Assembly: GCA_030684815.1 (NCBI GenBank)
Contig: JAUXXQ010000017.1
Location: 1-64,000, forward strand
Length of the DNA stretch: 64,000 nt
Origin: Methylobacter sp.
GTDB lineage: Bacteria > Pseudomonadota > Gammaproteobacteria > Methylococcales > Methylomonadaceae
Direction of reading: 5' to 3'
Shown: piece after piece, positions 1-64,000 of the stretch
How the letters are laid out: each line of letters starts with the position of its first letter
Position numbering within the stretch: position 1 is the stretch's first letter
Made by a program: the position numbers and the translations under genes
Notes under the pieces: generated by a model
Seen by the model: the letters and a program-made list of their open reading frames with translations, nothing else
The model's database searches: none
Told to the model about the DNA's origin: nothing

Positions 1-160
1 GCTAAAGCAAGGGGATTCCTGATTGCTCAGGAGTGAGTATGTATCGCTACTGCCCACTGGTTTCTGCTGCTGACGGCATTACTGCACCGTTCACTTCACA
101 GACTAGCCCCGTCAGCCCGACGGTTGTTTTATACTTTTTAAAACGTTAAATTGCCGTCAT
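1..160 (-). pseudogene. Probable remnant of an IS200/IS605 tnpB 3' end with right-end hairpin
   Basis: Read on the minus strand, 145 down to 47 is an open stretch of 32 codons ending in TAG. Its product (…GLTGLVCEVNGAVMPSA…) resembles the tail that follows the zinc finger in many TnpB proteins. It is preceded in frame by a stop at 146-148, so only a fragment is left. Downstream of the stop, at 1-20, the minus strand ends in CCCCTTGCTTTAGC, the left half and loop of the hairpin that commonly closes IS605-type elements (3' end of the omega RNA). The other half would lie outside the window. The assignment rests on remembered sequence style, not a search. It could be unrelated non-coding DNA. Confidence 0.35.
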
Positions 161-230
161 TGAGAGAGCCGACAGCGCCCCTCTGGTAGCAAGAGTCGAT
201 TTTAACACGATGGAAGGATTTAACTCTATG

Positions 231-300
231 AGAAATACGAAACTGAGCCACTTACATCTTCGCCCTGAACGGCGGGGTTTTACGCTACTTGGTGATAAAT
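231..300 (-). repeat. IS605-end-like repeat, copy 1
   Basis: This 70-bp stretch recurs at 63868-63934 with about six substitutions and a 3-bp gap. It contains a hairpin (CGCC-CTGAAC-GGCG) followed by GGGTTTTACG. Read on the minus strand it looks like the right end/omega-RNA scaffold of an IS200/IS605 element (GTAAAACCCCGCCGTTCAGG). No transposase is attached to it. The remainder of 1-376 holds only the tnpB-like remnant and AT-rich DNA with no gene I can recognise. Confidence 0.5.
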
Positions 301-376
301 AATAACATGAAACCTATATGGTTATTTTTTCAGCCCCATAGCATCAGACTTGTTTAATTATTTTTAAAGGAAACGG

Positions 377-1138
377 TCAATCGACCACCACGCCGAGCCA
401 GCTGTAAATTCGCTTAACCAGCAAGCCTTCATCATGCAGGTAAACATGGTCTTGGTCATTGATTTTAACTTGCCGGTAACCTACATTCTGTTTTGCCGCT
501 ACCCGCCGGTCGCGGGCACTTTGCACCACTTCCGGCAGGTCTAACGCACCATAAATGTCCAGCATCGGGATAGTGATCTTCTGGATAAAATCCAGCGTTT
601 GCGCGACATTATTGTCGGTTTTCGGCACGGACAAGCTGATCGTCGCCAGCGCTTTCACCGCCAGCCCCTGCTCGCTCAGGGCATAGACGCCCATCAAGCT
701 GCCTAGGCCGTAGCCGACCAGGACAATATTTTCTGTGCCGCTATCGCGTGCATAACTAATCCCGGCCTGAATCCGCGCCGCCGCCTCGGCAAACAACGGG
801 TAATAGTCTTCCTGTCCCGCGCCCGCTTCGCGTAGCGGCATTTGCAGCGCCAGCGTCGCCCAGTTATGCTCCGGCAAAGCAACCCGCAAGCCGTAAATCA
901 GCTGCTTCTGATTGGGATGACCTCCCATCTCATGGACAATAATGGCAATGCCCTTACTGTCGATTTTTTCTGTTGGCGTAAAAAGGCCGAGGAATTTTTT
1001 CCCTTCTGCTTCCAGCCAAACCTCTTCGCCTATCGCCAAAGTTTTGTTAATACTGTCGGCAAACTCGGCTTCCCGCTTGGTATCGCCAGCCAAGCAGACA
1101 CCACCCAACAACGGCATCAAACAAAGCATAAAAACCAT
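377..1138 (-). CDS. Exported alpha/beta-hydrolase-like protein, DUF3530 type
   Basis: About 253 residues from the ATG at 1138. That start gives a short hydrophobic leader (FMLCLMPLLGGVCLAG) and a probable signal-peptidase site near CLA-GD. A longer upstream reading would overlap the neighbouring cold-shock gene and lacks a leader. The body has the alpha/beta hydrolase layout: an oxyanion-type IVHEMGGHP segment, a nucleophile-elbow-like strand LVGYGLGS and a late DxDH segment (NDQDHVYLHD). The usual nucleophile Ser of GxSxG is a Gly here (GYGLG), so classical esterase activity is doubtful. DUF3530 proteins are uncharacterised, as far as I know. Likely periplasmic. No strong Shine-Dalgarno is visible. 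Confidence 0.6.
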   Translation of the reverse strand: MVFMLCLMPLLGGVCLAGDTKREAEFADSINKTLAIGEEVWLEAEGKKFLGLFTPTEKIDSKGIAIIVHEMGGHPNQKQLIYGLRVALPEHNWATLALQMPLREAGAGQEDYYPLFAEAAARIQAGISYARDSGTENIVLVGYGLGSLMGVYALSEQGLAVKALATISLSVPKTDNNVAQTLDFIQKITIPMLDIYGALDLPEVVQSARDRRVAAKQNVGYRQVKINDQDHVYLHDEGLLVKRIYSWLGVVVD

Positions 1139-1220
1139 GAAGCCGGGCTGTATATATTCACTCACCGCCGCAACCGCCCTTATCAAAATGATATGTTCCG
1201 AAATCGACAGTGGATCATAA

Positions 1221-1559
1221 TTAAATGGTGTAAAGGTAAATGATGCTGCAAACGACGACAACAATCGCCAAGCCCAGCGCCGTCAGCAGGATATTTTTCC
1301 GGCTATTGAAAAAGCCTGCAACCTTGTCTTCCAAGATTTCCACGCCTTCAATGGAGGCATTAACCGCCTTGAACTTGCCCCGGTTATCTTTGGCAACCTG
1401 ATAATAAATTACATCACCGGCAACTGGGCGGCGACTGCTTCCATTGAGCGCCGAAATATGGATAAAAATATCTTTGCCGCCATCGTCGGGACTGATAAAG
1501 CCAAACCCCCTATCTTCTTTCCATGTTTTTAACATTCCTTTGATCATTATTTTTGTCAT
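1221..1559 (-). CDS. Cold-shock-domain protein with C-terminal membrane segment
   Basis: 112 residues. Residues about 6-72 form a cold-shock (OB-fold) domain with both RNA-binding motifs, RNP1-like GFGFI and RNP2-like IFIHI. Residues about 90-110 are one strongly hydrophobic helix (ILLTALGLAIVVVVCSIIYL). Larger relatives carry a CSD followed by a multi-helix DUF1294 region, and this protein keeps only one helix. It would tether a nucleic-acid-binding domain to the inner membrane. The start could also be the in-frame ATG at 1547, and none of the candidates has a clear ribosome-binding site. Function in the cell is unknown. Confidence 0.7.
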   Translation of the reverse strand: MTKIMIKGMLKTWKEDRGFGFISPDDGGKDIFIHISALNGSSRRPVAGDVIYYQVAKDNRGKFKAVNASIEGVEILEDKVAGFFNSRKNILLTALGLAIVVVVCSIIYLYTI

Positions 1560-1719
1560 AAAAATTTCGTTTTATTGTTTTAAATCTACCCGCATCAACC
1601 CTACAGATTAAGTGGCGTTAGCCTATTAACGGCTGAATTTTATAATAAATTTGGCATATTTTAGTATGCCCCGGTTGAATCCATGCAGAAATGCATAGTC
1701 CAACCAGAACGGGATATGC

Positions 1720-2091
1720 TTACATTTTTTTCTTGATGACGACCTTGTCATCAATAATCAACTCAGAGATACCGCCCAAAGACGCGTGCAAGGTGCAGGA
1801 AGCATTTTTGAACCCGCCATTCTTGGCATTTTCGCCGACCCATTTTAAGGTCACATACGTTTCTTTATCGCTTTCGGTTTCAGAAGGGAAAAACACCTGC
1901 TCGCCGGTCGCCTCTTTGATCTTTGGCGGACATTTTTCACTTGCCATCGTTTGCATGGCCACATTATTTCTAATCTTTGCAGCGGCTTCCACTTGTTCAA
2001 TAGGCTGCTCTTCTTTGCTTAAACCTACCATAACAAAACCTATTACAAAAACGGCAGCAACAGCCGTCATGATTTTTTGCGCTTCAGACAT
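1720..2091 (-). CDS. Small membrane-anchored or exported protein of unknown function
   Basis: 123 residues when started at the ATG at 2091, which has a good ribosome-binding site (GGAGAAGAAAA before ATG). The ATG 24 nt upstream lacks one. Residues about 5-25 form a single hydrophobic segment (IMTAVAAVFVIGFVMVGL) that may be an uncleaved anchor or a signal peptide. The rest is soluble with two cysteines (KCPPK and ASCTLH) that could form a disulfide in the periplasm. I do not recognise a family. It is flanked by the cold-shock gene and cobO, on the same strand but well separated, so no operon is obvious. Confidence 0.6.
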   Translation of the reverse strand: MSEAQKIMTAVAAVFVIGFVMVGLSKEEQPIEQVEAAAKIRNNVAMQTMASEKCPPKIKEATGEQVFFPSETESDKETYVTLKWVGENAKNGGFKNASCTLHASLGGISELIIDDKVVIKKKM

Positions 2092-2194
2092 TTTTCTTCT
2101 CCTAAGTTGTAACAACGGAAAGCCATTTTACAACCTGCCGGGGCTATTTACCCTAAAATTCTCAACAATTTACCATCGCCAAGCGTAACAATTT

Positions 2195-2731
2195 TTAAAA
2201 CTCGATACCTTGCTCGGCCTTGATGCCTTGCTCATAAGCATGTTTTATTTTGGTCATTTCGGTGACGGTATCGGCACAGCCAATAACTTCGGGCGCGGCA
2301 TTGCGGCCGGTCAAAATCAAATGCAGCCAGGCCGGTTTTTCATTGCGGATAAAATCGGCGATTTCCTGGCCGGAAATCCACTCATAGCCGCAGCAATAAT
2401 TGATCTCGTCCAGCAACACCATATCGAATTCTCCGGACAGCATTTTAGCCTTGCTAAACTCCCAAATGTCGCGGCTGGTTTTAATGTCCTGTTCAGGGTT
2501 TTTCGTGTCCCAGGTAAAGCCATCGCCCAACGCATGCCATTCAATATTGTCAAAACGCTCGGCTGCTTTTTGTTCGCCGGTTTGCCATTGCCCTTTAATG
2601 TATTGGATCACACAGACTTTCATATCCCAGCCTGCCGCGCGAAAAACCATGCCTAAGGCACTCGATGATTTGCCTTTGCCCGAACCAGTATTGACCAAAA
2701 CCAATCCCTTGCGTCTCTCTCTCGATTTCAT
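2195..2731 (-). CDS. cobO: Cob(I)alamin adenosyltransferase (corrinoid adenosyltransferase)
   Basis: 178 residues, the usual length of CobO/CobA/BtuR. These enzymes transfer the adenosyl group of ATP to the cobalt of cob(I)alamin or cobyrinate diamide to make adenosylcobalamin. The P-loop GSGKGKSSSALG is near the N-terminus, followed by the family segments IQYIKGQW, the acidic FDMVLLDEINY strand and HLILTGRNA. Cytoplasmic. No other cobalamin gene is nearby, and the 103-nt gap to clpB is too short for a cobalamin riboswitch. E. coli calls this gene btuR (cobA). Confidence 0.93.
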   Translation of the reverse strand: MKSRERRKGLVLVNTGSGKGKSSSALGMVFRAAGWDMKVCVIQYIKGQWQTGEQKAAERFDNIEWHALGDGFTWDTKNPEQDIKTSRDIWEFSKAKMLSGEFDMVLLDEINYCCGYEWISGQEIADFIRNEKPAWLHLILTGRNAAPEVIGCADTVTEMTKIKHAYEQGIKAEQGIEF

Positions 2732-2776
2732 TGTTATCCTATGATTTTAATGGCTTATGTATGCGTATTATATAGA

Positions 2777-2821
2777 AGTGGGAGCGCTGACTCTTGTCGC
2801 GACGTAGGCGTCGCTCCCACT
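2777..2821. repeat. REP-like palindrome (AGTGGGAGCG … CGCTCCCACT)
   Basis: An intergenic palindrome between cobO and clpB. AGTGGGAGCG is matched by CGCTCCCACT across a 25-nt loop. The same GTGGGAGCG/CGCTCCCAC arms occur around 13951-13990. It could act as a transcript-end hairpin for clpB on the minus strand. Confidence 0.6.
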
Positions 2822-2834
2822 GATTTTAATTGCC

Positions 2835-5411
2835 TTAACCCTTCAAGAACCGCAACGCCTCATACTCAACATCGACTTTGATAATATCTCCGGCGACATA
2901 ATTGCCTGCCAATATCTGTTGCGCTAACGGATTTTCCAGCTGTTGCTGAATCGCCCGTTTCATCGGCCTTGCGCCGTAAACCGGATCAAAGCCCGCCTCG
3001 CCCAGCAAATCCAGCGCGGCTTCTGAAATTTCAAAGCCGATTTCCCTATCCTGCAAACGTTTACGCAAATAGTCGATTTGAATCCCGGAAATGGCGCGGA
3101 TTTGTTCGCGACCCAACGAATGGAACACCACAGCTTCATCAATCCGATTAATGAATTCAGGACGGAACTTGGTGCTGACAATGTCCATCACTGACGACTT
3201 CATCACCGAATACAGCGCCTCGCCCGACAGCGACTGGATAATATCCGAACCCAGGTTGGAGGTCATCACGATAATGGTGTTCCTGAAATCAACCGTCCTG
3301 CCCTGCCCATCAGTCAAGCGGCCATCATCCAGCACCTGCAATAAAATATTGAACACATCGGGATGGGCTTTTTCGATTTCGTCCATCAAGATGACCGAAT
3401 ACGGTTTGCGCCGCACCAGTTCGGTCAAATAACCGCCTTCTTCATAGCCGACATAACCCGGAGGCGCACCGATCAGACGCGCCACCGAATGTTTTTCCAT
3501 AAACTCGGACATATCGATGCGCACCATCGCATCGGGCGTGTCGAACATGAATTCGGCCAGCGCCTTGCACAATTCGGTTTTACCGACGCCGGTCGGCCCT
3601 AAAAACAGGAACGAACCATTCGGACGATTCGGGTCGGACAAGCCGGCACGAGAACGCCGGATCGCATTGCTGACCGCTTTCAGCGCCTCTTCCTGACCAA
3701 TCACCCGCTTGCTGAGCTGCTCTTCCATGCGCAACAGCTTATCGCGCTCGCCCTCCATCATTTTCGACACCGGAATGCCCGTCCATTTCGACACCACTTC
3801 GGCGATTTCCTCTTCGGTGACCTTGTTACGCAACAAGGTCATTTTCTGCGCTTCAGCCGGCACATCGGAATGCAACTGTTTTTCTAATGCAGGGATAATG
3901 CCGTATTGCAACTCGGACATCCGCGCCAAATCATTGGCACGGCTGGCCGCTTCCAGTTCGGTTCTGGCCTGCTCCAACTTTTCTTTAATAGACGCCGAAC
4001 CCTGTAACGAGGCTTTTTCGGCTTTCCAGATTTCTTCCAAATCGGAATATTCTTTTTCTAGGTCGGCGATTTCGTCTTCCAGAATTTCCAGGCGTTTTTT
4101 CGAGGCCGCATCCTTTTCTTTTTTCAGCGCCACTTGCTCGATTTTTAACTGGATCAAGCGACGGTACAGTTTGTCCATTTCTTCCGGTTTGGAATCAATT
4201 TCCATACGGATGCGGCTGGCGGCTTCGTCAATCAAATCGATGGCTTTATCCGGCAACTGCCGGTCGGCAATATAGCGGTAAGACAAATTCGCCGCCGCAA
4301 TGATGGCCGGGTCGGTAATATCGACGCCGTGATGCACTTCGTATTTTTCCTTTAGGCCGCGCAAAATCGCCACCGTGTCTTCAACCGACGGCTCATCGAC
4401 CAGCACCTTTTGGAAGCGGCGCTCCAGTGCCGCATCTTTTTCGACATATTTGCGGTATTCATCCAGCGTCGTTGCGCCCACGCAATGCAATTCGCCCCGC
4501 GCCAGCGCCGGTTTCAGCATATTGCCCGCATCCATCGCGCCTTCCGCTTTGCCCGCACCAACCATGGTGTGCAGCTCGTCAATGAACAAAATCACCTGCC
4601 CTTCCTGCTTGGCCAAATCGTTTAACACCGCTTTCAGGCGCTCCTCGAATTCGCCGCGAAACTTGGCGCCGGCAATCAGTGCCGCCATGTCCAAAGCCAA
4701 GACCCGCTTGCCTTTGATGCCTTCCGGCACTTCGCCGTTGACAATGCGTTGTGCTAGGCCTTCAACAATCGCTGTTTTGCCCACGCCCGGTTCGCCGATT
4801 AATACCGGATTGTTTTTGGTGCGCCTTTGTAAAACTTGAATAGTGCGGCGGATTTCATCATCGCGTCCAATCACCGGATCGAGCTTGCCTTGTTCTGCGC
4901 GTTCGGTCAGGTCAATGGTGTATTTTTTCAGCGCTTGACGCTGCTCTTCGGCATTAGGGTCGTCAATCGGCTGGCCGCCGCGCATCGCGTCGATGGCTTT
5001 TTCTACCGCTTGTTTAGTGACACCGGCTTTTTTCAGCAAGTCTTGCAGCAAGCCTTGTTCTTCAAACACCGCCAATAAAAACAGTTCGCTGGAAATGAAT
5101 TTGTCGCCGCGTTTTTGCGCCAGTTTGTCGGTCATGTTCAGCAAACGCGATAATTCATTAGACAGCTGCACGTCGCCGCCGGAACCGCTGACCGTCGCCA
5201 AACGCTCCAATTCCCTAACCAGCTCAGTGCGCAGCAACTGTGTGTTGATGCCTATTTGGGCCAGCAACGGCCTGATACTACCGCCCTGCTGATCCAGCAA
5301 AGCCAGCATCAAATGGGTCGGCTCGATGAATTGATGGTCTTTGCCCAGCGCCATGCTTTGTGCATCGGCCAATGCCGATTGAAACAGGCTGGTTAATTTG
5401 TCCATGCGCAT
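2835..5411 (-). CDS. clpB: ClpB disaggregase (Hsp100 AAA+ chaperone)
   Basis: 858 residues, matching E. coli ClpB (857). The protein is a cytosolic ATP-driven hexamer that pulls polypeptides out of aggregates together with DnaK/DnaJ/GrpE. In order: Clp N-domain repeats (1-150); NBD1 with Walker A GEPGVGKT and Walker [10 protein letters not shown]; a long coiled-coil middle domain (about 405-525) rich in Glu/Lys; NBD2 with Walker A GPTGVGKT and Walker [13 protein letters not shown]; and a C-terminal domain ending FLKG. The start at 5411 has GAGAGG eight bases upstream; a second ATG follows two codons later. A strong sigma-32 promoter lies 40-68 nt upstream, so heat-shock control is well supported. 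Confidence 0.97.
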
Positions 5412-5450
5412 AATAATTGCCTCTCTTACGAGTTTGTTAAGATGCAGCTA

Positions 5451-5479
5451 ACATGGGGGAGTTTGCAATTGTTTTCAAG
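5451..5479 (-). promoter_or_regulatory. Sigma-32 (heat-shock) promoter of clpB
   Basis: On the minus strand, CTTGAAA (5479-5473) and CCCCATGT (5458-5451) are separated by 14 nt. This matches the RpoH consensus CTTGAAA-N13-17-CCCCATnT essentially perfectly, about 40 nt before the clpB start. Confidence 0.88.
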
Positions 5480-5535
5480 CGGGGCGATTTAGACAAAGTT
5501 TACAGCGGGGCTTGAAACGTCAGGCTGTTGCAGAT

Positions 5536-5563
5536 GGCGATGCACAGACAGCCGTGCATCGCC
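5536..5563 (-). terminator. Hairpin after phoR
   Basis: Perfect 10-bp stem GGCGATGCAC/GTGCATCGCC with an 8-nt loop, 24 nt beyond the phoR stop and just upstream of the clpB promoter. There is no clear U-run, so it may be a transcript-end stabiliser or Rho-assisted terminator. Confidence 0.5.
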
Positions 5564-5586
5564 TGTGCTGTTTTATTACCCGCCGC

Positions 5587-6867
5587 CTAACTGCAAACCC
5601 GCTTAACCGGAAAATAGCAACTAAAACGGCTGCCTTTGCCCAATTCACTGGCGATAGTTAACTTACCCTCATGCCGCATCAACACATGCTTGACGATGGC
5701 CAGACCTAAACCGGTGCCGCCCACTTTCTTGTTGCGTTTAACCTCGGAACGGTAAAAACGCTCGGTCACCCGGGGAATATCGGCTGCCGCAATGCCCTCG
5801 CCCTGGTCTTCAACATCCAGCACCAGGCTGTCTTTAGATACATACCAGCGCACTTTGACCAGCGAATCTTCCGGCGAATATTTCAGCGCATTGCCTAACA
5901 GGTTAGTAAAGGCGCTACACAGTTCCTGCTCTTCGCCCATCAGTTGCGCATCGGTTTCCAGGATCAGCTCAATCCGGTGCGGCACGCTGTTTTTCATCGC
6001 CTCTGCTTCCTTGCAAATCTGGCTTAATAAGGCCGGGACATTAACGCACTCGGTTTTCTTCTGTTTGGTTTCCAGCCGCGTCAACAACAACAAATCATCG
6101 ACCAAATGCTGCATCCGCTCAGTTTGCCCCTGCATTTGCCGGAACGAAGCGGTCAATAACGGCGACTCGCCGTCATCCATATCCTGCAGGGTTTCCAGAT
6201 AACCTTTCAGCACGGTGAGCGGCGTCCTGAGTTCATGCGACACATTGGCGACAAAATCCTTGCGCATCCGCTCCATTTTTTTCAGCTGGGTAACGTCCTG
6301 CGCCAGCAACAGGCGCAAACCCGCGCCATAAGTGATAATCCGCACCGCCAAGGTGATGCTGTGGTCTACCGGCGACGGCAAAATCACCGGCTCCTTGTAA
6401 TTTCCCGATTTAAGGTAGCGGATAAATTCAGGGAAACGGATCAGGTTGGGGATGCGCTGGCCTTTATCCGACTGCTTTAAGCCAAAAACCTCCCTAGCCG
6501 CTTTATTGGCCCACTCAATCTCGTCATTGGCACCCAAAACGACGGCGGCATCCGGCAACGCTTCGGTGGATTGGCGGAACTGGTCGACCATCTTGCCCAG
6601 TTTCTTTTTACGCTTTTTTTCGTTCTTTTTAATGCGGTAAACGTGGTAGTAAATTTCTTCCCACACCCCGGTCGTCTTTGGATATTTGGTGCGCCCGCCG
6701 GTGCGTATCCATTTCTCAAAACGGTTAATCTGGTACAACTGGCGCATTAACAACACCAGCGCCAACATCAGCGCCAACGGCATAAAAAGCCCGGTCATGC
6801 CGCCCACGACCGACACCGCCAACAGCAGCAGCAGACCGGTAATCAGTTCTTTTTGCCAAACATCCAT
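5587..6867 (-). CDS. phoR: PhoR, phosphate-sensing histidine kinase
   Basis: 426 residues (E. coli PhoR 431). Two adjacent membrane helices at the N-terminus (about 8-45), a charged linker rich in Lys, a PAS domain (about 95-195), then the HisKA H-box (NVSHELRTPL) and the HATPase_c N, G1 and G2 boxes (NLLGNALKYS, DQGEGI, GGTGLGLAI). It autophosphorylates under phosphate limitation and phosphorylates PhoB; in the family the signal comes through PstSCAB-PhoU, none of which is in the window. It starts 5 nt after phoB, so the two are co-transcribed. Confidence 0.93.
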   Translation of the reverse strand: MDVWQKELITGLLLLLAVSVVGGMTGLFMPLALMLALVLLMRQLYQINRFEKWIRTGGRTKYPKTTGVWEEIYYHVYRIKKNEKKRKKKLGKMVDQFRQSTEALPDAAVVLGANDEIEWANKAAREVFGLKQSDKGQRIPNLIRFPEFIRYLKSGNYKEPVILPSPVDHSITLAVRIITYGAGLRLLLAQDVTQLKKMERMRKDFVANVSHELRTPLTVLKGYLETLQDMDDGESPLLTASFRQMQGQTERMQHLVDDLLLLTRLETKQKKTECVNVPALLSQICKEAEAMKNSVPHRIELILETDAQLMGEEQELCSAFTNLLGNALKYSPEDSLVKVRWYVSKDSLVLDVEDQGEGIAAADIPRVTERFYRSEVKRNKKVGGTGLGLAIVKHVLMRHEGKLTIASELGKGSRFSCYFPVKRVCS

Positions 6868-6872
6868 AGCGG

Positions 6873-7583
6873 TTACGAGGCCACGCTTGCCGACTCCGCC
6901 ACGGAAAACCGATAGCCGAAACCGCGCACGGTTTGTACCAAATCCTCCCGCCCGTGTTCGCCCAAAATTTTCCGCAAACGCCGGATATGCACATCAACCG
7001 TGCGTTCCTCGATATAAACGCTGCGCCCCCAGACCTGGTCGAGCAATTGGGAACGGTTGAACACCTTGTCGGGATGGGTCATAAAAAACTGCATCAAGCG
7101 GAACTCGGTCGGGCTCACATCCAGTTGTTTGTCGCCGATAGTCAGCCTATGTTGTTCGGTGTCCAAAACCAGGTCGCCCAGGGTAATTTGCCCCAGATCG
7201 TTGATTTTTCCGCTTCGGCGCAACACTGCACGGATGCGCGCAACCAATTCTTTAGGTGAAAAAGGTTTGGTCATATAATCGTCGGCGCCGATTTCCAGCC
7301 CCCTGACTTTGTCTTCCTCCTCGCCGCGCGCGGTCAACAAAATGATTGGCAACCCCCGGTATTGCGGCTCTTTTTTCAAACGCCGCGCCCATTCGACCCC
7401 GCTGGCGCCCGGCAGCATCCAGTCCAACAAGATCAAATCCGGTATCGCTTCATCCAGGATTTTTTGCGCATCCTCCGCGTCCGCTGCCGTCACCGGCCTG
7501 AACCCGGCCTGCTCAAGCACCATCTTTAACATCTCCCTGATGGCATCTTCATCTTCAACAACGAGAATATTTAAACTAGGCAT
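6873..7583 (-). CDS. phoB: PhoB, phosphate regulon response regulator
   Basis: 236 residues from the ATG at 7583, which places the receiver directly at the N-terminus ([11 protein letters not shown]). A longer frame reaches 7625 but adds only a non-conserved AT-rich leader. Receiver with acidic pocket (EDED), phosphoacceptor Asp in LLDWMLPG, Thr in LLTARGEE and Lys in [10 protein letters not shown]. The OmpR/PhoB winged-helix domain ends [10 protein letters not shown]. It activates Pho-box promoters under phosphate starvation. First gene of phoBR. I could not confirm a Pho box upstream. Confidence 0.94.
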
Positions 7584-7671
7584 AATTGAATTAATATTAA
7601 AAATATAAATGGCATATCTTAACAAATGCCATATTACCTTTTTATGACAAAAAGTATTTGCTTATCTGGGC

Positions 7672-7810
7672 TTCCCATTTAAAGCAGGACAAGCCTGCCG
7701 AAGTAGACCTTCCAGGCTTTACGACTGCCATAGATGGCGGAAGTGCTGGAGCCGTCCGGAGCGGCTCCAGTAAAAACCTGGAAGGTCTGTCCCGTGTTAA
7801 GTTGATAGCC
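7672..7810. repeat. Repeat A, copy 1, interrupted by repeat B
   Basis: The arms (7672-7720 and 7773-7810) match the uninterrupted copy at 13277-13365. The shared parts are CCCATTTAAAGC, CCGAAGTAGACCTTCCAGG, ACCTGGAAGGTCTGTCC and GTTAAGTTGATAGCC. The arms are complementary (AGACCTTCCAGG/CCTGGAAGGTCT). The rest of the 7584-7976 gap is AT-rich and shows no convincing gene. Short open frames there run through the repeat and are not credible. Confidence 0.75.
7721..7772. repeat. Repeat B, copy 1 (nested in repeat A)
   Basis: Conserved head CGACTGCCATAGATGGCGG followed by a hairpin (CTGGAGCCG … CGGCTCCAG). The same head with a different but still self-complementary hairpin lies at 23867-23920 inside hoxU. 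It is inserted exactly at the centre of the repeat A palindrome. Confidence 0.7.
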
Positions 7811-7976
7811 ATTATCTGCAATGACAAATTTAAGACCTGCATAGCAAAAAAATCCCGATAAAATTTTAAAAATTGCCTATTATGCGTATTATTAGCCGAC
7901 TACTTTTAATTACGTAATATCGCTTAAATTTTACGGAATTAACGTAATCCAATCACCGCCGCTGGACGCTGACCTT

Positions 7977-9011
7977 ATGCCTAACTCGTCATATCAATAT
8001 AGTTTCATAGCCTTGTTGCTGAGCTTCAGTTTTACTATCTATGCCGATAATCACGCTTCAACAACCATCGCAGATCAAGCCAAAACCGCCGAAACAGCAC
8101 AAACGGATGGCGTCGCCCAACAATCGGCTTTAGTAAAATGGTGGCAGTCGTTATTGGCTGATTGGGACAAACAAAGCGATGACGATTATCAGCCTAGTTT
8201 CAGCCCGCAAGGCAAATCTAATATCACCCAATATATAATCGGCATCCACCCACTGCACAACCCCAAACGGCTGTTTGAAGTTTACGGCCCTATTATCGAT
8301 TTCATCGACACCCGTATCCCCGAAGCGCAATTTTCCCTGGAAGCCTCACGCAATTACGAAGAATTCGACAAAAAGCTCTACAGCGGCCATTTTGACTTCG
8401 CCATGCCCAACCCTTACCAAACCGTCAACTCGCTTAAATACGGCTACCGCGTGTTTGGCAAAATGGCCGATGACGAGGATTTTCGCGGCATTATCCTGGT
8501 GCGGCGCGACAGCGGCATTAACAGCGTCGCCGACCTCAAGGGCAAGGCAGTATCCTATCCAGCAGCGACCGCACTGGCGGCCACGATGATGCCCCAATAT
8601 TACCTGCACACCCACGGCATTGACATTAACCGCGACATTGAAAACCGCTACGTCGGTTCGCAAGAATCCTCCATCATTAACGTATTGCGCGGCCATGTTG
8701 CGGCCGCCGCAACATGGCCGGTGCCGTGGAAGCTGTTCAGCGCAGAAAACCCCCGCTTAGCCGAACAACTTGAAGTAAAATGGCAAACCGAACCGCTGCA
8801 AAACAACGGTTGGGTGGTGCGTAAAGACCTGCCGGGCGAAGTGGCCGACAAGTTTGCCGACCTCCTGCTCAACCTTGACCAACATGAACAAGGCCGGGAG
8901 CTGTTGGCACGGGTTCCGGTTAGCCGCTTTGAAGCGGCCAACGACGCCAGCTATGGCCCGGTGCAGGCATTCCTTGCGACCTTCAATAAAACAGTACGCC
9001 CCATAGAATAA
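7977..9011 (+). CDS. PhnD-like periplasmic substrate-binding protein
   Basis: 344 residues. A signal peptide of about 23 residues (FIALLLSFSFTIYA-DN), a low-complexity Ala/Thr/Gln linker to about residue 75, then a PF12974-type phosphate/phosphonate-binding fold. It reads YIIGIHPLHNPKRLFEVYGPI, with hinge segments FDFAMPNPYQ, VADLKGKAVSYP and NNGWVVRKDLP. In ABC systems such proteins deliver oxyanions to a permease, but here no permease or ATPase gene follows. The next gene, 7 nt away, is a membrane GGDEF-EAL protein. I infer a ligand-sensing partner for that protein rather than a transporter subunit. The ligand is unknown, although the nearby phoBR makes an oxyanion tempting. Confidence 0.8.
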   Translation: MPNSSYQYSFIALLLSFSFTIYADNHASTTIADQAKTAETAQTDGVAQQSALVKWWQSLLADWDKQSDDDYQPSFSPQGKSNITQYIIGIHPLHNPKRLFEVYGPIIDFIDTRIPEAQFSLEASRNYEEFDKKLYSGHFDFAMPNPYQTVNSLKYGYRVFGKMADDEDFRGIILVRRDSGINSVADLKGKAVSYPAATALAATMMPQYYLHTHGIDINRDIENRYVGSQESSIINVLRGHVAAAATWPVPWKLFSAENPRLAEQLEVKWQTEPLQNNGWVVRKDLPGEVADKFADLLLNLDQHEQGRELLARVPVSRFEAANDASYGPVQAFLATFNKTVRPIE

Positions 9012-9018
9012 ACAGTCA

Positions 9019-12000
9019 ATGGACTTAAAAACAAAGCAAGACAACGCTTTTTTTACCGGCACAATCCGGCGCCAATTGGCGTGGTCATTCGGTAGTGTGG
9101 CCTTAATCATCATGTTAGGGCTTGCCGGCCTGTTGTTCGACCGGCAACGTGATTTTCTTTACCGCGCGGCCATACAGCAAAGCAAATCGCTAGCCACCTC
9201 ACTAGCCAGCAGCAGCTCATCATGGGTATTAGCCAATGACATTGCAGGTTTAAAGGAAGTCTTGCACGGCGTTGCCGACCTGCCCGATTTGGAACGCGCT
9301 TATATCCTGTCGTTGCGCGGCGAAGTGCTAAGCTCGACACGGGATAACGAAGCGGGGTTGTTTGCTACCGACACGCCCAACCAAAACCTGCTAAATTCAC
9401 CGCCCAAAACGCAAGTGCTGCTGGCCAACTCCCGCCGAATCGATGTTGCCTCCCCGGTGATGACCGGCTCCCGCCATGTCGGCTGGGCACGGGTAGAAAT
9501 GACCATGCGCGGGGTCAATGCCAACCTACGCTCCATTATCATCATGGGCGTCAATTTTATCGTGTTTGCGGCGCTGACCGTATTAGCGGCGGCCATCATG
9601 CTGGCGCGGCGATTGACTAAACGCTTGCGCCACCTGATGCGGGTAACCGCGCAAGTCGAGCAGGGAAACCTGAACGTCCGCACCCATATTTCCGGTAGCG
9701 ATGAAGTGGGCATTCTGGCGCACGGATTTAACCAAATGTTGGGCGCACTCGCCCATTCCGAACGGCAAAGGGAACGCACCAACCAATTGTATGCCGCATG
9801 GACCCAATGCGCCGATATTATCGTGCGTGAGTCGGACGAGATTAAGCTCCTAAACGAAGTCTGCCGGATCATCGCCCATCATGTTGCCTTTAAACTGATT
9901 TGGGTGGGCATGACCGATGCGGATGGCTGGATACGCCTAGTTGCGACCAGCCGCCCCGATTCCAACTACTTAAAAAACATCAAAATCTCAGTGGATGGCG
10001 CGCTACCCGAAGGGCACGGCCCCATGGGTTCGGCCATCCGGGATGGCGCGCCGAAAATCTGTAACCACTTTCTCGATGACCCCGCCACACTGCCTTGGCA
10101 AGCTAGCGCTGCCGCCGAAAACATTGACGCAGCGGCGGCATTCCCATTAATGCGCGGCGGCCGCTGCGTTGGCGCCATTGCGGTTTATTCAGAAGACCCC
10201 GGCTACTTTACCCCCGACCTGATTGGTTTGATGCGTGGCCTGACTGACGACCTGTCTTATGCGCTGGATAATTTCGACCGCGAGCAACTGCGGCTTAATG
10301 CCGAACATGAGCTGCGTATTGCGGCAGCGGCGTTTGATTCCCAAGAAGGCATCTTAGTGACCGATGCCAACGGGGTTATCTTGCGCATCAATAAATCCTT
10401 TACTGAACTGACCGGTTACAGCGCCGAGGAAATTATTGGCCAATCCACCCGCATTCTCAAATCCGACCGCCAGGATCGCGCGTTTTATGCCACGATGTGG
10501 GAGTGCATTAACCGTGACCGGTACTGGCAGGGCGAAATCTGGAATAAAAGAAAAAATGGCCTCGTTTACCCTGAATGGCTGTGCATTACCGCGATTACCA
10601 ATGCTGAAGGCTCAGTCACCCACTATGTCGGCACTTTTACCGACATCAGCCAACGTAAGGCCGACGAAGAGCGCATTAAAAACCTGGCCTACTACGATTC
10701 GCTGACCACCTTGCCTAACCGCACCTTACTGTTCGACCGGCTCAAACTGGCGCTGAACACCAGCAAACGCAACAAGACCCACGGCGCGTTAATGTTCCTC
10801 GATCTTGACAACTTTAAGGCGCTTAACGACACCCTGGGGCATGATCGGGGCGACCAATTGCTGATCGAAGTCGGGCGTCGCCTGCAAAGCTGTGTGCGGG
10901 AAGCTGATACCGTCGCCCGCCTTGGCGGCGATGAGTTTGTGGTGATGCTGGAATTTCTCGACCAACAGCGCCCTGAGGCTATCGCCCAAGCCCACGCAGT
11001 TGCCGAAAAAATCCGCAGCTCACTGGCTGAGCTTTACCTGCTAAAAAGCGGCCTCGAAACCCACACAGATTCTTTTGTCGAACATTACTCCACCGGCAGC
11101 ATCGGTTTTGTGCTGTTTATGGGGCACGAAACCAGCAGCGAAGAACTTCTCAAACGCGCCGACCTGGCCATGTATCAAGCCAAACAAGCCGGTCGCAACA
11201 CCATCCGCGCTTTTGTCCCCGAAATGCAGGACAGCTTAAACCTGCGCACCGCACTGGAAACCGATTTGCGCAATGCGCTAGAACGCAACGAATTGAGCCT
11301 GCATTATCAGGTACAGGTCAATGTATCGGGCCAAGCGGTCGGCGCAGAAGCCTTGATACGCTGGAATCAAACCGAACGCGGCATGATTTCCCCGGCCGAA
11401 TTCATTCCGCTGGCTGAAGAAACCGGCCTGATTCTGCCTATCGGCGCCTGGGTGCTAAGACAAGGCTGCGAAACCCTAATCGAATGGGCCAAATACCCGG
11501 AAACCCGCCACTTAAAACTGGCCGTCAACATCAGCAGCCGACAGCTGAATCAGGACGACTTTGCCGAGCAAGTGCTGGCGCTATTGGCAGAAACCGGCAT
11601 TAACCCGGCGCGGCTAAAACTGGAAATCACCGAATCGGTCGTTGTCGATAACGTGAACAACACCATTGCCAAAATGCAGGAGGTCAGAAAATTAGGCGTC
11701 AACTTTTCGATGGATGATTTCGGCACAGGTTATTCCTCGCTGTCTTATCTGCAAAAGCTGCCACTGGAGCAACTGAAAATAGACCAATCATTCGTCAGAA
11801 ACATGGCTTTTAACAACCATGATTCCGCCATCATCCGCACCATTTTGGCGCTAGGACAGAACCTAGCCCTTAACGTCATTGCCGAAGGCGTGGAAACCGA
11901 AATCCAGCGAGACAGCCTGACCCAGTATGGATGCCGTGTGTTTCAGGGCTATTTGTTCGGACGACCGATGCCGGCCGAACAGTTCAGACTTAGCCTGCCG

Positions 12001-12048
12001 CTTAAACAGACGGAAGAAGCCGCCCTTACAGAACCCGCGCAATATTAA
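9019..12048 (+). CDS. Membrane-bound HAMP-GAF-PAS-GGDEF-EAL c-di-GMP enzyme
   Basis: 1009 residues. Two transmembrane helices (about 18-38 and 172-195) enclose a periplasmic domain of about 135 residues. HAMP (about 196-250), GAF (about 265-415), PAS with PAC (about 428-555), GGDEF (about 560-725) and EAL (about 735-995) follow. The GGDEF loop is intact (residues 636-640) and is preceded by a canonical RxxD inhibitory site (READ). The EAL domain keeps the metal and catalytic motifs AEALIRW, NISSRQL, EITES, DDFGTGYSS, KIDQSFV and AEGVET. Both synthesis and hydrolysis of c-di-GMP are therefore possible, with product inhibition. It starts 7 nt after the binding-protein gene, which supports a shared sensing role. 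No clear ribosome-binding site precedes the ATG. Confidence 0.93.
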   Translation: MDLKTKQDNAFFTGTIRRQLAWSFGSVALIIMLGLAGLLFDRQRDFLYRAAIQQSKSLATSLASSSSSWVLANDIAGLKEVLHGVADLPDLERAYILSLRGEVLSSTRDNEAGLFATDTPNQNLLNSPPKTQVLLANSRRIDVASPVMTGSRHVGWARVEMTMRGVNANLRSIIIMGVNFIVFAALTVLAAAIMLARRLTKRLRHLMRVTAQVEQGNLNVRTHISGSDEVGILAHGFNQMLGALAHSERQRERTNQLYAAWTQCADIIVRESDEIKLLNEVCRIIAHHVAFKLIWVGMTDADGWIRLVATSRPDSNYLKNIKISVDGALPEGHGPMGSAIRDGAPKICNHFLDDPATLPWQASAAAENIDAAAAFPLMRGGRCVGAIAVYSEDPGYFTPDLIGLMRGLTDDLSYALDNFDREQLRLNAEHELRIAAAAFDSQEGILVTDANGVILRINKSFTELTGYSAEEIIGQSTRILKSDRQDRAFYATMWECINRDRYWQGEIWNKRKNGLVYPEWLCITAITNAEGSVTHYVGTFTDISQRKADEERIKNLAYYDSLTTLPNRTLLFDRLKLALNTSKRNKTHGALMFLDLDNFKALNDTLGHDRGDQLLIEVGRRLQSCVREADTVARLGGDEFVVMLEFLDQQRPEAIAQAHAVAEKIRSSLAELYLLKSGLETHTDSFVEHYSTGSIGFVLFMGHETSSEELLKRADLAMYQAKQAGRNTIRAFVPEMQDSLNLRTALETDLRNALERNELSLHYQVQVNVSGQAVGAEALIRWNQTERGMISPAEFIPLAEETGLILPIGAWVLRQGCETLIEWAKYPETRHLKLAVNISSRQLNQDDFAEQVLALLAETGINPARLKLEITESVVVDNVNNTIAKMQEVRKLGVNFSMDDFGTGYSSLSYLQKLPLEQLKIDQSFVRNMAFNNHDSAIIRTILALGQNLALNVIAEGVETEIQRDSLTQYGCRVFQGYLFGRPMPAEQFRLSLPLKQTEEAALTEPAQY

Positions 12049-12069
12049 AAGCCGCCCAAGGAAAACACT

Positions 12070-13188
12070 ATCAAACTTTCCCAAAGCCTACTGTTCACCC
12101 TGATGCTAAAGGCATTCCCGCCTTGCGTTTACGCGGAAAATACTGATTCCCCTTACCTCAAAGGCAGTAAAGTCGACGCCTTCTACGACCGCAAGGATAA
12201 CGGCGATTTTCAGGTCAACAGCCTGTTATGGGGTCCCAGCGTTAAAGGCGGCTATGGCGTACAGGTGTCCGAAACAGGCGGCCAGGACACTCACTATTTC
12301 GGCGGTTTTGCCCGCCCCTTGCTGACCCGCCCGGAACTGGGCGATTTGATTTTAGGCGCGCAAGAAATTCTTCGCGGCGATGCCAAACAAACCGAAGTGC
12401 AAGGCGAATACCGCTTGCCGTCAGGACTGGGTTTTGGCGGCGGCTTTGTCGACAAAACCCACAACGACCAGGACATTAAATTCGCCAAAATTTCCTATCG
12501 CCAACAATGGCAGTCGATTAATTACATCGTGTCCACACAATGGCAGCGTTTTCAGCAACGCGATTACCCCGGCGGCTATATTGCCGTCTACAACAAACAA
12601 TTGATGGCGACTTGGGGCAGCGACGGCGAACAATGGCGCGGGACTTTAGGCTATGTCGCCCCCGATCAAGGTGCCGACAAACTGCGGCCGGCGCTGGAAG
12701 TGTTTTATGTGGACAACAGCATCGGCCAAGTCAACGGCTCCAAAGATGTGTGGATCACCGGCAGCCTGGGCTTTCGCAAAGGTTTCTTAGGTCATGAATC
12801 ACGGCTAGGCCGCGCCATGGGGCCGACCGGCGTGGAATTTGCCAACCCGATAGGCTATCTGAACCCCAACTTCAACCGCCGCCTGACCGCCTGGGAAATC
12901 GGCGAATTGGTCAATTTCCGTTTTATCCACCGCAGCCTGCCTAATGGCGGCCGCGAGCAAACTCTCGAAACCGCGGTTTATCCCGGCCAATTACTGGGTG
13001 TCGACAGCCTATTCAGCGCCCTGTTCGTCGGCCTCGGCACTACAAGCCCAAATCCGGGGCAAGACGGCATCAGCGGCCTGCTCGGTTATCACAAGCGCAT
13101 TGACAACATCGAATCGAGCTTTAGAGTGCAGCACGATTTTGACGGCGACGACACCGCCATTTTTTTCAGTTTGATTCATTGGCTTTAG
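12070..13188 (+). CDS. Outer-membrane beta-barrel-like protein, possible ATC start
   Basis: The first ATG (12103) leaves only the tail of a signal peptide (LKAFPPCVYA-EN). In the same frame, an ATC at 12070 preceded by AAGGAAAA at 12058 would give IKLSQSLLFTLMLKAF, a complete n- and h-region, then cleavage after VYA. No ATG, GTG or TTG lies between the upstream gene's stop (12046) and 12103 in this frame. The mature protein, about 350 residues, alternates polar and aromatic residues with many Gly, as barrels do (GGYGVQVSE, YFGGFARPL, GLGFGGGFVD). It ends FFSLIHWL, without the usual terminal Phe. Third gene of the binding-protein/GGDEF-EAL operon. Family not recognised. Confidence 0.65.
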   Translation: MKLSQSLLFTLMLKAFPPCVYAENTDSPYLKGSKVDAFYDRKDNGDFQVNSLLWGPSVKGGYGVQVSETGGQDTHYFGGFARPLLTRPELGDLILGAQEILRGDAKQTEVQGEYRLPSGLGFGGGFVDKTHNDQDIKFAKISYRQQWQSINYIVSTQWQRFQQRDYPGGYIAVYNKQLMATWGSDGEQWRGTLGYVAPDQGADKLRPALEVFYVDNSIGQVNGSKDVWITGSLGFRKGFLGHESRLGRAMGPTGVEFANPIGYLNPNFNRRLTAWEIGELVNFRFIHRSLPNGGREQTLETAVYPGQLLGVDSLFSALFVGLGTTSPNPGQDGISGLLGYHKRIDNIESSFRVQHDFDGDDTAIFFSLIHWL

Positions 13189-13276
13189 GAGAAAAATAAA
13201 GCGTTGAACAGGTTTTATTGGGAAAGCACGAAGTTTCATTCTTCCTGCTCTTTGTGGCCTTCATGGTGATAATCGA

Positions 13277-13365
13277 CCTCCCATTTAAAGCGGGACAAGC
13301 ATGCCGAAGTAGACCTTCCAGGTTTTAAAAACCTGGAAGGTCTGTCCTACGTTAAGTTGATAGCC
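13277..13365. repeat. Repeat A, copy 2 (uninterrupted)
   Basis: Same arms as 7672-7810 but with the palindrome closed (AGACCTTCCAGGTTTT/AAAACCTGGAAGGTCT), an almost perfect 16-bp hairpin. It lies in the 342-bp gap 13189-13530, otherwise AT-rich, in which I see nothing else. Confidence 0.75.
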
Positions 13366-13530
13366 TGATAATCTTTTTACCTGTTAATGGGAAGTCACCC
13401 ATAAGTATTTCAACCTATTGAAAGACAACAAAATGCATATAAAATCTTTCTGTGGCAGCTTTTTACTGCCTGCCAAGCATTATTTAGTTACAATCCTCCC
13501 TTTCAACCAACCCAACCCCAGGTAATCCCA

Positions 13531-13884
13531 ATGAAACATTTAAAACCAATTGCAGCCCTCTTACTGTTAATGCCCATCAGCATGGTCAACGCAGCCGAAG
13601 AAGCGCCAAAAGCCGCAGAACCGACACACGAAATGGCGTCACATAAAGGCATGGGCGGTATGACGGAAGAGCAAAAAGATGAACACATGCGCGCCAAACA
13701 GGAACAGATGCTGCTCATGCATGACCTGTCTAATAAAATTTTGGCAGAACAAGAACCAACAAAGAAAGAAGAACTAAAAAAACAACAACTTGAACTGATG
13801 AAAGCACAGCACGCCCAAATGATGGAGCATCGCCAGCAAAAAAAGGTACAGCATAAACAACAAAAACAAGAACACAAAAAATAA
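13531..13884 (+). CDS. Small exported Met/His/Gln-rich protein
   Basis: 117 residues with a clear signal peptide (PIAALLLLMPISMVNA-AEE) and an AGGT ribosome-binding site 8 nt before the ATG. The mature part of about 95 residues contains about ten Met and nine His with many Lys, Glu and Gln. It includes an HKGMGGM segment and a basic Gln/Lys/His tail (QHKQQKQEHKK). Helical throughout. The Met/His content suggests soft-metal (copper) binding in the periplasm, but there is no recognised motif. No family recognised. It is followed by a strong hairpin and is probably a single-gene unit. Confidence 0.7.
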   Translation: MKHLKPIAALLLLMPISMVNAAEEAPKAAEPTHEMASHKGMGGMTEEQKDEHMRAKQEQMLLMHDLSNKILAEQEPTKKEELKKQQLELMKAQHAQMMEHRQQKKVQHKQQKQEHKK

Positions 13885-13944
13885 TACAGCAGCAAGCCTT
13901 TCGTCCAACATCACCCCAAGTTTCCGGCTCTCATCGTTATACAT

Positions 13945-13995
13945 AAGTTGTGGGAGCGGTCACCTGCCGCGGCCGGGTGGCCGCTCCCACAACTT
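13945..13995 (+). terminator. Long hairpin (REP-like) after the Met/His-rich gene
   Basis: Perfect 15-bp stem AAGTTGTGGGAGCGG/CCGCTCCCACAACTT with a GC-rich 21-nt loop, 60 nt after the stop. Only a short T-run follows the stem. The GTGGGAGCG core matches the palindrome at 2777-2821, so it is both a repeat family member and a likely terminator. Confidence 0.6.
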
Positions 13996-14108
13996 TTATC
14001 CATTTGTACTCGTTCCCAAACGCCTAAAACGGTGAACCAGGATTATGGTGAAAACAAAGACGAAGGCTTCCAGCTCGGGGTATGTTTCACTATAAAAAAG
14101 GGGTAACC

Positions 14109-14513
14109 ATGAGCATATTACAAGAATTTAAAGAATTTGCCGTCAAAGGCAATGCCATCGATATGGCAGTGGGCATCATTGTCGGCGCTTCTTTCGGTAA
14201 AATCATTTCATCGTTGGTTGCCGATGTCGTGATGCCGCCAATTGGTGTACTTATCGGCGGCGTAGACTTTACCAACTTGGCAATTACCTTAAAAGAAGCC
14301 ACCGAAGGCGCGCCCGCAGTCACGCTTAATTACGGCAACTTCATTCAAACGATGGTTGATTTCACCCTTATCGCTTTTGCCATTTTCATGGCGGTTAAGC
14401 TCATCAACAGCCTGAAGAAAAAACAGGAAGAGGCGCCGGCTGCGCCGCCAGAACCTTCCAAAGAAGAATTGCTGTTGACTGAAATCCGGGATTTACTAAA
14501 GAACAAGCAATAA
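14109..14513 (+). CDS. mscL: Large-conductance mechanosensitive channel MscL
   Basis: 134 residues from the ATG at 14109, which follows AAAGGGGTAACC. This start gives the family N-terminus ([22 protein letters not shown]), whereas the longer frame from 14082 adds nine foreign residues. TM1 carries the gate-lining GxxxG-type pattern ([15 protein letters not shown]), TM2 is [16 protein letters not shown], and a charged C-terminal helix follows a Pro/Ala-rich linker. The channel opens under hypo-osmotic membrane tension in the inner membrane. E. coli MscL has 136 residues. Confidence 0.96.
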
Positions 14514-14527
14514 TATTGCACAGTGAC

Positions 14528-14554
14528 GCGTTATTGATCCAAGGTCAATAACGC
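14528..14554. terminator. Convergent hairpin between mscL and jetD
   Basis: Perfect 10-bp stem GCGTTATTGA/TCAATAACGC around a 7-nt loop. It includes the last codons and stop of jetD and lies 14 nt after the mscL stop, suitable as a bidirectional end for the two converging transcripts. No U-run. Confidence 0.5.
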
Positions 14555-15721
14555 CGCCTCCAACCAGCCAAAACCGATTTTTTCCTGCTCAAGACGCAGT
14601 TTTTTACCCAACCGGTTATCGCGTAAATCATCGTAAAGCGCCGCTTCCTCGGCATTTAGTCTCGGCAAGTCACGCAAAGTCTGTTTTTCTTCCTCGCCCC
14701 AATGTGCCGTAAAAGCCAATAAAGTCTCGCGATCCATCAACAATGATTGCACATGCTCAAACTGGCTACGCAACTGATCAAGAATGGCAAAGCCGTGCGT
14801 GTCAATATCGCCCCAATAATGGACGGTGCAGCGCGCCAGCCATTGGGCTTGGCTTAAATTATCAAAACCGTAGCCCGCGCCAAAAATAACCAGGCTGCGT
14901 TTGAAGGGCGGAAAAGCCAAAAAGTTGATTTCGTTTTCAGTGATAAATACCCGAGTGACATTGGGATCAAGTTGGGAAAAACTCTCGGCATCCAGCATCA
15001 TGTCCTGAACTGTCTCGCCCGGCAACAGCGCACAAGCTGGGTCGAGTAGTCGGAAACGGATGCGCAGCGGCTTATCGCGAAAGCCATAACGCTGACAAAA
15101 TTGACTAACGCCCGATGCGCTAAAATCAACCGCGTCAGGCGGCAACACCCGATCGAGCCATTCGGTGAGCACTCCGCGATGGGCTTCGATAAATTTGCTG
15201 TGGACACCGGCAATATCCACCTGCCGGAGATACACGCCGGGACGCGGATGCTGCTCCAGCCAAGCCACAATGTCCAACAACCGGCTCCAAACATCGAAAA
15301 GCGCCAACGCGTTCAACGGGCGTTTCGCCAGCCAATCCAACAATAGAGGCTGGCGCTGGCGCGTGAGCTCAACCAGCGCAGTAAAACGGGCGGCTTCCTG
15401 CCGTTTGCCAAGCAACACCAAGGCATCTTCCAGCGTGTCAATCCAGACGGCCTGCGGCAATGCATTGTTGCCGAATAAGCGGTGTTTGAATTCGCGCATA
15501 TCCACCCGGCAATGCGGCATTTTTCGCAGTTCCGCACTCCAAACGCGCACCTCGTCGAAGCGGTCAATCATTTCGTTTGAGGTCGGCGTTTTCAGCGTCA
15601 AACGTTTAGGAAATAACGGCGTATCGCTGACCAAACCGGCCAGCACTTCGCCACGCTCCCAACTTTTTTGCAACTGGGCGCGTAAATCGGCGGGACTCGT
15701 CCAACGGCTGACTTTTGTCAT
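14531..15721 (-). CDS. jetD: JetD, Wadjet TOPRIM-type nuclease subunit
   Basis: 396 residues with the DUF3322 (N-terminal) plus DUF2220 (C-terminal) arrangement of JetD. The C-terminal half has TOPRIM-like acidic motifs: the Glu-bearing strand [14 protein letters not shown], an Asp pair in [13 protein letters not shown], and a later [13 protein letters not shown]. In characterised Wadjet systems JetD cleaves closed circular DNA after JetABC has extruded it, which removes small plasmids. The start overlaps the jetC stop by 4 nt (ATGA), so it is translated with jetC. Full length, with key acidic residues present. Confidence 0.9.
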
Positions 15722-18700
15722 CCGGCCAGCTTCGCTTTTTCCTCGCGATATTCTTCAATCGATAGATTGCGTAATTTGGAGGCGCGGCCTTCCTCGTTGT
15801 GGACAAAACCGACGCTGGACACAAAAGGCTCGATGATATGGATTTTTTGCAGCGGCGTGACAATCAACAATTGCAGGTTGAGCTGGGCAAACAAACGCAA
15901 ACCGTATTGCGCCGATTCATCCGAACCGCGCCCGAAGGCTTCGTCGATGACCACAAAACGGAACGAACGCGAACGCACCGCGCCCCATTCCAGACCGAAT
16001 TGATAAGCCAGACTGGCGGCAAGAATGGTGTAGGCCAGTTTTTCTTTTTGACCGCCCGATTTACCGCCGGAATCGGAATAATGTTCGTGTTCAGTGTCGT
16101 CCTCGCGCCAACGCTCGCTGGCGGCAAACACAAACCAGTTGCGCACATCGGTGACTTTGGCCGTCCAGCGCCGATCCGGTTCAGACTGGCCTTCGCACCC
16201 ACGGAAGCGCTCAATAATGGCTTTAACTTGCAGGAACTTGTTTTCGGAATATTGGCTGTCCTCAGAACCGGTCAGTACGCCTTCGGTGCAGGCGCGCAAT
16301 TCGGTCTGAAAATCGCGGATGTCGGCATCCGGCGTTGCCTGCGCTTCCAGCACGATATAGCGGCCGGTGTTGTAATCAATCCGGGTCAGCGATTGGTTAA
16401 TCAGCGTGATGCGTTCCTTGATGGTTTCCCGCTCGCGGTTCAGTTGCGAATTAAAATTGGCGACTTCGCGGATAGTGTTTTCATTCAGCAGTTCTTTAAA
16501 ACGCGCCTCGAAACGCGGCAAATCGTCGGCCTGCAATTGATCGAGCATGTTGCGGTATTCAAAAGCCGATTCAATGCTGGCATCGACCTCTGCGGTGTCG
16601 AGTTTGAAAGCTTCGTTATAAGCCGCCATTGCCTGAATGATTTTATCGCGCAGTGTTTTGAGCTTCCTCTCTTCACCCTCAATTTTCCTTTGCAATCCGT
16701 TGTACATCTCGCGCTCGCGGTTATCGCAGGACTCGACGCTAAGCTGATGTTCGGCCAATGCCTCGTTACGGATAGCGTCAAGGCGTTCAAAGTAGCGGGC
16801 ATGACTTGCGGTTTCGGCGGCGTTAAGCAGTGCCTGCGTGTCGTTGCGCAGACTTTCGGCGGCATCGCGCTTGGCTTCGGTAGAGCCCAGTTCGCGGGAC
16901 TTTTCGGCAATCAAGTTTTCGGTGTCCGCCAGTTCTGCTAGCAATGCCCGCAAGCGTTCACTCAACTGCTTTAACACATCGGACGCCGATTCCAGCCGCT
17001 GTTTCTCATCGGTCAATTGGGCGACGAGCAATGCCGACGCCTGCCAGTCCTGATCTTGAAAATCATTGTATTCATCCAGTTTCGACAGTGCCATTAGACG
17101 CTCTTTCAGCTGATTTTGCTGGCTTTGCACAGCACCGATAACGCTGCCTAATTGACCCAGACTCGCCGCCAACTGCCTGGCATTGCTTTCCAGTGCGGCG
17201 ATTTTTGCCGCATTAGTCCAACCCAAAACATAACGGCTGCGGTCATCCAGACGATGCCTGTCGTCTTTTTCGTGACGTTCGCCGGGCGCTTTGACTTGTC
17301 CGGCACGAGTAATGGCGCGGGTCTCGCGCCGAAATTGCTCAGGCGTGGCGCAGCAAGCCACGTCGAAACGGTGCGCCAATTCACGCTCCAGCCAATCGTA
17401 AAACGGCGAATCCGGCTTAATCGCCAATTTACGCGCCAGACTGTCTTTATGCAGACCGGGCAATTCGCCGCGACTACCTGGACGTATCCGAAAATACACC
17501 AAACGGCCTCTCAGCTGGGTTTTATCGACCCAAGCGGACACGGCGGCATAACACTCATCCGGCACCAACAGCGACAAACCGAAATTACGCAACAGCCGTT
17601 CCGCCGCGCCTTCCCAATCGCCCTCTTGTTCATGCACTTGCAACAATTCACCGATAAACGGCATATCGGCCTCAGACAGATTCAACGCTTTGCACAACGC
17701 GCCGCGCATGGCGATCTGTTCCGCCGGAATGTTGCTGCGCCGCGCTTTCAGGCTGTTGATTTCGGCGCTCAGTGCATCATGTTCCTGCCTGCCCTGACGC
17801 AACAGCACGCTGTGTTCGGTGAGCTGATTTTGCAAATCGGCTTCCTGTGTCTTCAGCGTTTCCGCCACGGTCAAAAAATGCTGACGTTGCTGGATAAATT
17901 CCGCCTCATTGCTCACCGGATTTTCGCCTGCGGCCTGCACCAACTTTGTGTAGCGCCGCGCCCTGCCCTCACGCCGTTCACGCTCCTGCGTCATCCGCGC
18001 AATCTCCAGCGTCAGGCGCTCCAAGCGGTCGCCGCCGTTATCGGCAATGCTGCGTTTAAGTTCGTCCTGTTCGGCACGTTGCGCAGTTTGGCGCTCAGTC
18101 AGGCGCTTGATCCGGGTATTTTGCCGCTCCCAGTCATCGGCAAGACCGGCAATGCGTTTGTCCAACAACGCCAATTTCAGCCCGGAAAAATAAGCCCTTA
18201 ACGCATCGCGGCAGGCGCGCAGTTCCTCGCTTTGCGCCACCAACAAGGCATGGCGCTCGCAATCGCCGACCAGCGGCGTGAGCAATTCCACCTGGCGCTT
18301 GGTCTTTAACACCGCTTCATGGGCGCGGTTTAAATTGTCGAAATGACCGAGCAAGGACTCGATACGCGACGCCACTTCAAACGGTTCCAGCATGTGACTG
18401 CGGACAAAATCGGTCAAATTACCGACCGACTTCATCGACACGGTTTGATGAAACAGCTCCAACGCCTGTTCATTATCAATGCCGAAACGACGGCGAAACC
18501 AGGCGCCGTAAGGCGGAAAGCTGTCGAACAGCTCGGCGCCCACACCGCGTAATTTCTTGCGCAAGGCGCTAATGTCGGTGCCGAAACGGGAAAAATCCGC
18601 GCTAATCGACAACGCCCGTTCGGCGCCGACAAAAAAGCGCGCGGGCTGGCTTTGCGCGTCCTTCATCCAAAAAACCTGAGCCAGCGTTACAGTCTGGTCG

Positions 18701-19089
18701 TAACCGGCATTATGAAAAACACCCAAGATCACCGAATAATTATTGTGGTCGCGCAATGCCACCGGCTTGGCGCTGCCGCTGATTTCATTGCGTTCTGACT
18801 TGTAATGGCCGAGCACATAAGATCGCAAACTGCGCTCTTTATTGTCGGCACCGGCGGCTTTGTTGTAAGCGATACGGTGCGCGGGCACTAACAGCGTGGT
18901 CACCGCATCGACCAGTGTCGACTTGCCCGAGCCGATGTCGCCGGTCAGCAGGGCGTTTTTACCGTCCGGGTTAAACGCCCACACCCTTGCATCGAAAGTG
19001 CCCCAGTTGAACACTTCCAGACGATGCAGGCGAAAACCGGACAATGCATCGTCGGCAGTAAAATCCAATTCCAATTGCCCCTCATTCAT
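15718..19089 (-). CDS. jetC: JetC, SMC-like ATPase of Wadjet
   Basis: 1123 residues. The N-terminal head starts [15 protein letters not shown] and has Walker [10 protein letters not shown] at about 50-58. Two long coiled-coil arms (roughly 240-480 and 640-920) surround a hinge of about 150 residues. The C-terminal head has the ABC signature [13 protein letters not shown] and Walker [16 protein letters not shown]. This is the MukB-like motor that forms a complex with JetA and JetB and extrudes DNA loops. Start and stop overlap jetB and jetD by 4 nt each (ATGA). Length and motifs are normal for JetC, so the motor looks functional. Confidence 0.93.
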
Positions 19090-19739
19090 GATGCACCGCC
19101 TGCTTCAGCATCCGCGCCCAATTGAGCCTGATAAGCCGCCAGCCGCTCATCGAAATCAGCCAGCCATTGCGCATCGACAAAGGCCTTGAGAATACGCGGC
19201 ACTTCAAACATCGCGGCTTGTTTGCCCTGATTGGCGCCGGTTTTAAGTTTGCGCAAAAAGCCCAGTTCGACGATTTTATTGAGCTGGGTATCCACTTGAT
19301 CAATCAATTTAGCCTCGTTGCTGCTGTCGGGCAAAAATACCCGGATCAAATCGACAATTTCACCGCGCGACAGCACTAAGCGCGTGTCGCCGCCGCTGGC
19401 ATCGAATTCGGCCAGTTTTTTCCGCAACAATGCCAGCAGCAAACTGACGGTAAACGACAAGGGCCGCCTTGCCACCAGACGCGGCAATTTTGGCGCGGCC
19501 TCGTCTTCATTTTCGCTGCGCGAACGTAAAAAAGCATAGCCTTCCGCCTCGTCAAGCACCAACTCCAAACCCAGCACTGCCACATAATCGCGTACCCGTG
19601 CCTGCAGATTGAGCAAGCTCGTCCAAAGCCCGGCTTCGGTTTCCTGATAAATCACGCCTTTGAGCAACACAATCACCAACGCCGATAAATCGTGTGTGGC
19701 TATGGGTGGATCAAGTTGCGAATCAAGTTGTTCTGTCAT
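19086..19739 (-). CDS. jetB: JetB, Wadjet MukE-like subunit (DUF4194)
   Basis: 217 residues from the ATG at 19739, two bases after the jetA stop. A longer frame to 19817 would run back into jetA and adds no conserved sequence. It is a winged-helix protein of the MukE/DUF4194 type, with segments [28 protein letters not shown] and [17 protein letters not shown]. The C-terminal [16 protein letters not shown] looks like a wing/helix pair. In Wadjet, JetB bridges the kleisin JetA and the JetC heads. It overlaps jetC by 4 nt. Confidence 0.88.
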
Positions 19740-19741
19740 CT

Positions 19742-21196
19742 TTATCTCACAAAAATAACGCGCGGCAACTGCGCCTGTTTCGTCGTTGTCATGCCATCCG
19801 GCTGTTCGCATGTCCACATAATGATTTCCTGTTTGTCTTCATCCAACACCGTTTTAAAACTGTCGCTCGCCAGTTGCAAATAGGTCACCAACTCCGCCAA
19901 ACCGTGCTGCAACGGCTGCAGCTTGCACAATTCAGCCAGGGTAATTTGCGCGCGGTCTTGCAACGCATGACGGATATGTCGGGACAGCTGCGCCTTGTCG
20001 ATGACGATTTGCGAATACAACGCTGCCGCATCAAGGTCGGCATCGCCTACTTCGAGTTCAATATCGGCAATGAACGATTTGATCGCAGGCGTGTGCAAAG
20101 GCCGTTCCATCGGCAATTCGATGTCGGCTGCGGTATCGGCAATGCTCATGACCTCGCCGGACGGTTGCGAACCGCGCAATAACAAGGCTTTGGCCTCAAT
20201 GCCATGCAAAATATCCATGATCCGCCGGTTTTCCAGCCAGGCTTGGTCATCCAAAAAACGCCGCAATTGCTGCGAAAGTTGGGCCACCGTGCGCTGCGTA
20301 TGTTCGCCCGCTTCCAGCCAGTCGTAATGTACGCGGCGGATGCGGGCATCGGGTTTGAGTTCGGCAACGGGGGATAAATTCAACACGCGTTCGAGCAGGT
20401 TGGACAGTTCTTCCTGACGGCGGCTGGACATCAAAAAATCCCAAAACGCGCGAAAACTGCGCCCCTGATCGGAATCGGCAATGGCATCGCGCTCGCCCAT
20501 AATGTCTTCCAGCAACGCGCCTTTTGAACCTTCCCACAGCGCAATGCGTTCGCGCACCCGCCTATCCAGACCACGAAAGTTGTGTTCGACCTCACGAAAA
20601 TCGGTGAGCAACTCACGCGCCAGCTGAATGAATTGCTGAAAGCGGTCTTTCACGGCGGTGTCGTCGAGCAGGGGCAGATCGCCCGCAGTAATACGGCCAA
20701 TCTCGACATCGATTTCATCGCGCCGTTTGTGCAATTCGGCAATGCGCGTCTCGGGGTCGGTTTCGCTGCCTTCGCTCATTTGCTTGAGCAATTCGAACAA
20801 GGTCAGCAAACGCGACTCGGTGCCGACAAAACTGCGTTCGGTCAGAGTGCCTAACCACGCGGTGGCTTTTTCTGTCGAAGGGGTCAAATCGAAATGGGCT
20901 TCATCAGAAGCTTGCAGATAAAACTTGCGCAGCCAGCCTTTTTCGGTCGCCGCCCAATCGTTGATGTAATCGAGCGCTGATTTGGGGAAAGCCTGCGCGC
21001 CCAGCCGTTCGCGCAGCGCAAACAATTCGTCTTCCAGCGCCTCGGCCAAATCGGCTTGTGCCATAACGCGGATATTGGGCGCAATAAAGACCCGATGCAA
21101 AAAACTGGCAATCAGCGGTGCGTGGGGGGAATTAAGCAAGCGCCAAGCCGGATGGTTTTGGCGCAATAGTTCAAGGGTGGCGTAGTCCAAACTCAA
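19742..21196 (-). CDS. jetA: JetA, Wadjet MukF-like kleisin (DUF3375)
   Basis: 484 residues, DUF3375. It opens with the family pattern LDYATLELLRQNHPAWRLL and SPHAPLIASFLHRVF, then ALDYINDWAATEKGWLRKFY, long helices, and DIELEVGDADLDAAALYSQI near the C-terminus. The start codon is TTG at 21196, sharing bases with the hoxW stop (TTGA). No ATG is available until far inside the conserved domain. JetA closes the JetC ring as the kleisin. The overlap makes Wadjet translation coupled to the hydrogenase operon, which is unusual. Confidence 0.9.
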   Translation of the reverse strand: MSLDYATLELLRQNHPAWRLLNSPHAPLIASFLHRVFIAPNIRVMAQADLAEALEDELFALRERLGAQAFPKSALDYINDWAATEKGWLRKFYLQASDEAHFDLTPSTEKATAWLGTLTERSFVGTESRLLTLFELLKQMSEGSETDPETRIAELHKRRDEIDVEIGRITAGDLPLLDDTAVKDRFQQFIQLARELLTDFREVEHNFRGLDRRVRERIALWEGSKGALLEDIMGERDAIADSDQGRSFRAFWDFLMSSRRQEELSNLLERVLNLSPVAELKPDARIRRVHYDWLEAGEHTQRTVAQLSQQLRRFLDDQAWLENRRIMDILHGIEAKALLLRGSQPSGEVMSIADTAADIELPMERPLHTPAIKSFIADIELEVGDADLDAAALYSQIVIDKAQLSRHIRHALQDRAQITLAELCKLQPLQHGLAELVTYLQLASDSFKTVLDEDKQEIIMWTCEQPDGMTTTKQAQLPRVIFVR

Positions 21197-21702
21197 GCGG
21201 CAGTGTTGTCGGTTGCTGTTGTTTGTTCAGTTGCCTGCTGCAACCAAAAATCAAGGTCTGGATTGGCCAATAAGCGTTCAGCAAAAACACAGGCTTCGAC
21301 TAAATGGGCGGCGGCATTGCTGCCCAAGCCTTCGCCCAATTCAAATTTTTCGCCTTTGATGCTGAGCAGAAAACACGGCGGCGGGGTTTGTTTTTTTATC
21401 GATTGATAGACTGCTAACACCGCCGCAGGGCTCATCGCATGGGTGGTGTAGCTTTTGTCCCGCTCAGGTTCTAATAACGTGAAATCGAAAGCATGTTTGC
21501 AAGCGACCGAGGCATCGACGAACAACACCAAGCGCCGATTTTCCAAATCCAGCGCATGTTCAATTTGCAGCTGAAAATCAGACAATATGTCCAACTGGCT
21601 CAAATCGCAACGGCTTTCAACATGCTCCAACATCAACGGCCCCAGCGCGTCGTCGCCGCGACTGAGGTTGCCGTAACCAAACAACAATACCGGTTTAGGC
21701 AT
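21193..21702 (-). CDS. hoxW: HoxW, hydrogenase large-subunit maturation endopeptidase
   Basis: 169 residues from the ATG at 21702, inside the end of hoxH (8-nt overlap). A TTG four codons upstream is less likely. Member of the HycI/HoxW protease family, with nickel-sensing acidic residues in GYGNLSRGDDALGP, VLFVDASV and a His in YTTHAMSP. It clips the C-terminal tail of HoxH once nickel is inserted. In Ralstonia-type hydrogenases hoxW likewise follows hoxH. The stop overlaps the TTG of jetA. Confidence 0.9.
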   Translation of the reverse strand: MPKPVLLFGYGNLSRGDDALGPLMLEHVESRCDLSQLDILSDFQLQIEHALDLENRRLVLFVDASVACKHAFDFTLLEPERDKSYTTHAMSPAAVLAVYQSIKKQTPPPCFLLSIKGEKFELGEGLGSNAAAHLVEACVFAERLLANPDLDFWLQQATEQTTATDNTAA

Positions 21703-23194
21703 TGTCACGCTCAATTTGCCCGTCGCTGTGTTTAATCAGCTTATCAATCACTTTACCTTCGGCATCAACCAATTCCAGTTGCAGCGGCATTTTGCCGACC
21801 GCATGAGTGGCGCAGGACAAGCAAGGATCGTAAGCGCGTATCGCCACTTCCAGGTTGTTTAACAACGGTTCGGTCAGTTCGCGGCCGGATAAATATTCCG
21901 CCGCCACTTGCCGTACCGATTCGTTCATTGCCATGTTGTTGCTGGTGGTTGAGACGATTAAGTTGGCTTTGGTGACGATGTCGTTTTCATCGACTTGATA
22001 ATGATGAAACAAGGTGCCGCGCGGCGCTTCAATCACGCCTATGCCCTCGTAGCGTTTTTCGCCTTGTGCGACCAAATCAGAACCCATGATGTCAGGATCG
22101 TTAAGCAGGGTTTTGATACTTTCAGCGCAATGCAATACTTCAATCAAACGCGTCCAATGGAAGGCGAGGGTACTGTGTACCATGGCTTCGCCGCTGTGCG
22201 CTTTAAACTCGACGCGGGCCGCTTCCGCCAACGGCGTGTCGATGTAATCGCAGTTATTGACCCGCGCCAACGGCCCGACCCGATACCAGCCGTTTTCTTG
22301 GCCTAGCGACAACAAATAAGGGAACTTCATGTAAGTCCAGGAGCGCACTTCTTCATGGATATAATCGTTATATTTGCAATAATCGATGTGATCGATGATG
22401 GTTTCGCCGTGCTCGTTCTTGGCGCGGATGCCGCCGTGATAAAGCTCCAGCGCGCCGTCCGGTTTGGTCAAGCCCAAATAATTGGTGCGCAAAGTGGCAA
22501 ATTCGTCATAAAAAGGCAGGTTGGAACAATGCACTTTTTTGATCAACGCAACCGATGCGGCCGACCAAGCTATCATTTGGTCGATGTCTTCGAGCAAATA
22601 GTCGCGCTCGGCCTTGGTCAATGATTTGTTCATGCCGCCGGCAATCGCGCCGGTGCCGTGAATACGTTTGCCGGACACCATGCGGATGACTTCCTGGCCG
22701 TATTTGCGCAATTTGACGCCTTGTACACCGATGTCGGGATATTCGGCCAATACCGCAATCACCGAACGCTTGCTGATGTCGCTTTCAAAACCGAACAATA
22801 AATCCGGGCTGGATAAATGGAAAAAATGCAGGGCATGGGATTGCAGCACTTGCCCGAAATGCAGTAGACGCCTTAACTTGTCCGCTGAAACCGGCAGGTT
22901 TTCAGGGTCGATACCAACCAGTTGGTCTATCGCTTTAGCCGCCGCCAAATGATGACTGACCGGGCAGATGCCGCATAAACGCTGCACTAAAACCGGCAAT
23001 TCCCAATAAGGACGGCCTTGGATAAAGCGTTCAAAGCCGCGAAATTCAACGATATGCAATCTGGCTTGTTGGACTTTATTGTCCGCATCCAGCAATAACG
23101 TGACTTTGCCGTGGCCTTCAACGCGTGAAACGGGATCAACGACTACGCGTTTTAAACTGTCCCGGTTTTCGGCTGTTTCTAAATGTTCGTACAT
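21695..23194 (-). CDS. hoxH: HoxH, [NiFe] large subunit of NAD-reducing hydrogenase
   Basis: 499 residues from the ATG at 23194. The frame extends to 23245, but that reads through a repeat and is not conserved. It carries both nickel-binding motifs: L1 RLCGICPVSHH and L2 DPCLSCATH. After the L2 His comes a tail of about 30 residues (AVGKMPLQLELVDAEGK…), the piece removed by HoxW. The enzyme splits H2 and passes electrons through HoxY and HoxU to HoxF, which reduces NAD+. Cytoplasmic. Preceded by an inverted pair of 32-bp repeats that may modulate expression between hoxY and hoxH. Confidence 0.96.
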   Translation of the reverse strand: MYEHLETAENRDSLKRVVVDPVSRVEGHGKVTLLLDADNKVQQARLHIVEFRGFERFIQGRPYWELPVLVQRLCGICPVSHHLAAAKAIDQLVGIDPENLPVSADKLRRLLHFGQVLQSHALHFFHLSSPDLLFGFESDISKRSVIAVLAEYPDIGVQGVKLRKYGQEVIRMVSGKRIHGTGAIAGGMNKSLTKAERDYLLEDIDQMIAWSAASVALIKKVHCSNLPFYDEFATLRTNYLGLTKPDGALELYHGGIRAKNEHGETIIDHIDYCKYNDYIHEEVRSWTYMKFPYLLSLGQENGWYRVGPLARVNNCDYIDTPLAEAARVEFKAHSGEAMVHSTLAFHWTRLIEVLHCAESIKTLLNDPDIMGSDLVAQGEKRYEGIGVIEAPRGTLFHHYQVDENDIVTKANLIVSTTSNNMAMNESVRQVAAEYLSGRELTEPLLNNLEVAIRAYDPCLSCATHAVGKMPLQLELVDAEGKVIDKLIKHSDGQIERDNA

Positions 23195-23212
23195 GGTTTT
23201 TTCTCGTATTTT

Positions 23213-23289
23213 GTAGGTTGGGTTAGCGGTAGCGTAACCCAACACATCGAAGGCAATTGTCGGGTTACGCTATCACTAACCCGACCTAC
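23213..23289. repeat. Inverted pair of 32-bp YREP-like repeats between hoxY and hoxH
   Basis: GTAGGTTGGGTTAGCGGTAG… at 23213-23244 and its diverged reverse complement at 23259-23289 make a long hairpin in the hoxY-hoxH gap. A third copy is at 28001-28032. Each unit is itself palindromic (GGTTA … TAACC). Confidence 0.8.
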
Positions 23290-23307
23290 GCAACATATTA
23301 AATTCGC

Positions 23308-23847
23308 TCAATCGTAATGCACCAGCTCGTAAGGTAATGACGGCTCACGCCCTTCAATCAAATCGGTCAAAAATTTCCAGAACACGTCTGCCGATGGCGG
23401 ACAGCCGGGCAGGTAATAATCGATTTTGACGATTTCATGAATAGGATGCACTTGGTTCAGCAACAAGGGCAATTCTATGTCGCTGGGAATCTTCGGGTTC
23501 TCCACGCCGATGCCGTCCAGATAAGCTTCATTCAGGCATTCTTCCAGCGGGATATGATTGCGCATCGCCGGTAATCCGCCGTTAATTGCGCAAGCACCGA
23601 CCGCCACCAGAATTTTGCAGTTGTTACGGAACTCGCGCAATACATGCACGTTTTCCGAATTACACACGCCGCCTTCAATCAAGCCTATATCGCAATTGGT
23701 GCAATGTTCTATGTCGGTGATCGGCGATCGGTCGAACTCGACCACTTCAGCCAGTTGCAGCATCCGTTCGTCTATATCTAAAAATGACATGTGACAGCCG
23801 AAACAGCCGGCCAGCGAGGTTGTCGCTACTCTAATTTTATTCGCCAT
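23308..23847 (-). CDS. hoxY: HoxY, small subunit of NAD-reducing hydrogenase
   Basis: 179 residues from the ATG at 23847, which has GGAG 10 nt upstream and gives the conserved MANKIRVATTSLAGC start. A longer frame to 23895 is translation of a repeat element. The four cysteines of the proximal [4Fe-4S] cluster are visible: two in CFGCH, one in GACAINGG and one in LPGCPPSAD. It relays electrons between the HoxH active site and HoxU. It overlaps the hoxU stop by 11 nt because hoxU is extended by repeat B. Confidence 0.94.
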   Translation of the reverse strand: MANKIRVATTSLAGCFGCHMSFLDIDERMLQLAEVVEFDRSPITDIEHCTNCDIGLIEGGVCNSENVHVLREFRNNCKILVAVGACAINGGLPAMRNHIPLEECLNEAYLDGIGVENPKIPSDIELPLLLNQVHPIHEIVKIDYYLPGCPPSADVFWKFLTDLIEGREPSLPYELVHYD

Positions 23848-24607
23848 GTTTAATATTCTCCGTGCCGACTGCCATGGATGGCGGAAGTGCCGCAACCGGT
23901 CGGGAACCGGATGCGGCTAAAGCTACTTGATCGATTTGTTTGTGATCGTAAATGCGCTCGCCAATCGGTACCTGATAACCGGTGCGCTTAACCAACAGTG
24001 CGCCGGTTGGGCAAATGTGTACGGCTTGGTCTGATGCGTCAATATCGGTATCTTTCAACAAACCGCTTTTCGCATTAACAATCAAATGCTTGTGTATACC
24101 GCGCCCACTGATCGCGAACACGTCTTTACCGTCTTTTTCGTGGCTGGCGCGGACGCACAACGTACAAAAAATGCAGCGATTATGGTCAATCATCACTTCG
24201 GCATGGGAGGCGTCGACTTCCCGATCTGGATAGAATAACGGGAAATGATTGTCGAGCATGTTCAAATGGTAAGCGACAGCCTGCAGCTGGCAGTTGCCGG
24301 TTTTTTCGCACGACGGGCAAAAATGGTTGCCTTCGACAAACAGCATTTGGGTGATTTTCTTGCGGTCTTCAATCAGCTCTTCGGTCTCATTGAGTATGTC
24401 TTGCCCTTCCAATGCTGGAAAAGTACAAGCAGAGCAGTTGCGGCCGTTGACGTTGACCGTACACAGTTTGCAACTGCCATGCGGGGTGAATTCCGGCTGA
24501 TGACACAAATGCGGAATATAAACACCGGCCGCCATCGCCGCATCCATGATGGTTTGCCCGTCTTCAAAAGGGATGATTTTACCGTCGATAGTAATAGTTT
24601 TACTCAT
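23837..24607 (-). CDS. hoxU: HoxU, iron-sulfur diaphorase subunit, C-terminus extended by a repeat
   Basis: 256 residues from the ATG at 24607, which has GAGGTG at ideal distance; an ATG two codons earlier is too close to it. N-terminal [2Fe-2S] ferredoxin domain (CHQPEF…GSCKLC…CSAC), then a NuoG-like region with HFCPSCEKTGNC and a [4Fe-4S] motif CIFCTLCVR paired with HICPTGAL. The conserved protein ends near GERIYDHKQID. The following residues (ASGSRPVAALPPSMAVG) are the translation of repeat B at 23867-23920, making HoxU about 20 residues longer than the Ralstonia protein (about 234). The start overlaps the hoxF stop by 8 nt. Confidence 0.94.
   Translation of the reverse strand: MSKTITIDGKIIPFEDGQTIMDAAMAAGVYIPHLCHQPEFTPHGSCKLCTVNVNGRNCSACTFPALEGQDILNETEELIEDRKKITQMLFVEGNHFCPSCEKTGNCQLQAVAYHLNMLDNHFPLFYPDREVDASHAEVMIDHNRCIFCTLCVRASHEKDGKDVFAISGRGIHKHLIVNAKSGLLKDTDIDASDQAVHICPTGALLVKRTGYQVPIGERIYDHKQIDQVALAASGSRPVAALPPSMAVGTENIKHGE
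23867..23920. repeat. Repeat B, copy 2, inside the hoxU reading frame
   Basis: Shares CGACTGCCATGGATGGCGG with 7721-7772. The downstream hairpin differs in sequence but still pairs (CCGCA-CCGG … CCGG-TGCGG). It is read through in frame by hoxU. Confidence 0.7.
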
Positions 24608-26390
24608 GTTCATTCACCTCAATCTGAGCTAAGTGCGCTCCGGCATCGTCCCGATTCGCCATGCGCCGCGCAGTTTCCAGCGCTGCATCCAAATCAAACC
24701 CCGGTTCGTAACTGATTTCTTTTAATTTATTTTGGTACAAATCCGGGTAGCGTTCCAATGTGGTCAATATTGGGTTAGCCGCCGTTTGTCCAAGACCGCA
24801 ATGGCTATAATTTTTCACCAGCTGGCACAATTCTTCCAATGCAACCACGTCGCCTGCCGAGCCGTGACCTTCGACAATCTTATCGAGTTGTTTTTGCAAC
24901 AACGAAGTACCCACCCGGCACGGCGTACAAAATCCGCAGCTTTCATGGGCGAAAAAGTGTGCAAAATTATGCACCATGTCGAGGATGTTACGGCTGGTGT
25001 TAAAAATAATGAAAGAACCGCCGGTCGCCAAATCTTCAAATGCCAGTTTGCGCCCGAACTCCTGATTGGAAATAAAGGTGCCTGATGGCCCGCCGACCTG
25101 AACGCCTTGCACATTTTCCGCACCGCAGTCATTGAGAATAGTCTGGATAGTGGTGCCGAAAGGGTATTCGTAAATGCCGGGACGTGCGCAATCGCCGCTG
25201 ATACTGAGAATTTTACTGCCGTTTGATTTTTCAGTGCCGATACGGGCAAACCAATCGCCGCCATTAACTGCAATAGCCGCTGCCGCCATAAACGTTTCGA
25301 CGTTATTGACCACGGTCGGCTTGCCCAAATAACCCTGGGTGACCGGATAAGGCGGACGGTTGCGCGGAATACCGGCTTTGCCTTCAAGCGATTCGATCAG
25401 TGCGGACTCTTCGCCGCAAATGTAAGCGCCGGCGCCGAGGCAAATTTCTATATCAAAATCGAGACCTTCGCCCAAAATATCGTTGCCCAACAAACCGTTT
25501 TGACGGCGCTGAGCCAACATATTTTGCAGCTTGTCATATAAGTGCAAATATTCACCGCGCAAGTACACAAAACCCTGTTTAGCGCCAATAATCGCGGCGC
25601 AAACAGTCATGCCTTCAAAAACCTGATCGGCGTAAGTGTTTAATAAAACGCGGTCTTTAAAAGTGCCGGGTTCGCCTTCGTCGGCATTGCACACCACATA
25701 GCGCTGGGTTTCCGCTTCTTCGGCACAAAACTGCCATTTACTCGCTGTTTTAAATCCGGCGCCGCCCCGGCCGCGTAAACCTGATTGATTTATTTCTGCC
25801 AGCGTTTCCTTAATGCCGCGCCTAAAAACCGTCCTTAGCGCCGCACCTTGCTCAAGCGGCTGGTTCAACAGCAAACCGGATTTGAGGATATTGTCATCAA
25901 CCTGGAATAACTCGCCAGGCCATTGCTCCAACGGTTTTTGTTGCTTGACCAATTCGGCGATTTTATCGCAGGCCGCACGATCCAAATGCGTCAAGGCGTG
26001 GCCGTTGACCAGGCCGGCAGGCCCTTGATCGCACATGCCGGTACAGGAGGTTTTATCCAAACTCACCAAGCCGTCCGCACTGACTTCGCCCACGGCAACG
26101 CCGAGCTTGCCTGCCAGATAAGCCAACAAATCTTTGCTGCCCAGCATGTGATCGGTGATGGAATCGCTGATTAACAGCTCATACTGGCCTCGGGGCGATA
26201 AATGAAAAAAACTGTAAAATTCAACAACGCCAATGATTTGCGTGCGGGGAATGCTGAGCAAGCTGGCTAACTGCCCTATCGCGTCCTCGGGGATATAATG
26301 ATAATGGGATTGGATTTGCCTTAAAATCTGCAACAAATGCGTTGCCTGGTACTGGTTGTTGTCTATGATACCCTGAATAAATTGTTTCAC
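24600..26390 (-). CDS. hoxF: HoxF, NADH/FMN diaphorase subunit with fused NuoE-like domain
   Basis: 596 residues, the size of Ralstonia HoxF (602). Residues about 1-160 are a NuoE/HoxE-like domain, of which only one cysteine pair (CTGMC) is present; the first pair of the usual [2Fe-2S] site is missing. The NuoF-like part has an FMN/NAD Gly-rich loop (GRGGAGFKT), the second Gly motif GAGAYICGEESAL and the [4Fe-4S] motif SCGFCTPCRVG with the fourth Cys in SHCGLG. It reduces NAD+. First gene of the hox run. The start is GTG at 26390, five bases after GGGAG. Confidence 0.95.
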   Translation of the reverse strand: MKQFIQGIIDNNQYQATHLLQILRQIQSHYHYIPEDAIGQLASLLSIPRTQIIGVVEFYSFFHLSPRGQYELLISDSITDHMLGSKDLLAYLAGKLGVAVGEVSADGLVSLDKTSCTGMCDQGPAGLVNGHALTHLDRAACDKIAELVKQQKPLEQWPGELFQVDDNILKSGLLLNQPLEQGAALRTVFRRGIKETLAEINQSGLRGRGGAGFKTASKWQFCAEEAETQRYVVCNADEGEPGTFKDRVLLNTYADQVFEGMTVCAAIIGAKQGFVYLRGEYLHLYDKLQNMLAQRRQNGLLGNDILGEGLDFDIEICLGAGAYICGEESALIESLEGKAGIPRNRPPYPVTQGYLGKPTVVNNVETFMAAAAIAVNGGDWFARIGTEKSNGSKILSISGDCARPGIYEYPFGTTIQTILNDCGAENVQGVQVGGPSGTFISNQEFGRKLAFEDLATGGSFIIFNTSRNILDMVHNFAHFFAHESCGFCTPCRVGTSLLQKQLDKIVEGHGSAGDVVALEELCQLVKNYSHCGLGQTAANPILTTLERYPDLYQNKLKEISYEPGFDLDAALETARRMANRDDAGAHLAQIEVNEHE

Positions 26391-26482
26391 TTTATCTCCC
26401 TGGCTTTATCTTCTTGGATGTTTGTGGATATGATATTAGCGAATGATTGCATTAAGGTTAATTAATGCCCTTACTGCGGCTA

Positions 26483-26511
26483 ACTATATCCCACTACTTT
26501 AAATAAACCAA
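26483..26511 (-). promoter_or_regulatory. Putative sigma-70 promoter of the hox-jet operon
   Basis: On the minus strand, TTGGTT (26511-26506) and TATAGT (26488-26483) are 17 nt apart, about 93 nt before the hoxF GTG. No sigma-54 (-24/-12) element was seen in this gap, although many hydrogenase operons use one. Confidence 0.55.
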
Positions 26512-26557
26512 TAATCAGGCGCAGTCTTTCCAATATCGACTAACAAACACATCATTT

Positions 26558-27022
26558 ATGGCAAAAAAAACAACGCCTTTTAAACCGGCATTATCCTTTC
26601 CAAACCGCACTTTTGCTTACCTTTACAGCCAGGTCGAACAACAAAAGCAGGTTCTGCAGAAAATCCATGGGGTGTTGCCAGCGACATTAGCCCAACATGC
26701 ATTGCATTGCGTTGTTCATGGCAAGAAACTGTTGGTTTACACCGATACGGCGGCCTGGGCATCGCAGCTGCGTTTTTATAACCGTGCCATTCTCGCCGCC
26801 ATTGCGCCGGTAACCCGGGAACCTGTATCAATTATGCAGATTAAAATCAAAATGGGGGCGGATCAAACAGAGCCGCCCCCCAGTAGGAAACCGAATATCC
26901 CTTCGGCTGAAAAAATAGGGCTGATCCATAGCCACAGCCTGACGGTTGCAGATGGGCCATTGAAACTGGCATTGCTGAAACTAAGCACTACACTGAAAAA
27001 GCTGTCCGACGCCAGCCACTGA
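26558..27022 (+). CDS. dciA: DciA-like protein (DUF721)
   Basis: 154 residues. Residues about 25-95 match the DUF721/DciA fold: LQKIHGVLPATLAQHALHCVVHGKKLLVYTDTAAWASQLRFY, a KH-like domain, followed by a disordered Pro-rich stretch and a C-terminal helix. DciA helps load the replicative helicase DnaB in bacteria lacking DnaC/DnaI. In many gammaproteobacteria it sits beside lpxC, in convergent orientation as here. The ribosome-binding site is weak. Confidence 0.85.
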   Translation: MAKKTTPFKPALSFPNRTFAYLYSQVEQQKQVLQKIHGVLPATLAQHALHCVVHGKKLLVYTDTAAWASQLRFYNRAILAAIAPVTREPVSIMQIKIKMGADQTEPPPSRKPNIPSAEKIGLIHSHSLTVADGPLKLALLKLSTTLKKLSDASH

Positions 27023-27040
27023 CTTCAGCTAAAGCAAGCA

Positions 27041-27053
27041 GGGGCAGTGCCCC
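27041..27053. terminator. Small GC hairpin between dciA and lpxC
   Basis: GGGGC-AGT-GCCCC lies between the two converging stop codons (27022 and 27063). Short and without a U-run, so only a possible bidirectional terminator. Confidence 0.35.
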
Positions 27054-27062
27054 TTCGCCGGA

Positions 27063-27986
27063 TTATGCCGCAGGCCTGAGTGTTTCTGCCGAACGCATAA
27101 ACGAAATAGGCGCCATATTTTCTTCGTCAAAGGTAACCATTTCCCAGGCATCCTTATCATTTAGCAAAGCCCGGAGTAATTTATTGTTCAAGCCGTGGCC
27201 CGATTTATAACCGGTAAACTCGCCAATCAGGCTATGCCCCAATAGGTATAAATCGCCTATCGCATCAAGAATTTTATGCTTAACAAATTCGTCCGCATAA
27301 CGCAGGCCGTCTTCATTGATGATTTTATTGTCATCAACCACAATGGCATTGTCGAGGCTTCCGCCCAATGCCAGATTATTTTCTTTTAACATTTCAATAT
27401 CTTTCATAAAGCCGAAAGTCCTTGCCCTGCTCACTTCCTTGACAAAAGTAGTCGATGAAAAATCCATGGTCGCAGTTTTCACATGATCCTCAAAAACCGG
27501 ATGTTCAAAATCGATGGTAAAGGTGACCTTGAAACCTTCAAAGGGGTCAAAAGAGGCCCATTTATCGTCTTCCTCAACCCGTATGCTGCGTTTGATGCGG
27601 ATATATTGTTTCGGGCTGTCCTGTTCTTCAACCCCGGCAGACTGCAGCAAAAAAACAAAAGGCCCGGCACTGCCATCCATAATCGGCACCTCGGCGGCAC
27701 TGACATCAATAATGGCATTGTCTATGCCTAACCCGGCAAAAGCCGACAACAAATGCTCTATCGTGGATATTTTCACATCACCGGCAACCAATGTGGTAGA
27801 CAGCACCGTTTCACCCACATTTTCCGGCGTAGCCTCAATGGTCACCGGCTCATCCAAATCAACCCGACGAAACCGGATGCCTGTATCCGCCTCTGCCGGA
27901 CGTAAAGTCAAATAAATTTTATCACCGGTATGTAAGCCTACGCCGGTCGCCCTGATTGTATTTTTTAAAGTTCGCTGTTTGATCAT
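27063..27986 (-). CDS. lpxC: LpxC, UDP-3-O-acyl-GlcNAc deacetylase
   Basis: 307 residues (E. coli 305). This zinc hydrolase carries out the first committed step of lipid A synthesis. Zinc ligands are in STIEHLLSA and in [15 protein letters not shown]; the family start [19 protein letters not shown] and [26 protein letters not shown] are intact. Cytoplasmic. Last gene of the dcw cluster, separated from ftsZ by 102 nt that contain one repeat, so it may have its own promoter. In enterics its level is set by FtsH proteolysis; the C-terminus here ends LRPAA, similar in style to the E. coli degron. Confidence 0.97.
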
Positions 27987-28000
27987 AAAATAAATTACGC

Positions 28001-28032
28001 GTAGGTCGAGTTAACAAATAGCGTAACCCGAC
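28001..28032. repeat. 32-bp YREP-like repeat, third copy
   Basis: GTAGGTCGAGTTAACAAATA followed by GCGTAACCCGACA, the same unit as the inverted pair at 23213-23289. It lies in the ftsZ-lpxC gap. Confidence 0.75.
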
Positions 28033-28088
28033 AAATTAATGCCGCACTCATTGGCTCACGGTACATTTAGCGCCGTAAGCCAACCTGT

Positions 28089-29255
28089 CTAATCAGCTTG
28101 GCGCCTTAAAAAAGCAGGGATATCCAAATAATCTAAGTCCATGTCCTTTTTAGGTTGGGCTCCAAAACGCGTTTCCCTACCTTCGGTTTTGTTACGGATG
28201 ACAGTCGGCTTATCCAGACCTTCGTAGCTGACGTCACCACCCACATTTTGATTGACAAACCCGGCAGTCGCCTTAGGCGCCATTTTAACCGCCCGTGACG
28301 GCAAACCCATCCCGGTAGCGACCACTGTGACTTTAATCTCGTCACCTAACTCAGGGTTGATCGACATGCCGATTTTGATCACCGCATCTTCCGAAGCGAA
28401 TTCGTGGACAATATTACCGACTTCATCAAACTCGGCTATACCCATATCGGCTGCAGAAATATTGACCAGAATGCCGCGCGCGCCCTCTAAATTAATGTCT
28501 TCCAGTAACGGGCAGGCAATAGCTTTCTCGGCGGCTTCCCGCGCACGATACTCACCGCTGGCAGAACCTGTGCCCATAATCGCGGCGCCCATGCCGGTCA
28601 TAACCGTCCTGACATCGGCAAAATCGACGTTAATCATGCCCGGGTGGACAATCAGTTCGGTAATGCCTTGCACCGCATCCAACAACACATCGTTTGCCGC
28701 CTTAAACGCATTGATCATGGACATATCATTGCCCAATACAGGCAACAATTTTTGGTTTGGAATAGTAATTAATGAGTCCACGTACTTTTCCAGTTCAGCG
28801 ATGCCTTGCTCCGCCGTCGCCATTTTCTTTTTACCTTCAAATGAAAACGGCTTGGTCACCACTGCAACGGTCAAAATGCCCATGCTCCTGGCGATTTCAG
28901 CAATCACCGGAATTGCGCCGGTACCGGTACCCCCGCCCATGCCTGCGGTCAAGAAAACCATATCGGCACCTTGCAAAACTTCCCGGATACGGTCTTTATT
29001 TTCATCAGCGGCCATTCTGCCGACCTCAGGATTGGTGCCGGCCCCCAAGCCTTTCGTCAATTCGACGCCTAACTGAATAATGGTATCGATATCTAACTTT
29101 CTTAATGCCTGCGCATCAGTATTCGCACAAATAAACTCAACCCCCTCCACCAGGCTACCCACCATGTGACTGACCGCGTTGCCGCCGCCGCCGCCGACAC
29201 CAATCACCTTGATGACGGCATGTTCGTTATTCATGTCCATTAATTCATATTTCAT
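28089..29255 (-). CDS. ftsZ: FtsZ, tubulin-like division GTPase
   Basis: 388 residues from the ATG at 29255, eight bases after AGGGG; a GTG two codons upstream is less well placed. GTPase domain with GVGGGGGNAV, the tubulin signature GGGTGTGAIP, and the T7 synergy loop NVDFADVRTVM. A variable linker precedes the conserved C-terminal peptide LDYLDIPAFLRRQAD, which binds FtsA and ZipA. It polymerises into the Z ring at mid-cell. It follows ftsA by 41 nt. Confidence 0.98.
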   Translation of the reverse strand: MKYELMDMNNEHAVIKVIGVGGGGGNAVSHMVGSLVEGVEFICANTDAQALRKLDIDTIIQLGVELTKGLGAGTNPEVGRMAADENKDRIREVLQGADMVFLTAGMGGGTGTGAIPVIAEIARSMGILTVAVVTKPFSFEGKKKMATAEQGIAELEKYVDSLITIPNQKLLPVLGNDMSMINAFKAANDVLLDAVQGITELIVHPGMINVDFADVRTVMTGMGAAIMGTGSASGEYRAREAAEKAIACPLLEDINLEGARGILVNISAADMGIAEFDEVGNIVHEFASEDAVIKIGMSINPELGDEIKVTVVATGMGLPSRAVKMAPKATAGFVNQNVGGDVSYEGLDKPTVIRNKTEGRETRFGAQPKKDMDLDYLDIPAFLRRQAD

Positions 29256-29296
29256 TGCCACTGCCCCTTATATACCCTTAGTTATCTTAAAAACTG

Positions 29297-30523
29297 TTAG
29301 AAATTACCCTGAAACCAATTTTTCATTCTTTCAAATACACTAGGTGCATCAGAATCAATGCTTCTGCCCATACCCTGATGTTCTTTGCCGTACATTAATA
29401 AACCGACCCCTGTCGAATGAATTGGATTTTTTACCACCTCGGTTAATCCTGTCACATTTTGCGGCCCCCCCATGCGCACCGGCATGTGGAAAATTTCTTC
29501 TGCCAAATCAATCAGCCCCATGACCTTTGAGCTTCCGCCCGTCAACACGACGCCAGCGGCAATTAACTCTTCAAAACCGCTGCGCCTTAATTCCGACTGC
29601 ACCAACAGCATTAGCTCTTCGTAGCGCGGCTCAATAATTTCAGCCAAATTCTGTGTTGAAATCCTGCGCGGTGCCCTATCGCCGATACTGGGCACTTCAA
29701 TAGTTTCATCGACATTGGCCAACTGTGTCAAAGCGCAGGCATATTTCCGCTTTATATCCTCGGCATTCATAGTCGGCGTACGCAAGGCCACCGCAATATC
29801 ATTAGTGACCTGGTCACCCGCTATCGGAATCACAGCGGTATGCTTAATCGCCCCCTCGACAAAAATCGCAATATCGGTGGTGCCGCCGCCAATATCAATC
29901 AGGCAAACGCCCAATTCTTTTTCATCATCGGTCAACACCGAGTTACACGACGCCAATTGCTCCAGCACAATATCGTCGACTTCCAGACCGCAACGCCGGA
30001 TGCACTTGACAATATTTTGTGAGGCACTGACACTGCCGGTAACCATGTGCACCTTGGCTTCCAAACGAATACCGGACATCCCGATAGGCTCTTTGATGCC
30101 TTCTTGAAGGTCAATCACAAACTCCTGCGGCAGTATATGCAAAATCTTTTGATCCGCCGGAATCGCTACCGCACGGGCCGAATCGATTACCCTGTCTATA
30201 TCGTACTGCGTCACCTCTTTGTCTTTGATCGCCACAATGCCATGTGAATTAAGGCTTCTGATATGGCTCCCGGCAATGCCCGCATACACCGACCGGATCT
30301 GGCAGCCCGCCATCAACTCAGCCTCTTCAATAGCGCGCTGTATCGATTGCACGGTCGACTCCAAATTGACCACGACACCTTTTTTCAGACCGCGCGATGG
30401 TGTTGAGCCAATGCCTATTATTTCTATATTGCCGTCAATGCTAAGCTCACCAACAATAGCCGCGACTTTTGACGTACCAATGTCCAGCCCGACTATTAAA
30501 TTACGCTCTGTTTTTTTCGCCAT
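29297..30523 (-). CDS. ftsA: FtsA, actin-like Z-ring membrane tether
   Basis: 408 residues (E. coli 420). Actin-fold ATPase with the phosphate-1 loop VGLDIGTSKVAAIVG, the second DIGGGTTDIAIF and the adenosine motif GVVLTGGSSKVMG. The 1C subdomain is inserted in place of actin's 1B. The C-terminal amphipathic helix (FERMKNWFQGNF) binds the inner membrane. It anchors FtsZ and recruits later division proteins. It follows ftsQ by 30 nt. Confidence 0.98.
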   Translation of the reverse strand: MAKKTERNLIVGLDIGTSKVAAIVGELSIDGNIEIIGIGSTPSRGLKKGVVVNLESTVQSIQRAIEEAELMAGCQIRSVYAGIAGSHIRSLNSHGIVAIKDKEVTQYDIDRVIDSARAVAIPADQKILHILPQEFVIDLQEGIKEPIGMSGIRLEAKVHMVTGSVSASQNIVKCIRRCGLEVDDIVLEQLASCNSVLTDDEKELGVCLIDIGGGTTDIAIFVEGAIKHTAVIPIAGDQVTNDIAVALRTPTMNAEDIKRKYACALTQLANVDETIEVPSIGDRAPRRISTQNLAEIIEPRYEELMLLVQSELRRSGFEELIAAGVVLTGGSSKVMGLIDLAEEIFHMPVRMGGPQNVTGLTEVVKNPIHSTGVGLLMYGKEHQGMGRSIDSDAPSVFERMKNWFQGNF

Positions 30524-30553
30524 TTTGTTTACTCTGCATCACCTTTCGTAAGA

Positions 30554-31288
30554 TTATCCATCTAGTTCATTTTTTCTGGCCGCTACAATTTTCCGCCAGT
30601 CGACAGCCCCGGCCTCAGGTTTCCATGAAACCGCATAACCGTTGGGATACCTCAAATCGACAATGGCCATTTGTTCAACCAGCTCCTGACCCAGCACATC
30701 CAGCGTTTTCAAGAACCGTTGTAATTTCTTCAGCTGCTCATTCCGCCCCAACAGTATTTCCAGCCCTGTGGTTAATTTAATCTTCCACGCCCATCGGTCA
30801 TTGATCGTAAATTCCGCCATTCTCATCGACTGGTCGGCCAATGCGGTATTGACGCCTTTCATAATTTCCACCGTCTTCAGCTGTTGCAGCTCAGGCCCTT
30901 GCAATAACAATAAGTTGGCAAAAGGCTCCATATCCTTCGGCGTAATGATTTCACCCCGTGTACTGACCAGCCGTTGTTGACCCCAGCGCACATAAGGCCT
31001 TTTTTCGCGTATTTTTATATCAATCGCATCCGGCCAGACCCGGTTAACCGCAACCGTATCCACCCAAGTCAATTCCGAAACAGCCTGATGGATCGCCTGC
31101 ATATCGGCATCAAAAAAACCGGCGGTCACCAAGGGCAGCAAAGCGGTCTTTATCTCATCCTTGCTAAGATACTGAAAAACCCCTTCAGTACGCACATATT
31201 TAATCGGGTTGCTGTTCACACCAAAACCGGCTGCCCAGACCAACCCCGCCAACAGCAATACGGTGATGATGGTTTTTAACACGGTCAT
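30554..31288 (-). CDS. ftsQ: FtsQ, divisome POTRA protein
   Basis: 244 residues from the ATG at 31288, seven bases after the murB-ddl stop. The frame continues upstream into that gene, but the extra 17 residues are its out-of-frame tail. A single N-terminal transmembrane helix (TIITVLLLAGLVWAAGF), a POTRA domain (IKYVRTEGVFQYLSKDEI…) and the FtsQ beta domain containing VRWGQQRLVSTRGEIITP. It links the early and late divisome through FtsB/FtsL in the periplasm. Slightly short compared with E. coli FtsQ (276) but complete. Confidence 0.95.
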   Translation of the reverse strand: MTVLKTIITVLLLAGLVWAAGFGVNSNPIKYVRTEGVFQYLSKDEIKTALLPLVTAGFFDADMQAIHQAVSELTWVDTVAVNRVWPDAIDIKIREKRPYVRWGQQRLVSTRGEIITPKDMEPFANLLLLQGPELQQLKTVEIMKGVNTALADQSMRMAEFTINDRWAWKIKLTTGLEILLGRNEQLKKLQRFLKTLDVLGQELVEQMAIVDLRYPNGYAVSWKPEAGAVDWRKIVAARKNELDG

Positions 31289-31295
31289 CGGCCAC

Positions 31296-33086
31296 TTACC
31301 GGAAACTGGTTTGCAAAATGCGCCAGACCAATTCCTCAAAATCGATGCCCGCCTGCTTGGCAGCCATCGGCACCAAACTGTGGTCAGTCATGCCGGGGAC
31401 GGTGTTAACTTCAATCAACTGATACTGCCCCGCCTCATCAATAAACACATCCACCCGTCCCCAACCGCTAACGCCAACGACCTTGCAGGCGATGACCGCC
31501 AACTCTTTTAGCAACTGCTCTTGTTCCGCACTCAGGCCGCAGGGGCAATGATATTGCGTCGTGGTCGCCTGATATTTAGCTTCGTAATCATAAAACGCAT
31601 TCGGTGTTTCCAGACGTATAACCGGCAATGCCGCGCCATCCAATACCCCGACCGTATATTCCTTACCGCTAACCCAAGCTTCCGCATAAACATCACAGCC
31701 GTAATTCGCCGCCACCGTAAAAGCCTGCTGCAACTCTTCGCGATTACCGGCCTTGCTCATGCCGATACTGGAACCTTCCTGCGCCGGTTTAACGATGACC
31801 GGAAAATCCAGCTTGGCTATGCAGGCATCGACATCAGACTCGTTTTCCAACAAATACCATGTGGGCGTAACCAGACCGTAACCCTGCCAGCACAACTTGG
31901 TGCGCAGCTTATCCATAGTCAACGCCGAGGCCATCACGCCGCTACCGGTATAGGGTATGCCCAATACGTCCAACACGCCTTGCAACACGCCATCTTCGCC
32001 GCCGCGCCCGTGGATAATATTAAACACCCGGTCGACCTTCAAACCCGCTAAGGCCTCAATCGGACTGCCAACAACATCAACTGCAAGCGCATCAACGCCC
32101 CTATTTTTTAAAGCCTGATAAACCGCCGCACCGCTCCTTAACGATACCTCACGCTCCGCCGCTGAACCGCCCATCATGACCGCGACCCGGCCAAATTGTT
32201 GCGGATTTTCACCGACCATACACACCTCAGTCTGCAAGACTACCCCCTGCTGTTGTTCCACTTTATCCTGTACATAATAAATAAGCGCTTCAATATCGCT
32301 AGCCGTTGCCTTGCCGGTATTGACAATAAAATTTGCATGTTTTTCCGACACGCAAGCACCGCCTATCGCATAGCCTTTTAAACCGCTTTGTTCGATCAGC
32401 CGCGCCGCATAATCGCCGTCCGGATTTTTAAAGACCGAACCGCAACTCGGCTGATTGGTCGGTTGCGTCGCGCCGCGTTTTTCCAACAAACCTTTGATTT
32501 TCTGCTGGCTCGCTACGCTATCGCCTTGCGGCAAAGTCAAATAACAGGCCAGAAACCACTCGTTATCAAAGCCTTTTACTGAGCGGTAAGCCACATTAAA
32601 ATCCTGCGGCAATCTCCGCGTCACCGTGCCCACCGCATCCAGCATATCCACGCTGCTCACGATAGCCCAGGTTTCGCCGCCAAAAGCCCCGGCATTCATC
32701 TTTAAAGCGCCGCCCATGGTGCCGGGTATGCCGGCCAAAAATTCAGCACCGACTAAACCGCGCTCCCCGCAAAACCGCGCCACATGGGCGCAAGGCACAC
32801 CCGCTTCGACATAAACCGAGCCGTCATCGGCCACGCTCATTTCTTTTAAGCGGCCTTTGGTATTAATCACCGTACCGCGTATGCCGCCATCCCTGACCAA
32901 TAAATTACTGCCCAACCCCATCCACAAGACCGGCTCAGACGTCGGCAATGCCTTGATAAAATCAATCAAATCCTGCCGATCATGCGGGATGTATAAACGA
33001 TCGGCCAGACCACCCACGCGCCAACTGGTGTATTTGGCCAAGGGCTCATGCTCTAATAAACGACCCCGCTGCGGCTCCATGATCAT
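31296..33086 (-). CDS. murB-ddl: MurB-Ddl fusion: UDP-MurNAc dehydrogenase / D-Ala-D-Ala ligase
   Basis: One uninterrupted 596-residue frame. Residues 1-297 are MurB: YTSWRVGG, the FAD loop [33 protein letters not shown], the proton-donor Ser region [10 protein letters not shown], and the C-terminal Glu in [10 protein letters not shown]. Residues 298-596 are Ddl: [30 protein letters not shown], the ATP-loop [15 protein letters not shown] and [15 protein letters not shown]. Both halves are full length with catalytic residues. The only linker is a few residues (NPQQ), near 32195. An internal ATG at the MVGENP codon could also give free Ddl. Together the halves reduce UDP-GlcNAc-enolpyruvate and make D-Ala-D-Ala in the cytoplasm. 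The start overlaps the murC stop (ATGA). Confidence 0.93.
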
Positions 33087-34531
33087 TTAAAATTTTTGCC
33101 CTGCAACGCCTCGGCCAGCGATTGCGGCAATTGCGCGGCAATCTGCCCGACATTGCCCGCGCCCATAGTCAATAACACATCATCGGCTTTGACGATGCCC
33201 GCCAATAGCTGCGGCAACTCGTCCCAGTTTTCGACAAACACAGGGTCAACCTGCCCGCGTATGCGAATCGCCCGGCTTAATGCGCGGCCATCGGCACCGG
33301 GAATCTCCGTTTCGCCCGCCGCATAAACGTCCATTAAAATCAGCACATCAACAGAGGACAGCACTTGTACGAAATCCTCGAACAAATCGCGGGTACGGGT
33401 ATAACGGTGCGGCTGAAACACAATCACTTTGCGCCGCTCCGGCCAAGCCTGACGCAAGGCTTCCAAAGTCGCTGCAATCTCGCGCGGATGATGACCGTAA
33501 TCATCAACCAAGGTCAGTTTGCCCGTACCAACCGGCAAATCGCCGTTAATCTGGAAACGTCTGCCTATGCCTTTAAACGCGCCCAGACTCCTGATAATCG
33601 CGGCATCATCAACTGCCAGCTTGGTGGCAACACTGATCGCCGCCAGCGCATTGAGCATGTTATGCCAGCCCGGCATATTCAAGGTGACCGTCAACGACGG
33701 ATAATCGCCCTTACGGATGACCTCAAACGTGGTATTCATGCCTTGCTGTTTGATATTGACCGCGCGCACATCGGCATCTTCATGCACACCGTAGGTCATC
33801 ACCGGCTTGGAGATGCCCGGCAAAATCGCCCTGACGCCTTCATCATCGAGGCACATCACTGCCAAGCCGTAAAAAGGCAAATGATGCAAAAACTCGGTAA
33901 AAGTGTCTTTTAAACGCTGAAAACTACCTTCATAAGTCGCCATGTGATCTTGGTCGATATTGGTGACTATCGCCATCATCGGCTGTAAATACAAAAATGA
34001 CGCATCACTTTCATCAGCTTCAGCAACCAAATATTGACCCAAACCTAATCGGGCATTACTGCCGGCACTGTTCAGACGACCGCCAATGACAAAAGTCGGA
34101 TCAAGGCCGCCTTCAGCCAAAATACTCGCGGTCAAACTGGTGGTGGTGGTTTTGCCGTGGGTTCCGGCAACCGCAATGCCGAAACGAAAACGCATCAACT
34201 CAGCCAGCATTTCCGCGCGCGGAATAACCGGTATCTTTTGCAGATAAGCCTCGTCAATTTCCGCATTGCTGCGGTCAATGGCGCTGGACGCCACCACCAC
34301 ATCGACAGCGGCTATATTTTCCCGTTTATGGCCGATATTGATGGCCACGCCCAACCCGGCCAACCGCTGCGTCACCGCACTTTCTTTGATGTCCGAACCT
34401 GAAACTTGATAACCCAGGTTCGACAACACCTCGGCAATGCCGCTCATGCCGGTGCCGCCGACACCGACAAAATGTATCCGGTCGATATTGCCTAAAGCCT
34501 GTGTCGGCAGTTGCTTGTTCGGACGGTTCAT
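33083..34531 (-). CDS. murC: MurC, UDP-MurNAc:L-alanine ligase
   Basis: 482 residues from the ATG at 34531, preceded by GGAGGCGGG and overlapping the murG stop as ATGA. Mur-ligase family: [18 protein letters not shown], the P-loop [11 protein letters not shown], and the MurC-type [11 protein letters not shown] and [14 protein letters not shown]. It adds L-Ala to UDP-MurNAc, the first peptide step. Cytoplasmic. Confidence 0.97.
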
Positions 34532-35580
34532 AATCCCGCCTCCGTGCTGCATACAGCCGCAACGATGTCCGTTGCATCCAGCCGTGCGTATTGTTTTGCC
34601 GTGTTACTCATGACATCCCATTGTTTAATGACCTGTGTGATCTGTTCGACCAAGGTGCTAACCGTCAACTCTTTTTGCCTCAATAGCAGCCCCGCACCGG
34701 CATCGGTTAAATAGCGGGCATTGGCGGTTTGATGATCGTCAATCGCGTTCGGCAAGGGTATAAAAATAGCCGGAACGCCTGCCGCCGCCACTTCACTGAT
34801 TGTCATCGCACCAGACCGGCAAATCACCAGATCGGCCCATTGATAAGCCGACGCCATATCTTCGATAAAAGCCTGAACGTCTGCCGCCACGCCTAATTGT
34901 TTATAGTGGCTATCGACCTGTTCCTGCATCGCCGCGCCGGTTTGGTGCTTAACCGCTACATCGCCGCCAAAAGCCGCAATCGCTTCCGGCACTATCTCAT
35001 TCAACGCCTTGGCGCCTTGGCTGCCGCCGACAATTAACAGCCTAATCGGTGCATGAATTCCGAGGCGCTCAGCGTACTCAGTAAACGGCTTTCTCAGAGG
35101 ATTGCCGGTAAATTGCGCGTTAATCTTGTTATTAAAACTGCCCGGAAACGCTTCCAACACCTGATTCGCCACACGCGCCAACAACCGGTTGGTGGTGCCG
35201 GGCACTCGGTTTTGCTCATGTATAACCAGAGGAATGCCCAATAATTTCGCCATCAGGCCGCCGGGGCCGGCAACAAAACCGCCCATGCCCAAGACCACGT
35301 CCGGCTTGCGTTGACGCAATATCTTTTCCGCTTGGCTGCAGGCTTTTAGTAACAACAACAGCGCCGTTATTTTCGACCACACCCCTTTGCCGCGCACACC
35401 GGCAACCGACAACCAATCGATGTCTATGCCCTGCTCTGGAATCACCCGGCTTTCCAAGCCTTTTTGTGTGCCCAGCCAGCTGACCTGCCAACCTTTTTCC
35501 TGCAGCGCTTGCGCAACTGCCAACGCAGGAAACACATGGCCGCCGGTGCCGCCCGCCATAATAATGATGCGCTTAGCCAT
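34528..35580 (-). CDS. murG: MurG, lipid II synthase (GlcNAc transferase)
   Basis: 350 residues (E. coli 355). GT-B glycosyltransferase with the membrane-side Gly-rich loop [16 protein letters not shown], the second G loop [12 protein letters not shown], and the UDP-GlcNAc site [23 protein letters not shown]. It converts lipid I to lipid II at the inner face of the membrane. It overlaps ftsW by 8 nt and murC by 4 nt (shared-base overlap). Confidence 0.97.
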
Positions 35581-36784
35581 AGCGCTGGCTCCTAGTACCT
35601 ATGCGCTTCGCCCCTACAGTGCCAATATTGAGCGCAGCAACCTCATTTTGCACACGAAACAGCAATGCAACCGCACAGCACATGATAATCATGCTGCCGC
35701 CGCCATAACTCATTAACGGCAAGGTCAAGCCCTTGGTCGGCAAAATCCCCATATTAACGCCCATGTTGACAAAGGCCTGAAAACCAAACCAAATACCCAA
35801 GCCATAGGAAACAAATGCGGAAAACCGTTGTTCCGCCCGCTCAGCGGCCACACCAATTGCAAAAGTACGCCATGCCAATAGTGAAAATAAGCCAATAACG
35901 GTCACTACGCCGAACAACCCCAATTCTTCCCCGATCACTGAGAACAAAAAATCAGTGTGTGCTTCGGGCAAATAAAACAACTTTTGTATGCCGCTACCCA
36001 AGCCCACGCCCAGCCATTCGCCGCGCCCGAACGAGATCAGCGCCTGCACCAACTGAAAACCGCTGTTCAACGGGTCGGCCCAGGGATCCATAAAACTGGT
36101 CACCCGAACTAATCGATAAGGCGAAAAATAAACCAGCAACATGGCCAGGACGCCGATGACCGACAACAGCACGATGAACTGCAATAATCTCGCCCCGGCC
36201 AGAAACATAATACCCATGGCTATCATCAAAATAACTACGGCCGAACCAAAATCCGGCTCCAGCAGCAGCAACACACTCGCCACTGAAAACAGCCCCAATG
36301 GCTTGAGCAAACCATAAGCCGAATTTTGTACCGATTCCTGAAAGCGGGTGACATAACCGGCCATATAAATCACCGAAAAAAACTTGACCACTTCGGATAC
36401 TTGTATGCGCATTCCGCCTACCGACAGCCAACGCGTACTACCGTTGACCTTGATACCAAGCCCGGGGATCAACACGATCACCAGTAACAACAAGCCCAAC
36501 ATAAACAACTTGGGGCCGCTTTGTTCCCAGACCCGCATCGGCACCATCAGGACGATGCCGCCAAAAAACAGACCCAAGCCAATATGTATCAGCTGCCTGA
36601 GCGGATAATACAAACCGTCATCAGCCATTTTTATGCCCAAATGCAATGACGCCGATGCCACCATCACATAGCCCATCAGCAATAAACTGGCGCTGACAAC
36701 CAATAATACGGGATCAAAATGGAACACGGGTGCCCGACTGCGTGAGGCTCTCCTGGTTACCCTTTCTGCGGGTTGTTCGCTCAT
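35573..36784 (-). CDS. ftsW: FtsW, SEDS-family septal glycosyltransferase
   Basis: 403 residues. About ten transmembrane helices after a basic N-terminus. SEDS-family segments include LGIKVNGSTRWL, LEPDFGSAVVIL, the catalytic-loop region around AHTDFLFSVIGEELGLFG, and the C-terminal GLTLPLMSYGGGSM. It polymerises glycan from lipid II at the septum with FtsI. The ATGA overlap with murD and the 8-nt overlap with murG show tight coupling. Confidence 0.97.
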   Translation of the reverse strand: MSEQPAERVTRRASRSRAPVFHFDPVLLVVSASLLLMGYVMVASASLHLGIKMADDGLYYPLRQLIHIGLGLFFGGIVLMVPMRVWEQSGPKLFMLGLLLLVIVLIPGLGIKVNGSTRWLSVGGMRIQVSEVVKFFSVIYMAGYVTRFQESVQNSAYGLLKPLGLFSVASVLLLLEPDFGSAVVILMIAMGIMFLAGARLLQFIVLLSVIGVLAMLLVYFSPYRLVRVTSFMDPWADPLNSGFQLVQALISFGRGEWLGVGLGSGIQKLFYLPEAHTDFLFSVIGEELGLFGVVTVIGLFSLLAWRTFAIGVAAERAEQRFSAFVSYGLGIWFGFQAFVNMGVNMGILPTKGLTLPLMSYGGGSMIIMCCAVALLFRVQNEVAALNIGTVGAKRIGTRSQRYG

Positions 36785-38190
36785 ATAAGCGCCACTGATG
36801 ACGGATACATAACGCCGGAACCGTCAACCAAGGCCAGCACTGCTTTGGTGAATTTGTCGCCTCTATCCTGATAATTTTTATATTGGTCCAGACTGGCACA
36901 GGCGGGGGACAGCAACACACTCTCGCCGACATCGGCCAGTCCTGCGGCAATCTGTACCGCCTGCATCATGTTGTCTGCCGAATAAACCGGTACGCAACCG
37001 TTCAGCGCCTGCTTAATCAGACCAGCATCTTTGCCCATCAGCACCACACTTTTGGCTTTTTCCTTAATGGCTGGCGTCAATTCGTTCATGTCGGCGCCTT
37101 TGGCATCGCCACCGGCAATCAACACCACCTTGCGCGCATAACCTTGTAACGCGGCGACACAAGCACCGATATTGGTAGCCTTTGAATCGTTAACCCAGGT
37201 GACACCGCGTATTTCTGCAACACGCTGCATCCGATGGCTCAAGCCTTTGAATTTGCGCAGGGCAGCACACATAGTCTGTGCATCCAAGCCTATTGACGTG
37301 CCCAATGCCAATGCAACCAAAGCATTGGCCGCATTGTGCCTGCCCTCAAGCGGCAATTCAGCCAACGGCATCAGCGGCGATTCGTTGTACATCAAATATT
37401 CTGTCCCATCCTGCTCGGCAAGATAAAAATCGGCTGTGTTGTTAATCGAGAAAGTGAGCATTTTCCTGCTATCACAGCGCATCGCAGAGACAACCGGATC
37501 ATCGGCATTAATGACCATGACGCCATCGCCTCTAAAAACCCTTTGTTTTTGCCGTGCGTAATCGGCCAAATCAGCATGCCTGTCCAAATGGTCGGCGCTG
37601 ATATTAAGCACTGTCGCCGCCGCCGCGTTCAAGGCCGAGGTGCGTTCCAACTGAAAGCTTGATAATTCCAGCACATAAAATTGCGCTTTTAACGCCAGCA
37701 AATCCAAGGCGGGTGTGCCCAAATTGCCGCCCACGCCGACCGCAATCCCTGCCGCTTTTACCATTTCGCCAAGCATGGTGGTCACCGTGCTTTTTCCATT
37801 AGACCCGGTGATCGCGACGATAGGCGCATCGGTAGAACAAGCAAACAGGTCAATATCGCTGACTATCCTCGCGCCGTTGGCAATCGCTTTAATAATCGCC
37901 CGCTCATCCAACGACACCCCGGGGCTGACCACCAAATGCGTCGCCACTTGAAAAGCCGCCTCGTCAAAACCGCCGGTAAATACCGGTGTATCGGGCATTT
38001 GTTGGAAAAACTCCTCCATCATCGGCGGCTTGTCGCGGCTATCGATGATGGCGAATTTAAAGCCCAAGCCATGCCAATAACGCGCCACCGAAATGCCGGT
38101 ATTGCCCAACCCCACCACCAAAATCTTGGACGCTTGCGGGTCTAAGCCAAAATGCTTGCTCAATAATGCGGTAATTGCTGCGCCGTCCAT
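36781..38190 (-). CDS. murD: MurD, UDP-MurNAc-L-Ala:D-glutamate ligase
   Basis: 469 residues, longer than E. coli MurD (438), mainly through a longer N-terminus (DGAAITALLSKHFGLDPQ). ILVVGLGNTGISVARY, the P-loop GSNGKSTVTTML, the MurD region NISADHLDRH and VTWVNDSKATNIGA, and the C-terminal VLLSPACASLDQYKNYQDRGDKF are present. It adds D-Glu. Cytoplasmic. Confidence 0.96.
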   Translation of the reverse strand: MDGAAITALLSKHFGLDPQASKILVVGLGNTGISVARYWHGLGFKFAIIDSRDKPPMMEEFFQQMPDTPVFTGGFDEAAFQVATHLVVSPGVSLDERAIIKAIANGARIVSDIDLFACSTDAPIVAITGSNGKSTVTTMLGEMVKAAGIAVGVGGNLGTPALDLLALKAQFYVLELSSFQLERTSALNAAAATVLNISADHLDRHADLADYARQKQRVFRGDGVMVINADDPVVSAMRCDSRKMLTFSINNTADFYLAEQDGTEYLMYNESPLMPLAELPLEGRHNAANALVALALGTSIGLDAQTMCAALRKFKGLSHRMQRVAEIRGVTWVNDSKATNIGACVAALQGYARKVVLIAGGDAKGADMNELTPAIKEKAKSVVLMGKDAGLIKQALNGCVPVYSADNMMQAVQIAAGLADVGESVLLSPACASLDQYKNYQDRGDKFTKAVLALVDGSGVMYPSSVALI

Positions 38191-38193
38191 GTC

Positions 38194-39276
38194 TTATCTC
38201 AATTTCAAGGTCGCCAGACCAATCAGCACCAAAATAACGGTGATAATCCAGAACCGCACAATAACGCGGGGTTCGGGCCAGCCTTTTAATTCAAAATGAT
38301 GGTGGATCGGCGCCATGCGGAAAACGCGCTTCCCGGTCAACTTGAACGAAGCCACCTGTATCATCACCGACAGCGTTTCCATGACGAAAACGCCACCCAT
38401 AATCATCAACACAATTTCCTGCCTGACCAGCACCGCCAACACGCCCAAAGCGCCGCCCAGCGCCAGTGCGCCAACATCGCCCATGAACACCATTGCGGGA
38501 TAGGCGTTAAACCACAAAAAGCCCAAGCCGGCACCGACCAAGGCCGCACAAAACACGATCAACTCGCCGGAATTGGGCAAATAAGGTATCGCCAAATATT
38601 GCGAGAACGTCACATGGCCGGATAAATAAGCAAAAATGCCAAGACCTGTCGCCACCATCACCGTCGGCATGATGGCCAAGCCATCCAAACCGTCAGTCAG
38701 GTTGACCGCGTTGCTAGTGCCGACAATGACAAAATAAGTCAGCACAATGTACATCCAACCCAAGTCCAACATGACATCCTTAAAAAACGGCACGATCAAT
38801 TGGGTTTCCGCCGGTAATATTGCGGTTTTATACAAAAAAACCGCCGCTGTTAAACCGATAGCCGATTGCCAGGCATATTTGGCCCGGGCCGACAAACCGT
38901 CGCTGTTGCCTTTGACCACTTTTCGGTAATCGTCGACAAAACCGACAATGCCATAACCCAAAGTCACCAATAAGATGACCCAGATATAGCGGTTGTTTAA
39001 ATCCGCCCATAACAGCGTGCTAATGGCAATGGCCACCAAAATCAAAGTTCCGCCCATCGTTGGCGTCCCTTTCTTCTCGTAGTGCGACTGCGGGCCCAGC
39101 TCGCGGATACTTTGGCCGATGTTGTTGCGGCTTAGCTTCCGTATCATCACAGGCCCTATCACAAACGAAATGATCAACGACGTTAAAGCGCCAAGAATGG
39201 CGCGGAAAGTCAGGTACTGAAACACCCTGAAACCGCTGTCAAAGCTCATTAAATAATCGGCAAAATAAAGTAACAT
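38194..39276 (-). CDS. mraY: MraY, phospho-MurNAc-pentapeptide translocase
   Basis: 360 residues, exactly the E. coli length. About ten transmembrane helices. Conserved cytoplasmic motifs include [47 protein letters not shown] and [15 protein letters not shown]. It makes lipid I from UDP-MurNAc-pentapeptide and undecaprenyl phosphate. It lies 3 nt from murD and from murF. Confidence 0.98.
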
Positions 39277-39279
39277 CTG

Positions 39280-40641
39280 TTATATCCTGAAGCTGTCAAC
39301 CAGTGCGGCCACTACATTTTCCATGCGCTGAGCCCTTGATCCTTTGACCAAAATCGCTTCATCACCTTTAAGTTCCTGCTTTAACACAGCAATCAGTTCA
39401 TCCTGGCTGTCGAAAAAACGGCCTCCCTGACCGAAAGCCTTGACCGCATAGCGGGCATCGGCGCCGGTCGCCAGAAGGCGCTCGACACCGCTAGTTTTAA
39501 TCAGTTCGCCGATGTCTTCATGCATTTTGGTGCTATCAACCCCCAGCTCGCCAAAGGCGCCTAACACCAACCAACGCTGACCTGTGCAGTTAGCCAGCAC
39601 GTCCAGCGCCGCTTTTAACGACGCTGAATTGGCGTTATAGGTATCGTCGATCACGATATTGCCCAGACGGCCAAGCAACGGCTGCAAGCGCCCGGTCACC
39701 GGCGTTACGCTTTCCAGCCCTTGTTTAATCTGTTGCAAATCTATACCCAAGGCCAGACAGGCAGCGGCCGCAGCCAAGGCGTTAAGCACATTATGCCGAC
39801 CAGCCAATTTTAATTTTATGTTCGTTCCGTCGGCATCGCTGACCAAATCAAACGCCGTGGCGAAGGCGTTATCAATAATCGCTGTACTTACCGAATGCGC
39901 AGTTACACTGGCATCTTCATCGAAACCAAACGACGTAATTTTTCTTGCTCCTGCCACCGATGTCCAGTAATCGAAATAGACGTCATCGCGATTAAGCACT
40001 GCCACACCATCCGGCTTAAGCGTCTGGATGATTTCCCCTTTCGCTTTAGAAACGCCGTCAACGCTACCGAAACCTTCTATATGGGCAGGCCCTACATTGG
40101 TGATCATCACCACATCGGCCTGCGCATAGCGGCTGGTAAATTCAATCTCACCCGCATGGTTTGCGCCCATCTCGATGACGGCATAGCGGTGTTGCTCATT
40201 CAAGCGCAACAAGGTTAAAGGCACACCGATGTCATTGTTCAGGTTACCTTGGGTAAACAGCGTATTGCCATTAATGGCCAAGATTGCGGCGACCATTTCC
40301 TTGACCGTGGTTTTGCCGTTACTGCCGGTAATACCGACCACCGATACCGGCGCTTTTTTACGCCAGGCTCCTGCCAATTCAGCCAGAGCCAAGCGCGTAT
40401 CGCTGACCACGATATGTGGCATACTTACCGCAACGCCTTTATGCACGATAGCCGCAGCAGCTCCCGCCTGCTCTGCTTTAGCGACAAAATCATTGCCGTC
40501 GAAATTGTGGCCTTTGATCGCCACATAAAGCTGCCCCGGCTTTATTGCCCGCGTGTCTATGCTGACAGCTTCGATTTCAACATCAGCACCAATCAGCTGC
40601 CCCTGTACACAGGCCGCGATTTCACTCAGCAGCATCTTCAT
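39280..40641 (-). CDS. murF: MurF, UDP-MurNAc-tripeptide:D-Ala-D-Ala ligase
   Basis: 453 residues (E. coli 452). N-terminal uridine-binding domain (DTRAIKPGQLYVAIKGHNFDG), P-loop GSNGKTTVKEM, and MurF segments MGANHAGEIEFTS, DDTYNANSASLKAAL and VLGAFGELG. It adds the D-Ala-D-Ala made by the Ddl half of the downstream fusion. The start overlaps the murE stop as ATGA. Confidence 0.97.
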   Translation of the reverse strand: MKMLLSEIAACVQGQLIGADVEIEAVSIDTRAIKPGQLYVAIKGHNFDGNDFVAKAEQAGAAAAIVHKGVAVSMPHIVVSDTRLALAELAGAWRKKAPVSVVGITGSNGKTTVKEMVAAILAINGNTLFTQGNLNNDIGVPLTLLRLNEQHRYAVIEMGANHAGEIEFTSRYAQADVVMITNVGPAHIEGFGSVDGVSKAKGEIIQTLKPDGVAVLNRDDVYFDYWTSVAGARKITSFGFDEDASVTAHSVSTAIIDNAFATAFDLVSDADGTNIKLKLAGRHNVLNALAAAAACLALGIDLQQIKQGLESVTPVTGRLQPLLGRLGNIVIDDTYNANSASLKAALDVLANCTGQRWLVLGAFGELGVDSTKMHEDIGELIKTSGVERLLATGADARYAVKAFGQGGRFFDSQDELIAVLKQELKGDEAILVKGSRAQRMENVVAALVDSFRI

Positions 40642-42131
40642 TGCTGACCGCGCTTGCGCAATGCGTCTATCACCACTTGCCTATCGCTAAAGGGCAGTTT
40701 GACACCCTTAATATCCTGATATTGCTCGTGACCTTTACCCGCAATCACAATGCAATCATTTTTAGCCGCACTTGCCACCACTTTTTGTATCGCCTGTTCT
40801 CTGTTTTGAATGACTTCAATTTTAGCGCGGCCACAACCGGCTAAAATATCGTTGACTATATCCAGTCCGTTTTCGTAACGCGGGTTGTCATCGGTAATCA
40901 CCACATGATCCGCCCACTGTTCTGCTATTTTGCCCATCAGCGCGCGCTTGCCGGTATCCCTGTTGCCGCCACAACCAAAAACCACCCATAAAGCTTGCGC
41001 ACAATGTTTACGCAAGCTGGATAAAACCTTGTCCAAAGCATCGGGGCTATGGGCGTAATCGACAAAAATCAGCGGCTCACCTTCGCTGCCGAAGCGTTCC
41101 ATGCGACCATCAACCGGCTGAAGATTGACCAGCCTTTCAACAGCCTCAGCCAGCGAAATCCCCATCGCCAGCATCACCGTCAGCACGGCCAGCACATTCT
41201 CGATATTAAAATCGCCGTAAAGCGGCACATGCACCCGCTGAACTTCGCCTTTCCAACTGACATCAAAGGCCATGCCATTGGCTTTATGGGCTATATTTGC
41301 TGCACTAACACACTCGCCCGAAGCGGCACTTTTGCCTTTAACGCTAAATTGCCAAAGCCGCACCGATTCAGGTACGGCAGCAATAATCTGCGCGCTGTAA
41401 TCGTCATCTAAATTGACGACCGCAAAAACTAAGTCCGGCATTTTCAATAACGCCAACTTAGCCTGTAGATAGGCTTCCATGGTGACGTGATAATCCAAAT
41501 GGTCGCGGCTGATATTGGTGAACACCGCGCCGGTAAACGCCACCGCATTGACCCGGCCTTGCGCCAAGCCGTGCGAGGACACTTCCATGGCCACCGTGCG
41601 TTTTTTAGCCTGTAATAATTGCGCCAATATTTTTTGGGTTGCCAGCGCATCGGGCGTGGTATTCAGCGTAGTGTTAAGCGCCCCCCATTCACCCCAACCC
41701 AGCGTACCGATAATGCCGCAATCATCCAGCACTTGACTCAAAAACTGACTGCACGAAGTTTTGCCATTAGTGCCGGTAATGCCGATAACCGCCAATGACT
41801 GAGACGGATCGCCATAAAAACGCGCCGCCAAGTCGCCTAGTTTTAGACCCAGATTATCCACAGCAATCATCGGCACAAGCACTGATTTATTGCTTTGCCA
41901 GCTTTCCGCCAACTCCTGCCCGTTATTATCCGGATCGAAAATCACCGCACAGGCGCCCTTATTAATAGCCTGTCCGACATGCACTAAGCCATGCTGTAGG
42001 GCACCGGCCAAGGCAATAAAGACATCACCGTTAACGACCTCACGGCTATCCAAGGCTAAACCAGTAATCGGCCTGTCAACAGATTCTGAACACGAGACCA
42101 ACTCGCTTAACCGTAACAGTCCCATCGGCAT
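40638..42131 (-). CDS. murE: MurE, UDP-MurNAc-dipeptide:meso-diaminopimelate ligase
   Basis: 497 residues (E. coli 495). DSREVVNGDVFIALAG, P-loop GTNGKTSCSQF, and FVDYAHSPDALDKVL. The third-residue selectivity motif DNPRYE matches the DNPR pattern of meso-DAP-adding enzymes, so a Gram-negative DAP-type peptidoglycan is expected. It begins one base after the ftsI stop. Confidence 0.97.
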   Translation of the reverse strand: MPMGLLRLSELVSCSESVDRPITGLALDSREVVNGDVFIALAGALQHGLVHVGQAINKGACAVIFDPDNNGQELAESWQSNKSVLVPMIAVDNLGLKLGDLAARFYGDPSQSLAVIGITGTNGKTSCSQFLSQVLDDCGIIGTLGWGEWGALNTTLNTTPDALATQKILAQLLQAKKRTVAMEVSSHGLAQGRVNAVAFTGAVFTNISRDHLDYHVTMEAYLQAKLALLKMPDLVFAVVNLDDDYSAQIIAAVPESVRLWQFSVKGKSAASGECVSAANIAHKANGMAFDVSWKGEVQRVHVPLYGDFNIENVLAVLTVMLAMGISLAEAVERLVNLQPVDGRMERFGSEGEPLIFVDYAHSPDALDKVLSSLRKHCAQALWVVFGCGGNRDTGKRALMGKIAEQWADHVVITDDNPRYENGLDIVNDILAGCGRAKIEVIQNREQAIQKVVASAAKNDCIVIAGKGHEQYQDIKGVKLPFSDRQVVIDALRKRGQQ

Positions 42132-42132
42132 A

Positions 42133-43860
42133 TTACAAACCTTGACGCGTCAATAAAACCGGCATGTTATCTTGCTGGTCAGGCGCCACTTCCAACACCC
42201 TTAAAGCCCCCGCCATCACCTTAGAAAACACCGGTGCCGAGACAATACCTCCATAATATTGGCCTGCAGAGGGCTCATCAATCATGACCACGACAATCAG
42301 GCGCGGATTCTTTGCCGGTGCCAGACCCGCAAAGACTGAAAAATAACTTTTCTCAACATAGCCGCCGGCACCGGCTTTTTTTACTGTCCCGGTTTTACCC
42401 GCAGCGCTGTAGCCATCGACTCTAGCCTCGTAAGCCGTACCGTCCTTCATCAGCACCGTTTCCATCATGGCCCTGACCCTTTTCGCCGTTTTAGCCGAAA
42501 ACACCCGTTGCTGGTCGACATCTTCATCCCGTTTCAACACGCTGACCGAATGCAAAATGCCATTGTCGGCCAAAGCGGTATAAGCCCTTGCCAACTGCAA
42601 GGCGGAGGCGCTCAAGCCATAACCGAACGACAGCGTCGCCCTATCAAAGTCACGCCAACGTTGATAATCCAGCAAACTGCCATTAGCTTCGCCGGGGAAA
42701 CCGGAACCTGCCGCAACACCGAAACCCAATTTATTGTAAATGCCCCAAAAATATTCCGGCGGCATTTTCAAAGCCATCTCGCTGACCGCGACATTACTGG
42801 ATTTTTTCAACACTCCGGTTAAATCCAGCGTGCCGTAATTATGCACGTCCTTAACCAAATGCCTGCCAACAGCGAGAGTGCCATGCGTTTCAAACATATC
42901 ATTCGGCTTAATATAGCCGCCGTCCAAAGCCGCAGCGACAACAAACGGTTTGACCGTTGAACCTGGTTCGAAAACATCGGTTAGCGCCCTGTTCCTGTAC
43001 AGGCTTTCTTTTAAACCCTTTCTGGTATTCGGGTTGAATGACGGTTGATTCACTGCCGCCAACACTTCCCCGCTCTTGGCATCTAACACCACTAGCGCCG
43101 CTGATTTCGCCTTGTGCTGATTAAAGGCCAGTTGTAACTCCCGATACGCCAAATATTGGATACGCTGATCAATGCTGAGCTCCAGGTTCCTGCCGGCAAC
43201 GGGTTCTTTTATATTCTCCACATCTTCAATAATGCGGCGTTGGCCATCCCTGATAACGCGTTTACTGCCGGGAACACCTTTCAATAGCCGCTCATATCCC
43301 GCTTCAAGTCCAGCCTGGCCGACATCGTCAATATCAGTGAAACCCACCAAGTGCGCCGACACGTCCCCTGTCGGATAAAAACGCTTGAATGCCCGCTCAA
43401 AATAAACGCCGGCAAGCTTCAAGGCCTTTAACTGATCGGCAAGCACCGGGCTCACCTGGCGGGCAATATAAGCAAACTGCCTATGCGTATCAGCCTTAAC
43501 CAGATCATTAATCTTGCCCTTCGGTAAATTCAGCAGTTTTTCCATTTGCCTGATTTCATTATTTTTTGTCGGATCAAGCTCGTGCGGATTCATCCAAATA
43601 GACTCAACCGGCGTACTGATTGCCAGCGGCGCGCCATTCCTATCCTTAACCATGCCCCGGTAAGCCGAAATAGACACATCACTGACATGCCGCATATCGC
43701 CCTGATCCTTCAGGAACTGCTTGTTCAACACCTGCAAATCAAGCGCACGGCCAACCAAAATAGCCATGCAAGCCATTATAAAAATAACGACCACTCTCCT
43801 GCGGCCTGAAAAATCACCACCCGGAATGCTGTCCCTGTTTTTTTCTTGAAAACGTATCAT
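42133..43860 (-). CDS. ftsI: FtsI (PBP3), septal transpeptidase
   Basis: 575 residues (E. coli 588). N-terminal membrane anchor (VVIFIMACMAILVGRAL), a pedestal domain, and a class B penicillin-binding domain. The active-site triad motifs are visible: SxxK in EPGSTVKPF, SxN in KKSSNVAVSE and KTG in AGKTGTVKK. It cross-links septal peptidoglycan in the periplasm with FtsW. The start directly follows the ftsL stop (TAA-ATG). Confidence 0.97.
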   Translation of the reverse strand: MIRFQEKNRDSIPGGDFSGRRRVVVIFIMACMAILVGRALDLQVLNKQFLKDQGDMRHVSDVSISAYRGMVKDRNGAPLAISTPVESIWMNPHELDPTKNNEIRQMEKLLNLPKGKINDLVKADTHRQFAYIARQVSPVLADQLKALKLAGVYFERAFKRFYPTGDVSAHLVGFTDIDDVGQAGLEAGYERLLKGVPGSKRVIRDGQRRIIEDVENIKEPVAGRNLELSIDQRIQYLAYRELQLAFNQHKAKSAALVVLDAKSGEVLAAVNQPSFNPNTRKGLKESLYRNRALTDVFEPGSTVKPFVVAAALDGGYIKPNDMFETHGTLAVGRHLVKDVHNYGTLDLTGVLKKSSNVAVSEMALKMPPEYFWGIYNKLGFGVAAGSGFPGEANGSLLDYQRWRDFDRATLSFGYGLSASALQLARAYTALADNGILHSVSVLKRDEDVDQQRVFSAKTAKRVRAMMETVLMKDGTAYEARVDGYSAAGKTGTVKKAGAGGYVEKSYFSVFAGLAPAKNPRLIVVVMIDEPSAGQYYGGIVSAPVFSKVMAGALRVLEVAPDQQDNMPVLLTRQGL

Positions 43861-44133
43861 TTACGGCTTTATATAAATAATTTTTTCCCGTACCGGCATA
43901 ACTAGTTTCAGTTGCCCGCGCGCCACCTGTTCCACCCGATTTTGTTCCGCCAAAGTTGTCAGCTCCAGCTGCAGCTGCCCCCACTCCACTTCATATTGAT
44001 CCAGCGCCCTTTCCTGCTTTTGGATTTCAATAAAGATCAACCGGGAATGGTATTTACTGTAAATCACAGCTAAAGCCGATGCCAGCAACACCAATATTAG
44101 CCCGCCTAGACCTAAATAACGACTGGTTGCCAC
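43861..44133 (-). CDS. ftsL: FtsL, divisome bitopic protein
   Basis: 90 residues. One transmembrane helix (LGGLILVLLASALAVIYS) followed by a leucine-zipper-like periplasmic coiled coil (LDQYEVEWGQLQLELTTLAEQNRVEQVA). It pairs with FtsB and FtsQ. The start codon is GTG, immediately after the rsmH stop. Shorter than E. coli FtsL (121), but position and architecture are decisive. Confidence 0.93.
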   Translation of the reverse strand: MATSRYLGLGGLILVLLASALAVIYSKYHSRLIFIEIQKQERALDQYEVEWGQLQLELTTLAEQNRVEQVARGQLKLVMPVREKIIYIKP

Positions 44134-45066
44134 TTATATCCTCTCAGCTACCCGCATCACTGCGCTGCGTGCCCGTGGATTCTGCGCGGTTTCTTGCGCC
44201 CCCGCTTTCAGCGCTTTACCGGCTGGCTTCAAAATACCCTTGGCTATATCGACTTCTTTAATAGGCAACTTACCCGGATTGTATTTGGCACCGGACTCGG
44301 ATCTGATAAAACGCTTGACCATTCTGTCTTCCAATGAATGGAAAGAAATGACCACCATACGCCCACCGGACGCCAATACCCGGGCGGACTGTTGTAAAAC
44401 GGCCTTTAGCTCGTCCAATTCACTATTGATTTCAATACGGATTGCCTGAAAACTGCGGGTTGCCGGATGCTTGTGCTTCTCTTTGGCCGGCACGGCATCT
44501 TCAATTAGCTTGGCCAATGCCCTAGTGGTGCAAATTGGCATTTCAACTCGTCTTTCAACAATTGCGCGCGCTATACGCCGCGCAAAGCGTTCCTCGCCAT
44601 ATTCAAATAAAACCTTGACCAACTCCTTTTCATCAACACTGGCCAACCACTGTTCGGCAGTAAGGCCTGCCGTACCATCCATGCGCATGTCCAACGGCCC
44701 GTCGCGCAAAAAACTAAAACCTCTTTCCGAATTGTCCAGTTGCGGCGAAGACACGCCCAAATCCATTAACACACCATCAATTTTTCCAACCAAACCTTCC
44801 GTTGCAACCACATTTTCCAGTTCAGAAAAACAACAATGCTTCAGTTTAAAACGCTTATCTTTCAGCATCCCCTGCGCATAAGCAGAATCCACTGCATCCA
44901 AGTCCCGGTCAAAAGCCAATAAGCGCCCGGATGCGCCCAATAAATCCAAAATCCCCTGACTATGGCCACCCCGACCAAACGTACAATCCAGATAAATACC
45001 GTCTTTTTTAATCGCCAACTGTTGCAACGCTTCTGCAAACATAACGGGCAAATGTTCCACTAACAA
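44134..45066 (-). CDS. rsmH: RsmH, 16S rRNA m4C1402 methyltransferase
   Basis: 310 residues (E. coli 313; formerly MraW). SAM-binding LDCTFGRGGHSQGIL, GVLMDLGVSSPQLD, and RDGPLDMRMD with the family insertion. The C-terminal VISFHSLEDRMVKRFI and NPRARSAVMRVAERI are present. It methylates N4 of C1402 in 16S rRNA, and the partner enzyme RsmI for the 2'-O methylation of the same base is encoded nearby at 46422-47282. It follows mraZ by 10 nt. Confidence 0.97.
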   Translation of the reverse strand: MLVEHLPVMFAEALQQLAIKKDGIYLDCTFGRGGHSQGILDLLGASGRLLAFDRDLDAVDSAYAQGMLKDKRFKLKHCCFSELENVVATEGLVGKIDGVLMDLGVSSPQLDNSERGFSFLRDGPLDMRMDGTAGLTAEQWLASVDEKELVKVLFEYGEERFARRIARAIVERRVEMPICTTRALAKLIEDAVPAKEKHKHPATRSFQAIRIEINSELDELKAVLQQSARVLASGGRMVVISFHSLEDRMVKRFIRSESGAKYNPGKLPIKEVDIAKGILKPAGKALKAGAQETAQNPRARSAVMRVAERI

Positions 45067-45076
45067 ATCTCCCGTA

Positions 45077-45544
45077 TTAAAAGGATAAAGACCCTAAATC
45101 TTCCAGCCCTTCATTATCATCACCATCCAGCCATTCACTTTCCTTGGCCGCCCACGCACTTTCATTCCATATCTCAAATTTATTGAGCTGCCCAATCAGG
45201 ACAACTTTCCTATCTATACTGGCAAATGTCCTGAGTTTTTCCGGTAGCAATAAACGGCCTTGCGCGTCCATATCACATTCTGACGCATTACCGATAACAA
45301 ACCGCCTTAACTTACCGGCCATTTTATTTAAAGTGGGTAACTTGATGATCGTCTGTTCAAGCTTTTCCCACTCAGGCAGTGGATAAAGCCATAAACAACC
45401 ATTCTCGCCAACACACCGTTCATTGACCGCCACCGTTACAACCATCTGACACTCACAACAATCCTGTAACTCCTCCCGATACCGGGTTGGGATAGCAAGA
45501 CGCCCCTTGCTGTCTAAACTGATTGAACTGATGCCCCGAAACAA
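45077..45544 (-). CDS. mraZ: MraZ, dcw-cluster transcriptional regulator
   Basis: 155 residues (E. coli 152). Two AbrB-like MraZ repeats: SSISLDSKGRLAIPTRYRE and ASECDMDAQGRLLLPEKLR, each with the family DxxGR motif. It binds GTGG-type repeats upstream of its own gene and represses the dcw operon in E. coli; a matching operator is seen just upstream here. First gene of the cluster. Confidence 0.96.
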   Translation of the reverse strand: MFRGISSISLDSKGRLAIPTRYREELQDCCECQMVVTVAVNERCVGENGCLWLYPLPEWEKLEQTIIKLPTLNKMAGKLRRFVIGNASECDMDAQGRLLLPEKLRTFASIDRKVVLIGQLNKFEIWNESAWAAKESEWLDGDDNEGLEDLGSLSF

Positions 45545-45550
45545 GACTTA

Positions 45551-45593
45551 CCCCAATTACCCCAAAAAACCATTTCCCCCCACTTTCCGCCAC
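45551..45593 (-). promoter_or_regulatory. MraZ operator, 10-bp-periodic GTGG repeats
   Basis: On the minus strand, units begin GTGG (45593), GTGG (45583), ATGG (45573) and GGGG (45563) at exact 10-nt steps, with a further GGGG nine bases on. They lie between the -10 box and the mraZ start, where MraZ binding would block transcription. Confidence 0.75.
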
Positions 45594-45601
45594 TTGTGTC
45601 C

Positions 45602-45630
45602 ACTATAGATTTCAAATAACACCTAGTCAA
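45602..45630 (-). promoter_or_regulatory. Sigma-70 promoter of the dcw cluster
   Basis: Minus strand TTGACT (45630-45625), 17-nt spacer, TATAGT (45607-45602), nine bases upstream of the MraZ operator. The remaining gap to rnpB (45631-45976) is AT-rich, with no further feature I can support. Confidence 0.8.
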
Positions 45631-45976
45631 GGATGATTTCGCGTTACATTCTTTCATTTTCGACAACGACTTATAATCCAATCATGACGGGACACAACCC
45701 TACGCAACATAAAAAAATAATTTCTATTTTTTATCAATAGAGTGCGCAATATTAATGCGAAAACACTTTAAATATTAGACTGCCGGAAGCACTTATTTTT
45801 TTTTGGGGAAAATGAGAACTGACGCAAAAACCCCACAGACATAATTACCGTATTTTTTTTATGACTTTTTATTAGATGGGCAACAAATACAAGGATATTT
45901 AATGGATAAAGCATCAAGACAGACACTTGTTTTAGGTGTGCGGAACCACCCAGTGCAGGGGGAAAACATCAAGGAA

Positions 45977-46331
45977 AGAAAGAGTCGGCCTATAAGCCGG
46001 GTTTTGTCGAGAACAGTCATTCATCTAGGCTGCAAGTCACCCTGCAGCTCAAGCAATCTACCCAGGAACCGCGCGGGCCACGCGTCTGTCCCTCTATTTG
46101 ATCTTGCTCCGGGTGGGGTTTACCCTGCCACACCTGTTACCAGTTGCGCGGTGCGCTCTTACCGCACCTTTTCACCCTTACCGGCCACCTAAGCGACAGG
46201 CGGTATATTTTCTGCGGCACTTTCCGTAGGCTCACGCCTCCCAGGCGTTACCTGGCACCCTGCCCAGTGGAGCCCGGACTTTCCTCCATCTTATCTTGCG
46301 ATAAAACAGCGACTGCTCAGCCGACTCTTTC
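45977..46331 (-). ncRNA. rnpB: RNase P RNA (bacterial class A)
   Basis: The minus-strand transcript begins GAAAGAGTCGG and ends CCGACTCTTTC, which pair as helix P1. Universal core segments are present: GGAGGAAAGTCCGGGCTCC (5' strand of P4 region) and AGATGAATGACTGTTCTCGA near the 3' end, followed by AAAACCCGGCTTA. About 355 nt, the class A size. The RNA is the catalytic subunit that trims tRNA 5' leaders. Position between rsmI and mraZ is the usual one in Pseudomonas-like genomes. Small open frames on either strand here are spurious. Confidence 0.97.
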
Positions 46332-46338
46332 AGCGCCC

Positions 46339-46347
46339 AGTGTAGCA
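46339..46347 (-). promoter_or_regulatory. Extended -10 box of rnpB
   Basis: Minus strand TGCTACACT, an extended -10 (TGn-TACACT), ending seven bases before the RNA 5' end. No good -35 hexamer was found, consistent with an extended -10 promoter. Confidence 0.5.
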
Positions 46348-46421
46348 CATGTTCGCAGCACTATGATACGTGCAAGCAAAAGTTAGACCAGAACCTTGCG
46401 CTGAAAGCGTTAACATAAAAA

Positions 46422-47282
46422 CTACGCCTCTTTCGTTTTTTCCATAGATAACGCCGTTTGATACAACAGCTTTTTCCTGACACCGGTGATTTCCACTGCC
46501 AGGGCAACGGCGGTTTTAATCGAGCATTCCGCCAACAAAATACGTAATATTTTTTGCTGTTCGGGCGTAATGTCCTGCTGTTGCTTATCAATAGTGGCGC
46601 CATCAACCAGCACCACAAACTCACCTTTGCGCATGTTGGCGTCTTGCCCAACTAACTGCAGCATGTCAGCCAGACTGCCTTTGACAATGGTTTCATGTAA
46701 CTTGGTCAATTCCCGGGCAATGACGATTTGCCGATCCAGCGGCAATACTTCCGCCATGTCCTGCAGCGATGCCAGAATCCGGTGACTGGATTCGTAAAAC
46801 ACCCAAGTGGTCGGGCACAGCAAACGTTCGCTAAAAAATGCCAGGCGCGCTGAAGACGTCCTCGGTGAAAAACCTGCAAAGCTAAACTGCGTCACCGGCA
46901 AACCCGCTGCCGACAACGCCGCAATCAGCGCACAGGCACCCGGTATCGGCACCACATCGATACCCGCCTCCCGCACCAACTTGACCAACGGCATCCCGGG
47001 ATCGCTTAACAGCGGCGTTCCGGCGTCGGAAACCAGTGCAATCGACAAACCTTCCCGCAGCTTTTCCAACAATCCCGCTGCGGCCTTGTCTTCATTATGC
47101 TGATGCAATGAAATCAGTTTGTTGTTAATGCCGTAATGCTGCAGCAGCATTTTTACATGCCGGGTATCTTCGGCGGCAATCAAATCGACTTGTTTTAAGG
47201 TTTCGACCGCCCTGAAACTCATATCGGCTAAATTACCTATCGGCGTGGCAACAACGTATAATTTGCCGCATTCACTTGACAT
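46422..47282 (-). CDS. rsmI: RsmI, 16S rRNA 2'-O-ribose C1402 methyltransferase
   Basis: 286 residues, the E. coli length (formerly YraL). Tetrapyrrole-methylase fold with family motifs LYVVATPIGNLADMSFRAV, IAAEDTRHVKMLLQHYGI, ALVSDAGTPLLSDPG and IPGACALIAALSAAGLP. It adds the 2'-O-methyl group to C1402, next to the N4 methylation made by RsmH. Divergent from lpoA with only 31 nt between starts. Confidence 0.97.
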   Translation of the reverse strand: MSSECGKLYVVATPIGNLADMSFRAVETLKQVDLIAAEDTRHVKMLLQHYGINNKLISLHQHNEDKAAAGLLEKLREGLSIALVSDAGTPLLSDPGMPLVKLVREAGIDVVPIPGACALIAALSAAGLPVTQFSFAGFSPRTSSARLAFFSERLLCPTTWVFYESSHRILASLQDMAEVLPLDRQIVIARELTKLHETIVKGSLADMLQLVGQDANMRKGEFVVLVDGATIDKQQQDITPEQQKILRILLAECSIKTAVALAVEITGVRKKLLYQTALSMEKTKEA

Positions 47283-47313
47283 CCAACACTCTCACTTGAA
47301 ATCTGATAAAAAA

Positions 47314-49191
47314 ATGCGCCCCAACTATAAGCCGCCATTATTATGTGCCCTGCTACCCAGCCTGTTGTTTTTGGCCGGTTGCGCAGCCAAACCTGTCAGC
47401 AAGGACTTGCCTAAACAAGAGGCCTTGCCCAAGCAAGAGACCTTGGTCACACAGCCATTAATCAGCAACGGCAAACCGGAACAACAAGTCGAATTATACC
47501 AGCAACCTGTACCGCCAAGGTCCGCAGAACAAAATCAGCAACGCCTGCAAGCCGTCGACACACTGATTCAAGCAGGCGATGGCAATGCCGCAAAACAGGT
47601 TGCCGACCTGATCAGCCCTGCCGAATTGTCGCCCGAACAGCGCGGCCAACTGGCCATCCTTTATGCGCAAATACTGCTCAGTTTTGGCGAGGCCGAGCAG
47701 GCGCTTGATAACCTATCACAGCTACAACCGCAGCAGCTGAACCCGGACAACCAAAGCAAATATTTTCAGGCGCAGGCCTTTGCCTATTCGTTAGCCGGCA
47801 ACCTGCTGGACAGCGCCAAAGCCAGAATGGCATTACACCCGCTAATCAGCGCACCCGATCAACGGGAAAAAAACCAGGCCGCCATTCTTGAAGCCTTGCA
47901 CCTGCTGCCCGACCCCGAGCTGCAAACTGACCAAACCGACGAGGTGGCCGGTTGGCTATCTTTGGCCAATATTTTAAAATCCCTCAATCAGCTTGATTTT
48001 AATGAGAAAATCAGCCAATGGCGCACCATTTTCCCGACCCATCCGGCCGACTTGCGCTTTTTAAACAGCTCGAATGACACTCTCGAAATCACCTCGTCGC
48101 CAATCAAATCCATCGCACTGTTACTGCCCAAATCAGGCGCTTTCGCCCAGGCCGGCAACGCCATCCGCGCAGGCTTCATGGCCGCTTACACCCATGCCGA
48201 CAATATCCATAAACCGTCCATCCGCTTTTACGACAGCGAACAAACACAGCCCCAGACACTCTACGACCAAGCGCTTGCCGAAGGCGCGCAATTGATCATC
48301 GGCCCGCTGGCTAAAGAGCAAATACAAATTTTAGCCGACAGCGTTAATTTCGAGGTGCCTGTGCTGGCGCTGAACCACGTCCCCGGCCTGCAAAGGCACC
48401 AGCTCTACCAGTTCAGCCTCAGCCCGCTTGATGATACCGAGCAAATCACTGAAAAAGCCTGGGAAGACGGCCATGAAAAAGTGCTGTTGCTGGTTCCCGA
48501 CAACGCGCCCGGCCAACGCATCACCACTTATCTGACCGAAAACTGGGAAAACCACAATGGCCACATACTGGAAATGCAAACCTACAACTCCAAGGCAACC
48601 GACTTTTCAGCACCGATTCAAAAGCTGTTAAATCTGGATGAAAGCGAACAGCGTTACCAAAAAATCCTGAGCCTGATACCGACCGCGCACTATACCCCGA
48701 GAAAACGGCAAGATGCCGACGCCATTTTGCTCAGCGCCCACAGCGCCGAGGCACGTTTGATCAACCCACAGTTACAGCGCTATCAGGCTGGCGACCTGCC
48801 CGTTTACGCGTTGCCCAGCGTTTACAGCGGCCAAATCGACGCCGTACAGGATGCCCGTCTCGACAAAATAACCTTTTGCGACACGCCCTGGTTATTTGAC
48901 CTAGCCTATCCCGGCGATCTTAGTATGGCCGCATTAGCCGAAACCTGGAGCCAATTCCCCAGCTCGTATTTGCGCCTGATCGCCATGGGCATTGATGCCT
49001 ACAAACTGGCGACACGGCTGGACACTCTCGACGCCAACCCTTACCCCGGCGCCACCGGAACCCTGTCACTCAGCACCGACCAACGCATCCAGCGCAAACT
49101 GGTCTGCGCCAAATTCAGCAACGGCCAGCCCGAACCCATCGGCATTCCACCCAACCCCATGCAACAACCCGCCGACCATGCTGTTTACTGA
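47314..49191 (+). CDS. lpoA: LpoA, outer-membrane lipoprotein activator of PBP1A
   Basis: 625 residues from the ATG at 47314. That start gives a lipoprotein signal peptide with lipobox LFLAGC. The upstream extension would overlap rsmI. The N-terminal half is TPR-like helices, and the C-terminal half is a periplasmic-binding-protein fold (IALLLPKSGAFAQAGNAIRAGFMAAY, IIGPLAKEQIQILAD). It reaches from the outer membrane to stimulate PBP1A transpeptidase activity. Neighbours rsmI and yraN match the E. coli yraL-yraM-yraN order. Confidence 0.93.
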   Translation: MRPNYKPPLLCALLPSLLFLAGCAAKPVSKDLPKQEALPKQETLVTQPLISNGKPEQQVELYQQPVPPRSAEQNQQRLQAVDTLIQAGDGNAAKQVADLISPAELSPEQRGQLAILYAQILLSFGEAEQALDNLSQLQPQQLNPDNQSKYFQAQAFAYSLAGNLLDSAKARMALHPLISAPDQREKNQAAILEALHLLPDPELQTDQTDEVAGWLSLANILKSLNQLDFNEKISQWRTIFPTHPADLRFLNSSNDTLEITSSPIKSIALLLPKSGAFAQAGNAIRAGFMAAYTHADNIHKPSIRFYDSEQTQPQTLYDQALAEGAQLIIGPLAKEQIQILADSVNFEVPVLALNHVPGLQRHQLYQFSLSPLDDTEQITEKAWEDGHEKVLLLVPDNAPGQRITTYLTENWENHNGHILEMQTYNSKATDFSAPIQKLLNLDESEQRYQKILSLIPTAHYTPRKRQDADAILLSAHSAEARLINPQLQRYQAGDLPVYALPSVYSGQIDAVQDARLDKITFCDTPWLFDLAYPGDLSMAALAETWSQFPSSYLRLIAMGIDAYKLATRLDTLDANPYPGATGTLSLSTDQRIQRKLVCAKFSNGQPEPIGIPPNPMQQPADHAVY

Positions 49192-49543
49192 GCTCAAAGC
49201 CAAAGCCGCGCATTTGCTGCGCGGCGAAAGCGCCGAACAGCAAGCCCACAACTTCCTGATTAAGCAAGGATTGAAACCGGTATGCCGGAATTTCAGCTGC
49301 AAACAAGGCGAGCTGGATTTAATCATGACCGACCAACAAACGCTGGTCATCGTTGAAGTACGCTTCCGTAAAACCGACAAATACGGCAGCGCCGCCGAAA
49401 GCGTCACCCGCACCAAACAAGCCCGCATCATCGCCGCCACCCATATTTACCTTGCCACCCATAAAACCAAAGGCGCCATCCGCTTCGATGTCGTCGCCCT
49501 GTCCGGCAACGGCGACATCAATTGGATACAGAATGCGTTTTAA
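49178..49543 (+). CDS. yraN: YraN, UPF0102 endonuclease-like protein
   Basis: 121 residues from the ATG at 49178, overlapping the lpoA stop by 14 nt. An upstream frame to 48992 is lpoA read out of frame. It carries the PD-(D/E)XK-like core: GLKPVCRNFSCKQGELDLIM, then LVIVEVRFRK and a Lys/Arg helix, typical of the Holliday-junction-resolvase-like fold of UPF0102. Biochemical role not established. In E. coli and Pseudomonas diaA follows directly; here diaA is 9 kb away. Confidence 0.93.
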   Translation: MLFTELKAKAAHLLRGESAEQQAHNFLIKQGLKPVCRNFSCKQGELDLIMTDQQTLVIVEVRFRKTDKYGSAAESVTRTKQARIIAATHIYLATHKTKGAIRFDVVALSGNGDINWIQNAF

Positions 49544-49572
49544 GGCGATTTCCTGAAAAAGACAGGCCAAAG
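49544..49572. repeat. Short repeat D, copy 1, at the yraN stop
   Basis: GGCGATTTCCTGAAAAAGAC and the following AGGCCAAAG begin immediately after the yraN stop. A similar sequence begins at the stop of the kinase gene (61658), and the first half recurs after the FAD-oxidase stop (60556). Confidence 0.5.
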
Positions 49573-51000
49573 CTACCGCCATCCCCCGCCCAACGCTTTA
49601 TAAATATTTATTGTTGATATCCTTTGTTGTTTGGCCACATGGATTAATTCGATATTAGATTGCAGCGCACTCTGTTGCGCCAGAAGCACCTCCAAGTAGC
49701 TTGCCCTGGCATATTTATAGAGCTCTTTAGAGGTGTCAACCGACTGCTCCAACACCTCGCTTTGTTGTTTTTTTAACGTATTGACCTGTTGCAGGTTCTG
49801 AATGTTGGAGAGTTCATTTGCCACTTCAACATAGGCGTTCAAAATGGTTTTCTGATAGTTATACATTGCGGTCAACTGGTTTGCTTTTGCGGTGTTGAAC
49901 TGTGCTTTCAATGCATTCATATTGATCAGCGGCGCAACTAAAGTCCCCATAACGGAATAGGCAATTGAGGCAGGCGACATAAATAAAAACTCGGGGTTGA
50001 ATGCCTGAAAACCAAAACTTGCCGTAATGTTAAAATTCGGAAAAAATGCGGCTTTTGCCGCTTTCAGATCGAACTTGCTGGCCTCAATCTGGAATTCCGC
50101 TGCACGGACATCGGGGCGGTTTTCCAATAATTGCGAAGGCACACCCGCTGAAATTTGTTGCGGAACCCCGTTGAAAAAAACATTTTTTGCCCGTTCAATC
50201 GGTTGCGGATAGCGCCCTAACAGAAAATTAATTTTGTTTTCGGTTTCGGTCAGTTGTTGCAATACATTTATTTCCAACACCCGGGTATTGAGCAGTTGTG
50301 CGTTAAATTGCTGCACGGCCAATTCATTTGCCCGGCCGGCTTCTTTTTGCAGCTTAACGACATCCAGCGCCTCCTGTTGTTTCCGGATGGTCTGCCTGAT
50401 AACGTCCAATTCATTATCCAGCGCCAGTAATTCATTATAGAAAATCGCAACATCGGCAACCAGATTTGAAATGACAAAATGAGTCCCTTCGATGCTTGAC
50501 AGGTATTGCGAAATGGCTGACTTGCGCTGGTTACGTAACTTGCCCCAAACATCAACTTCCCACGATGACTGTAGGCCGACATAAATATCAGGCAAATTGA
50601 CAGGGACGTTTTGGCCGGGGGTGATTTCGGTAGTCGCGTTACCCGCCCCGTCCATCGTGTAAAGCCCGAACCTGCGGACACCGCCGCCGACATTTAAACT
50701 GACTTGCGGCAACAACGCACCGTTTGCCAACTTCACGCTGGAGCGCGAAAGCTCGATGCGCTGCAACGCTATTTGCAAGTCAATATTGTTGGCGACCGCA
50801 GTGTCGATCAACTTTTGCAGCAGCGCATCGGTAAAATATTGCCGCCACTTGATGTCGGCAATGGTGGCACCGCTTTTCTGATTTTGGAAACTTAGCGGCA
50901 TTTCCTTTTCGGGAATGGACACATTGGTATTGAGTGAGCATCCGCTGAAACTTATCAGCAAAAATGCAATGCGAAGGGAGCAATAAATTCTGGTCATCAT
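49573..51000 (-). CDS. TolC/OprM-type outer-membrane efflux lipoprotein
   Basis: 475 residues. Lipoprotein signal peptide (AFLLISFSGC-SLN) and two OEP repeats, each with long alpha-helical hairpins and a beta strand pair. It reads IALQRIELSRSSVKLANGALLPQVSLNVGG, then VPSQLLENRPDVRAAEFQIEASKFDLKAAKAAFFPNFNI, the classic NodT/OprM signature. It forms the outer-membrane duct for the RND pump encoded 6 nt upstream. Substrate unknown. Confidence 0.92.
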   Translation of the reverse strand: MMTRIYCSLRIAFLLISFSGCSLNTNVSIPEKEMPLSFQNQKSGATIADIKWRQYFTDALLQKLIDTAVANNIDLQIALQRIELSRSSVKLANGALLPQVSLNVGGGVRRFGLYTMDGAGNATTEITPGQNVPVNLPDIYVGLQSSWEVDVWGKLRNQRKSAISQYLSSIEGTHFVISNLVADVAIFYNELLALDNELDVIRQTIRKQQEALDVVKLQKEAGRANELAVQQFNAQLLNTRVLEINVLQQLTETENKINFLLGRYPQPIERAKNVFFNGVPQQISAGVPSQLLENRPDVRAAEFQIEASKFDLKAAKAAFFPNFNITASFGFQAFNPEFLFMSPASIAYSVMGTLVAPLINMNALKAQFNTAKANQLTAMYNYQKTILNAYVEVANELSNIQNLQQVNTLKKQQSEVLEQSVDTSKELYKYARASYLEVLLAQQSALQSNIELIHVAKQQRISTINIYKALGGGWR

Positions 51001-51006
51001 CAGGCG

Positions 51007-54000
51007 TTAAATAGTTTCAGTGAATGGCGCTTCTTCTTTTTTTGGGCCGCGATGTTTTTCTGCAGCAGTGGCAAAGACCACATAGAGCCCCGGGATGACA
51101 ATGACCCCGAAAATAGTGCCAAAAATCATCCCCCCTGCGGCTGCCGAGCCAATGGTGTTGTTGCCGATTTCCCCAGCCCCCGAAGCAAACATTAATGGGA
51201 TAAGGCCGGCAACAAAGGCAAATGAAGTCATCAATATGGGCCGTAAGCGCAACACAGCCCCTTCAATTGCCGCTTCGAGCGGCTTTTTCCCCTCCCTATG
51301 TTTCAAGGTGGCGAATTCAATAATTAGAATGGCATTTTTACCGAGAATGCCGATTAGCATGATCATGGCTATTTGGGCATAAATATTGTTTTCCAAGCCC
51401 ATAATCATCAGAAAAAACAAAGCCCCGAAGACGCCAACCGGCAGCGACAGAATCACCGCAAAAGGCAATAAAAAACTCTCGTATTGTGCGGCGAGCAACA
51501 AATAAACGAACACCAGGCAAATCACAAAAATATAGATGGCTTGATTGCCCGCATTAGCCTGGTCTCGTGATGAGCCGGCCCAATCGTAGCCAAAACCTTT
51601 CGGCAGTTTTTGTGCGGCCACGTCTTTGATTGCCGCAATGGCCTGCCCGCTGCTGTATCCAGGGGCAGGTTGCCCGTTGACCATGGCCGAGGTGTACATG
51701 TTGTAACGTGTCACCTGCTCCGGCCCATAGACTTTTTCAATGCGCAGAAAAGACGAAAACGCCACCATTTCCCCGGATTCATTTTTAATGTACAACTTCA
51801 TCAGGTCATCAGGCTGCGCCCGATATTCGGGCAGTGCCTGCACCATGACCTTATACAGCTGACCAAAGCGGATAAAGTTGGTCGCATATTCACTGCCTAT
51901 CAGTGTTTGCAAAGTGCTCATCGCGTTCTCGGCAGTGATGCCTTTTTGCGCGGCTTTATCGCCATCGATATGCAGCAGGAATTGCGGAAAACTCGCGTTG
52001 AAGGTGGTAAACGCATTGGCTATTTCAGGCCGCTTGTTCAGTTCTTCTACAAAGGCATCGGCCACTTTCTGAAATTGCGCCAGATTGCCCTCCCCGGTTT
52101 TGTCCAATACGCGCATTTCAAAGCCGCTTGAGTTGCCGTAACCCGGCACAGGCGGCGGGGTAAAAAACTCCACGCCGGCATCTTTGATATGCCGGGTTTT
52201 TTCTTCAAGCTCGCGGATAATTTCCTTGTCGGAGGCGGCTCTTTTATCCCAGTTTTTTAAGCTAATCAGATTCATGCCATAAACCGCGCCCGTGCCATCA
52301 GAAAGCACACTGAATCCTGCCAGACTGGAAACCGAAGTCACTCCGTCCAAGCCCGATGCGATACGTTGAACTTCATCCACTACTTTTTCGGTACGCTCAA
52401 GGGTCGCGCCTGACGGTGTGGTGATATTGGCATATATGGTTCCCTGATCCTCCTCGGGAATAAAGCCCGTAGGAACCTTAGTCCCGATTAAACCTGCTCC
52501 CACGGAAAATGCCAGCAATATCCCGAAAGTTATAAGCCTCCTGTTGGCTATTGCACCGAGCAGCCTTTTGTAGCTGCCTGATAATTTATTGTACCGGTTA
52601 TTGAATCCCGCAAAGAAAAGCTGAAGTCCCGATTTTTTTTGCTGCTCATCATGATGACTTTTTTTAAGAAATAAGGCGCAAAGCGCAGGGGTCAATGTGA
52701 GTGCAGTGATGCCTGAAAGCACAATGGAAAAGGCCATAGTTAGAGAAAACTGCCGGTAAAATACCCCCACCGGGCCTTCCATAAAGGCTACCGGGAGAAA
52801 AACCGCCGACATCACCAGAGTGATCGCAACAATCGCCCCGCTGATTTCGCGCATGGCATGCTCCGTAGCGCGTTTCGGCCCCATGTGCGAATGCTCCATC
52901 TTGGCATGCACGGCCTCAATGACCACAATGGCGTTGTCCACGACGATACCAATGGCCAGCACCAGCGCAAACAGCGTGATCAGGTTGAGGGAAAAACCCA
53001 TTAGCTGCATGAAGAAAAACGTGCCGACCAGCGATACCGGCACGGCAATAATGGGTATGATGGTGGAGCGGACATCCTGCAAAAATACAAACACCACCAA
53101 GGCAACCAACAGGAAGGCTTCCACTAACGTTTTAATGACTTCATGAATGGAGGCGTCCAAGAATTCAGACACATCATAGCCCAGGGTATAGTCCATGCCC
53201 GGCGGAAAAGAACTTGCCTTAATCGCCGCCATGGTCGCCTTAATCGTGTTAATAACCTCCTTGGCGTTACTGCCCGGACGCTGCTTTAACAAAATGGCGG
53301 CAGAGGGTTGGCCGTTTTCCTTGGAAAGCACATCGTAATCTTGGGAATCGAACTCAACGTCGGCGACATCCTTCAGGCGCAAAATTTCGCCATTCTTATT
53401 GCTGCTTAAGATAATGTTTTCATACGCTTTCTTGGTGTTATGTTTGCCCGTGTACTTTAAAACGTATTGAAGCGCCTGCGCCTTCTTACCCGAGCTTTCA
53501 CCGATTTTACCCGGCGCGGCCTCTACATTTTGCGCTTTCAATCTGTCAATTATTTCAGTAGCCGAAATGTTGTACATCACCAATTTGTCGGGCTTCAACC
53601 ACACGCGCATCGCGTAATCCCTGGAACCCATAATATCGGCAAAGCCGACGCCTTCTATTCTTTTGAGCTCTTTTAAAACATTGATGTCGGTAAAGTTATA
53701 AAGAAATTTTTCATCTAAGGTTGGATCCGAGCTAAGGATATTGACATACAACAGCATGCTATTTTGCACTTTCTCGACAATAACCCCCGCCTTAATCGCT
53801 TCTTCGGGCAACTCATCCAATACCGAAGACACCCTGTTCTGCACGTTGACAGCGGCGACTTCCGGGTCGGTTCCCGCTTTAAAAATAATCTGTATAACGC
53901 TGGAACCGTCATTACCGGAAACGGACGACATATAAGCCATGCCGGGCACGCCATTAATGGCCCGCTCAAGTGGTGTTACCACTGCTTTTACAACAACTTC

Positions 54001-54162
54001 CGCATTGGCGCCGGTAAATTTTGTCGTAACATTGACTTCGGGCGGCGCAATATCGGGAAACTGGGTGACAGGGAGTTGGGTTAAAGACAACAGGCCCATC
54101 AAGGTGATGATGACCGAGATGACGATAGAGAGTACCGGACGATGAATAAATTTAGATGTCAT
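51007..54162 (-). CDS. RND efflux pump inner-membrane transporter (HAE1 family)
   Basis: 1051 residues, AcrB-sized, with twelve transmembrane helices and two large periplasmic loops. It starts FIHRPVLSIVISVIITLMG, and TM4 carries the proton-relay acidic pair in IGIVVDNAIVVIEAVHAK. Other HAE1 landmarks: PTGFIPEEDQGTIYANI, GYDWAGSSRDQ, AAQYESFLLPFAVILSLPVGVFGA and GILGKNAILIIEFA. It uses the proton gradient to export drugs or amphiphiles. The ending GGMIFGTIFGVIVIPGLYVVF and the general style remind me more of Bacteroidota HAE1 pumps than of AcrB/MexB. Last segment is Lys/Glu-rich. Confidence 0.94.
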   Translation of the reverse strand: MTSKFIHRPVLSIVISVIITLMGLLSLTQLPVTQFPDIAPPEVNVTTKFTGANAEVVVKAVVTPLERAINGVPGMAYMSSVSGNDGSSVIQIIFKAGTDPEVAAVNVQNRVSSVLDELPEEAIKAGVIVEKVQNSMLLYVNILSSDPTLDEKFLYNFTDINVLKELKRIEGVGFADIMGSRDYAMRVWLKPDKLVMYNISATEIIDRLKAQNVEAAPGKIGESSGKKAQALQYVLKYTGKHNTKKAYENIILSSNKNGEILRLKDVADVEFDSQDYDVLSKENGQPSAAILLKQRPGSNAKEVINTIKATMAAIKASSFPPGMDYTLGYDVSEFLDASIHEVIKTLVEAFLLVALVVFVFLQDVRSTIIPIIAVPVSLVGTFFFMQLMGFSLNLITLFALVLAIGIVVDNAIVVIEAVHAKMEHSHMGPKRATEHAMREISGAIVAITLVMSAVFLPVAFMEGPVGVFYRQFSLTMAFSIVLSGITALTLTPALCALFLKKSHHDEQQKKSGLQLFFAGFNNRYNKLSGSYKRLLGAIANRRLITFGILLAFSVGAGLIGTKVPTGFIPEEDQGTIYANITTPSGATLERTEKVVDEVQRIASGLDGVTSVSSLAGFSVLSDGTGAVYGMNLISLKNWDKRAASDKEIIRELEEKTRHIKDAGVEFFTPPPVPGYGNSSGFEMRVLDKTGEGNLAQFQKVADAFVEELNKRPEIANAFTTFNASFPQFLLHIDGDKAAQKGITAENAMSTLQTLIGSEYATNFIRFGQLYKVMVQALPEYRAQPDDLMKLYIKNESGEMVAFSSFLRIEKVYGPEQVTRYNMYTSAMVNGQPAPGYSSGQAIAAIKDVAAQKLPKGFGYDWAGSSRDQANAGNQAIYIFVICLVFVYLLLAAQYESFLLPFAVILSLPVGVFGALFFLMIMGLENNIYAQIAMIMLIGILGKNAILIIEFATLKHREGKKPLEAAIEGAVLRLRPILMTSFAFVAGLIPLMFASGAGEIGNNTIGSAAAGGMIFGTIFGVIVIPGLYVVFATAAEKHRGPKKEEAPFTETI

Positions 54163-54176
54163 AATATCGCCCCCGC

Positions 54177-55286
54177 CTAATCAGTGCTGCCGGAAGACAT
54201 GGCTTGTTCCAGATCGACAAAGACAGGATGAATTTTATTGCCGTCCTTTGCATTCTCGGCACCTTCGAACAATACCGTGTCGTCTTTGGACAAACCGGAT
54301 TCCACCGCATAAAAATCCGGGAAACGCATTTGGGGGATGATATTCCTTTGTTTAAGCACGCCATCCTGATTGACCACGAAAACATAAATCTTGTCTTGAA
54401 TTTCAAAGGTTGATTTTTGCGGAATCAACAACGCATTTTTAAGCTGTTTATTGACAACGACCTTGCCATTCGCGCCATGTTTTAAAATGGCGTCGGGATT
54501 CGGAAACCTCGCCCTGAAAGCAATATTGCCCGTTGCTTGGTCGAATTCGCTTTCGATCATTTCTATTTTGCCTTCGTGGCCGTAAAGTGCGTTGTTGGCA
54601 AGCTTCAAACCCACGGTTTTTGTTTTCTTTTCAGCACTGGCAATGTAGTTTAAATAATCGGTTTCCGAGAGATTGAAATAAGCGAAGACCTCCCTGTTGT
54701 CGGAAATGGAAGTCAACATATCGCCTTCCGCTATCAAACTGCCCACTTTGTTCGGGATACGGTTAATAATGCCGTTGTAGGGGGCTTTTATATGTGCAAA
54801 CGACAGGTATAAAGCAGCTTGCTCTTTGTGAGCCAACGCCTCTTCCACGCTGGCTTTTAATGCATCTGTTTTGGCTTTTATGACATCGAGCTCCGTTTTA
54901 GAGATAATGTTTTTTTCCACCAACAGCCCCACGTTTTTTAATTCAACGTCAGCCGCCTTCATATCCGCTATAGCATTTTTATACGCGGCATCCGCTTTTT
55001 GCAGCTCTTTTTCAAATTCCAAAAAGTTAAGCGTGAACAGCAATTGCCCTTCCTTTACCGACTGCCCTTCGTCCACATAAATATTTTCAATGTAGCCTTT
55101 AACTTTACTTCTCACCTCTACATACTTTACCGACTGAATTTCGGCGACATATTCGCTACTGTAGGCGGCGTCTTTTACGATAGGTTTCGTCACCTCGTGG
55201 GTATCGACTTTTTCAGGCTCTTTTTTTGAGCTGCACGATGCTGCGATTAAGCACAATGCGAGGAACAGTAGTTGGCTATTTTTCAT
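54177..55286 (-). CDS. RND periplasmic adaptor (membrane fusion lipoprotein)
   Basis: 369 residues. Lipoprotein signal (FLALCLIAASC-SSKKEPEKVD). Then the adaptor fold: two lipoyl half-motifs (VRSKVKGYIENIYVDEGQSVKEGQLLF and AHIKAPYNGIINRIPNKVGSLI) around an alpha-hairpin, then beta-barrel and membrane-proximal domains. It bridges pump and outer-membrane channel. It is Lys- and AT-richer than neighbouring housekeeping genes, which fits transfer. First gene of the efflux operon, divergent from the sensor kinase. Confidence 0.92.
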   Translation of the reverse strand: MKNSQLLFLALCLIAASCSSKKEPEKVDTHEVTKPIVKDAAYSSEYVAEIQSVKYVEVRSKVKGYIENIYVDEGQSVKEGQLLFTLNFLEFEKELQKADAAYKNAIADMKAADVELKNVGLLVEKNIISKTELDVIKAKTDALKASVEEALAHKEQAALYLSFAHIKAPYNGIINRIPNKVGSLIAEGDMLTSISDNREVFAYFNLSETDYLNYIASAEKKTKTVGLKLANNALYGHEGKIEMIESEFDQATGNIAFRARFPNPDAILKHGANGKVVVNKQLKNALLIPQKSTFEIQDKIYVFVVNQDGVLKQRNIIPQMRFPDFYAVESGLSKDDTVLFEGAENAKDGNKIHPVFVDLEQAMSSGSTD

Positions 55287-55518
55287 GTTGGGTAATTATG
55301 CTTATTAAAATTTTTGCCCTGTGGCGCGCTTATCAGCTGCAAACGGACAAATGAATTGTGACGGCGTTGCATCACTTAACCGATAAGTACAAGCAATAAA
55401 CAAGCCAAAAACAACGCCAGAAAAACATATTACCTTTCTTATAGTTAGCCCCTATTGGGTATTTGCGCCTTTGGACAAGTGTTGCATTTTGCAGCATTCA
55501 TGTGCAGAATCCGGCATT

Positions 55519-56994
55519 ATGTCGATCATCTATAAATTAACCTTGTCCTTATTTGCCTTATCTTTGCTGGTTTTTGGCATCTATGGGACTTACCAGCTCC
55601 GAACCGAATCGCAGGATTTGCGCGATGCGGTAGAACAAGAAACGCGTTTATTAGCCAACAGCTTGCTGGTTTCAGTCGAAAATGCCTTACGGGATCATCA
55701 GATTGAAGATGTGCAAAAACTCATGCAGCAATTAGAACGCATCAAACCCTCTGTCGACGTCCGCATCTATATCCAAAACAGCAATATCATCCGTTCCGAT
55801 GAAGAAAGCCTGGTATGGCCGGAAAAAGTCGAGCAGTCCTTATACCAGGCAGCAAAAGAAGGTGAACTAAAACAGTTTTATTACCCGGCCGACACCCCCC
55901 AACTATTCATTTTCACATTGCCATTTAATGAGGGTTCAAGCACTTTACGCGGCAATGTGGCTATCGTGAGATCACTGCAAACGATGAATGACAACTTAAG
56001 TAAAACCAAAACCTATATCCTTTTATCCTTAATTACTTTCATTCTGTTCACTTCCTTGCTGTGCCTTTTGTTAGGCCATATCTATATTTCCCTGCCCCTA
56101 CAACGACTCCGTCAGGCCATGCGGGCTTTTAGCGACAGCACAGCCCCACCCGAACCTTTGCCCGTATCCGGTAACGATGAACTTGCGGTAGTGACACAAG
56201 AATTTAACCGGATGACTGCCGAGTTGTTTTCGGCTTACCAGCGGCTAGATGTCGAAACGGAACATAGGCGGAAACTGCAACGGGCATTACAAGACGCCGA
56301 CAAATTGATTACTATCGGCCAGTTATCGGCTGAACTTGCCCACGAAATTGGCTCCCCCTTGCAAATTGTCAACGGCAGGGCAAGAGCGCTGGCAAAGTGC
56401 AACGATGATTATGATGAGGTACGCCGCATTGCCAACATTTTAGTCGACCAAACTGACCGTATCACCCGAATAGTCCAGCGTCTCCTGGAGTTTGCGCCCC
56501 GCCATTCGACCGAACCCATGAGTTGCGATGTCATCGCGGCTATCGCCGAAGTTATTGATATGCTGGGTTTTGAAGCACGACGCCAAGAAGTCAGTATGAC
56601 TTTTACACACCCTGAATCGTTGCCGTTAATACCGATCAACAAAGACAGCATTCAACAGATTGTTTTAAACTTACTGACCAATGCGTTAGCCGCCCTGGTT
56701 AACACAGGCGCCATAACCATCGGCTTATCTCATGCCTCGATTAACTATGCCGACCAAACCATTCCGGCACTAAGGCTTACCGTAGGCGACACCGGAACAG
56801 GAATTGCCCCGGAACATCTACCGCAATTGTTTGACCATTATTTCACTACGCGCGGCCGACAAGGCGGTACCGGTCTCGGTTTAGCCGTGGTCAAAACGTT
56901 AGTGACTGAAATGGGCGGCAGTGTCATGGCCGAATCGGAACCTGGAAAAGGCAGCCTATTTACCATTTACTTACCGTGGAGAATATTATTATGA
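55519..56994 (+). CDS. Membrane sensor histidine kinase (NtrB-like)
   Basis: 491 residues from the ATG at 55519. The frame is open from 55471, but those residues are hydrophilic and poorly translated-looking. TM1 (LTLSLFALSLLVFGIYGTY), a periplasmic sensor region of about 140 residues, TM2 (YILLSLITFILFTSLLCLLLG), HAMP, H-box AELAHEIGSPLQIV and HATPase boxes NLLTNALAALV, GDTGTGIAPE, GGTGLGLAVVK. It pairs with the NtrC-type regulator whose ATG overlaps its stop. Located back-to-back with the RND operon, so I infer it controls efflux or envelope-stress genes. Signal unknown. Confidence 0.9.
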   Translation: MSIIYKLTLSLFALSLLVFGIYGTYQLRTESQDLRDAVEQETRLLANSLLVSVENALRDHQIEDVQKLMQQLERIKPSVDVRIYIQNSNIIRSDEESLVWPEKVEQSLYQAAKEGELKQFYYPADTPQLFIFTLPFNEGSSTLRGNVAIVRSLQTMNDNLSKTKTYILLSLITFILFTSLLCLLLGHIYISLPLQRLRQAMRAFSDSTAPPEPLPVSGNDELAVVTQEFNRMTAELFSAYQRLDVETEHRRKLQRALQDADKLITIGQLSAELAHEIGSPLQIVNGRARALAKCNDDYDEVRRIANILVDQTDRITRIVQRLLEFAPRHSTEPMSCDVIAAIAEVIDMLGFEARRQEVSMTFTHPESLPLIPINKDSIQQIVLNLLTNALAALVNTGAITIGLSHASINYADQTIPALRLTVGDTGTGIAPEHLPQLFDHYFTTRGRQGGTGLGLAVVKTLVTEMGGSVMAESEPGKGSLFTIYLPWRILL

Positions 56995-58343
56995 CAGCAA
57001 CAAGCGGCCGTCTTTTAGTGATCGATGACGATCCCGGCGTTGTTGATTATCTAATCGATATGTTACGGCAGGTTAATTATTCGGTCGTTGGCTTCACAGA
57101 AAGTGCAAAGGCGCTGCAAGCGATCAAAACCGAGCCCTTTGACCTAGTGATATCCGACATCATCATGCCCGGGATGCGCGGCCTGGAATTGATGGCGGCC
57201 ATACACCATAAACGGCCTGAACAGTTGGTCTTGCTAATGACGGCCTTCGGCAGCATTGATTTGGCAATGCAAGGCATGCGCGCTGGTGCCTGCGACTTTC
57301 TGACCAAACCTTTTCGTATCGAAGAGCTTTACGCGGCAATAACCCGTGCGCTTGAAGACCGGCAAATGCGGCGCACGGCGGTAAAAGTCGGCTTTGCCAA
57401 CGATAAAAACAGTGCGGCCAGTGTTTTTATAACCCATAGCCCGTGCATGCAACGCTTGATAAGACTGGCAACACGGGCGGCAGCCGTCAATTCCACGATA
57501 CTGCTGACCGGCGAAAGCGGCACCGGCAAAAGTGCAGTGGCCCATTGGATTCATGACAACAGCCAACATAACCGGGGGCCTTTTATCGCCGTCAATTGCG
57601 CTGCATTGCCGCACAGTTTAGTGGAAAGTGAATTGTTCGGCGTTCGTAAAGGTGCTTTTACCGATGCAGGAAAAGATAGGCCGGGGTTGTTTTTGCAAGC
57701 CGACTCAGGGACATTATTTCTCGATGAAATTGCCGAACTGCCTTTAGAAATCCAGCCTAAACTGCTGCGGGCACTGGAAACCGGAAAAGTCCGCGCATTG
57801 GGCGACACCAAAGAAACCGAGGTCAATGTCCGCTTGATTGCCGCCAGCCATCAGCCTTTGGAGCAACGCGTCAACGACAACCAATTCCGCTCCGACCTTT
57901 ATCACCGACTGAATGTCATTAGCCTTGAAGTGCCGCCATTAAGGGAACGCAAGGAAGATCTTGATGAACTAACCAAAACACTCATCGACACCACTTGCCT
58001 GCGCCTTGGCAGACAAGGGTCGGTCAATATTTCAGTGGAAGTGTTGCGCTGGATTAGAGCCTATCATTGGCCGGGTAATGTCCGGGAACTTGCCAACACC
58101 TTGGAACGGGCTATCGTACTTGCCGAACATGACACCCTTTTGCTAGAAGATTTGGCGCAAGCGTCGAAAATACCCGTCAACGATAAGAATTTTCTCGAAT
58201 TGGCCATGGCGCAAGGGTGGACGCTAGAGGATATCGAACACGCCTATATTCGCCATGTTTTAGCCGTAACCGGCGGCAATAAAATCCAGGCATCGCGAAT
58301 TCTCGGTTTAGATCGCAGCACCTTGTACCGTAAACTGGGGTAA
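56991..58343 (+). CDS. NtrC-family sigma-54-type response regulator with GAFTDA loop
   Basis: 450 residues from the ATG at 56991 (ATGA overlap with the kinase, GGAG nine bases upstream). Receiver (LLVIDDDPG, phospho-Asp in VISDIIMPG, Lys in LTKPF), AAA+ domain with Walker A GESGTGKS and Walker B GTLFLDEIAELP, and a Fis-type helix-turn-helix (NKIQASRILGLDRSTLYRKLG). The loop that normally reads GAFTGA, which contacts sigma-54, reads GAFTDA here. It may be a functional variant or may act without sigma-54. The arginine finger region HRLNVISLEVPPLRER is intact. Confidence 0.92.
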   Translation: MTATSGRLLVIDDDPGVVDYLIDMLRQVNYSVVGFTESAKALQAIKTEPFDLVISDIIMPGMRGLELMAAIHHKRPEQLVLLMTAFGSIDLAMQGMRAGACDFLTKPFRIEELYAAITRALEDRQMRRTAVKVGFANDKNSAASVFITHSPCMQRLIRLATRAAAVNSTILLTGESGTGKSAVAHWIHDNSQHNRGPFIAVNCAALPHSLVESELFGVRKGAFTDAGKDRPGLFLQADSGTLFLDEIAELPLEIQPKLLRALETGKVRALGDTKETEVNVRLIAASHQPLEQRVNDNQFRSDLYHRLNVISLEVPPLRERKEDLDELTKTLIDTTCLRLGRQGSVNISVEVLRWIRAYHWPGNVRELANTLERAIVLAEHDTLLLEDLAQASKIPVNDKNFLELAMAQGWTLEDIEHAYIRHVLAVTGGNKIQASRILGLDRSTLYRKLG

Positions 58344-58534
58344 ATCACCTAATCGCCCCATAATTGACCTTATATTGTTGCAAATTATAGGACATACAAA
58401 AACTATTGCTGCACGAAAAATTGACGCTCACCATCAAGAGCACAAGAAAAATAATGTCCTTCACCGCCTTCGTGGCGCATAAGAAATATTAAAAGGCTTT
58501 TGAGCGCTTACGATAGCCTTTATAATCGTAAGCT

Positions 58535-59122
58535 ATGAGCCTACAAAACCGCATCATCAACCATTTCTCCGACAGCCTGCAAATCCAGCAGGACACGCTG
58601 GCTAACCTTGGCGAGCTTATTGAATTTGCCTCGCAACGCCTGGTCGCCGCCTTGCTGAATGACAAAAAAATCCTGACTTGCGGCAATGGCCGCTCTGCTG
58701 CCGTCGCCCAAGTGCTGTCATCGGCCATGCTCAACCAATATGAGCGCGACCGGCCTTCGTTGCCCGCCATCGCTTTAACCGGCGATGTAACCACGCTGAC
58801 CGCAATAGCGAACGACTACCATTTTGATGATGTCTTCGCCAAACAGCTAAGAGCCTTGGGGCAAAGCGGCGACATATTGGTGGTTTATAGCGACGGCGAA
58901 AATTCCGCCAATATCGCCAAAGCCGTGAGCACCGCGCACGACAAAGACATTAGCGTGATCGCGCTGACCGGCAATAATGGCGGCATGATTGCGCCGTTGC
59001 TGCATGAAACCGACATCGAAATCCGCGTGGTGTCGACCTCCAGCGCCCACATTCAGGAAGTTCATGTGTTAATCACCCATTGCCTGTGCGACCTGATTGA
59101 CCATCAATTATTTGGCGGCTAA
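58535..59122 (+). CDS. diaA: DiaA/GmhA-like SIS-domain protein
   Basis: 195 residues (E. coli DiaA 196). SIS domain with GNGRSAAVAQVLSSAML, the QSGDILVVYSDGENSANI phosphosugar loop and the C-terminal HVLITHCLCDLIDHQLF. The genome position (normally yraN-diaA) favours DiaA, the DnaA-binding regulator of replication initiation, over phosphoheptose isomerase GmhA. The Ser of SGxS-type loops is changed (YSDGENSAN), also more DiaA-like. The 191-nt gap upstream (58344-58534) holds no feature I can name. Confidence 0.85.
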   Translation: MSLQNRIINHFSDSLQIQQDTLANLGELIEFASQRLVAALLNDKKILTCGNGRSAAVAQVLSSAMLNQYERDRPSLPAIALTGDVTTLTAIANDYHFDDVFAKQLRALGQSGDILVVYSDGENSANIAKAVSTAHDKDISVIALTGNNGGMIAPLLHETDIEIRVVSTSSAHIQEVHVLITHCLCDLIDHQLFGG

Positions 59123-59148
59123 AGCAAGCTACACCCACCTCACGTTTT

Positions 59149-60555
59149 TTGACGACATTGACTCACATCGCCCCCCTGCCCCCCGGTTTTTTAAACTTGC
59201 TGGCTGATATTTTCGCAGCCGAAACCATTTTTACCGCCCCCGAAGACTGCTGGACTTACGGCTACGACAACAGCCGCCGCCACGTGCTGCCGCAGGCCGT
59301 GGTCTTCCCGACCACGCATGAGCAAGTGGTCGCCGTGGTCAATGCCTGCAACCAGTTTAACATTGCACTGACCGCCAGAGGGCGCGGCACCGGCACCACC
59401 GGCGCCACGGTGCCGCTAAAAGGCGGCCTGATTGTGTCGCTGGAACGCATGAACAAACTGGTCGAATTTTCCCCCGACAACCGCTACATCATCGTCGAGC
59501 CTGGCATGACCAACCAGCAGGTGCAGGACATTGCCAAAAAGCGCGGTTTTTTCTGGCCGCCCGATCCGACCAGCGCCGCTTTTTGCAGCATCGGCGGCAA
59601 TCTGGCCTACAACTCCGCAGGCCCCAGAGCGGTCAAATACGGTACGCCCCGGGAAAATACGCTGGGTTTGCGCGCTGTGACCGGCGCGGGCAAGGACATC
59701 CGCGTCGGCGTCCACACCAGCAAAGGCGTGGTCGGTTATGACCTGACCCGGCTGATACTCGGCTCGGAAGGCACGCTGGCGATCATTACCCAGGCGACGC
59801 TGAAACTGACGCCGCTGCCGGAAGCGACCAAAACGCTCCGAGCTATTTACCATTCAGTATTCGATGCCGCCAAAGCCGTTTCCGCAATCATGTCGCAGCC
59901 GGTGATTCCGTGTGCGCTGGAGTTTATCGACGGCAATGCGATCAACATGATCCGGCACTATTCGGAAACCGATCTGCCCGAAAATGCGGGCGCAATGCTA
60001 ATGATAGAAGTCGACGGCCAATTGGAAGGTTTGGACACGGCGGCGGAAAAAGTGATGGCTGCCGCCAAAAACGACGGTCTGCTGGATATTAGGCTGGCGC
60101 AGACCGAGGCCGAAGTGAAAGCGCTGTGGCAAACCCGCAAAGCCCTGTCCCCGGCTTTGCGCAAAGTCGCGCCGAAAAAAATCAATGAAGATGTGGCAGT
60201 GCCGGTGACCGAAATGCCGGCCTTGATAGCGGGCTTGGGCGAGTTGTCGAAAAAATACGACCTGCCCATCATCAATTTCGGCCATGCCGGTAACGGCAAT
60301 ATCCACGTCAACTTATTGCTCGATCCCGATGAGCCGGAACAAGGCAAAAAAGCCCACGCCTGTCTCGATGAAATCTTTTCCCTGGTCCTGGCGCTCAACG
60401 GCACGTTGTCCGGCGAACATGGCGTAGGCCTTGAAAAACGTGATTTTGTCGACCGGGAACTGGATGCCAATTCGTTGGCCTTGATGCGCGACATCAAGCG
60501 CCAGTTCGACCCAAACGGCATCCTCAACCCCGATAAAATGTTTCCGCTGGTTTAG
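59149..60555 (+). CDS. FAD-linked oxidase, GlcD/lactate-dehydrogenase type
   Basis: 468 residues. N-terminal FAD-binding PCMH domain (VVFPTTHEQVVAVVNACNQ, ARGRGTGTTGATVPLKGGLIVSLERMNKL, PDPTSAAFCSIGGNLAYNSAGP, GYDLTRLILGSEGTLAIITQ). C-terminal FAD-oxidase domain with NFGHAGNGNIHVNLL and LSGEHGVGLEKRDF, the metal/substrate His motifs of the glycolate/D-lactate group. It oxidises a 2-hydroxy acid, substrate not decided. The start appears to be TTG at 59149 with no ribosome-binding site; the next ATG lies well inside the FAD domain. GlcE/GlcF partners are absent. Confidence 0.9.
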   Translation: MTTLTHIAPLPPGFLNLLADIFAAETIFTAPEDCWTYGYDNSRRHVLPQAVVFPTTHEQVVAVVNACNQFNIALTARGRGTGTTGATVPLKGGLIVSLERMNKLVEFSPDNRYIIVEPGMTNQQVQDIAKKRGFFWPPDPTSAAFCSIGGNLAYNSAGPRAVKYGTPRENTLGLRAVTGAGKDIRVGVHTSKGVVGYDLTRLILGSEGTLAIITQATLKLTPLPEATKTLRAIYHSVFDAAKAVSAIMSQPVIPCALEFIDGNAINMIRHYSETDLPENAGAMLMIEVDGQLEGLDTAAEKVMAAAKNDGLLDIRLAQTEAEVKALWQTRKALSPALRKVAPKKINEDVAVPVTEMPALIAGLGELSKKYDLPIINFGHAGNGNIHVNLLLDPDEPEQGKKAHACLDEIFSLVLALNGTLSGEHGVGLEKRDFVDRELDANSLALMRDIKRQFDPNGILNPDKMFPLV

Positions 60556-60650
60556 GGCGATTTCCTGCGGCAATATAACCCGACATGCTGCACGGAAACA
60601 TGTTGAAGGTCATTGTTCCGCCACGTACACCATTTTTGGATTAAAAAACC

Positions 60651-60797
60651 ATGTTGAAAACAAACCAATCGTTCGCCCCCGATATTGCCAGCGACAGCAG
60701 CGACCAGGCCGTTGTGCGCACCATTATCTCAATGGCATACAGCTTGAATTTAGGCATCATTGCCGAAGGCGGGGAGGATGCCGGTCATGAATGTTGA
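60651..60797 (+). pseudogene. Fragment of an EAL (c-di-GMP phosphodiesterase) domain
   Basis: A 48-codon open frame whose product contains DIASDSSDQAVVRTIISMAY and SLNLGIIAEGGE. This is the stretch of EAL domains that runs from after KIDxSFV to the AEGVE motif (compare the intact copy in the 9019-12048 gene). The motif is degraded (AEGGED for AEGVET), and the rest of the domain is missing on both sides. It ends inside the start of the kinase gene and supplies its GGGGAGG ribosome-binding site. Confidence 0.65.
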
Positions 60798-61662
60798 CGT
60801 GCTCTGTGCAGGCCACGCCTGTTATGACCTCGTTTTTTCAGTCAGTCATCAGCCGGGTGCCGATGAAAAAATGGTGGCCGACAGCCTGCTCAGTTGCGGC
60901 GGCGGGCCCGCCGCCAATGCCGCCGTGTGCGTGAGCAAGTTAGGCTTAACATCGACATTTGCCGGTTATTTGGGGCAAGACCTTTATGGCGACCAACATA
61001 TCCAGGAGCTGGCCGCTTACGGCGTCGATACCCGGTTAATCGTCCGTGGAAGCCCTGCCACGCCGTTATCGACGATATTAGTAAAACCCGATGGCAAACG
61101 TTGCTTAATCAATTACAAGGGCAATACCCAGGCCTTACCGGGTGATGTCTTGGACAGCAAGGCGGTGACGGCCAAGGCGATGCTGTTCGATGGCCATGAA
61201 CCGTCCATCTCATTAGCTCTGATTGAACGGGCGCGGCAAACCAACAGCCCGACTGTTTTAGATGCAGGTTCACTACATCAAGGCACACTGGCATTGATGC
61301 GTCAGGTCGATTATCTGGTGTGTTCAGAGAAATTTGCCATCCAGTACGCAGGCAATGAACAGCACGCGTTAAGCCAACTGGCTAAACTCGCCCCTGTCGT
61401 AGTCATCACTTTGGGCGAAAGAGGCGTAATTTGGCAACGGGGCAAAGAACAGGGCGCATTACCGGCTTACCCGATTACCGCCATTGACAGCACGGGGGCC
61501 GGCGATGCTTTTCATGGCGCTTTTGCGGCAGCACTGGCACTTGGCATGGACTGGCAAAGCCTGCTCCGCTATGCCAGCGCCGCCGGGGCTTTATGTTGCA
61601 CACGCATGGGCGCACGTTTAGGCTTACCCAGCCAACAAGACCATGCGGGGTTATTTAGGTAA
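60787..61662 (+). CDS. PfkB/ribokinase-family sugar kinase
   Basis: 291 residues from the ATG at 60787, nine bases after GGGGAGG. Ribokinase fold: VDVLCAGHACYDLVF at the N-terminus, the substrate-binding SCGGGPAANAAVCVSKLG, the ATP region VITLGERGVIW and the catalytic signature AIDSTGAGDAFHGAF. It phosphorylates a sugar or nucleoside with ATP; the specificity cannot be read from sequence. The start overlaps the EAL fragment. Confidence 0.9.
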   Translation: MNVDVLCAGHACYDLVFSVSHQPGADEKMVADSLLSCGGGPAANAAVCVSKLGLTSTFAGYLGQDLYGDQHIQELAAYGVDTRLIVRGSPATPLSTILVKPDGKRCLINYKGNTQALPGDVLDSKAVTAKAMLFDGHEPSISLALIERARQTNSPTVLDAGSLHQGTLALMRQVDYLVCSEKFAIQYAGNEQHALSQLAKLAPVVVITLGERGVIWQRGKEQGALPAYPITAIDSTGAGDAFHGAFAAALALGMDWQSLLRYASAAGALCCTRMGARLGLPSQQDHAGLFR

Positions 61663-61686
61663 TTCCCTGAAAAAGGCATGGCCAAA
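61658..61686. repeat. Short repeat D, copy 2, at the kinase stop
   Basis: GGTAATTCCCTGAAAAAGGC and the following ATGGCCAAA, about 24 of 29 positions like 49544-49572, again beginning at a stop codon. Confidence 0.5.
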
Positions 61687-61745
61687 ATTGCCCTCGAAAA
61701 GCATAAAAACCACCTAATTGCCCGAACATCAACGCCCGTGTAAAG

Positions 61746-62735
61746 TCACATACATGGGAAAAATTTGTCGGCAGGAATATACCTTAACAGCTGTTCGCTA
61801 CAGTAACCCATCATCTCCTGTTCCAGCGCCTGTTGATAAGACACCATGCCTTGCTGGCTGACCAGCGGGCCGGCAAAGAGCTTTTCTTCCGGGTACAGCT
61901 TATGCACTTTCTTAAAAAAGTTTTCCGGTAACCGGAACACGCCAAGACTGACAGAATGCAGCCGATCCAAATTAATGCGGGCAAAAACCTGCCCGAACAA
62001 GTCCCGGTACTGCTGTTGATAACCGGCTTGATAAATCAGCGGATCGAAACGCAGGCCAATCTGCCAGCCTTGTTCCTGCAATTTGACCAAGGCATCCAGA
62101 CGGCGCGCCACCGATGGCGCTTTGGCCTCGACTTTTTGTGCGATTTCATCGGGGGACAGGCTGAAAGCGACGATGCAGCGCGGCAACGGCTCGCGGTTTA
62201 ACAGGCTTCTGACCTGGGTGCTTTTGGTGCGCAATTCCAGCCAGGCATTCGGCAAGGCGGCAAAAAACGGCAAAAATTGTTCGGCAAAACCGGTGACCGG
62301 CTCTAACGCCAAACTGTCGCAATCGTAGCCGGAAAAAAAATGCAGGTTTTCAGTCGGCGACGCCAAGCACAGCTGTTTAATGTCTTGCTGAAAATCCTCG
62401 TAATTAACAAACAACACATAATTGGCCGACTGGTACATGCCCTGCAAAAAACAGTAACGGCAATCGTACAAGCAATTGAGCATGTGCGAAAAATAGTAGT
62501 TCCTGGTTGCGCCGATACCGTAACCCAACGGCGCAGGCAGGGCAAAGTTTTTATATTTTTCCGCCAGTATCAGCGCGGGGCGCTGCTTTTGCAGACGAAA
62601 GTTTTGCGCTTTGGGGTTGAACACTTCGCCGTAGCGGCCGCAGCTGATGGTTCTGGCTTGCGGGAAGCGTGCGACGATGTCGGCAACGCGCGGGTGCTGC
62701 AAAATGGCTTGTTCTATATAAATGGTTTCAATCAT
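61746..62735 (-). CDS. Spore-photoproduct-lyase-like radical SAM protein
   Basis: 329 residues. Radical-SAM CxxxCxxC motif in NCLYDCRYCFLQGMY, followed by the SPL-family segments VNYEDFQ, ELRTKSTQV, IVAFSLSPDEIAQKVEAKAPSVARRLDAL and GWQIGLRFDPLIY. True spore photoproduct lyase repairs UV-induced thymine dimers in spores. In non-spore-forming proteobacteria these homologues are widespread, but their role is not established. The Cys of SPL that donates a hydrogen atom cannot be placed confidently. Single gene, minus strand. Confidence 0.85.
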   Translation of the reverse strand: MIETIYIEQAILQHPRVADIVARFPQARTISCGRYGEVFNPKAQNFRLQKQRPALILAEKYKNFALPAPLGYGIGATRNYYFSHMLNCLYDCRYCFLQGMYQSANYVLFVNYEDFQQDIKQLCLASPTENLHFFSGYDCDSLALEPVTGFAEQFLPFFAALPNAWLELRTKSTQVRSLLNREPLPRCIVAFSLSPDEIAQKVEAKAPSVARRLDALVKLQEQGWQIGLRFDPLIYQAGYQQQYRDLFGQVFARINLDRLHSVSLGVFRLPENFFKKVHKLYPEEKLFAGPLVSQQGMVSYQQALEQEMMGYCSEQLLRYIPADKFFPCM

Positions 62736-62829
62736 TAGGCGTAACGACTCAGTGAAAAAAGAAATAGAACACGGATGCCAATAGTAGGCGCTTTAGGCGG
62801 CGCGAAGTTTTATTCTCGTGGGAACGAGG

Positions 62830-63849
62830 CTACTTCAACAAGCCACGCAAATTAACCAGCCTTTTGACAATTTCACCGCGCATTTGCTCGCGTCCTATTG
62901 AGTGTTTTACGCTGCTACCAAAACCCGTTACTTGATCGGTAAAACTGCGGTTGGCATAGAAGATCAACGAACCGTCGCGATACGGCAGACAGGCAATACT
63001 GAGCTGATTGCTATTATAAGAATGGCCGACATAAAACTGCCGAGACAGCATCACTTCACCAGCCTCAGAGGACAACAGGATGCGATGCCCCAGTATCGCA
63101 GTCGGACGGTCTTCAACCTTGCGGTTGAGCCAGAAAAACTGTTCGGTCGCACCGGCCGGCACTACCGCCGGATAGTTTAGCCAAGCCTTGTAGACATCTG
63201 GAAAATACCGGGTCAACACCTTGTTGGCCATCGTCGCCGCACGCAGTTCTTCAGCGGGTCTCGCAAACAAGCCATCGCCGCGATCATAGTGAGCCAGGCC
63301 TTTTAGACCCTGTTGCCGATAAGCCTGCAAACGTTGCAGCAAAATGGCTCGATAGGCGTGAGATGCCGCATCGGCGTCAGCGGCCTTGATACTGGACAGA
63401 CTGTTGAATTCGTCAGTCGACAGATTAAATTGGCTGCCCGGTTCTGCGCGCAATAATTTTTTGGCTTCGCTACTGCCCGCCTTTAAGCTAAAACCTTTAA
63501 ACGACTCCAAAGTGGCGTTGACCGGTATCATGCCTTGCGCCATGATATCTGTATCGATAGCTGCCAAACTTTTTTCGTTAATCAATTTAACAACCGCAGC
63601 CGGTTTAGCCGGTAGATACATCACCACGCCAGCGGCCAATTCTTTGTCGTTGTTTTCCGCAATATCGAAGGGAACGGTTTTCCCCTGCTCCAGCGCCGCC
63701 AATTGTTTTGCTTCGATGCCCAGCAACTTCATCAATGCCGGAACTTCCGACGCATTGTCGGCTTGCGCTGAAAGCGTGCCTAGCAACCCCACCACCACAA
63801 CCATACGGCGGAAAATCATGTTAAATCTTATCGTTTGTTGAACTGACAT
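62830..63849 (-). CDS. Exported protein of unknown function
   Basis: 339 residues. A strong ribosome-binding site (AGGAGG, five bases before the ATG at 63849) and a signal peptide (MVVVVGLLGTLSAQA-DN). The mature protein is mixed alpha/beta with YRAILLQRLQAYRQQGLKGLAHYDRG, AWLNYPAVVPAGATEQFFWLNRKVEDRPTAILGH and SLIFYANRSFTDQVTGFGSSVKHS. I do not recognise a family. Periplasmic location is likely. It stands alone next to an IS605-like repeat. Confidence 0.75.
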   Translation of the reverse strand: MSVQQTIRFNMIFRRMVVVVGLLGTLSAQADNASEVPALMKLLGIEAKQLAALEQGKTVPFDIAENNDKELAAGVVMYLPAKPAAVVKLINEKSLAAIDTDIMAQGMIPVNATLESFKGFSLKAGSSEAKKLLRAEPGSQFNLSTDEFNSLSSIKAADADAASHAYRAILLQRLQAYRQQGLKGLAHYDRGDGLFARPAEELRAATMANKVLTRYFPDVYKAWLNYPAVVPAGATEQFFWLNRKVEDRPTAILGHRILLSSEAGEVMLSRQFYVGHSYNSNQLSIACLPYRDGSLIFYANRSFTDQVTGFGSSVKHSIGREQMRGEIVKRLVNLRGLLK

Positions 63850-63867
63850 TATTACCTCCTAAATTTT

Positions 63868-63934
63868 AGAAATACGAAACCGAGCCGCTTACATCCTCGC
63901 CCTGAACGGAGTTTTACGCTACTCAGTGATAAAT
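63868..63934 (-). repeat. IS605-end-like repeat, copy 2
   Basis: Matches 231-300 from AGAAATACGAAAC to GTGATAAAT, in the same orientation. A 3-bp deletion removes part of the hairpin (CGCCCTGAACGGAG). It directly precedes the ribosome-binding site of the 62830-63849 gene and may contribute promoter sequence. The rest of 63935-64000 shows no feature. Confidence 0.5.
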
Positions 63935-64000
63935 TGTAACTACTCAACGTAACGTCTCATACCCACAGGCATCATCCCTTAGACAGTTTGCTTATCACAG

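Follow-up and report, generated by a model that had tools for sequence, protein, structure and literature searches.

Background

Type I Wadjet systems (JetABCD; MksBEFG) are built from four subunits, of which JetABC extrudes DNA loops and JetD cuts circular DNA. The NAD-reducing hydrogenases, for their part, are assembled from HoxFUYH together with HoxW, and variable slots between core genes are known as places that take in defence genes. In the Wadjet literature searched here, largely by title and opening of the abstract and with most subscription papers outside the search, and in PMC10586767 and PMC12287153, no description of a Wadjet in a hox or sdh operon was seen.

Gene content of the locus

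The window, i.e., the whole stretch of 64,000 nucleotides analyzed here, belongs to a Methylobacter genome (G000) in which jetABCD, a type I Wadjet operon of the usual chromosomal kind, lies at the 3' end of hoxFUYHW. In the list of open reading frames, hoxFUYHW (26390-21193) and jetABCD (21196-14531) are contiguous and all on the minus strand. The subunit set is that of the described HoxFUYH and HoxW hydrogenases, including the NuoE-like domain fused to the NuoF-like subunit in HoxF (24600-26390; Pfam 2Fe-2S_thioredx, Complex1_51K and NADH_4Fe-4S). HoxU (23837-24613) shows Pfam Fer2_4, NADH-G_4Fe-4S_3 and Fer4_15 and matches the NCBIfam HoxU model at 8e-53, under its cut-off, while the small hydrogenase subunit HoxY (23308-23847, from the likely ATG at 23847 of a frame open from 23895) carries Oxidored_q6. 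The NiFe large subunit HoxH (21695-23245, likely ATG 23194; Pfam NiFeSe_Hases) contains CGICPVSHH and DPCLSCATH, the NiFe ligand motifs; with these motifs read in the translation, the HoxF, U, Y and H subunits identify the enzyme as an NAD-reducing [NiFe] hydrogenase. The maturation protease gene hoxW (21193-21714, likely ATG 21702) is recognized by TIGR00072 over its cut-off; a Pfam search at 0.001 gives no match for it.

The four Wadjet proteins follow in the order A-B-C-D, and the best PADLOC models are of type I in every case: JetA (19742-21196; JetA1, 6e-224; Pfam DUF3375), JetB (19086-19817, likely ATG 19739; JetB1, 1e-94; Pfam DUF4194 and MksE), JetC (15718-19089; JetC1, E value 0) and JetD (14531-15721; JetD1, 2e-153). 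JetC is an SMC-type ATPase with Walker A and B motifs (Pfam AAA_29 and SbcC_Walker_B), and its residues 19-1115 align to the solved JetC (PDB 8dk2, 2e-61). In the Toprim nuclease JetD, Glu262 aligns with the mutated position 248 of JetD(E248A) in 8q72, and this residue and the DxD of GDIDTHG are invariant across 10 aligned JetD proteins. Pairwise comparisons with G000 give dN/dS values of 0.06-0.15 for jetA, jetC and jetD, figures that span the whole divergence rather than the time since the move and that indicate purifying selection. The jet proteins should work as a normal Wadjet, and it is the setting alone that differs from the known systems, with no visible leader of its own and a start codon that lies within the stop of a hydrogenase maturation gene.

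The convergent gene mscL (14082-14513, plus strand; Pfam MscL, and NCBIfam mscL over its cut-off) lies 17 nt past jetD. ARAGORN finds no tRNA in the window, and RNase P is the sole match within it at the Rfam gathering thresholds. Among the other gene names used here and in the analysis, lpxC, ftsZ, clpB, phoR, dciA (DUF721), mraZ, hypA, citrate synthase and an sdhB-like iron-sulphur protein are backed by Pfam, the name sdhB resting on domains and place; phoB, a presumptive name, has response-regulator domains, and ftsA, secD, secF, mtaB and sucA are putative names.

The hoxW-jetA junction and the hox promoter

With the likely starts, neighbouring genes overlap at 6 of the 8 junctions, the exceptions being a gap at hoxY-hoxH and a 2-nt gap at jetA-jetB. 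The TTG start of jetA and the TGA stop of hoxW share the 4 nt TTGA (21193-21196, minus strand), so that ..GCC GCT TGA in the hoxW frame runs into TTG AGT TTG GAC.. in that of jetA. The second TTG, at 21190, is an alternative start, and the match to the best PADLOC model begins at residue 3. A TTG start is also found in three other Methylobacter genomes carrying jet (G002, G009 and G019), there without an overlap with hoxW; by this comparison the TTG is ancestral, and the hoxW frame now reaches a TGA contained in jetA's own TTGAGT.

The predicted anti-Shine-Dalgarno duplex before jetA amounts to +0.4 kcal/mol, as against -10.0 in G002, -6.4 in G019, -6.4 in G009 and -5.5 in L103, the four other members of the clade of this JetA. 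Judging from these energies, the Shine-Dalgarno sequence of the four nearest relatives is missing here. Such weak signals are not rare in the window, where 5 of 45 mechanically chosen frames give weaker values than jetA; the median for random 20-mers is -1.5. The RNA around the junction folds no more stably than shuffled sequences do (z -0.13).

Upstream of hoxF, a probable promoter of the form TTGGTT, 17 nt, TATAGT (26483-26511, minus strand) was recognized by reading and by conservation: of 18 regions aligned upstream of hoxF, the window included, 12 keep both hexamers and their spacing by a count made by eye. In a consensus scan of 13800-27100, the minus strand shows no promoter-like site from hoxF to jetA; the same scan overlooked the hox promoter (8 of 12 matches), and it could equally miss a weak promoter in hoxW or one of a different type. 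The description given in an earlier note on this DNA, of a complete Wadjet behind a hydrogenase operon on one strand, with mostly overlapping junctions, a shared hoxW stop and jetA start and one good promoter, thus holds in all these points.

A variable slot behind hoxW

The earlier note proposed comparing the 3' junction of hoxW in related genomes, and the relatives explain the arrangement. As in 16 of 20 relatives (those whose locus shows that side), the hox operon of the window lies behind ftsZ-lpxC-dciA. The contents of the slot that follows hoxW vary among the 20 loci: hypAB in nine, mscL in three, another SMC system in one, other genes in five, a hypAB remnant in one and a contig edge in one. 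Unlike the nine relatives with hypAB, the window has none behind hoxW; with the relatives' hypB as query (hypB only), one match of 65% is found elsewhere in its genome. DpdE/ZorD-like helicases lie within about 2 kb of the slot in two relatives.

The other SMC system occupies the slot in the sister species, G005, whose relationship to the window species has a support of 100/100. By blastn, the two genomes are 98.6% and 95.2% identical in the flanks, up to 21233 and from 14517, and the swapped cassette (14518-21232, minus strand) differs both from that of G005 and from the near-empty short interval found in G020; mscL forms its right flank. The SMC and DUF7281 proteins, two of the four encoded by the G005 cassette, give no match to the PDB by sequence. 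As the swapped block spans 14518-21232, junction sequence makes up both the final codons of hoxW and the overlap: the block joins the hox operon within the last dozen codons of hoxW, with no more than about 30 new nucleotides ahead of jetA. This stretch (21203-21232, minus strand) matches neither the hoxW of G005 nor other jetA leaders, as homology to G005 stops at 21233 and jet homology starts at 21202 (G009), 21200 (G019) or 21196 (G002). The cassette ends share only short 7-mers as direct repeats, and no target-site duplication is seen.

The slot resembles the variable intervals in which core genes flank defence genes, with shared flanks and a cargo that differs by species and includes a second SMC system, yet here the cargo directly adjoins the flanking operon, which probably drives it. 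By this comparison of loci, the hox-jet adjacency reflects a local exchange of genes at a site of changing content, and does not indicate that defence goes together with hydrogen use.

The overlap in a wider sample of jetA loci

The 4-nt overlap was also considered as unusual by itself, and this was rejected. In a first count it was present at 15 of 80 jetA loci; in 50 of the 80 the nearest upstream frame is co-directional, and all 15 are among these. Set against 54 of 348 control co-directional pairs, 15 of 80 and 15 of 50 give one-sided p values of 0.29 and 0.013, respectively. That count admitted upstream frames of 60 aa or more and the control pairs frames of 120 aa or more; jetA was recounted by the control rule because the size rules differed, which gives 14 of 48 (one-sided p 0.020), the upstream frame being on the other strand in 27 further loci and lacking in 5. 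These p values carry no correction and take no account of kinship (L105 and L107 are from one bin), and the 15 overlapped loci include an upstream frame of 94 aa (L164), one of 122 aa without a Pfam match (L169) and one for which the RmuC profile is matched in its first part only (L126). The overlap alone is hardly beyond chance; the gene set is.

Overlapped jetA starts that generally do without a Shine-Dalgarno sequence were likewise considered and rejected, the trend being opposite: overlapped starts score stronger (median -5.9, n = 15) than the others (median -2.7, n = 53; p 0.007) in a survey that left out the 12 of 80 loci whose extrapolated first codon is not ATG, GTG or TTG. The overlap, therefore, does not generally replace ribosome binding.

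Expression and origin of the jet genes

The most probable explanation, to which we assign a probability of about 0.7, is an accidental capture of a promoter, in which jet depends on hox read-through and translational coupling. The jet block has come to adjoin the 3' end of hoxFUYHW, in a slot whose contents vary between species. The sequence is consistent with a single transcript across hoxW-jetA. Transcription from the hox promoter would thus read through into jet, and jetA would be translated mainly by ribosomes that finish hoxW and re-initiate at the overlapping stop and start, such that plasmid defence passively acquires the regulation of hox and a purposeful link between hydrogen metabolism and defence would be unnecessary. 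Of the two readings offered by the earlier note, insertion exactly behind hoxW with read-through is the one favoured by the sharp boundary with G005, the roughly 30 new nucleotides, the missing Shine-Dalgarno sequence and the conserved hox promoter. Capture also fits G009, a second Methylobacter, where hypB of this operon is followed 70 nt later by jet. The other reading, that defence expression follows redox or H2 supply, is very improbable as a functional coupling, in which hox control over the Wadjet would be maintained so that plasmid restriction tracks the H2 or redox state. It could draw on the one-strand adjacency behind one conserved promoter and on the same arrangement in G009, yet all 23 Methylobacter genomes give a HoxH match (two of them partial) and 5 of the 23 a JetA match, beside hox in two (G000 and G009). 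The sister genome holds another SMC system in the slot, and in G002 and G019 jet sits between phoR and clpB, a placement of jetABCD elsewhere in close relatives that counts against the link and leaves read-through at this locus untouched. In the wider survey, where 68 of 80 JetA loci extend 3 kb or more upstream of jetA, hox genes occur near one locus of the 80, which is G009 again; hox and jet do not stay adjacent across lineages as a conserved functional unit would. In two Sulfuricellaceae genomes, jetABCD is found between sdhA and sdhB.

A promoter of jet's own, inside hoxW or at the junction, would make the overlap a bystander. Such a promoter must often exist, since the nearest upstream frame (60 aa or more, some surely spurious) is on the other strand in 30 of 80 loci, and the scan that found none here failed on the hox promoter as well. 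For the window it is nonetheless unlikely: the flank with most of hoxW is nearly identical to that of a sister without jet, so no promoter came in there, and the short new sequence is all that remains before jetA. How the block arrived is a separate matter from its capture by the hox promoter. A local inversion or translocation from the phoR-clpB interval, rather than a fresh import, is an appreciable, if tentative, possibility: this interval carries jet in G002 and G019, the order in G009 is that expected from an inversion of the G019 order (clpB being outside the G009 contig), and the JetA of G000 groups with those of G002, G019 and G009 and of a Methylovulum bin (SH-aLRT 96). Against this, G005 has no JetA match, beyond the cassette G000 and G005 have the same gene order wherever it is visible in the two, and a Sulfuricella copy too is 85% identical to this JetA, which makes import a plausible alternative.

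Implications

The sister species offer a natural experiment, in which the same hox operon is followed by differing cargo, and one of these cargoes has lost all visible signals for its own expression. Whether a defence system can capture a promoter is thereby open to a direct test. A broader proposal, as yet doubtful, is that type I Wadjet recurrently hitch-hikes on host operons by an NTGA start fused to the upstream stop (of hoxW here, and elsewhere of sdhA, recJ and rmuC), so that defence would be expressed within central metabolism and inherit its regulation. If this wider pattern, with jet in the sdh operon or behind recJ or rmuC, holds, the expression of a DNA-cutting system would be set without a dedicated regulator.

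Gene set behind hoxW

On the minus strand of the window, the NAD-reducing hydrogenase genes run in the order hoxF-hoxU-hoxY-hoxH-hoxW and are directly followed, with no gap between hoxW and jetA, by jetA-jetB-jetC-jetD; mscL lies convergent to jet, 17 nt past jetD. The jetA start, TTG-AGT, includes TTGA, and the hoxW stop TGA falls within it, so that the earlier note was right in observing hox and a complete jet on one strand with shared stop and start bases. Type I Wadjet models are the best PADLOC matches for all four Jet proteins, a solved JetC chain can be aligned to residues 19-1115 of the 1123 in the window JetC, and the acidic residues of the Toprim site are kept in JetD. A GC-rich inverted repeat of 20 pairs (13947-13993) is located between a 117-aa ORF and mscL; in two relatives (L052, L053), GGAGCGG motifs are likewise present after hoxW. 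Elsewhere in the window, an RNase P RNA class A gene (45977-46328, minus strand) adjoins mraZ.

A variable slot

Among 20 hox loci fetched from relatives, hoxW is followed by hypA/hypB in nine (hypB alone being recognised in L060), by mscL directly in three (L048, L056, L064), by another SMC system in one (L046), by other genes in five (L047, L058, L059, L061, L065; a DpdE/ZorD-like helicase lies ~2 kb off in L059 and L061), by a decayed hypAB remnant in one (L054) and by a contig edge in one (L063). The ftsZ-lpxC-dciA side is visible and identical in arrangement in 16 of the 20; L049, L056 and L061 stop short of it, and L063 gave no match in its remaining 690 nt. Since the contents differ across these loci, the position behind hoxW is, by gene order, a variable slot with hypAB as its commonest cargo. 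In G013 (L054, 7776-8062), hoxW is followed by degraded traces of both hypA and hypB, which suggests that hypAB was an older cargo of the slot.

In an eight-gene tree of the hox-ftsZ region, the genome of the window (G000) groups with that of its sister species (G005) with support 100/100; many other forks in this tree of 22 rows, three of them less than half filled, are weak. The two genomes are 98.6% identical as far as window position 21233 and 95.2% identical from 14517 onward, and between these points G000 carries jetABCD where G005 has a cassette of four other genes. The corresponding interval in G020 (L048) is 187 nt long, with a GC-rich inverted repeat. Four proteins are encoded by the G005 cassette (L046:2441-8811): a DUF3584 SMC, one resembling MksE, one of 409 aa that matched nothing in Pfam, and one with DUF7281. 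In the last of these, a conserved E and DxD can be aligned to the Toprim site of JetD, but weakly (hhalign probability 21.7, P 0.001). At a PADLOC threshold of 0.001 the three smaller proteins matched no model and the SMC matched weakly; by its composition, the cassette appears to be an additional MksBEFG/Wadjet-like system. Sets homologous to it occupy other positions in other Methylobacter genomes, and G000 itself has one, its SMC being 56% identical to that of the G005 cassette.

Defence and hydrogen metabolism

The proposal that defence expression follows redox or H2 supply finds no support in the distribution of the two systems: every one of the 23 genus genomes has a HoxH match (two of these being partial), and five have a JetA match. 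Among the best 80 of at least 556 JetA-encoding stretches (68 of these 80 cover 3 kb or more of the sequence preceding jetA), hox genes are near jetA in one locus alone (L099, from G009), a weak 26% HoxH match in L124 being left out of the count. Further against such a link, G002 and G019 carry jet in the phoR-clpB interval, where it is divergent from clpB. The G002 copy (L066:7098-10757) retains complete jetA and jetB, but its jetC and jetD are truncated (matching only jetC 1-363 and jetD 289-396), so that it is probably broken. In G009 jet is found behind hypB, in a gene order as expected from inversion of that in G019, and the jet of G011, a more distant one, is on a separate contig.

Stop-start overlap of jetA in other loci

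Under a single rule for ORFs of >=120 aa, an exact 4-nt overlap is possible for 14 of 48 jetA genes with a co-directional upstream ORF vs 54 of 348 other co-directional pairs in these loci; the one-sided p of 0.020 is uncorrected and takes no account of kinship. Counted by homologous start codons, the overlap occurs in 15/80. The upstream partners are varied, including sdhA, a ResIII-type helicase, RmuC, a Fic protein, RecJ, YhcG, UPF0270 and DUF3617 (10 of the 15 overlapped loci scanned, one without a match). A general rule whereby overlap substitutes for ribosome binding is disfavoured, because Shine-Dalgarno scores are stronger at overlapped jetA starts than at the remaining ones.

In Sulfuricella sp. 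STA_15 (L118:6475-15620), jetABCD is situated between sdhA and sdhB: the sdhA end TAT-TGA provides the TTGA start of jetA, overlapping the sdhA stop, and sdhB begins 9 nt past jetD, whereas a relative (L183) has the same sdhA end with sdhB next. Only the sdhA-jetA part is seen in L105 and L107, from one bin. A second Sulfuricellaceae genome (L141, equal to L241) has jet between the same genes, separated from them by about 700 and 150 nt; its JetA does not stand beside that of L118 in the JetA tree, where the forks are weak. In two Geobacteraceae bins (L145, L149; around 8295-11455) the recJ end ATGA is the jetA start, and most other fetched recJ loci have a different, conserved sequence after recJ. 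In Methylomonas koyamae SM2 (L135:8652-16872) rmuC overlaps jetA by 4 nt, and ORFs of 419 and 1350 aa lie downstream of jetA in place of jetB-D.

Probable dependence of jet on the hydrogenase operon

Homology of the jet block begins at window position 21202 with the Ca. Methylobacter oryzae bin (G009), 21200 with M. tundripaludum OWC-G53F (G019) and 21196 with a Methylobacter bin (G002). The intervening stretch of about 30 nt (21203-21232) matches neither side and codes for the last hoxW codons, HoxW ending in TEQTTATDNTAA in G000 vs NPAES in G005. Judged by these alignments, the jetA start is old and its leader is missing in G000, because the same TTG, preceded by a Shine-Dalgarno, occurs in G002, G009 and G019, none with hoxW there. 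The anti-SD duplex before jetA is -10.0 kcal/mol in G002, -6.4 in both G009 and G019, -5.5 in a Methylovulum bin (L103) and +0.4 in G000.

The hox promoter pointed out in the earlier note, TTGGTT-17-TATAGT (26511-26483), has 8/12 consensus matches. Of 21 hoxF upstream regions submitted, 18 could be aligned; counted by eye, 12 of them, window included, have both hexamers at the same spacing, one has both with a longer spacer and five have a different sequence. A consensus scan of the minus strand from hoxF to jetA found no promoter-like site, although the same scan overlooked the hox promoter. Purifying selection is indicated for jetA, jetC and jetD by dN/dS of 0.06-0.15 in pairs with G000, values that span the whole divergence and not just the time since the move.

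Because no leader is visible, no same-strand promoter-like site was detected and the hoxW frame enters the jetA start, jet would most likely be transcribed from the hox promoter, and jetA most likely translated through re-initiation by ribosomes completing hoxW. The suggestion that jet was placed behind hoxW and uses read-through is therefore likely, given the missing leader, the junction and the conserved hox promoter. As a gene set, this is a further Wadjet of familiar type; it is its setting that is instructive.
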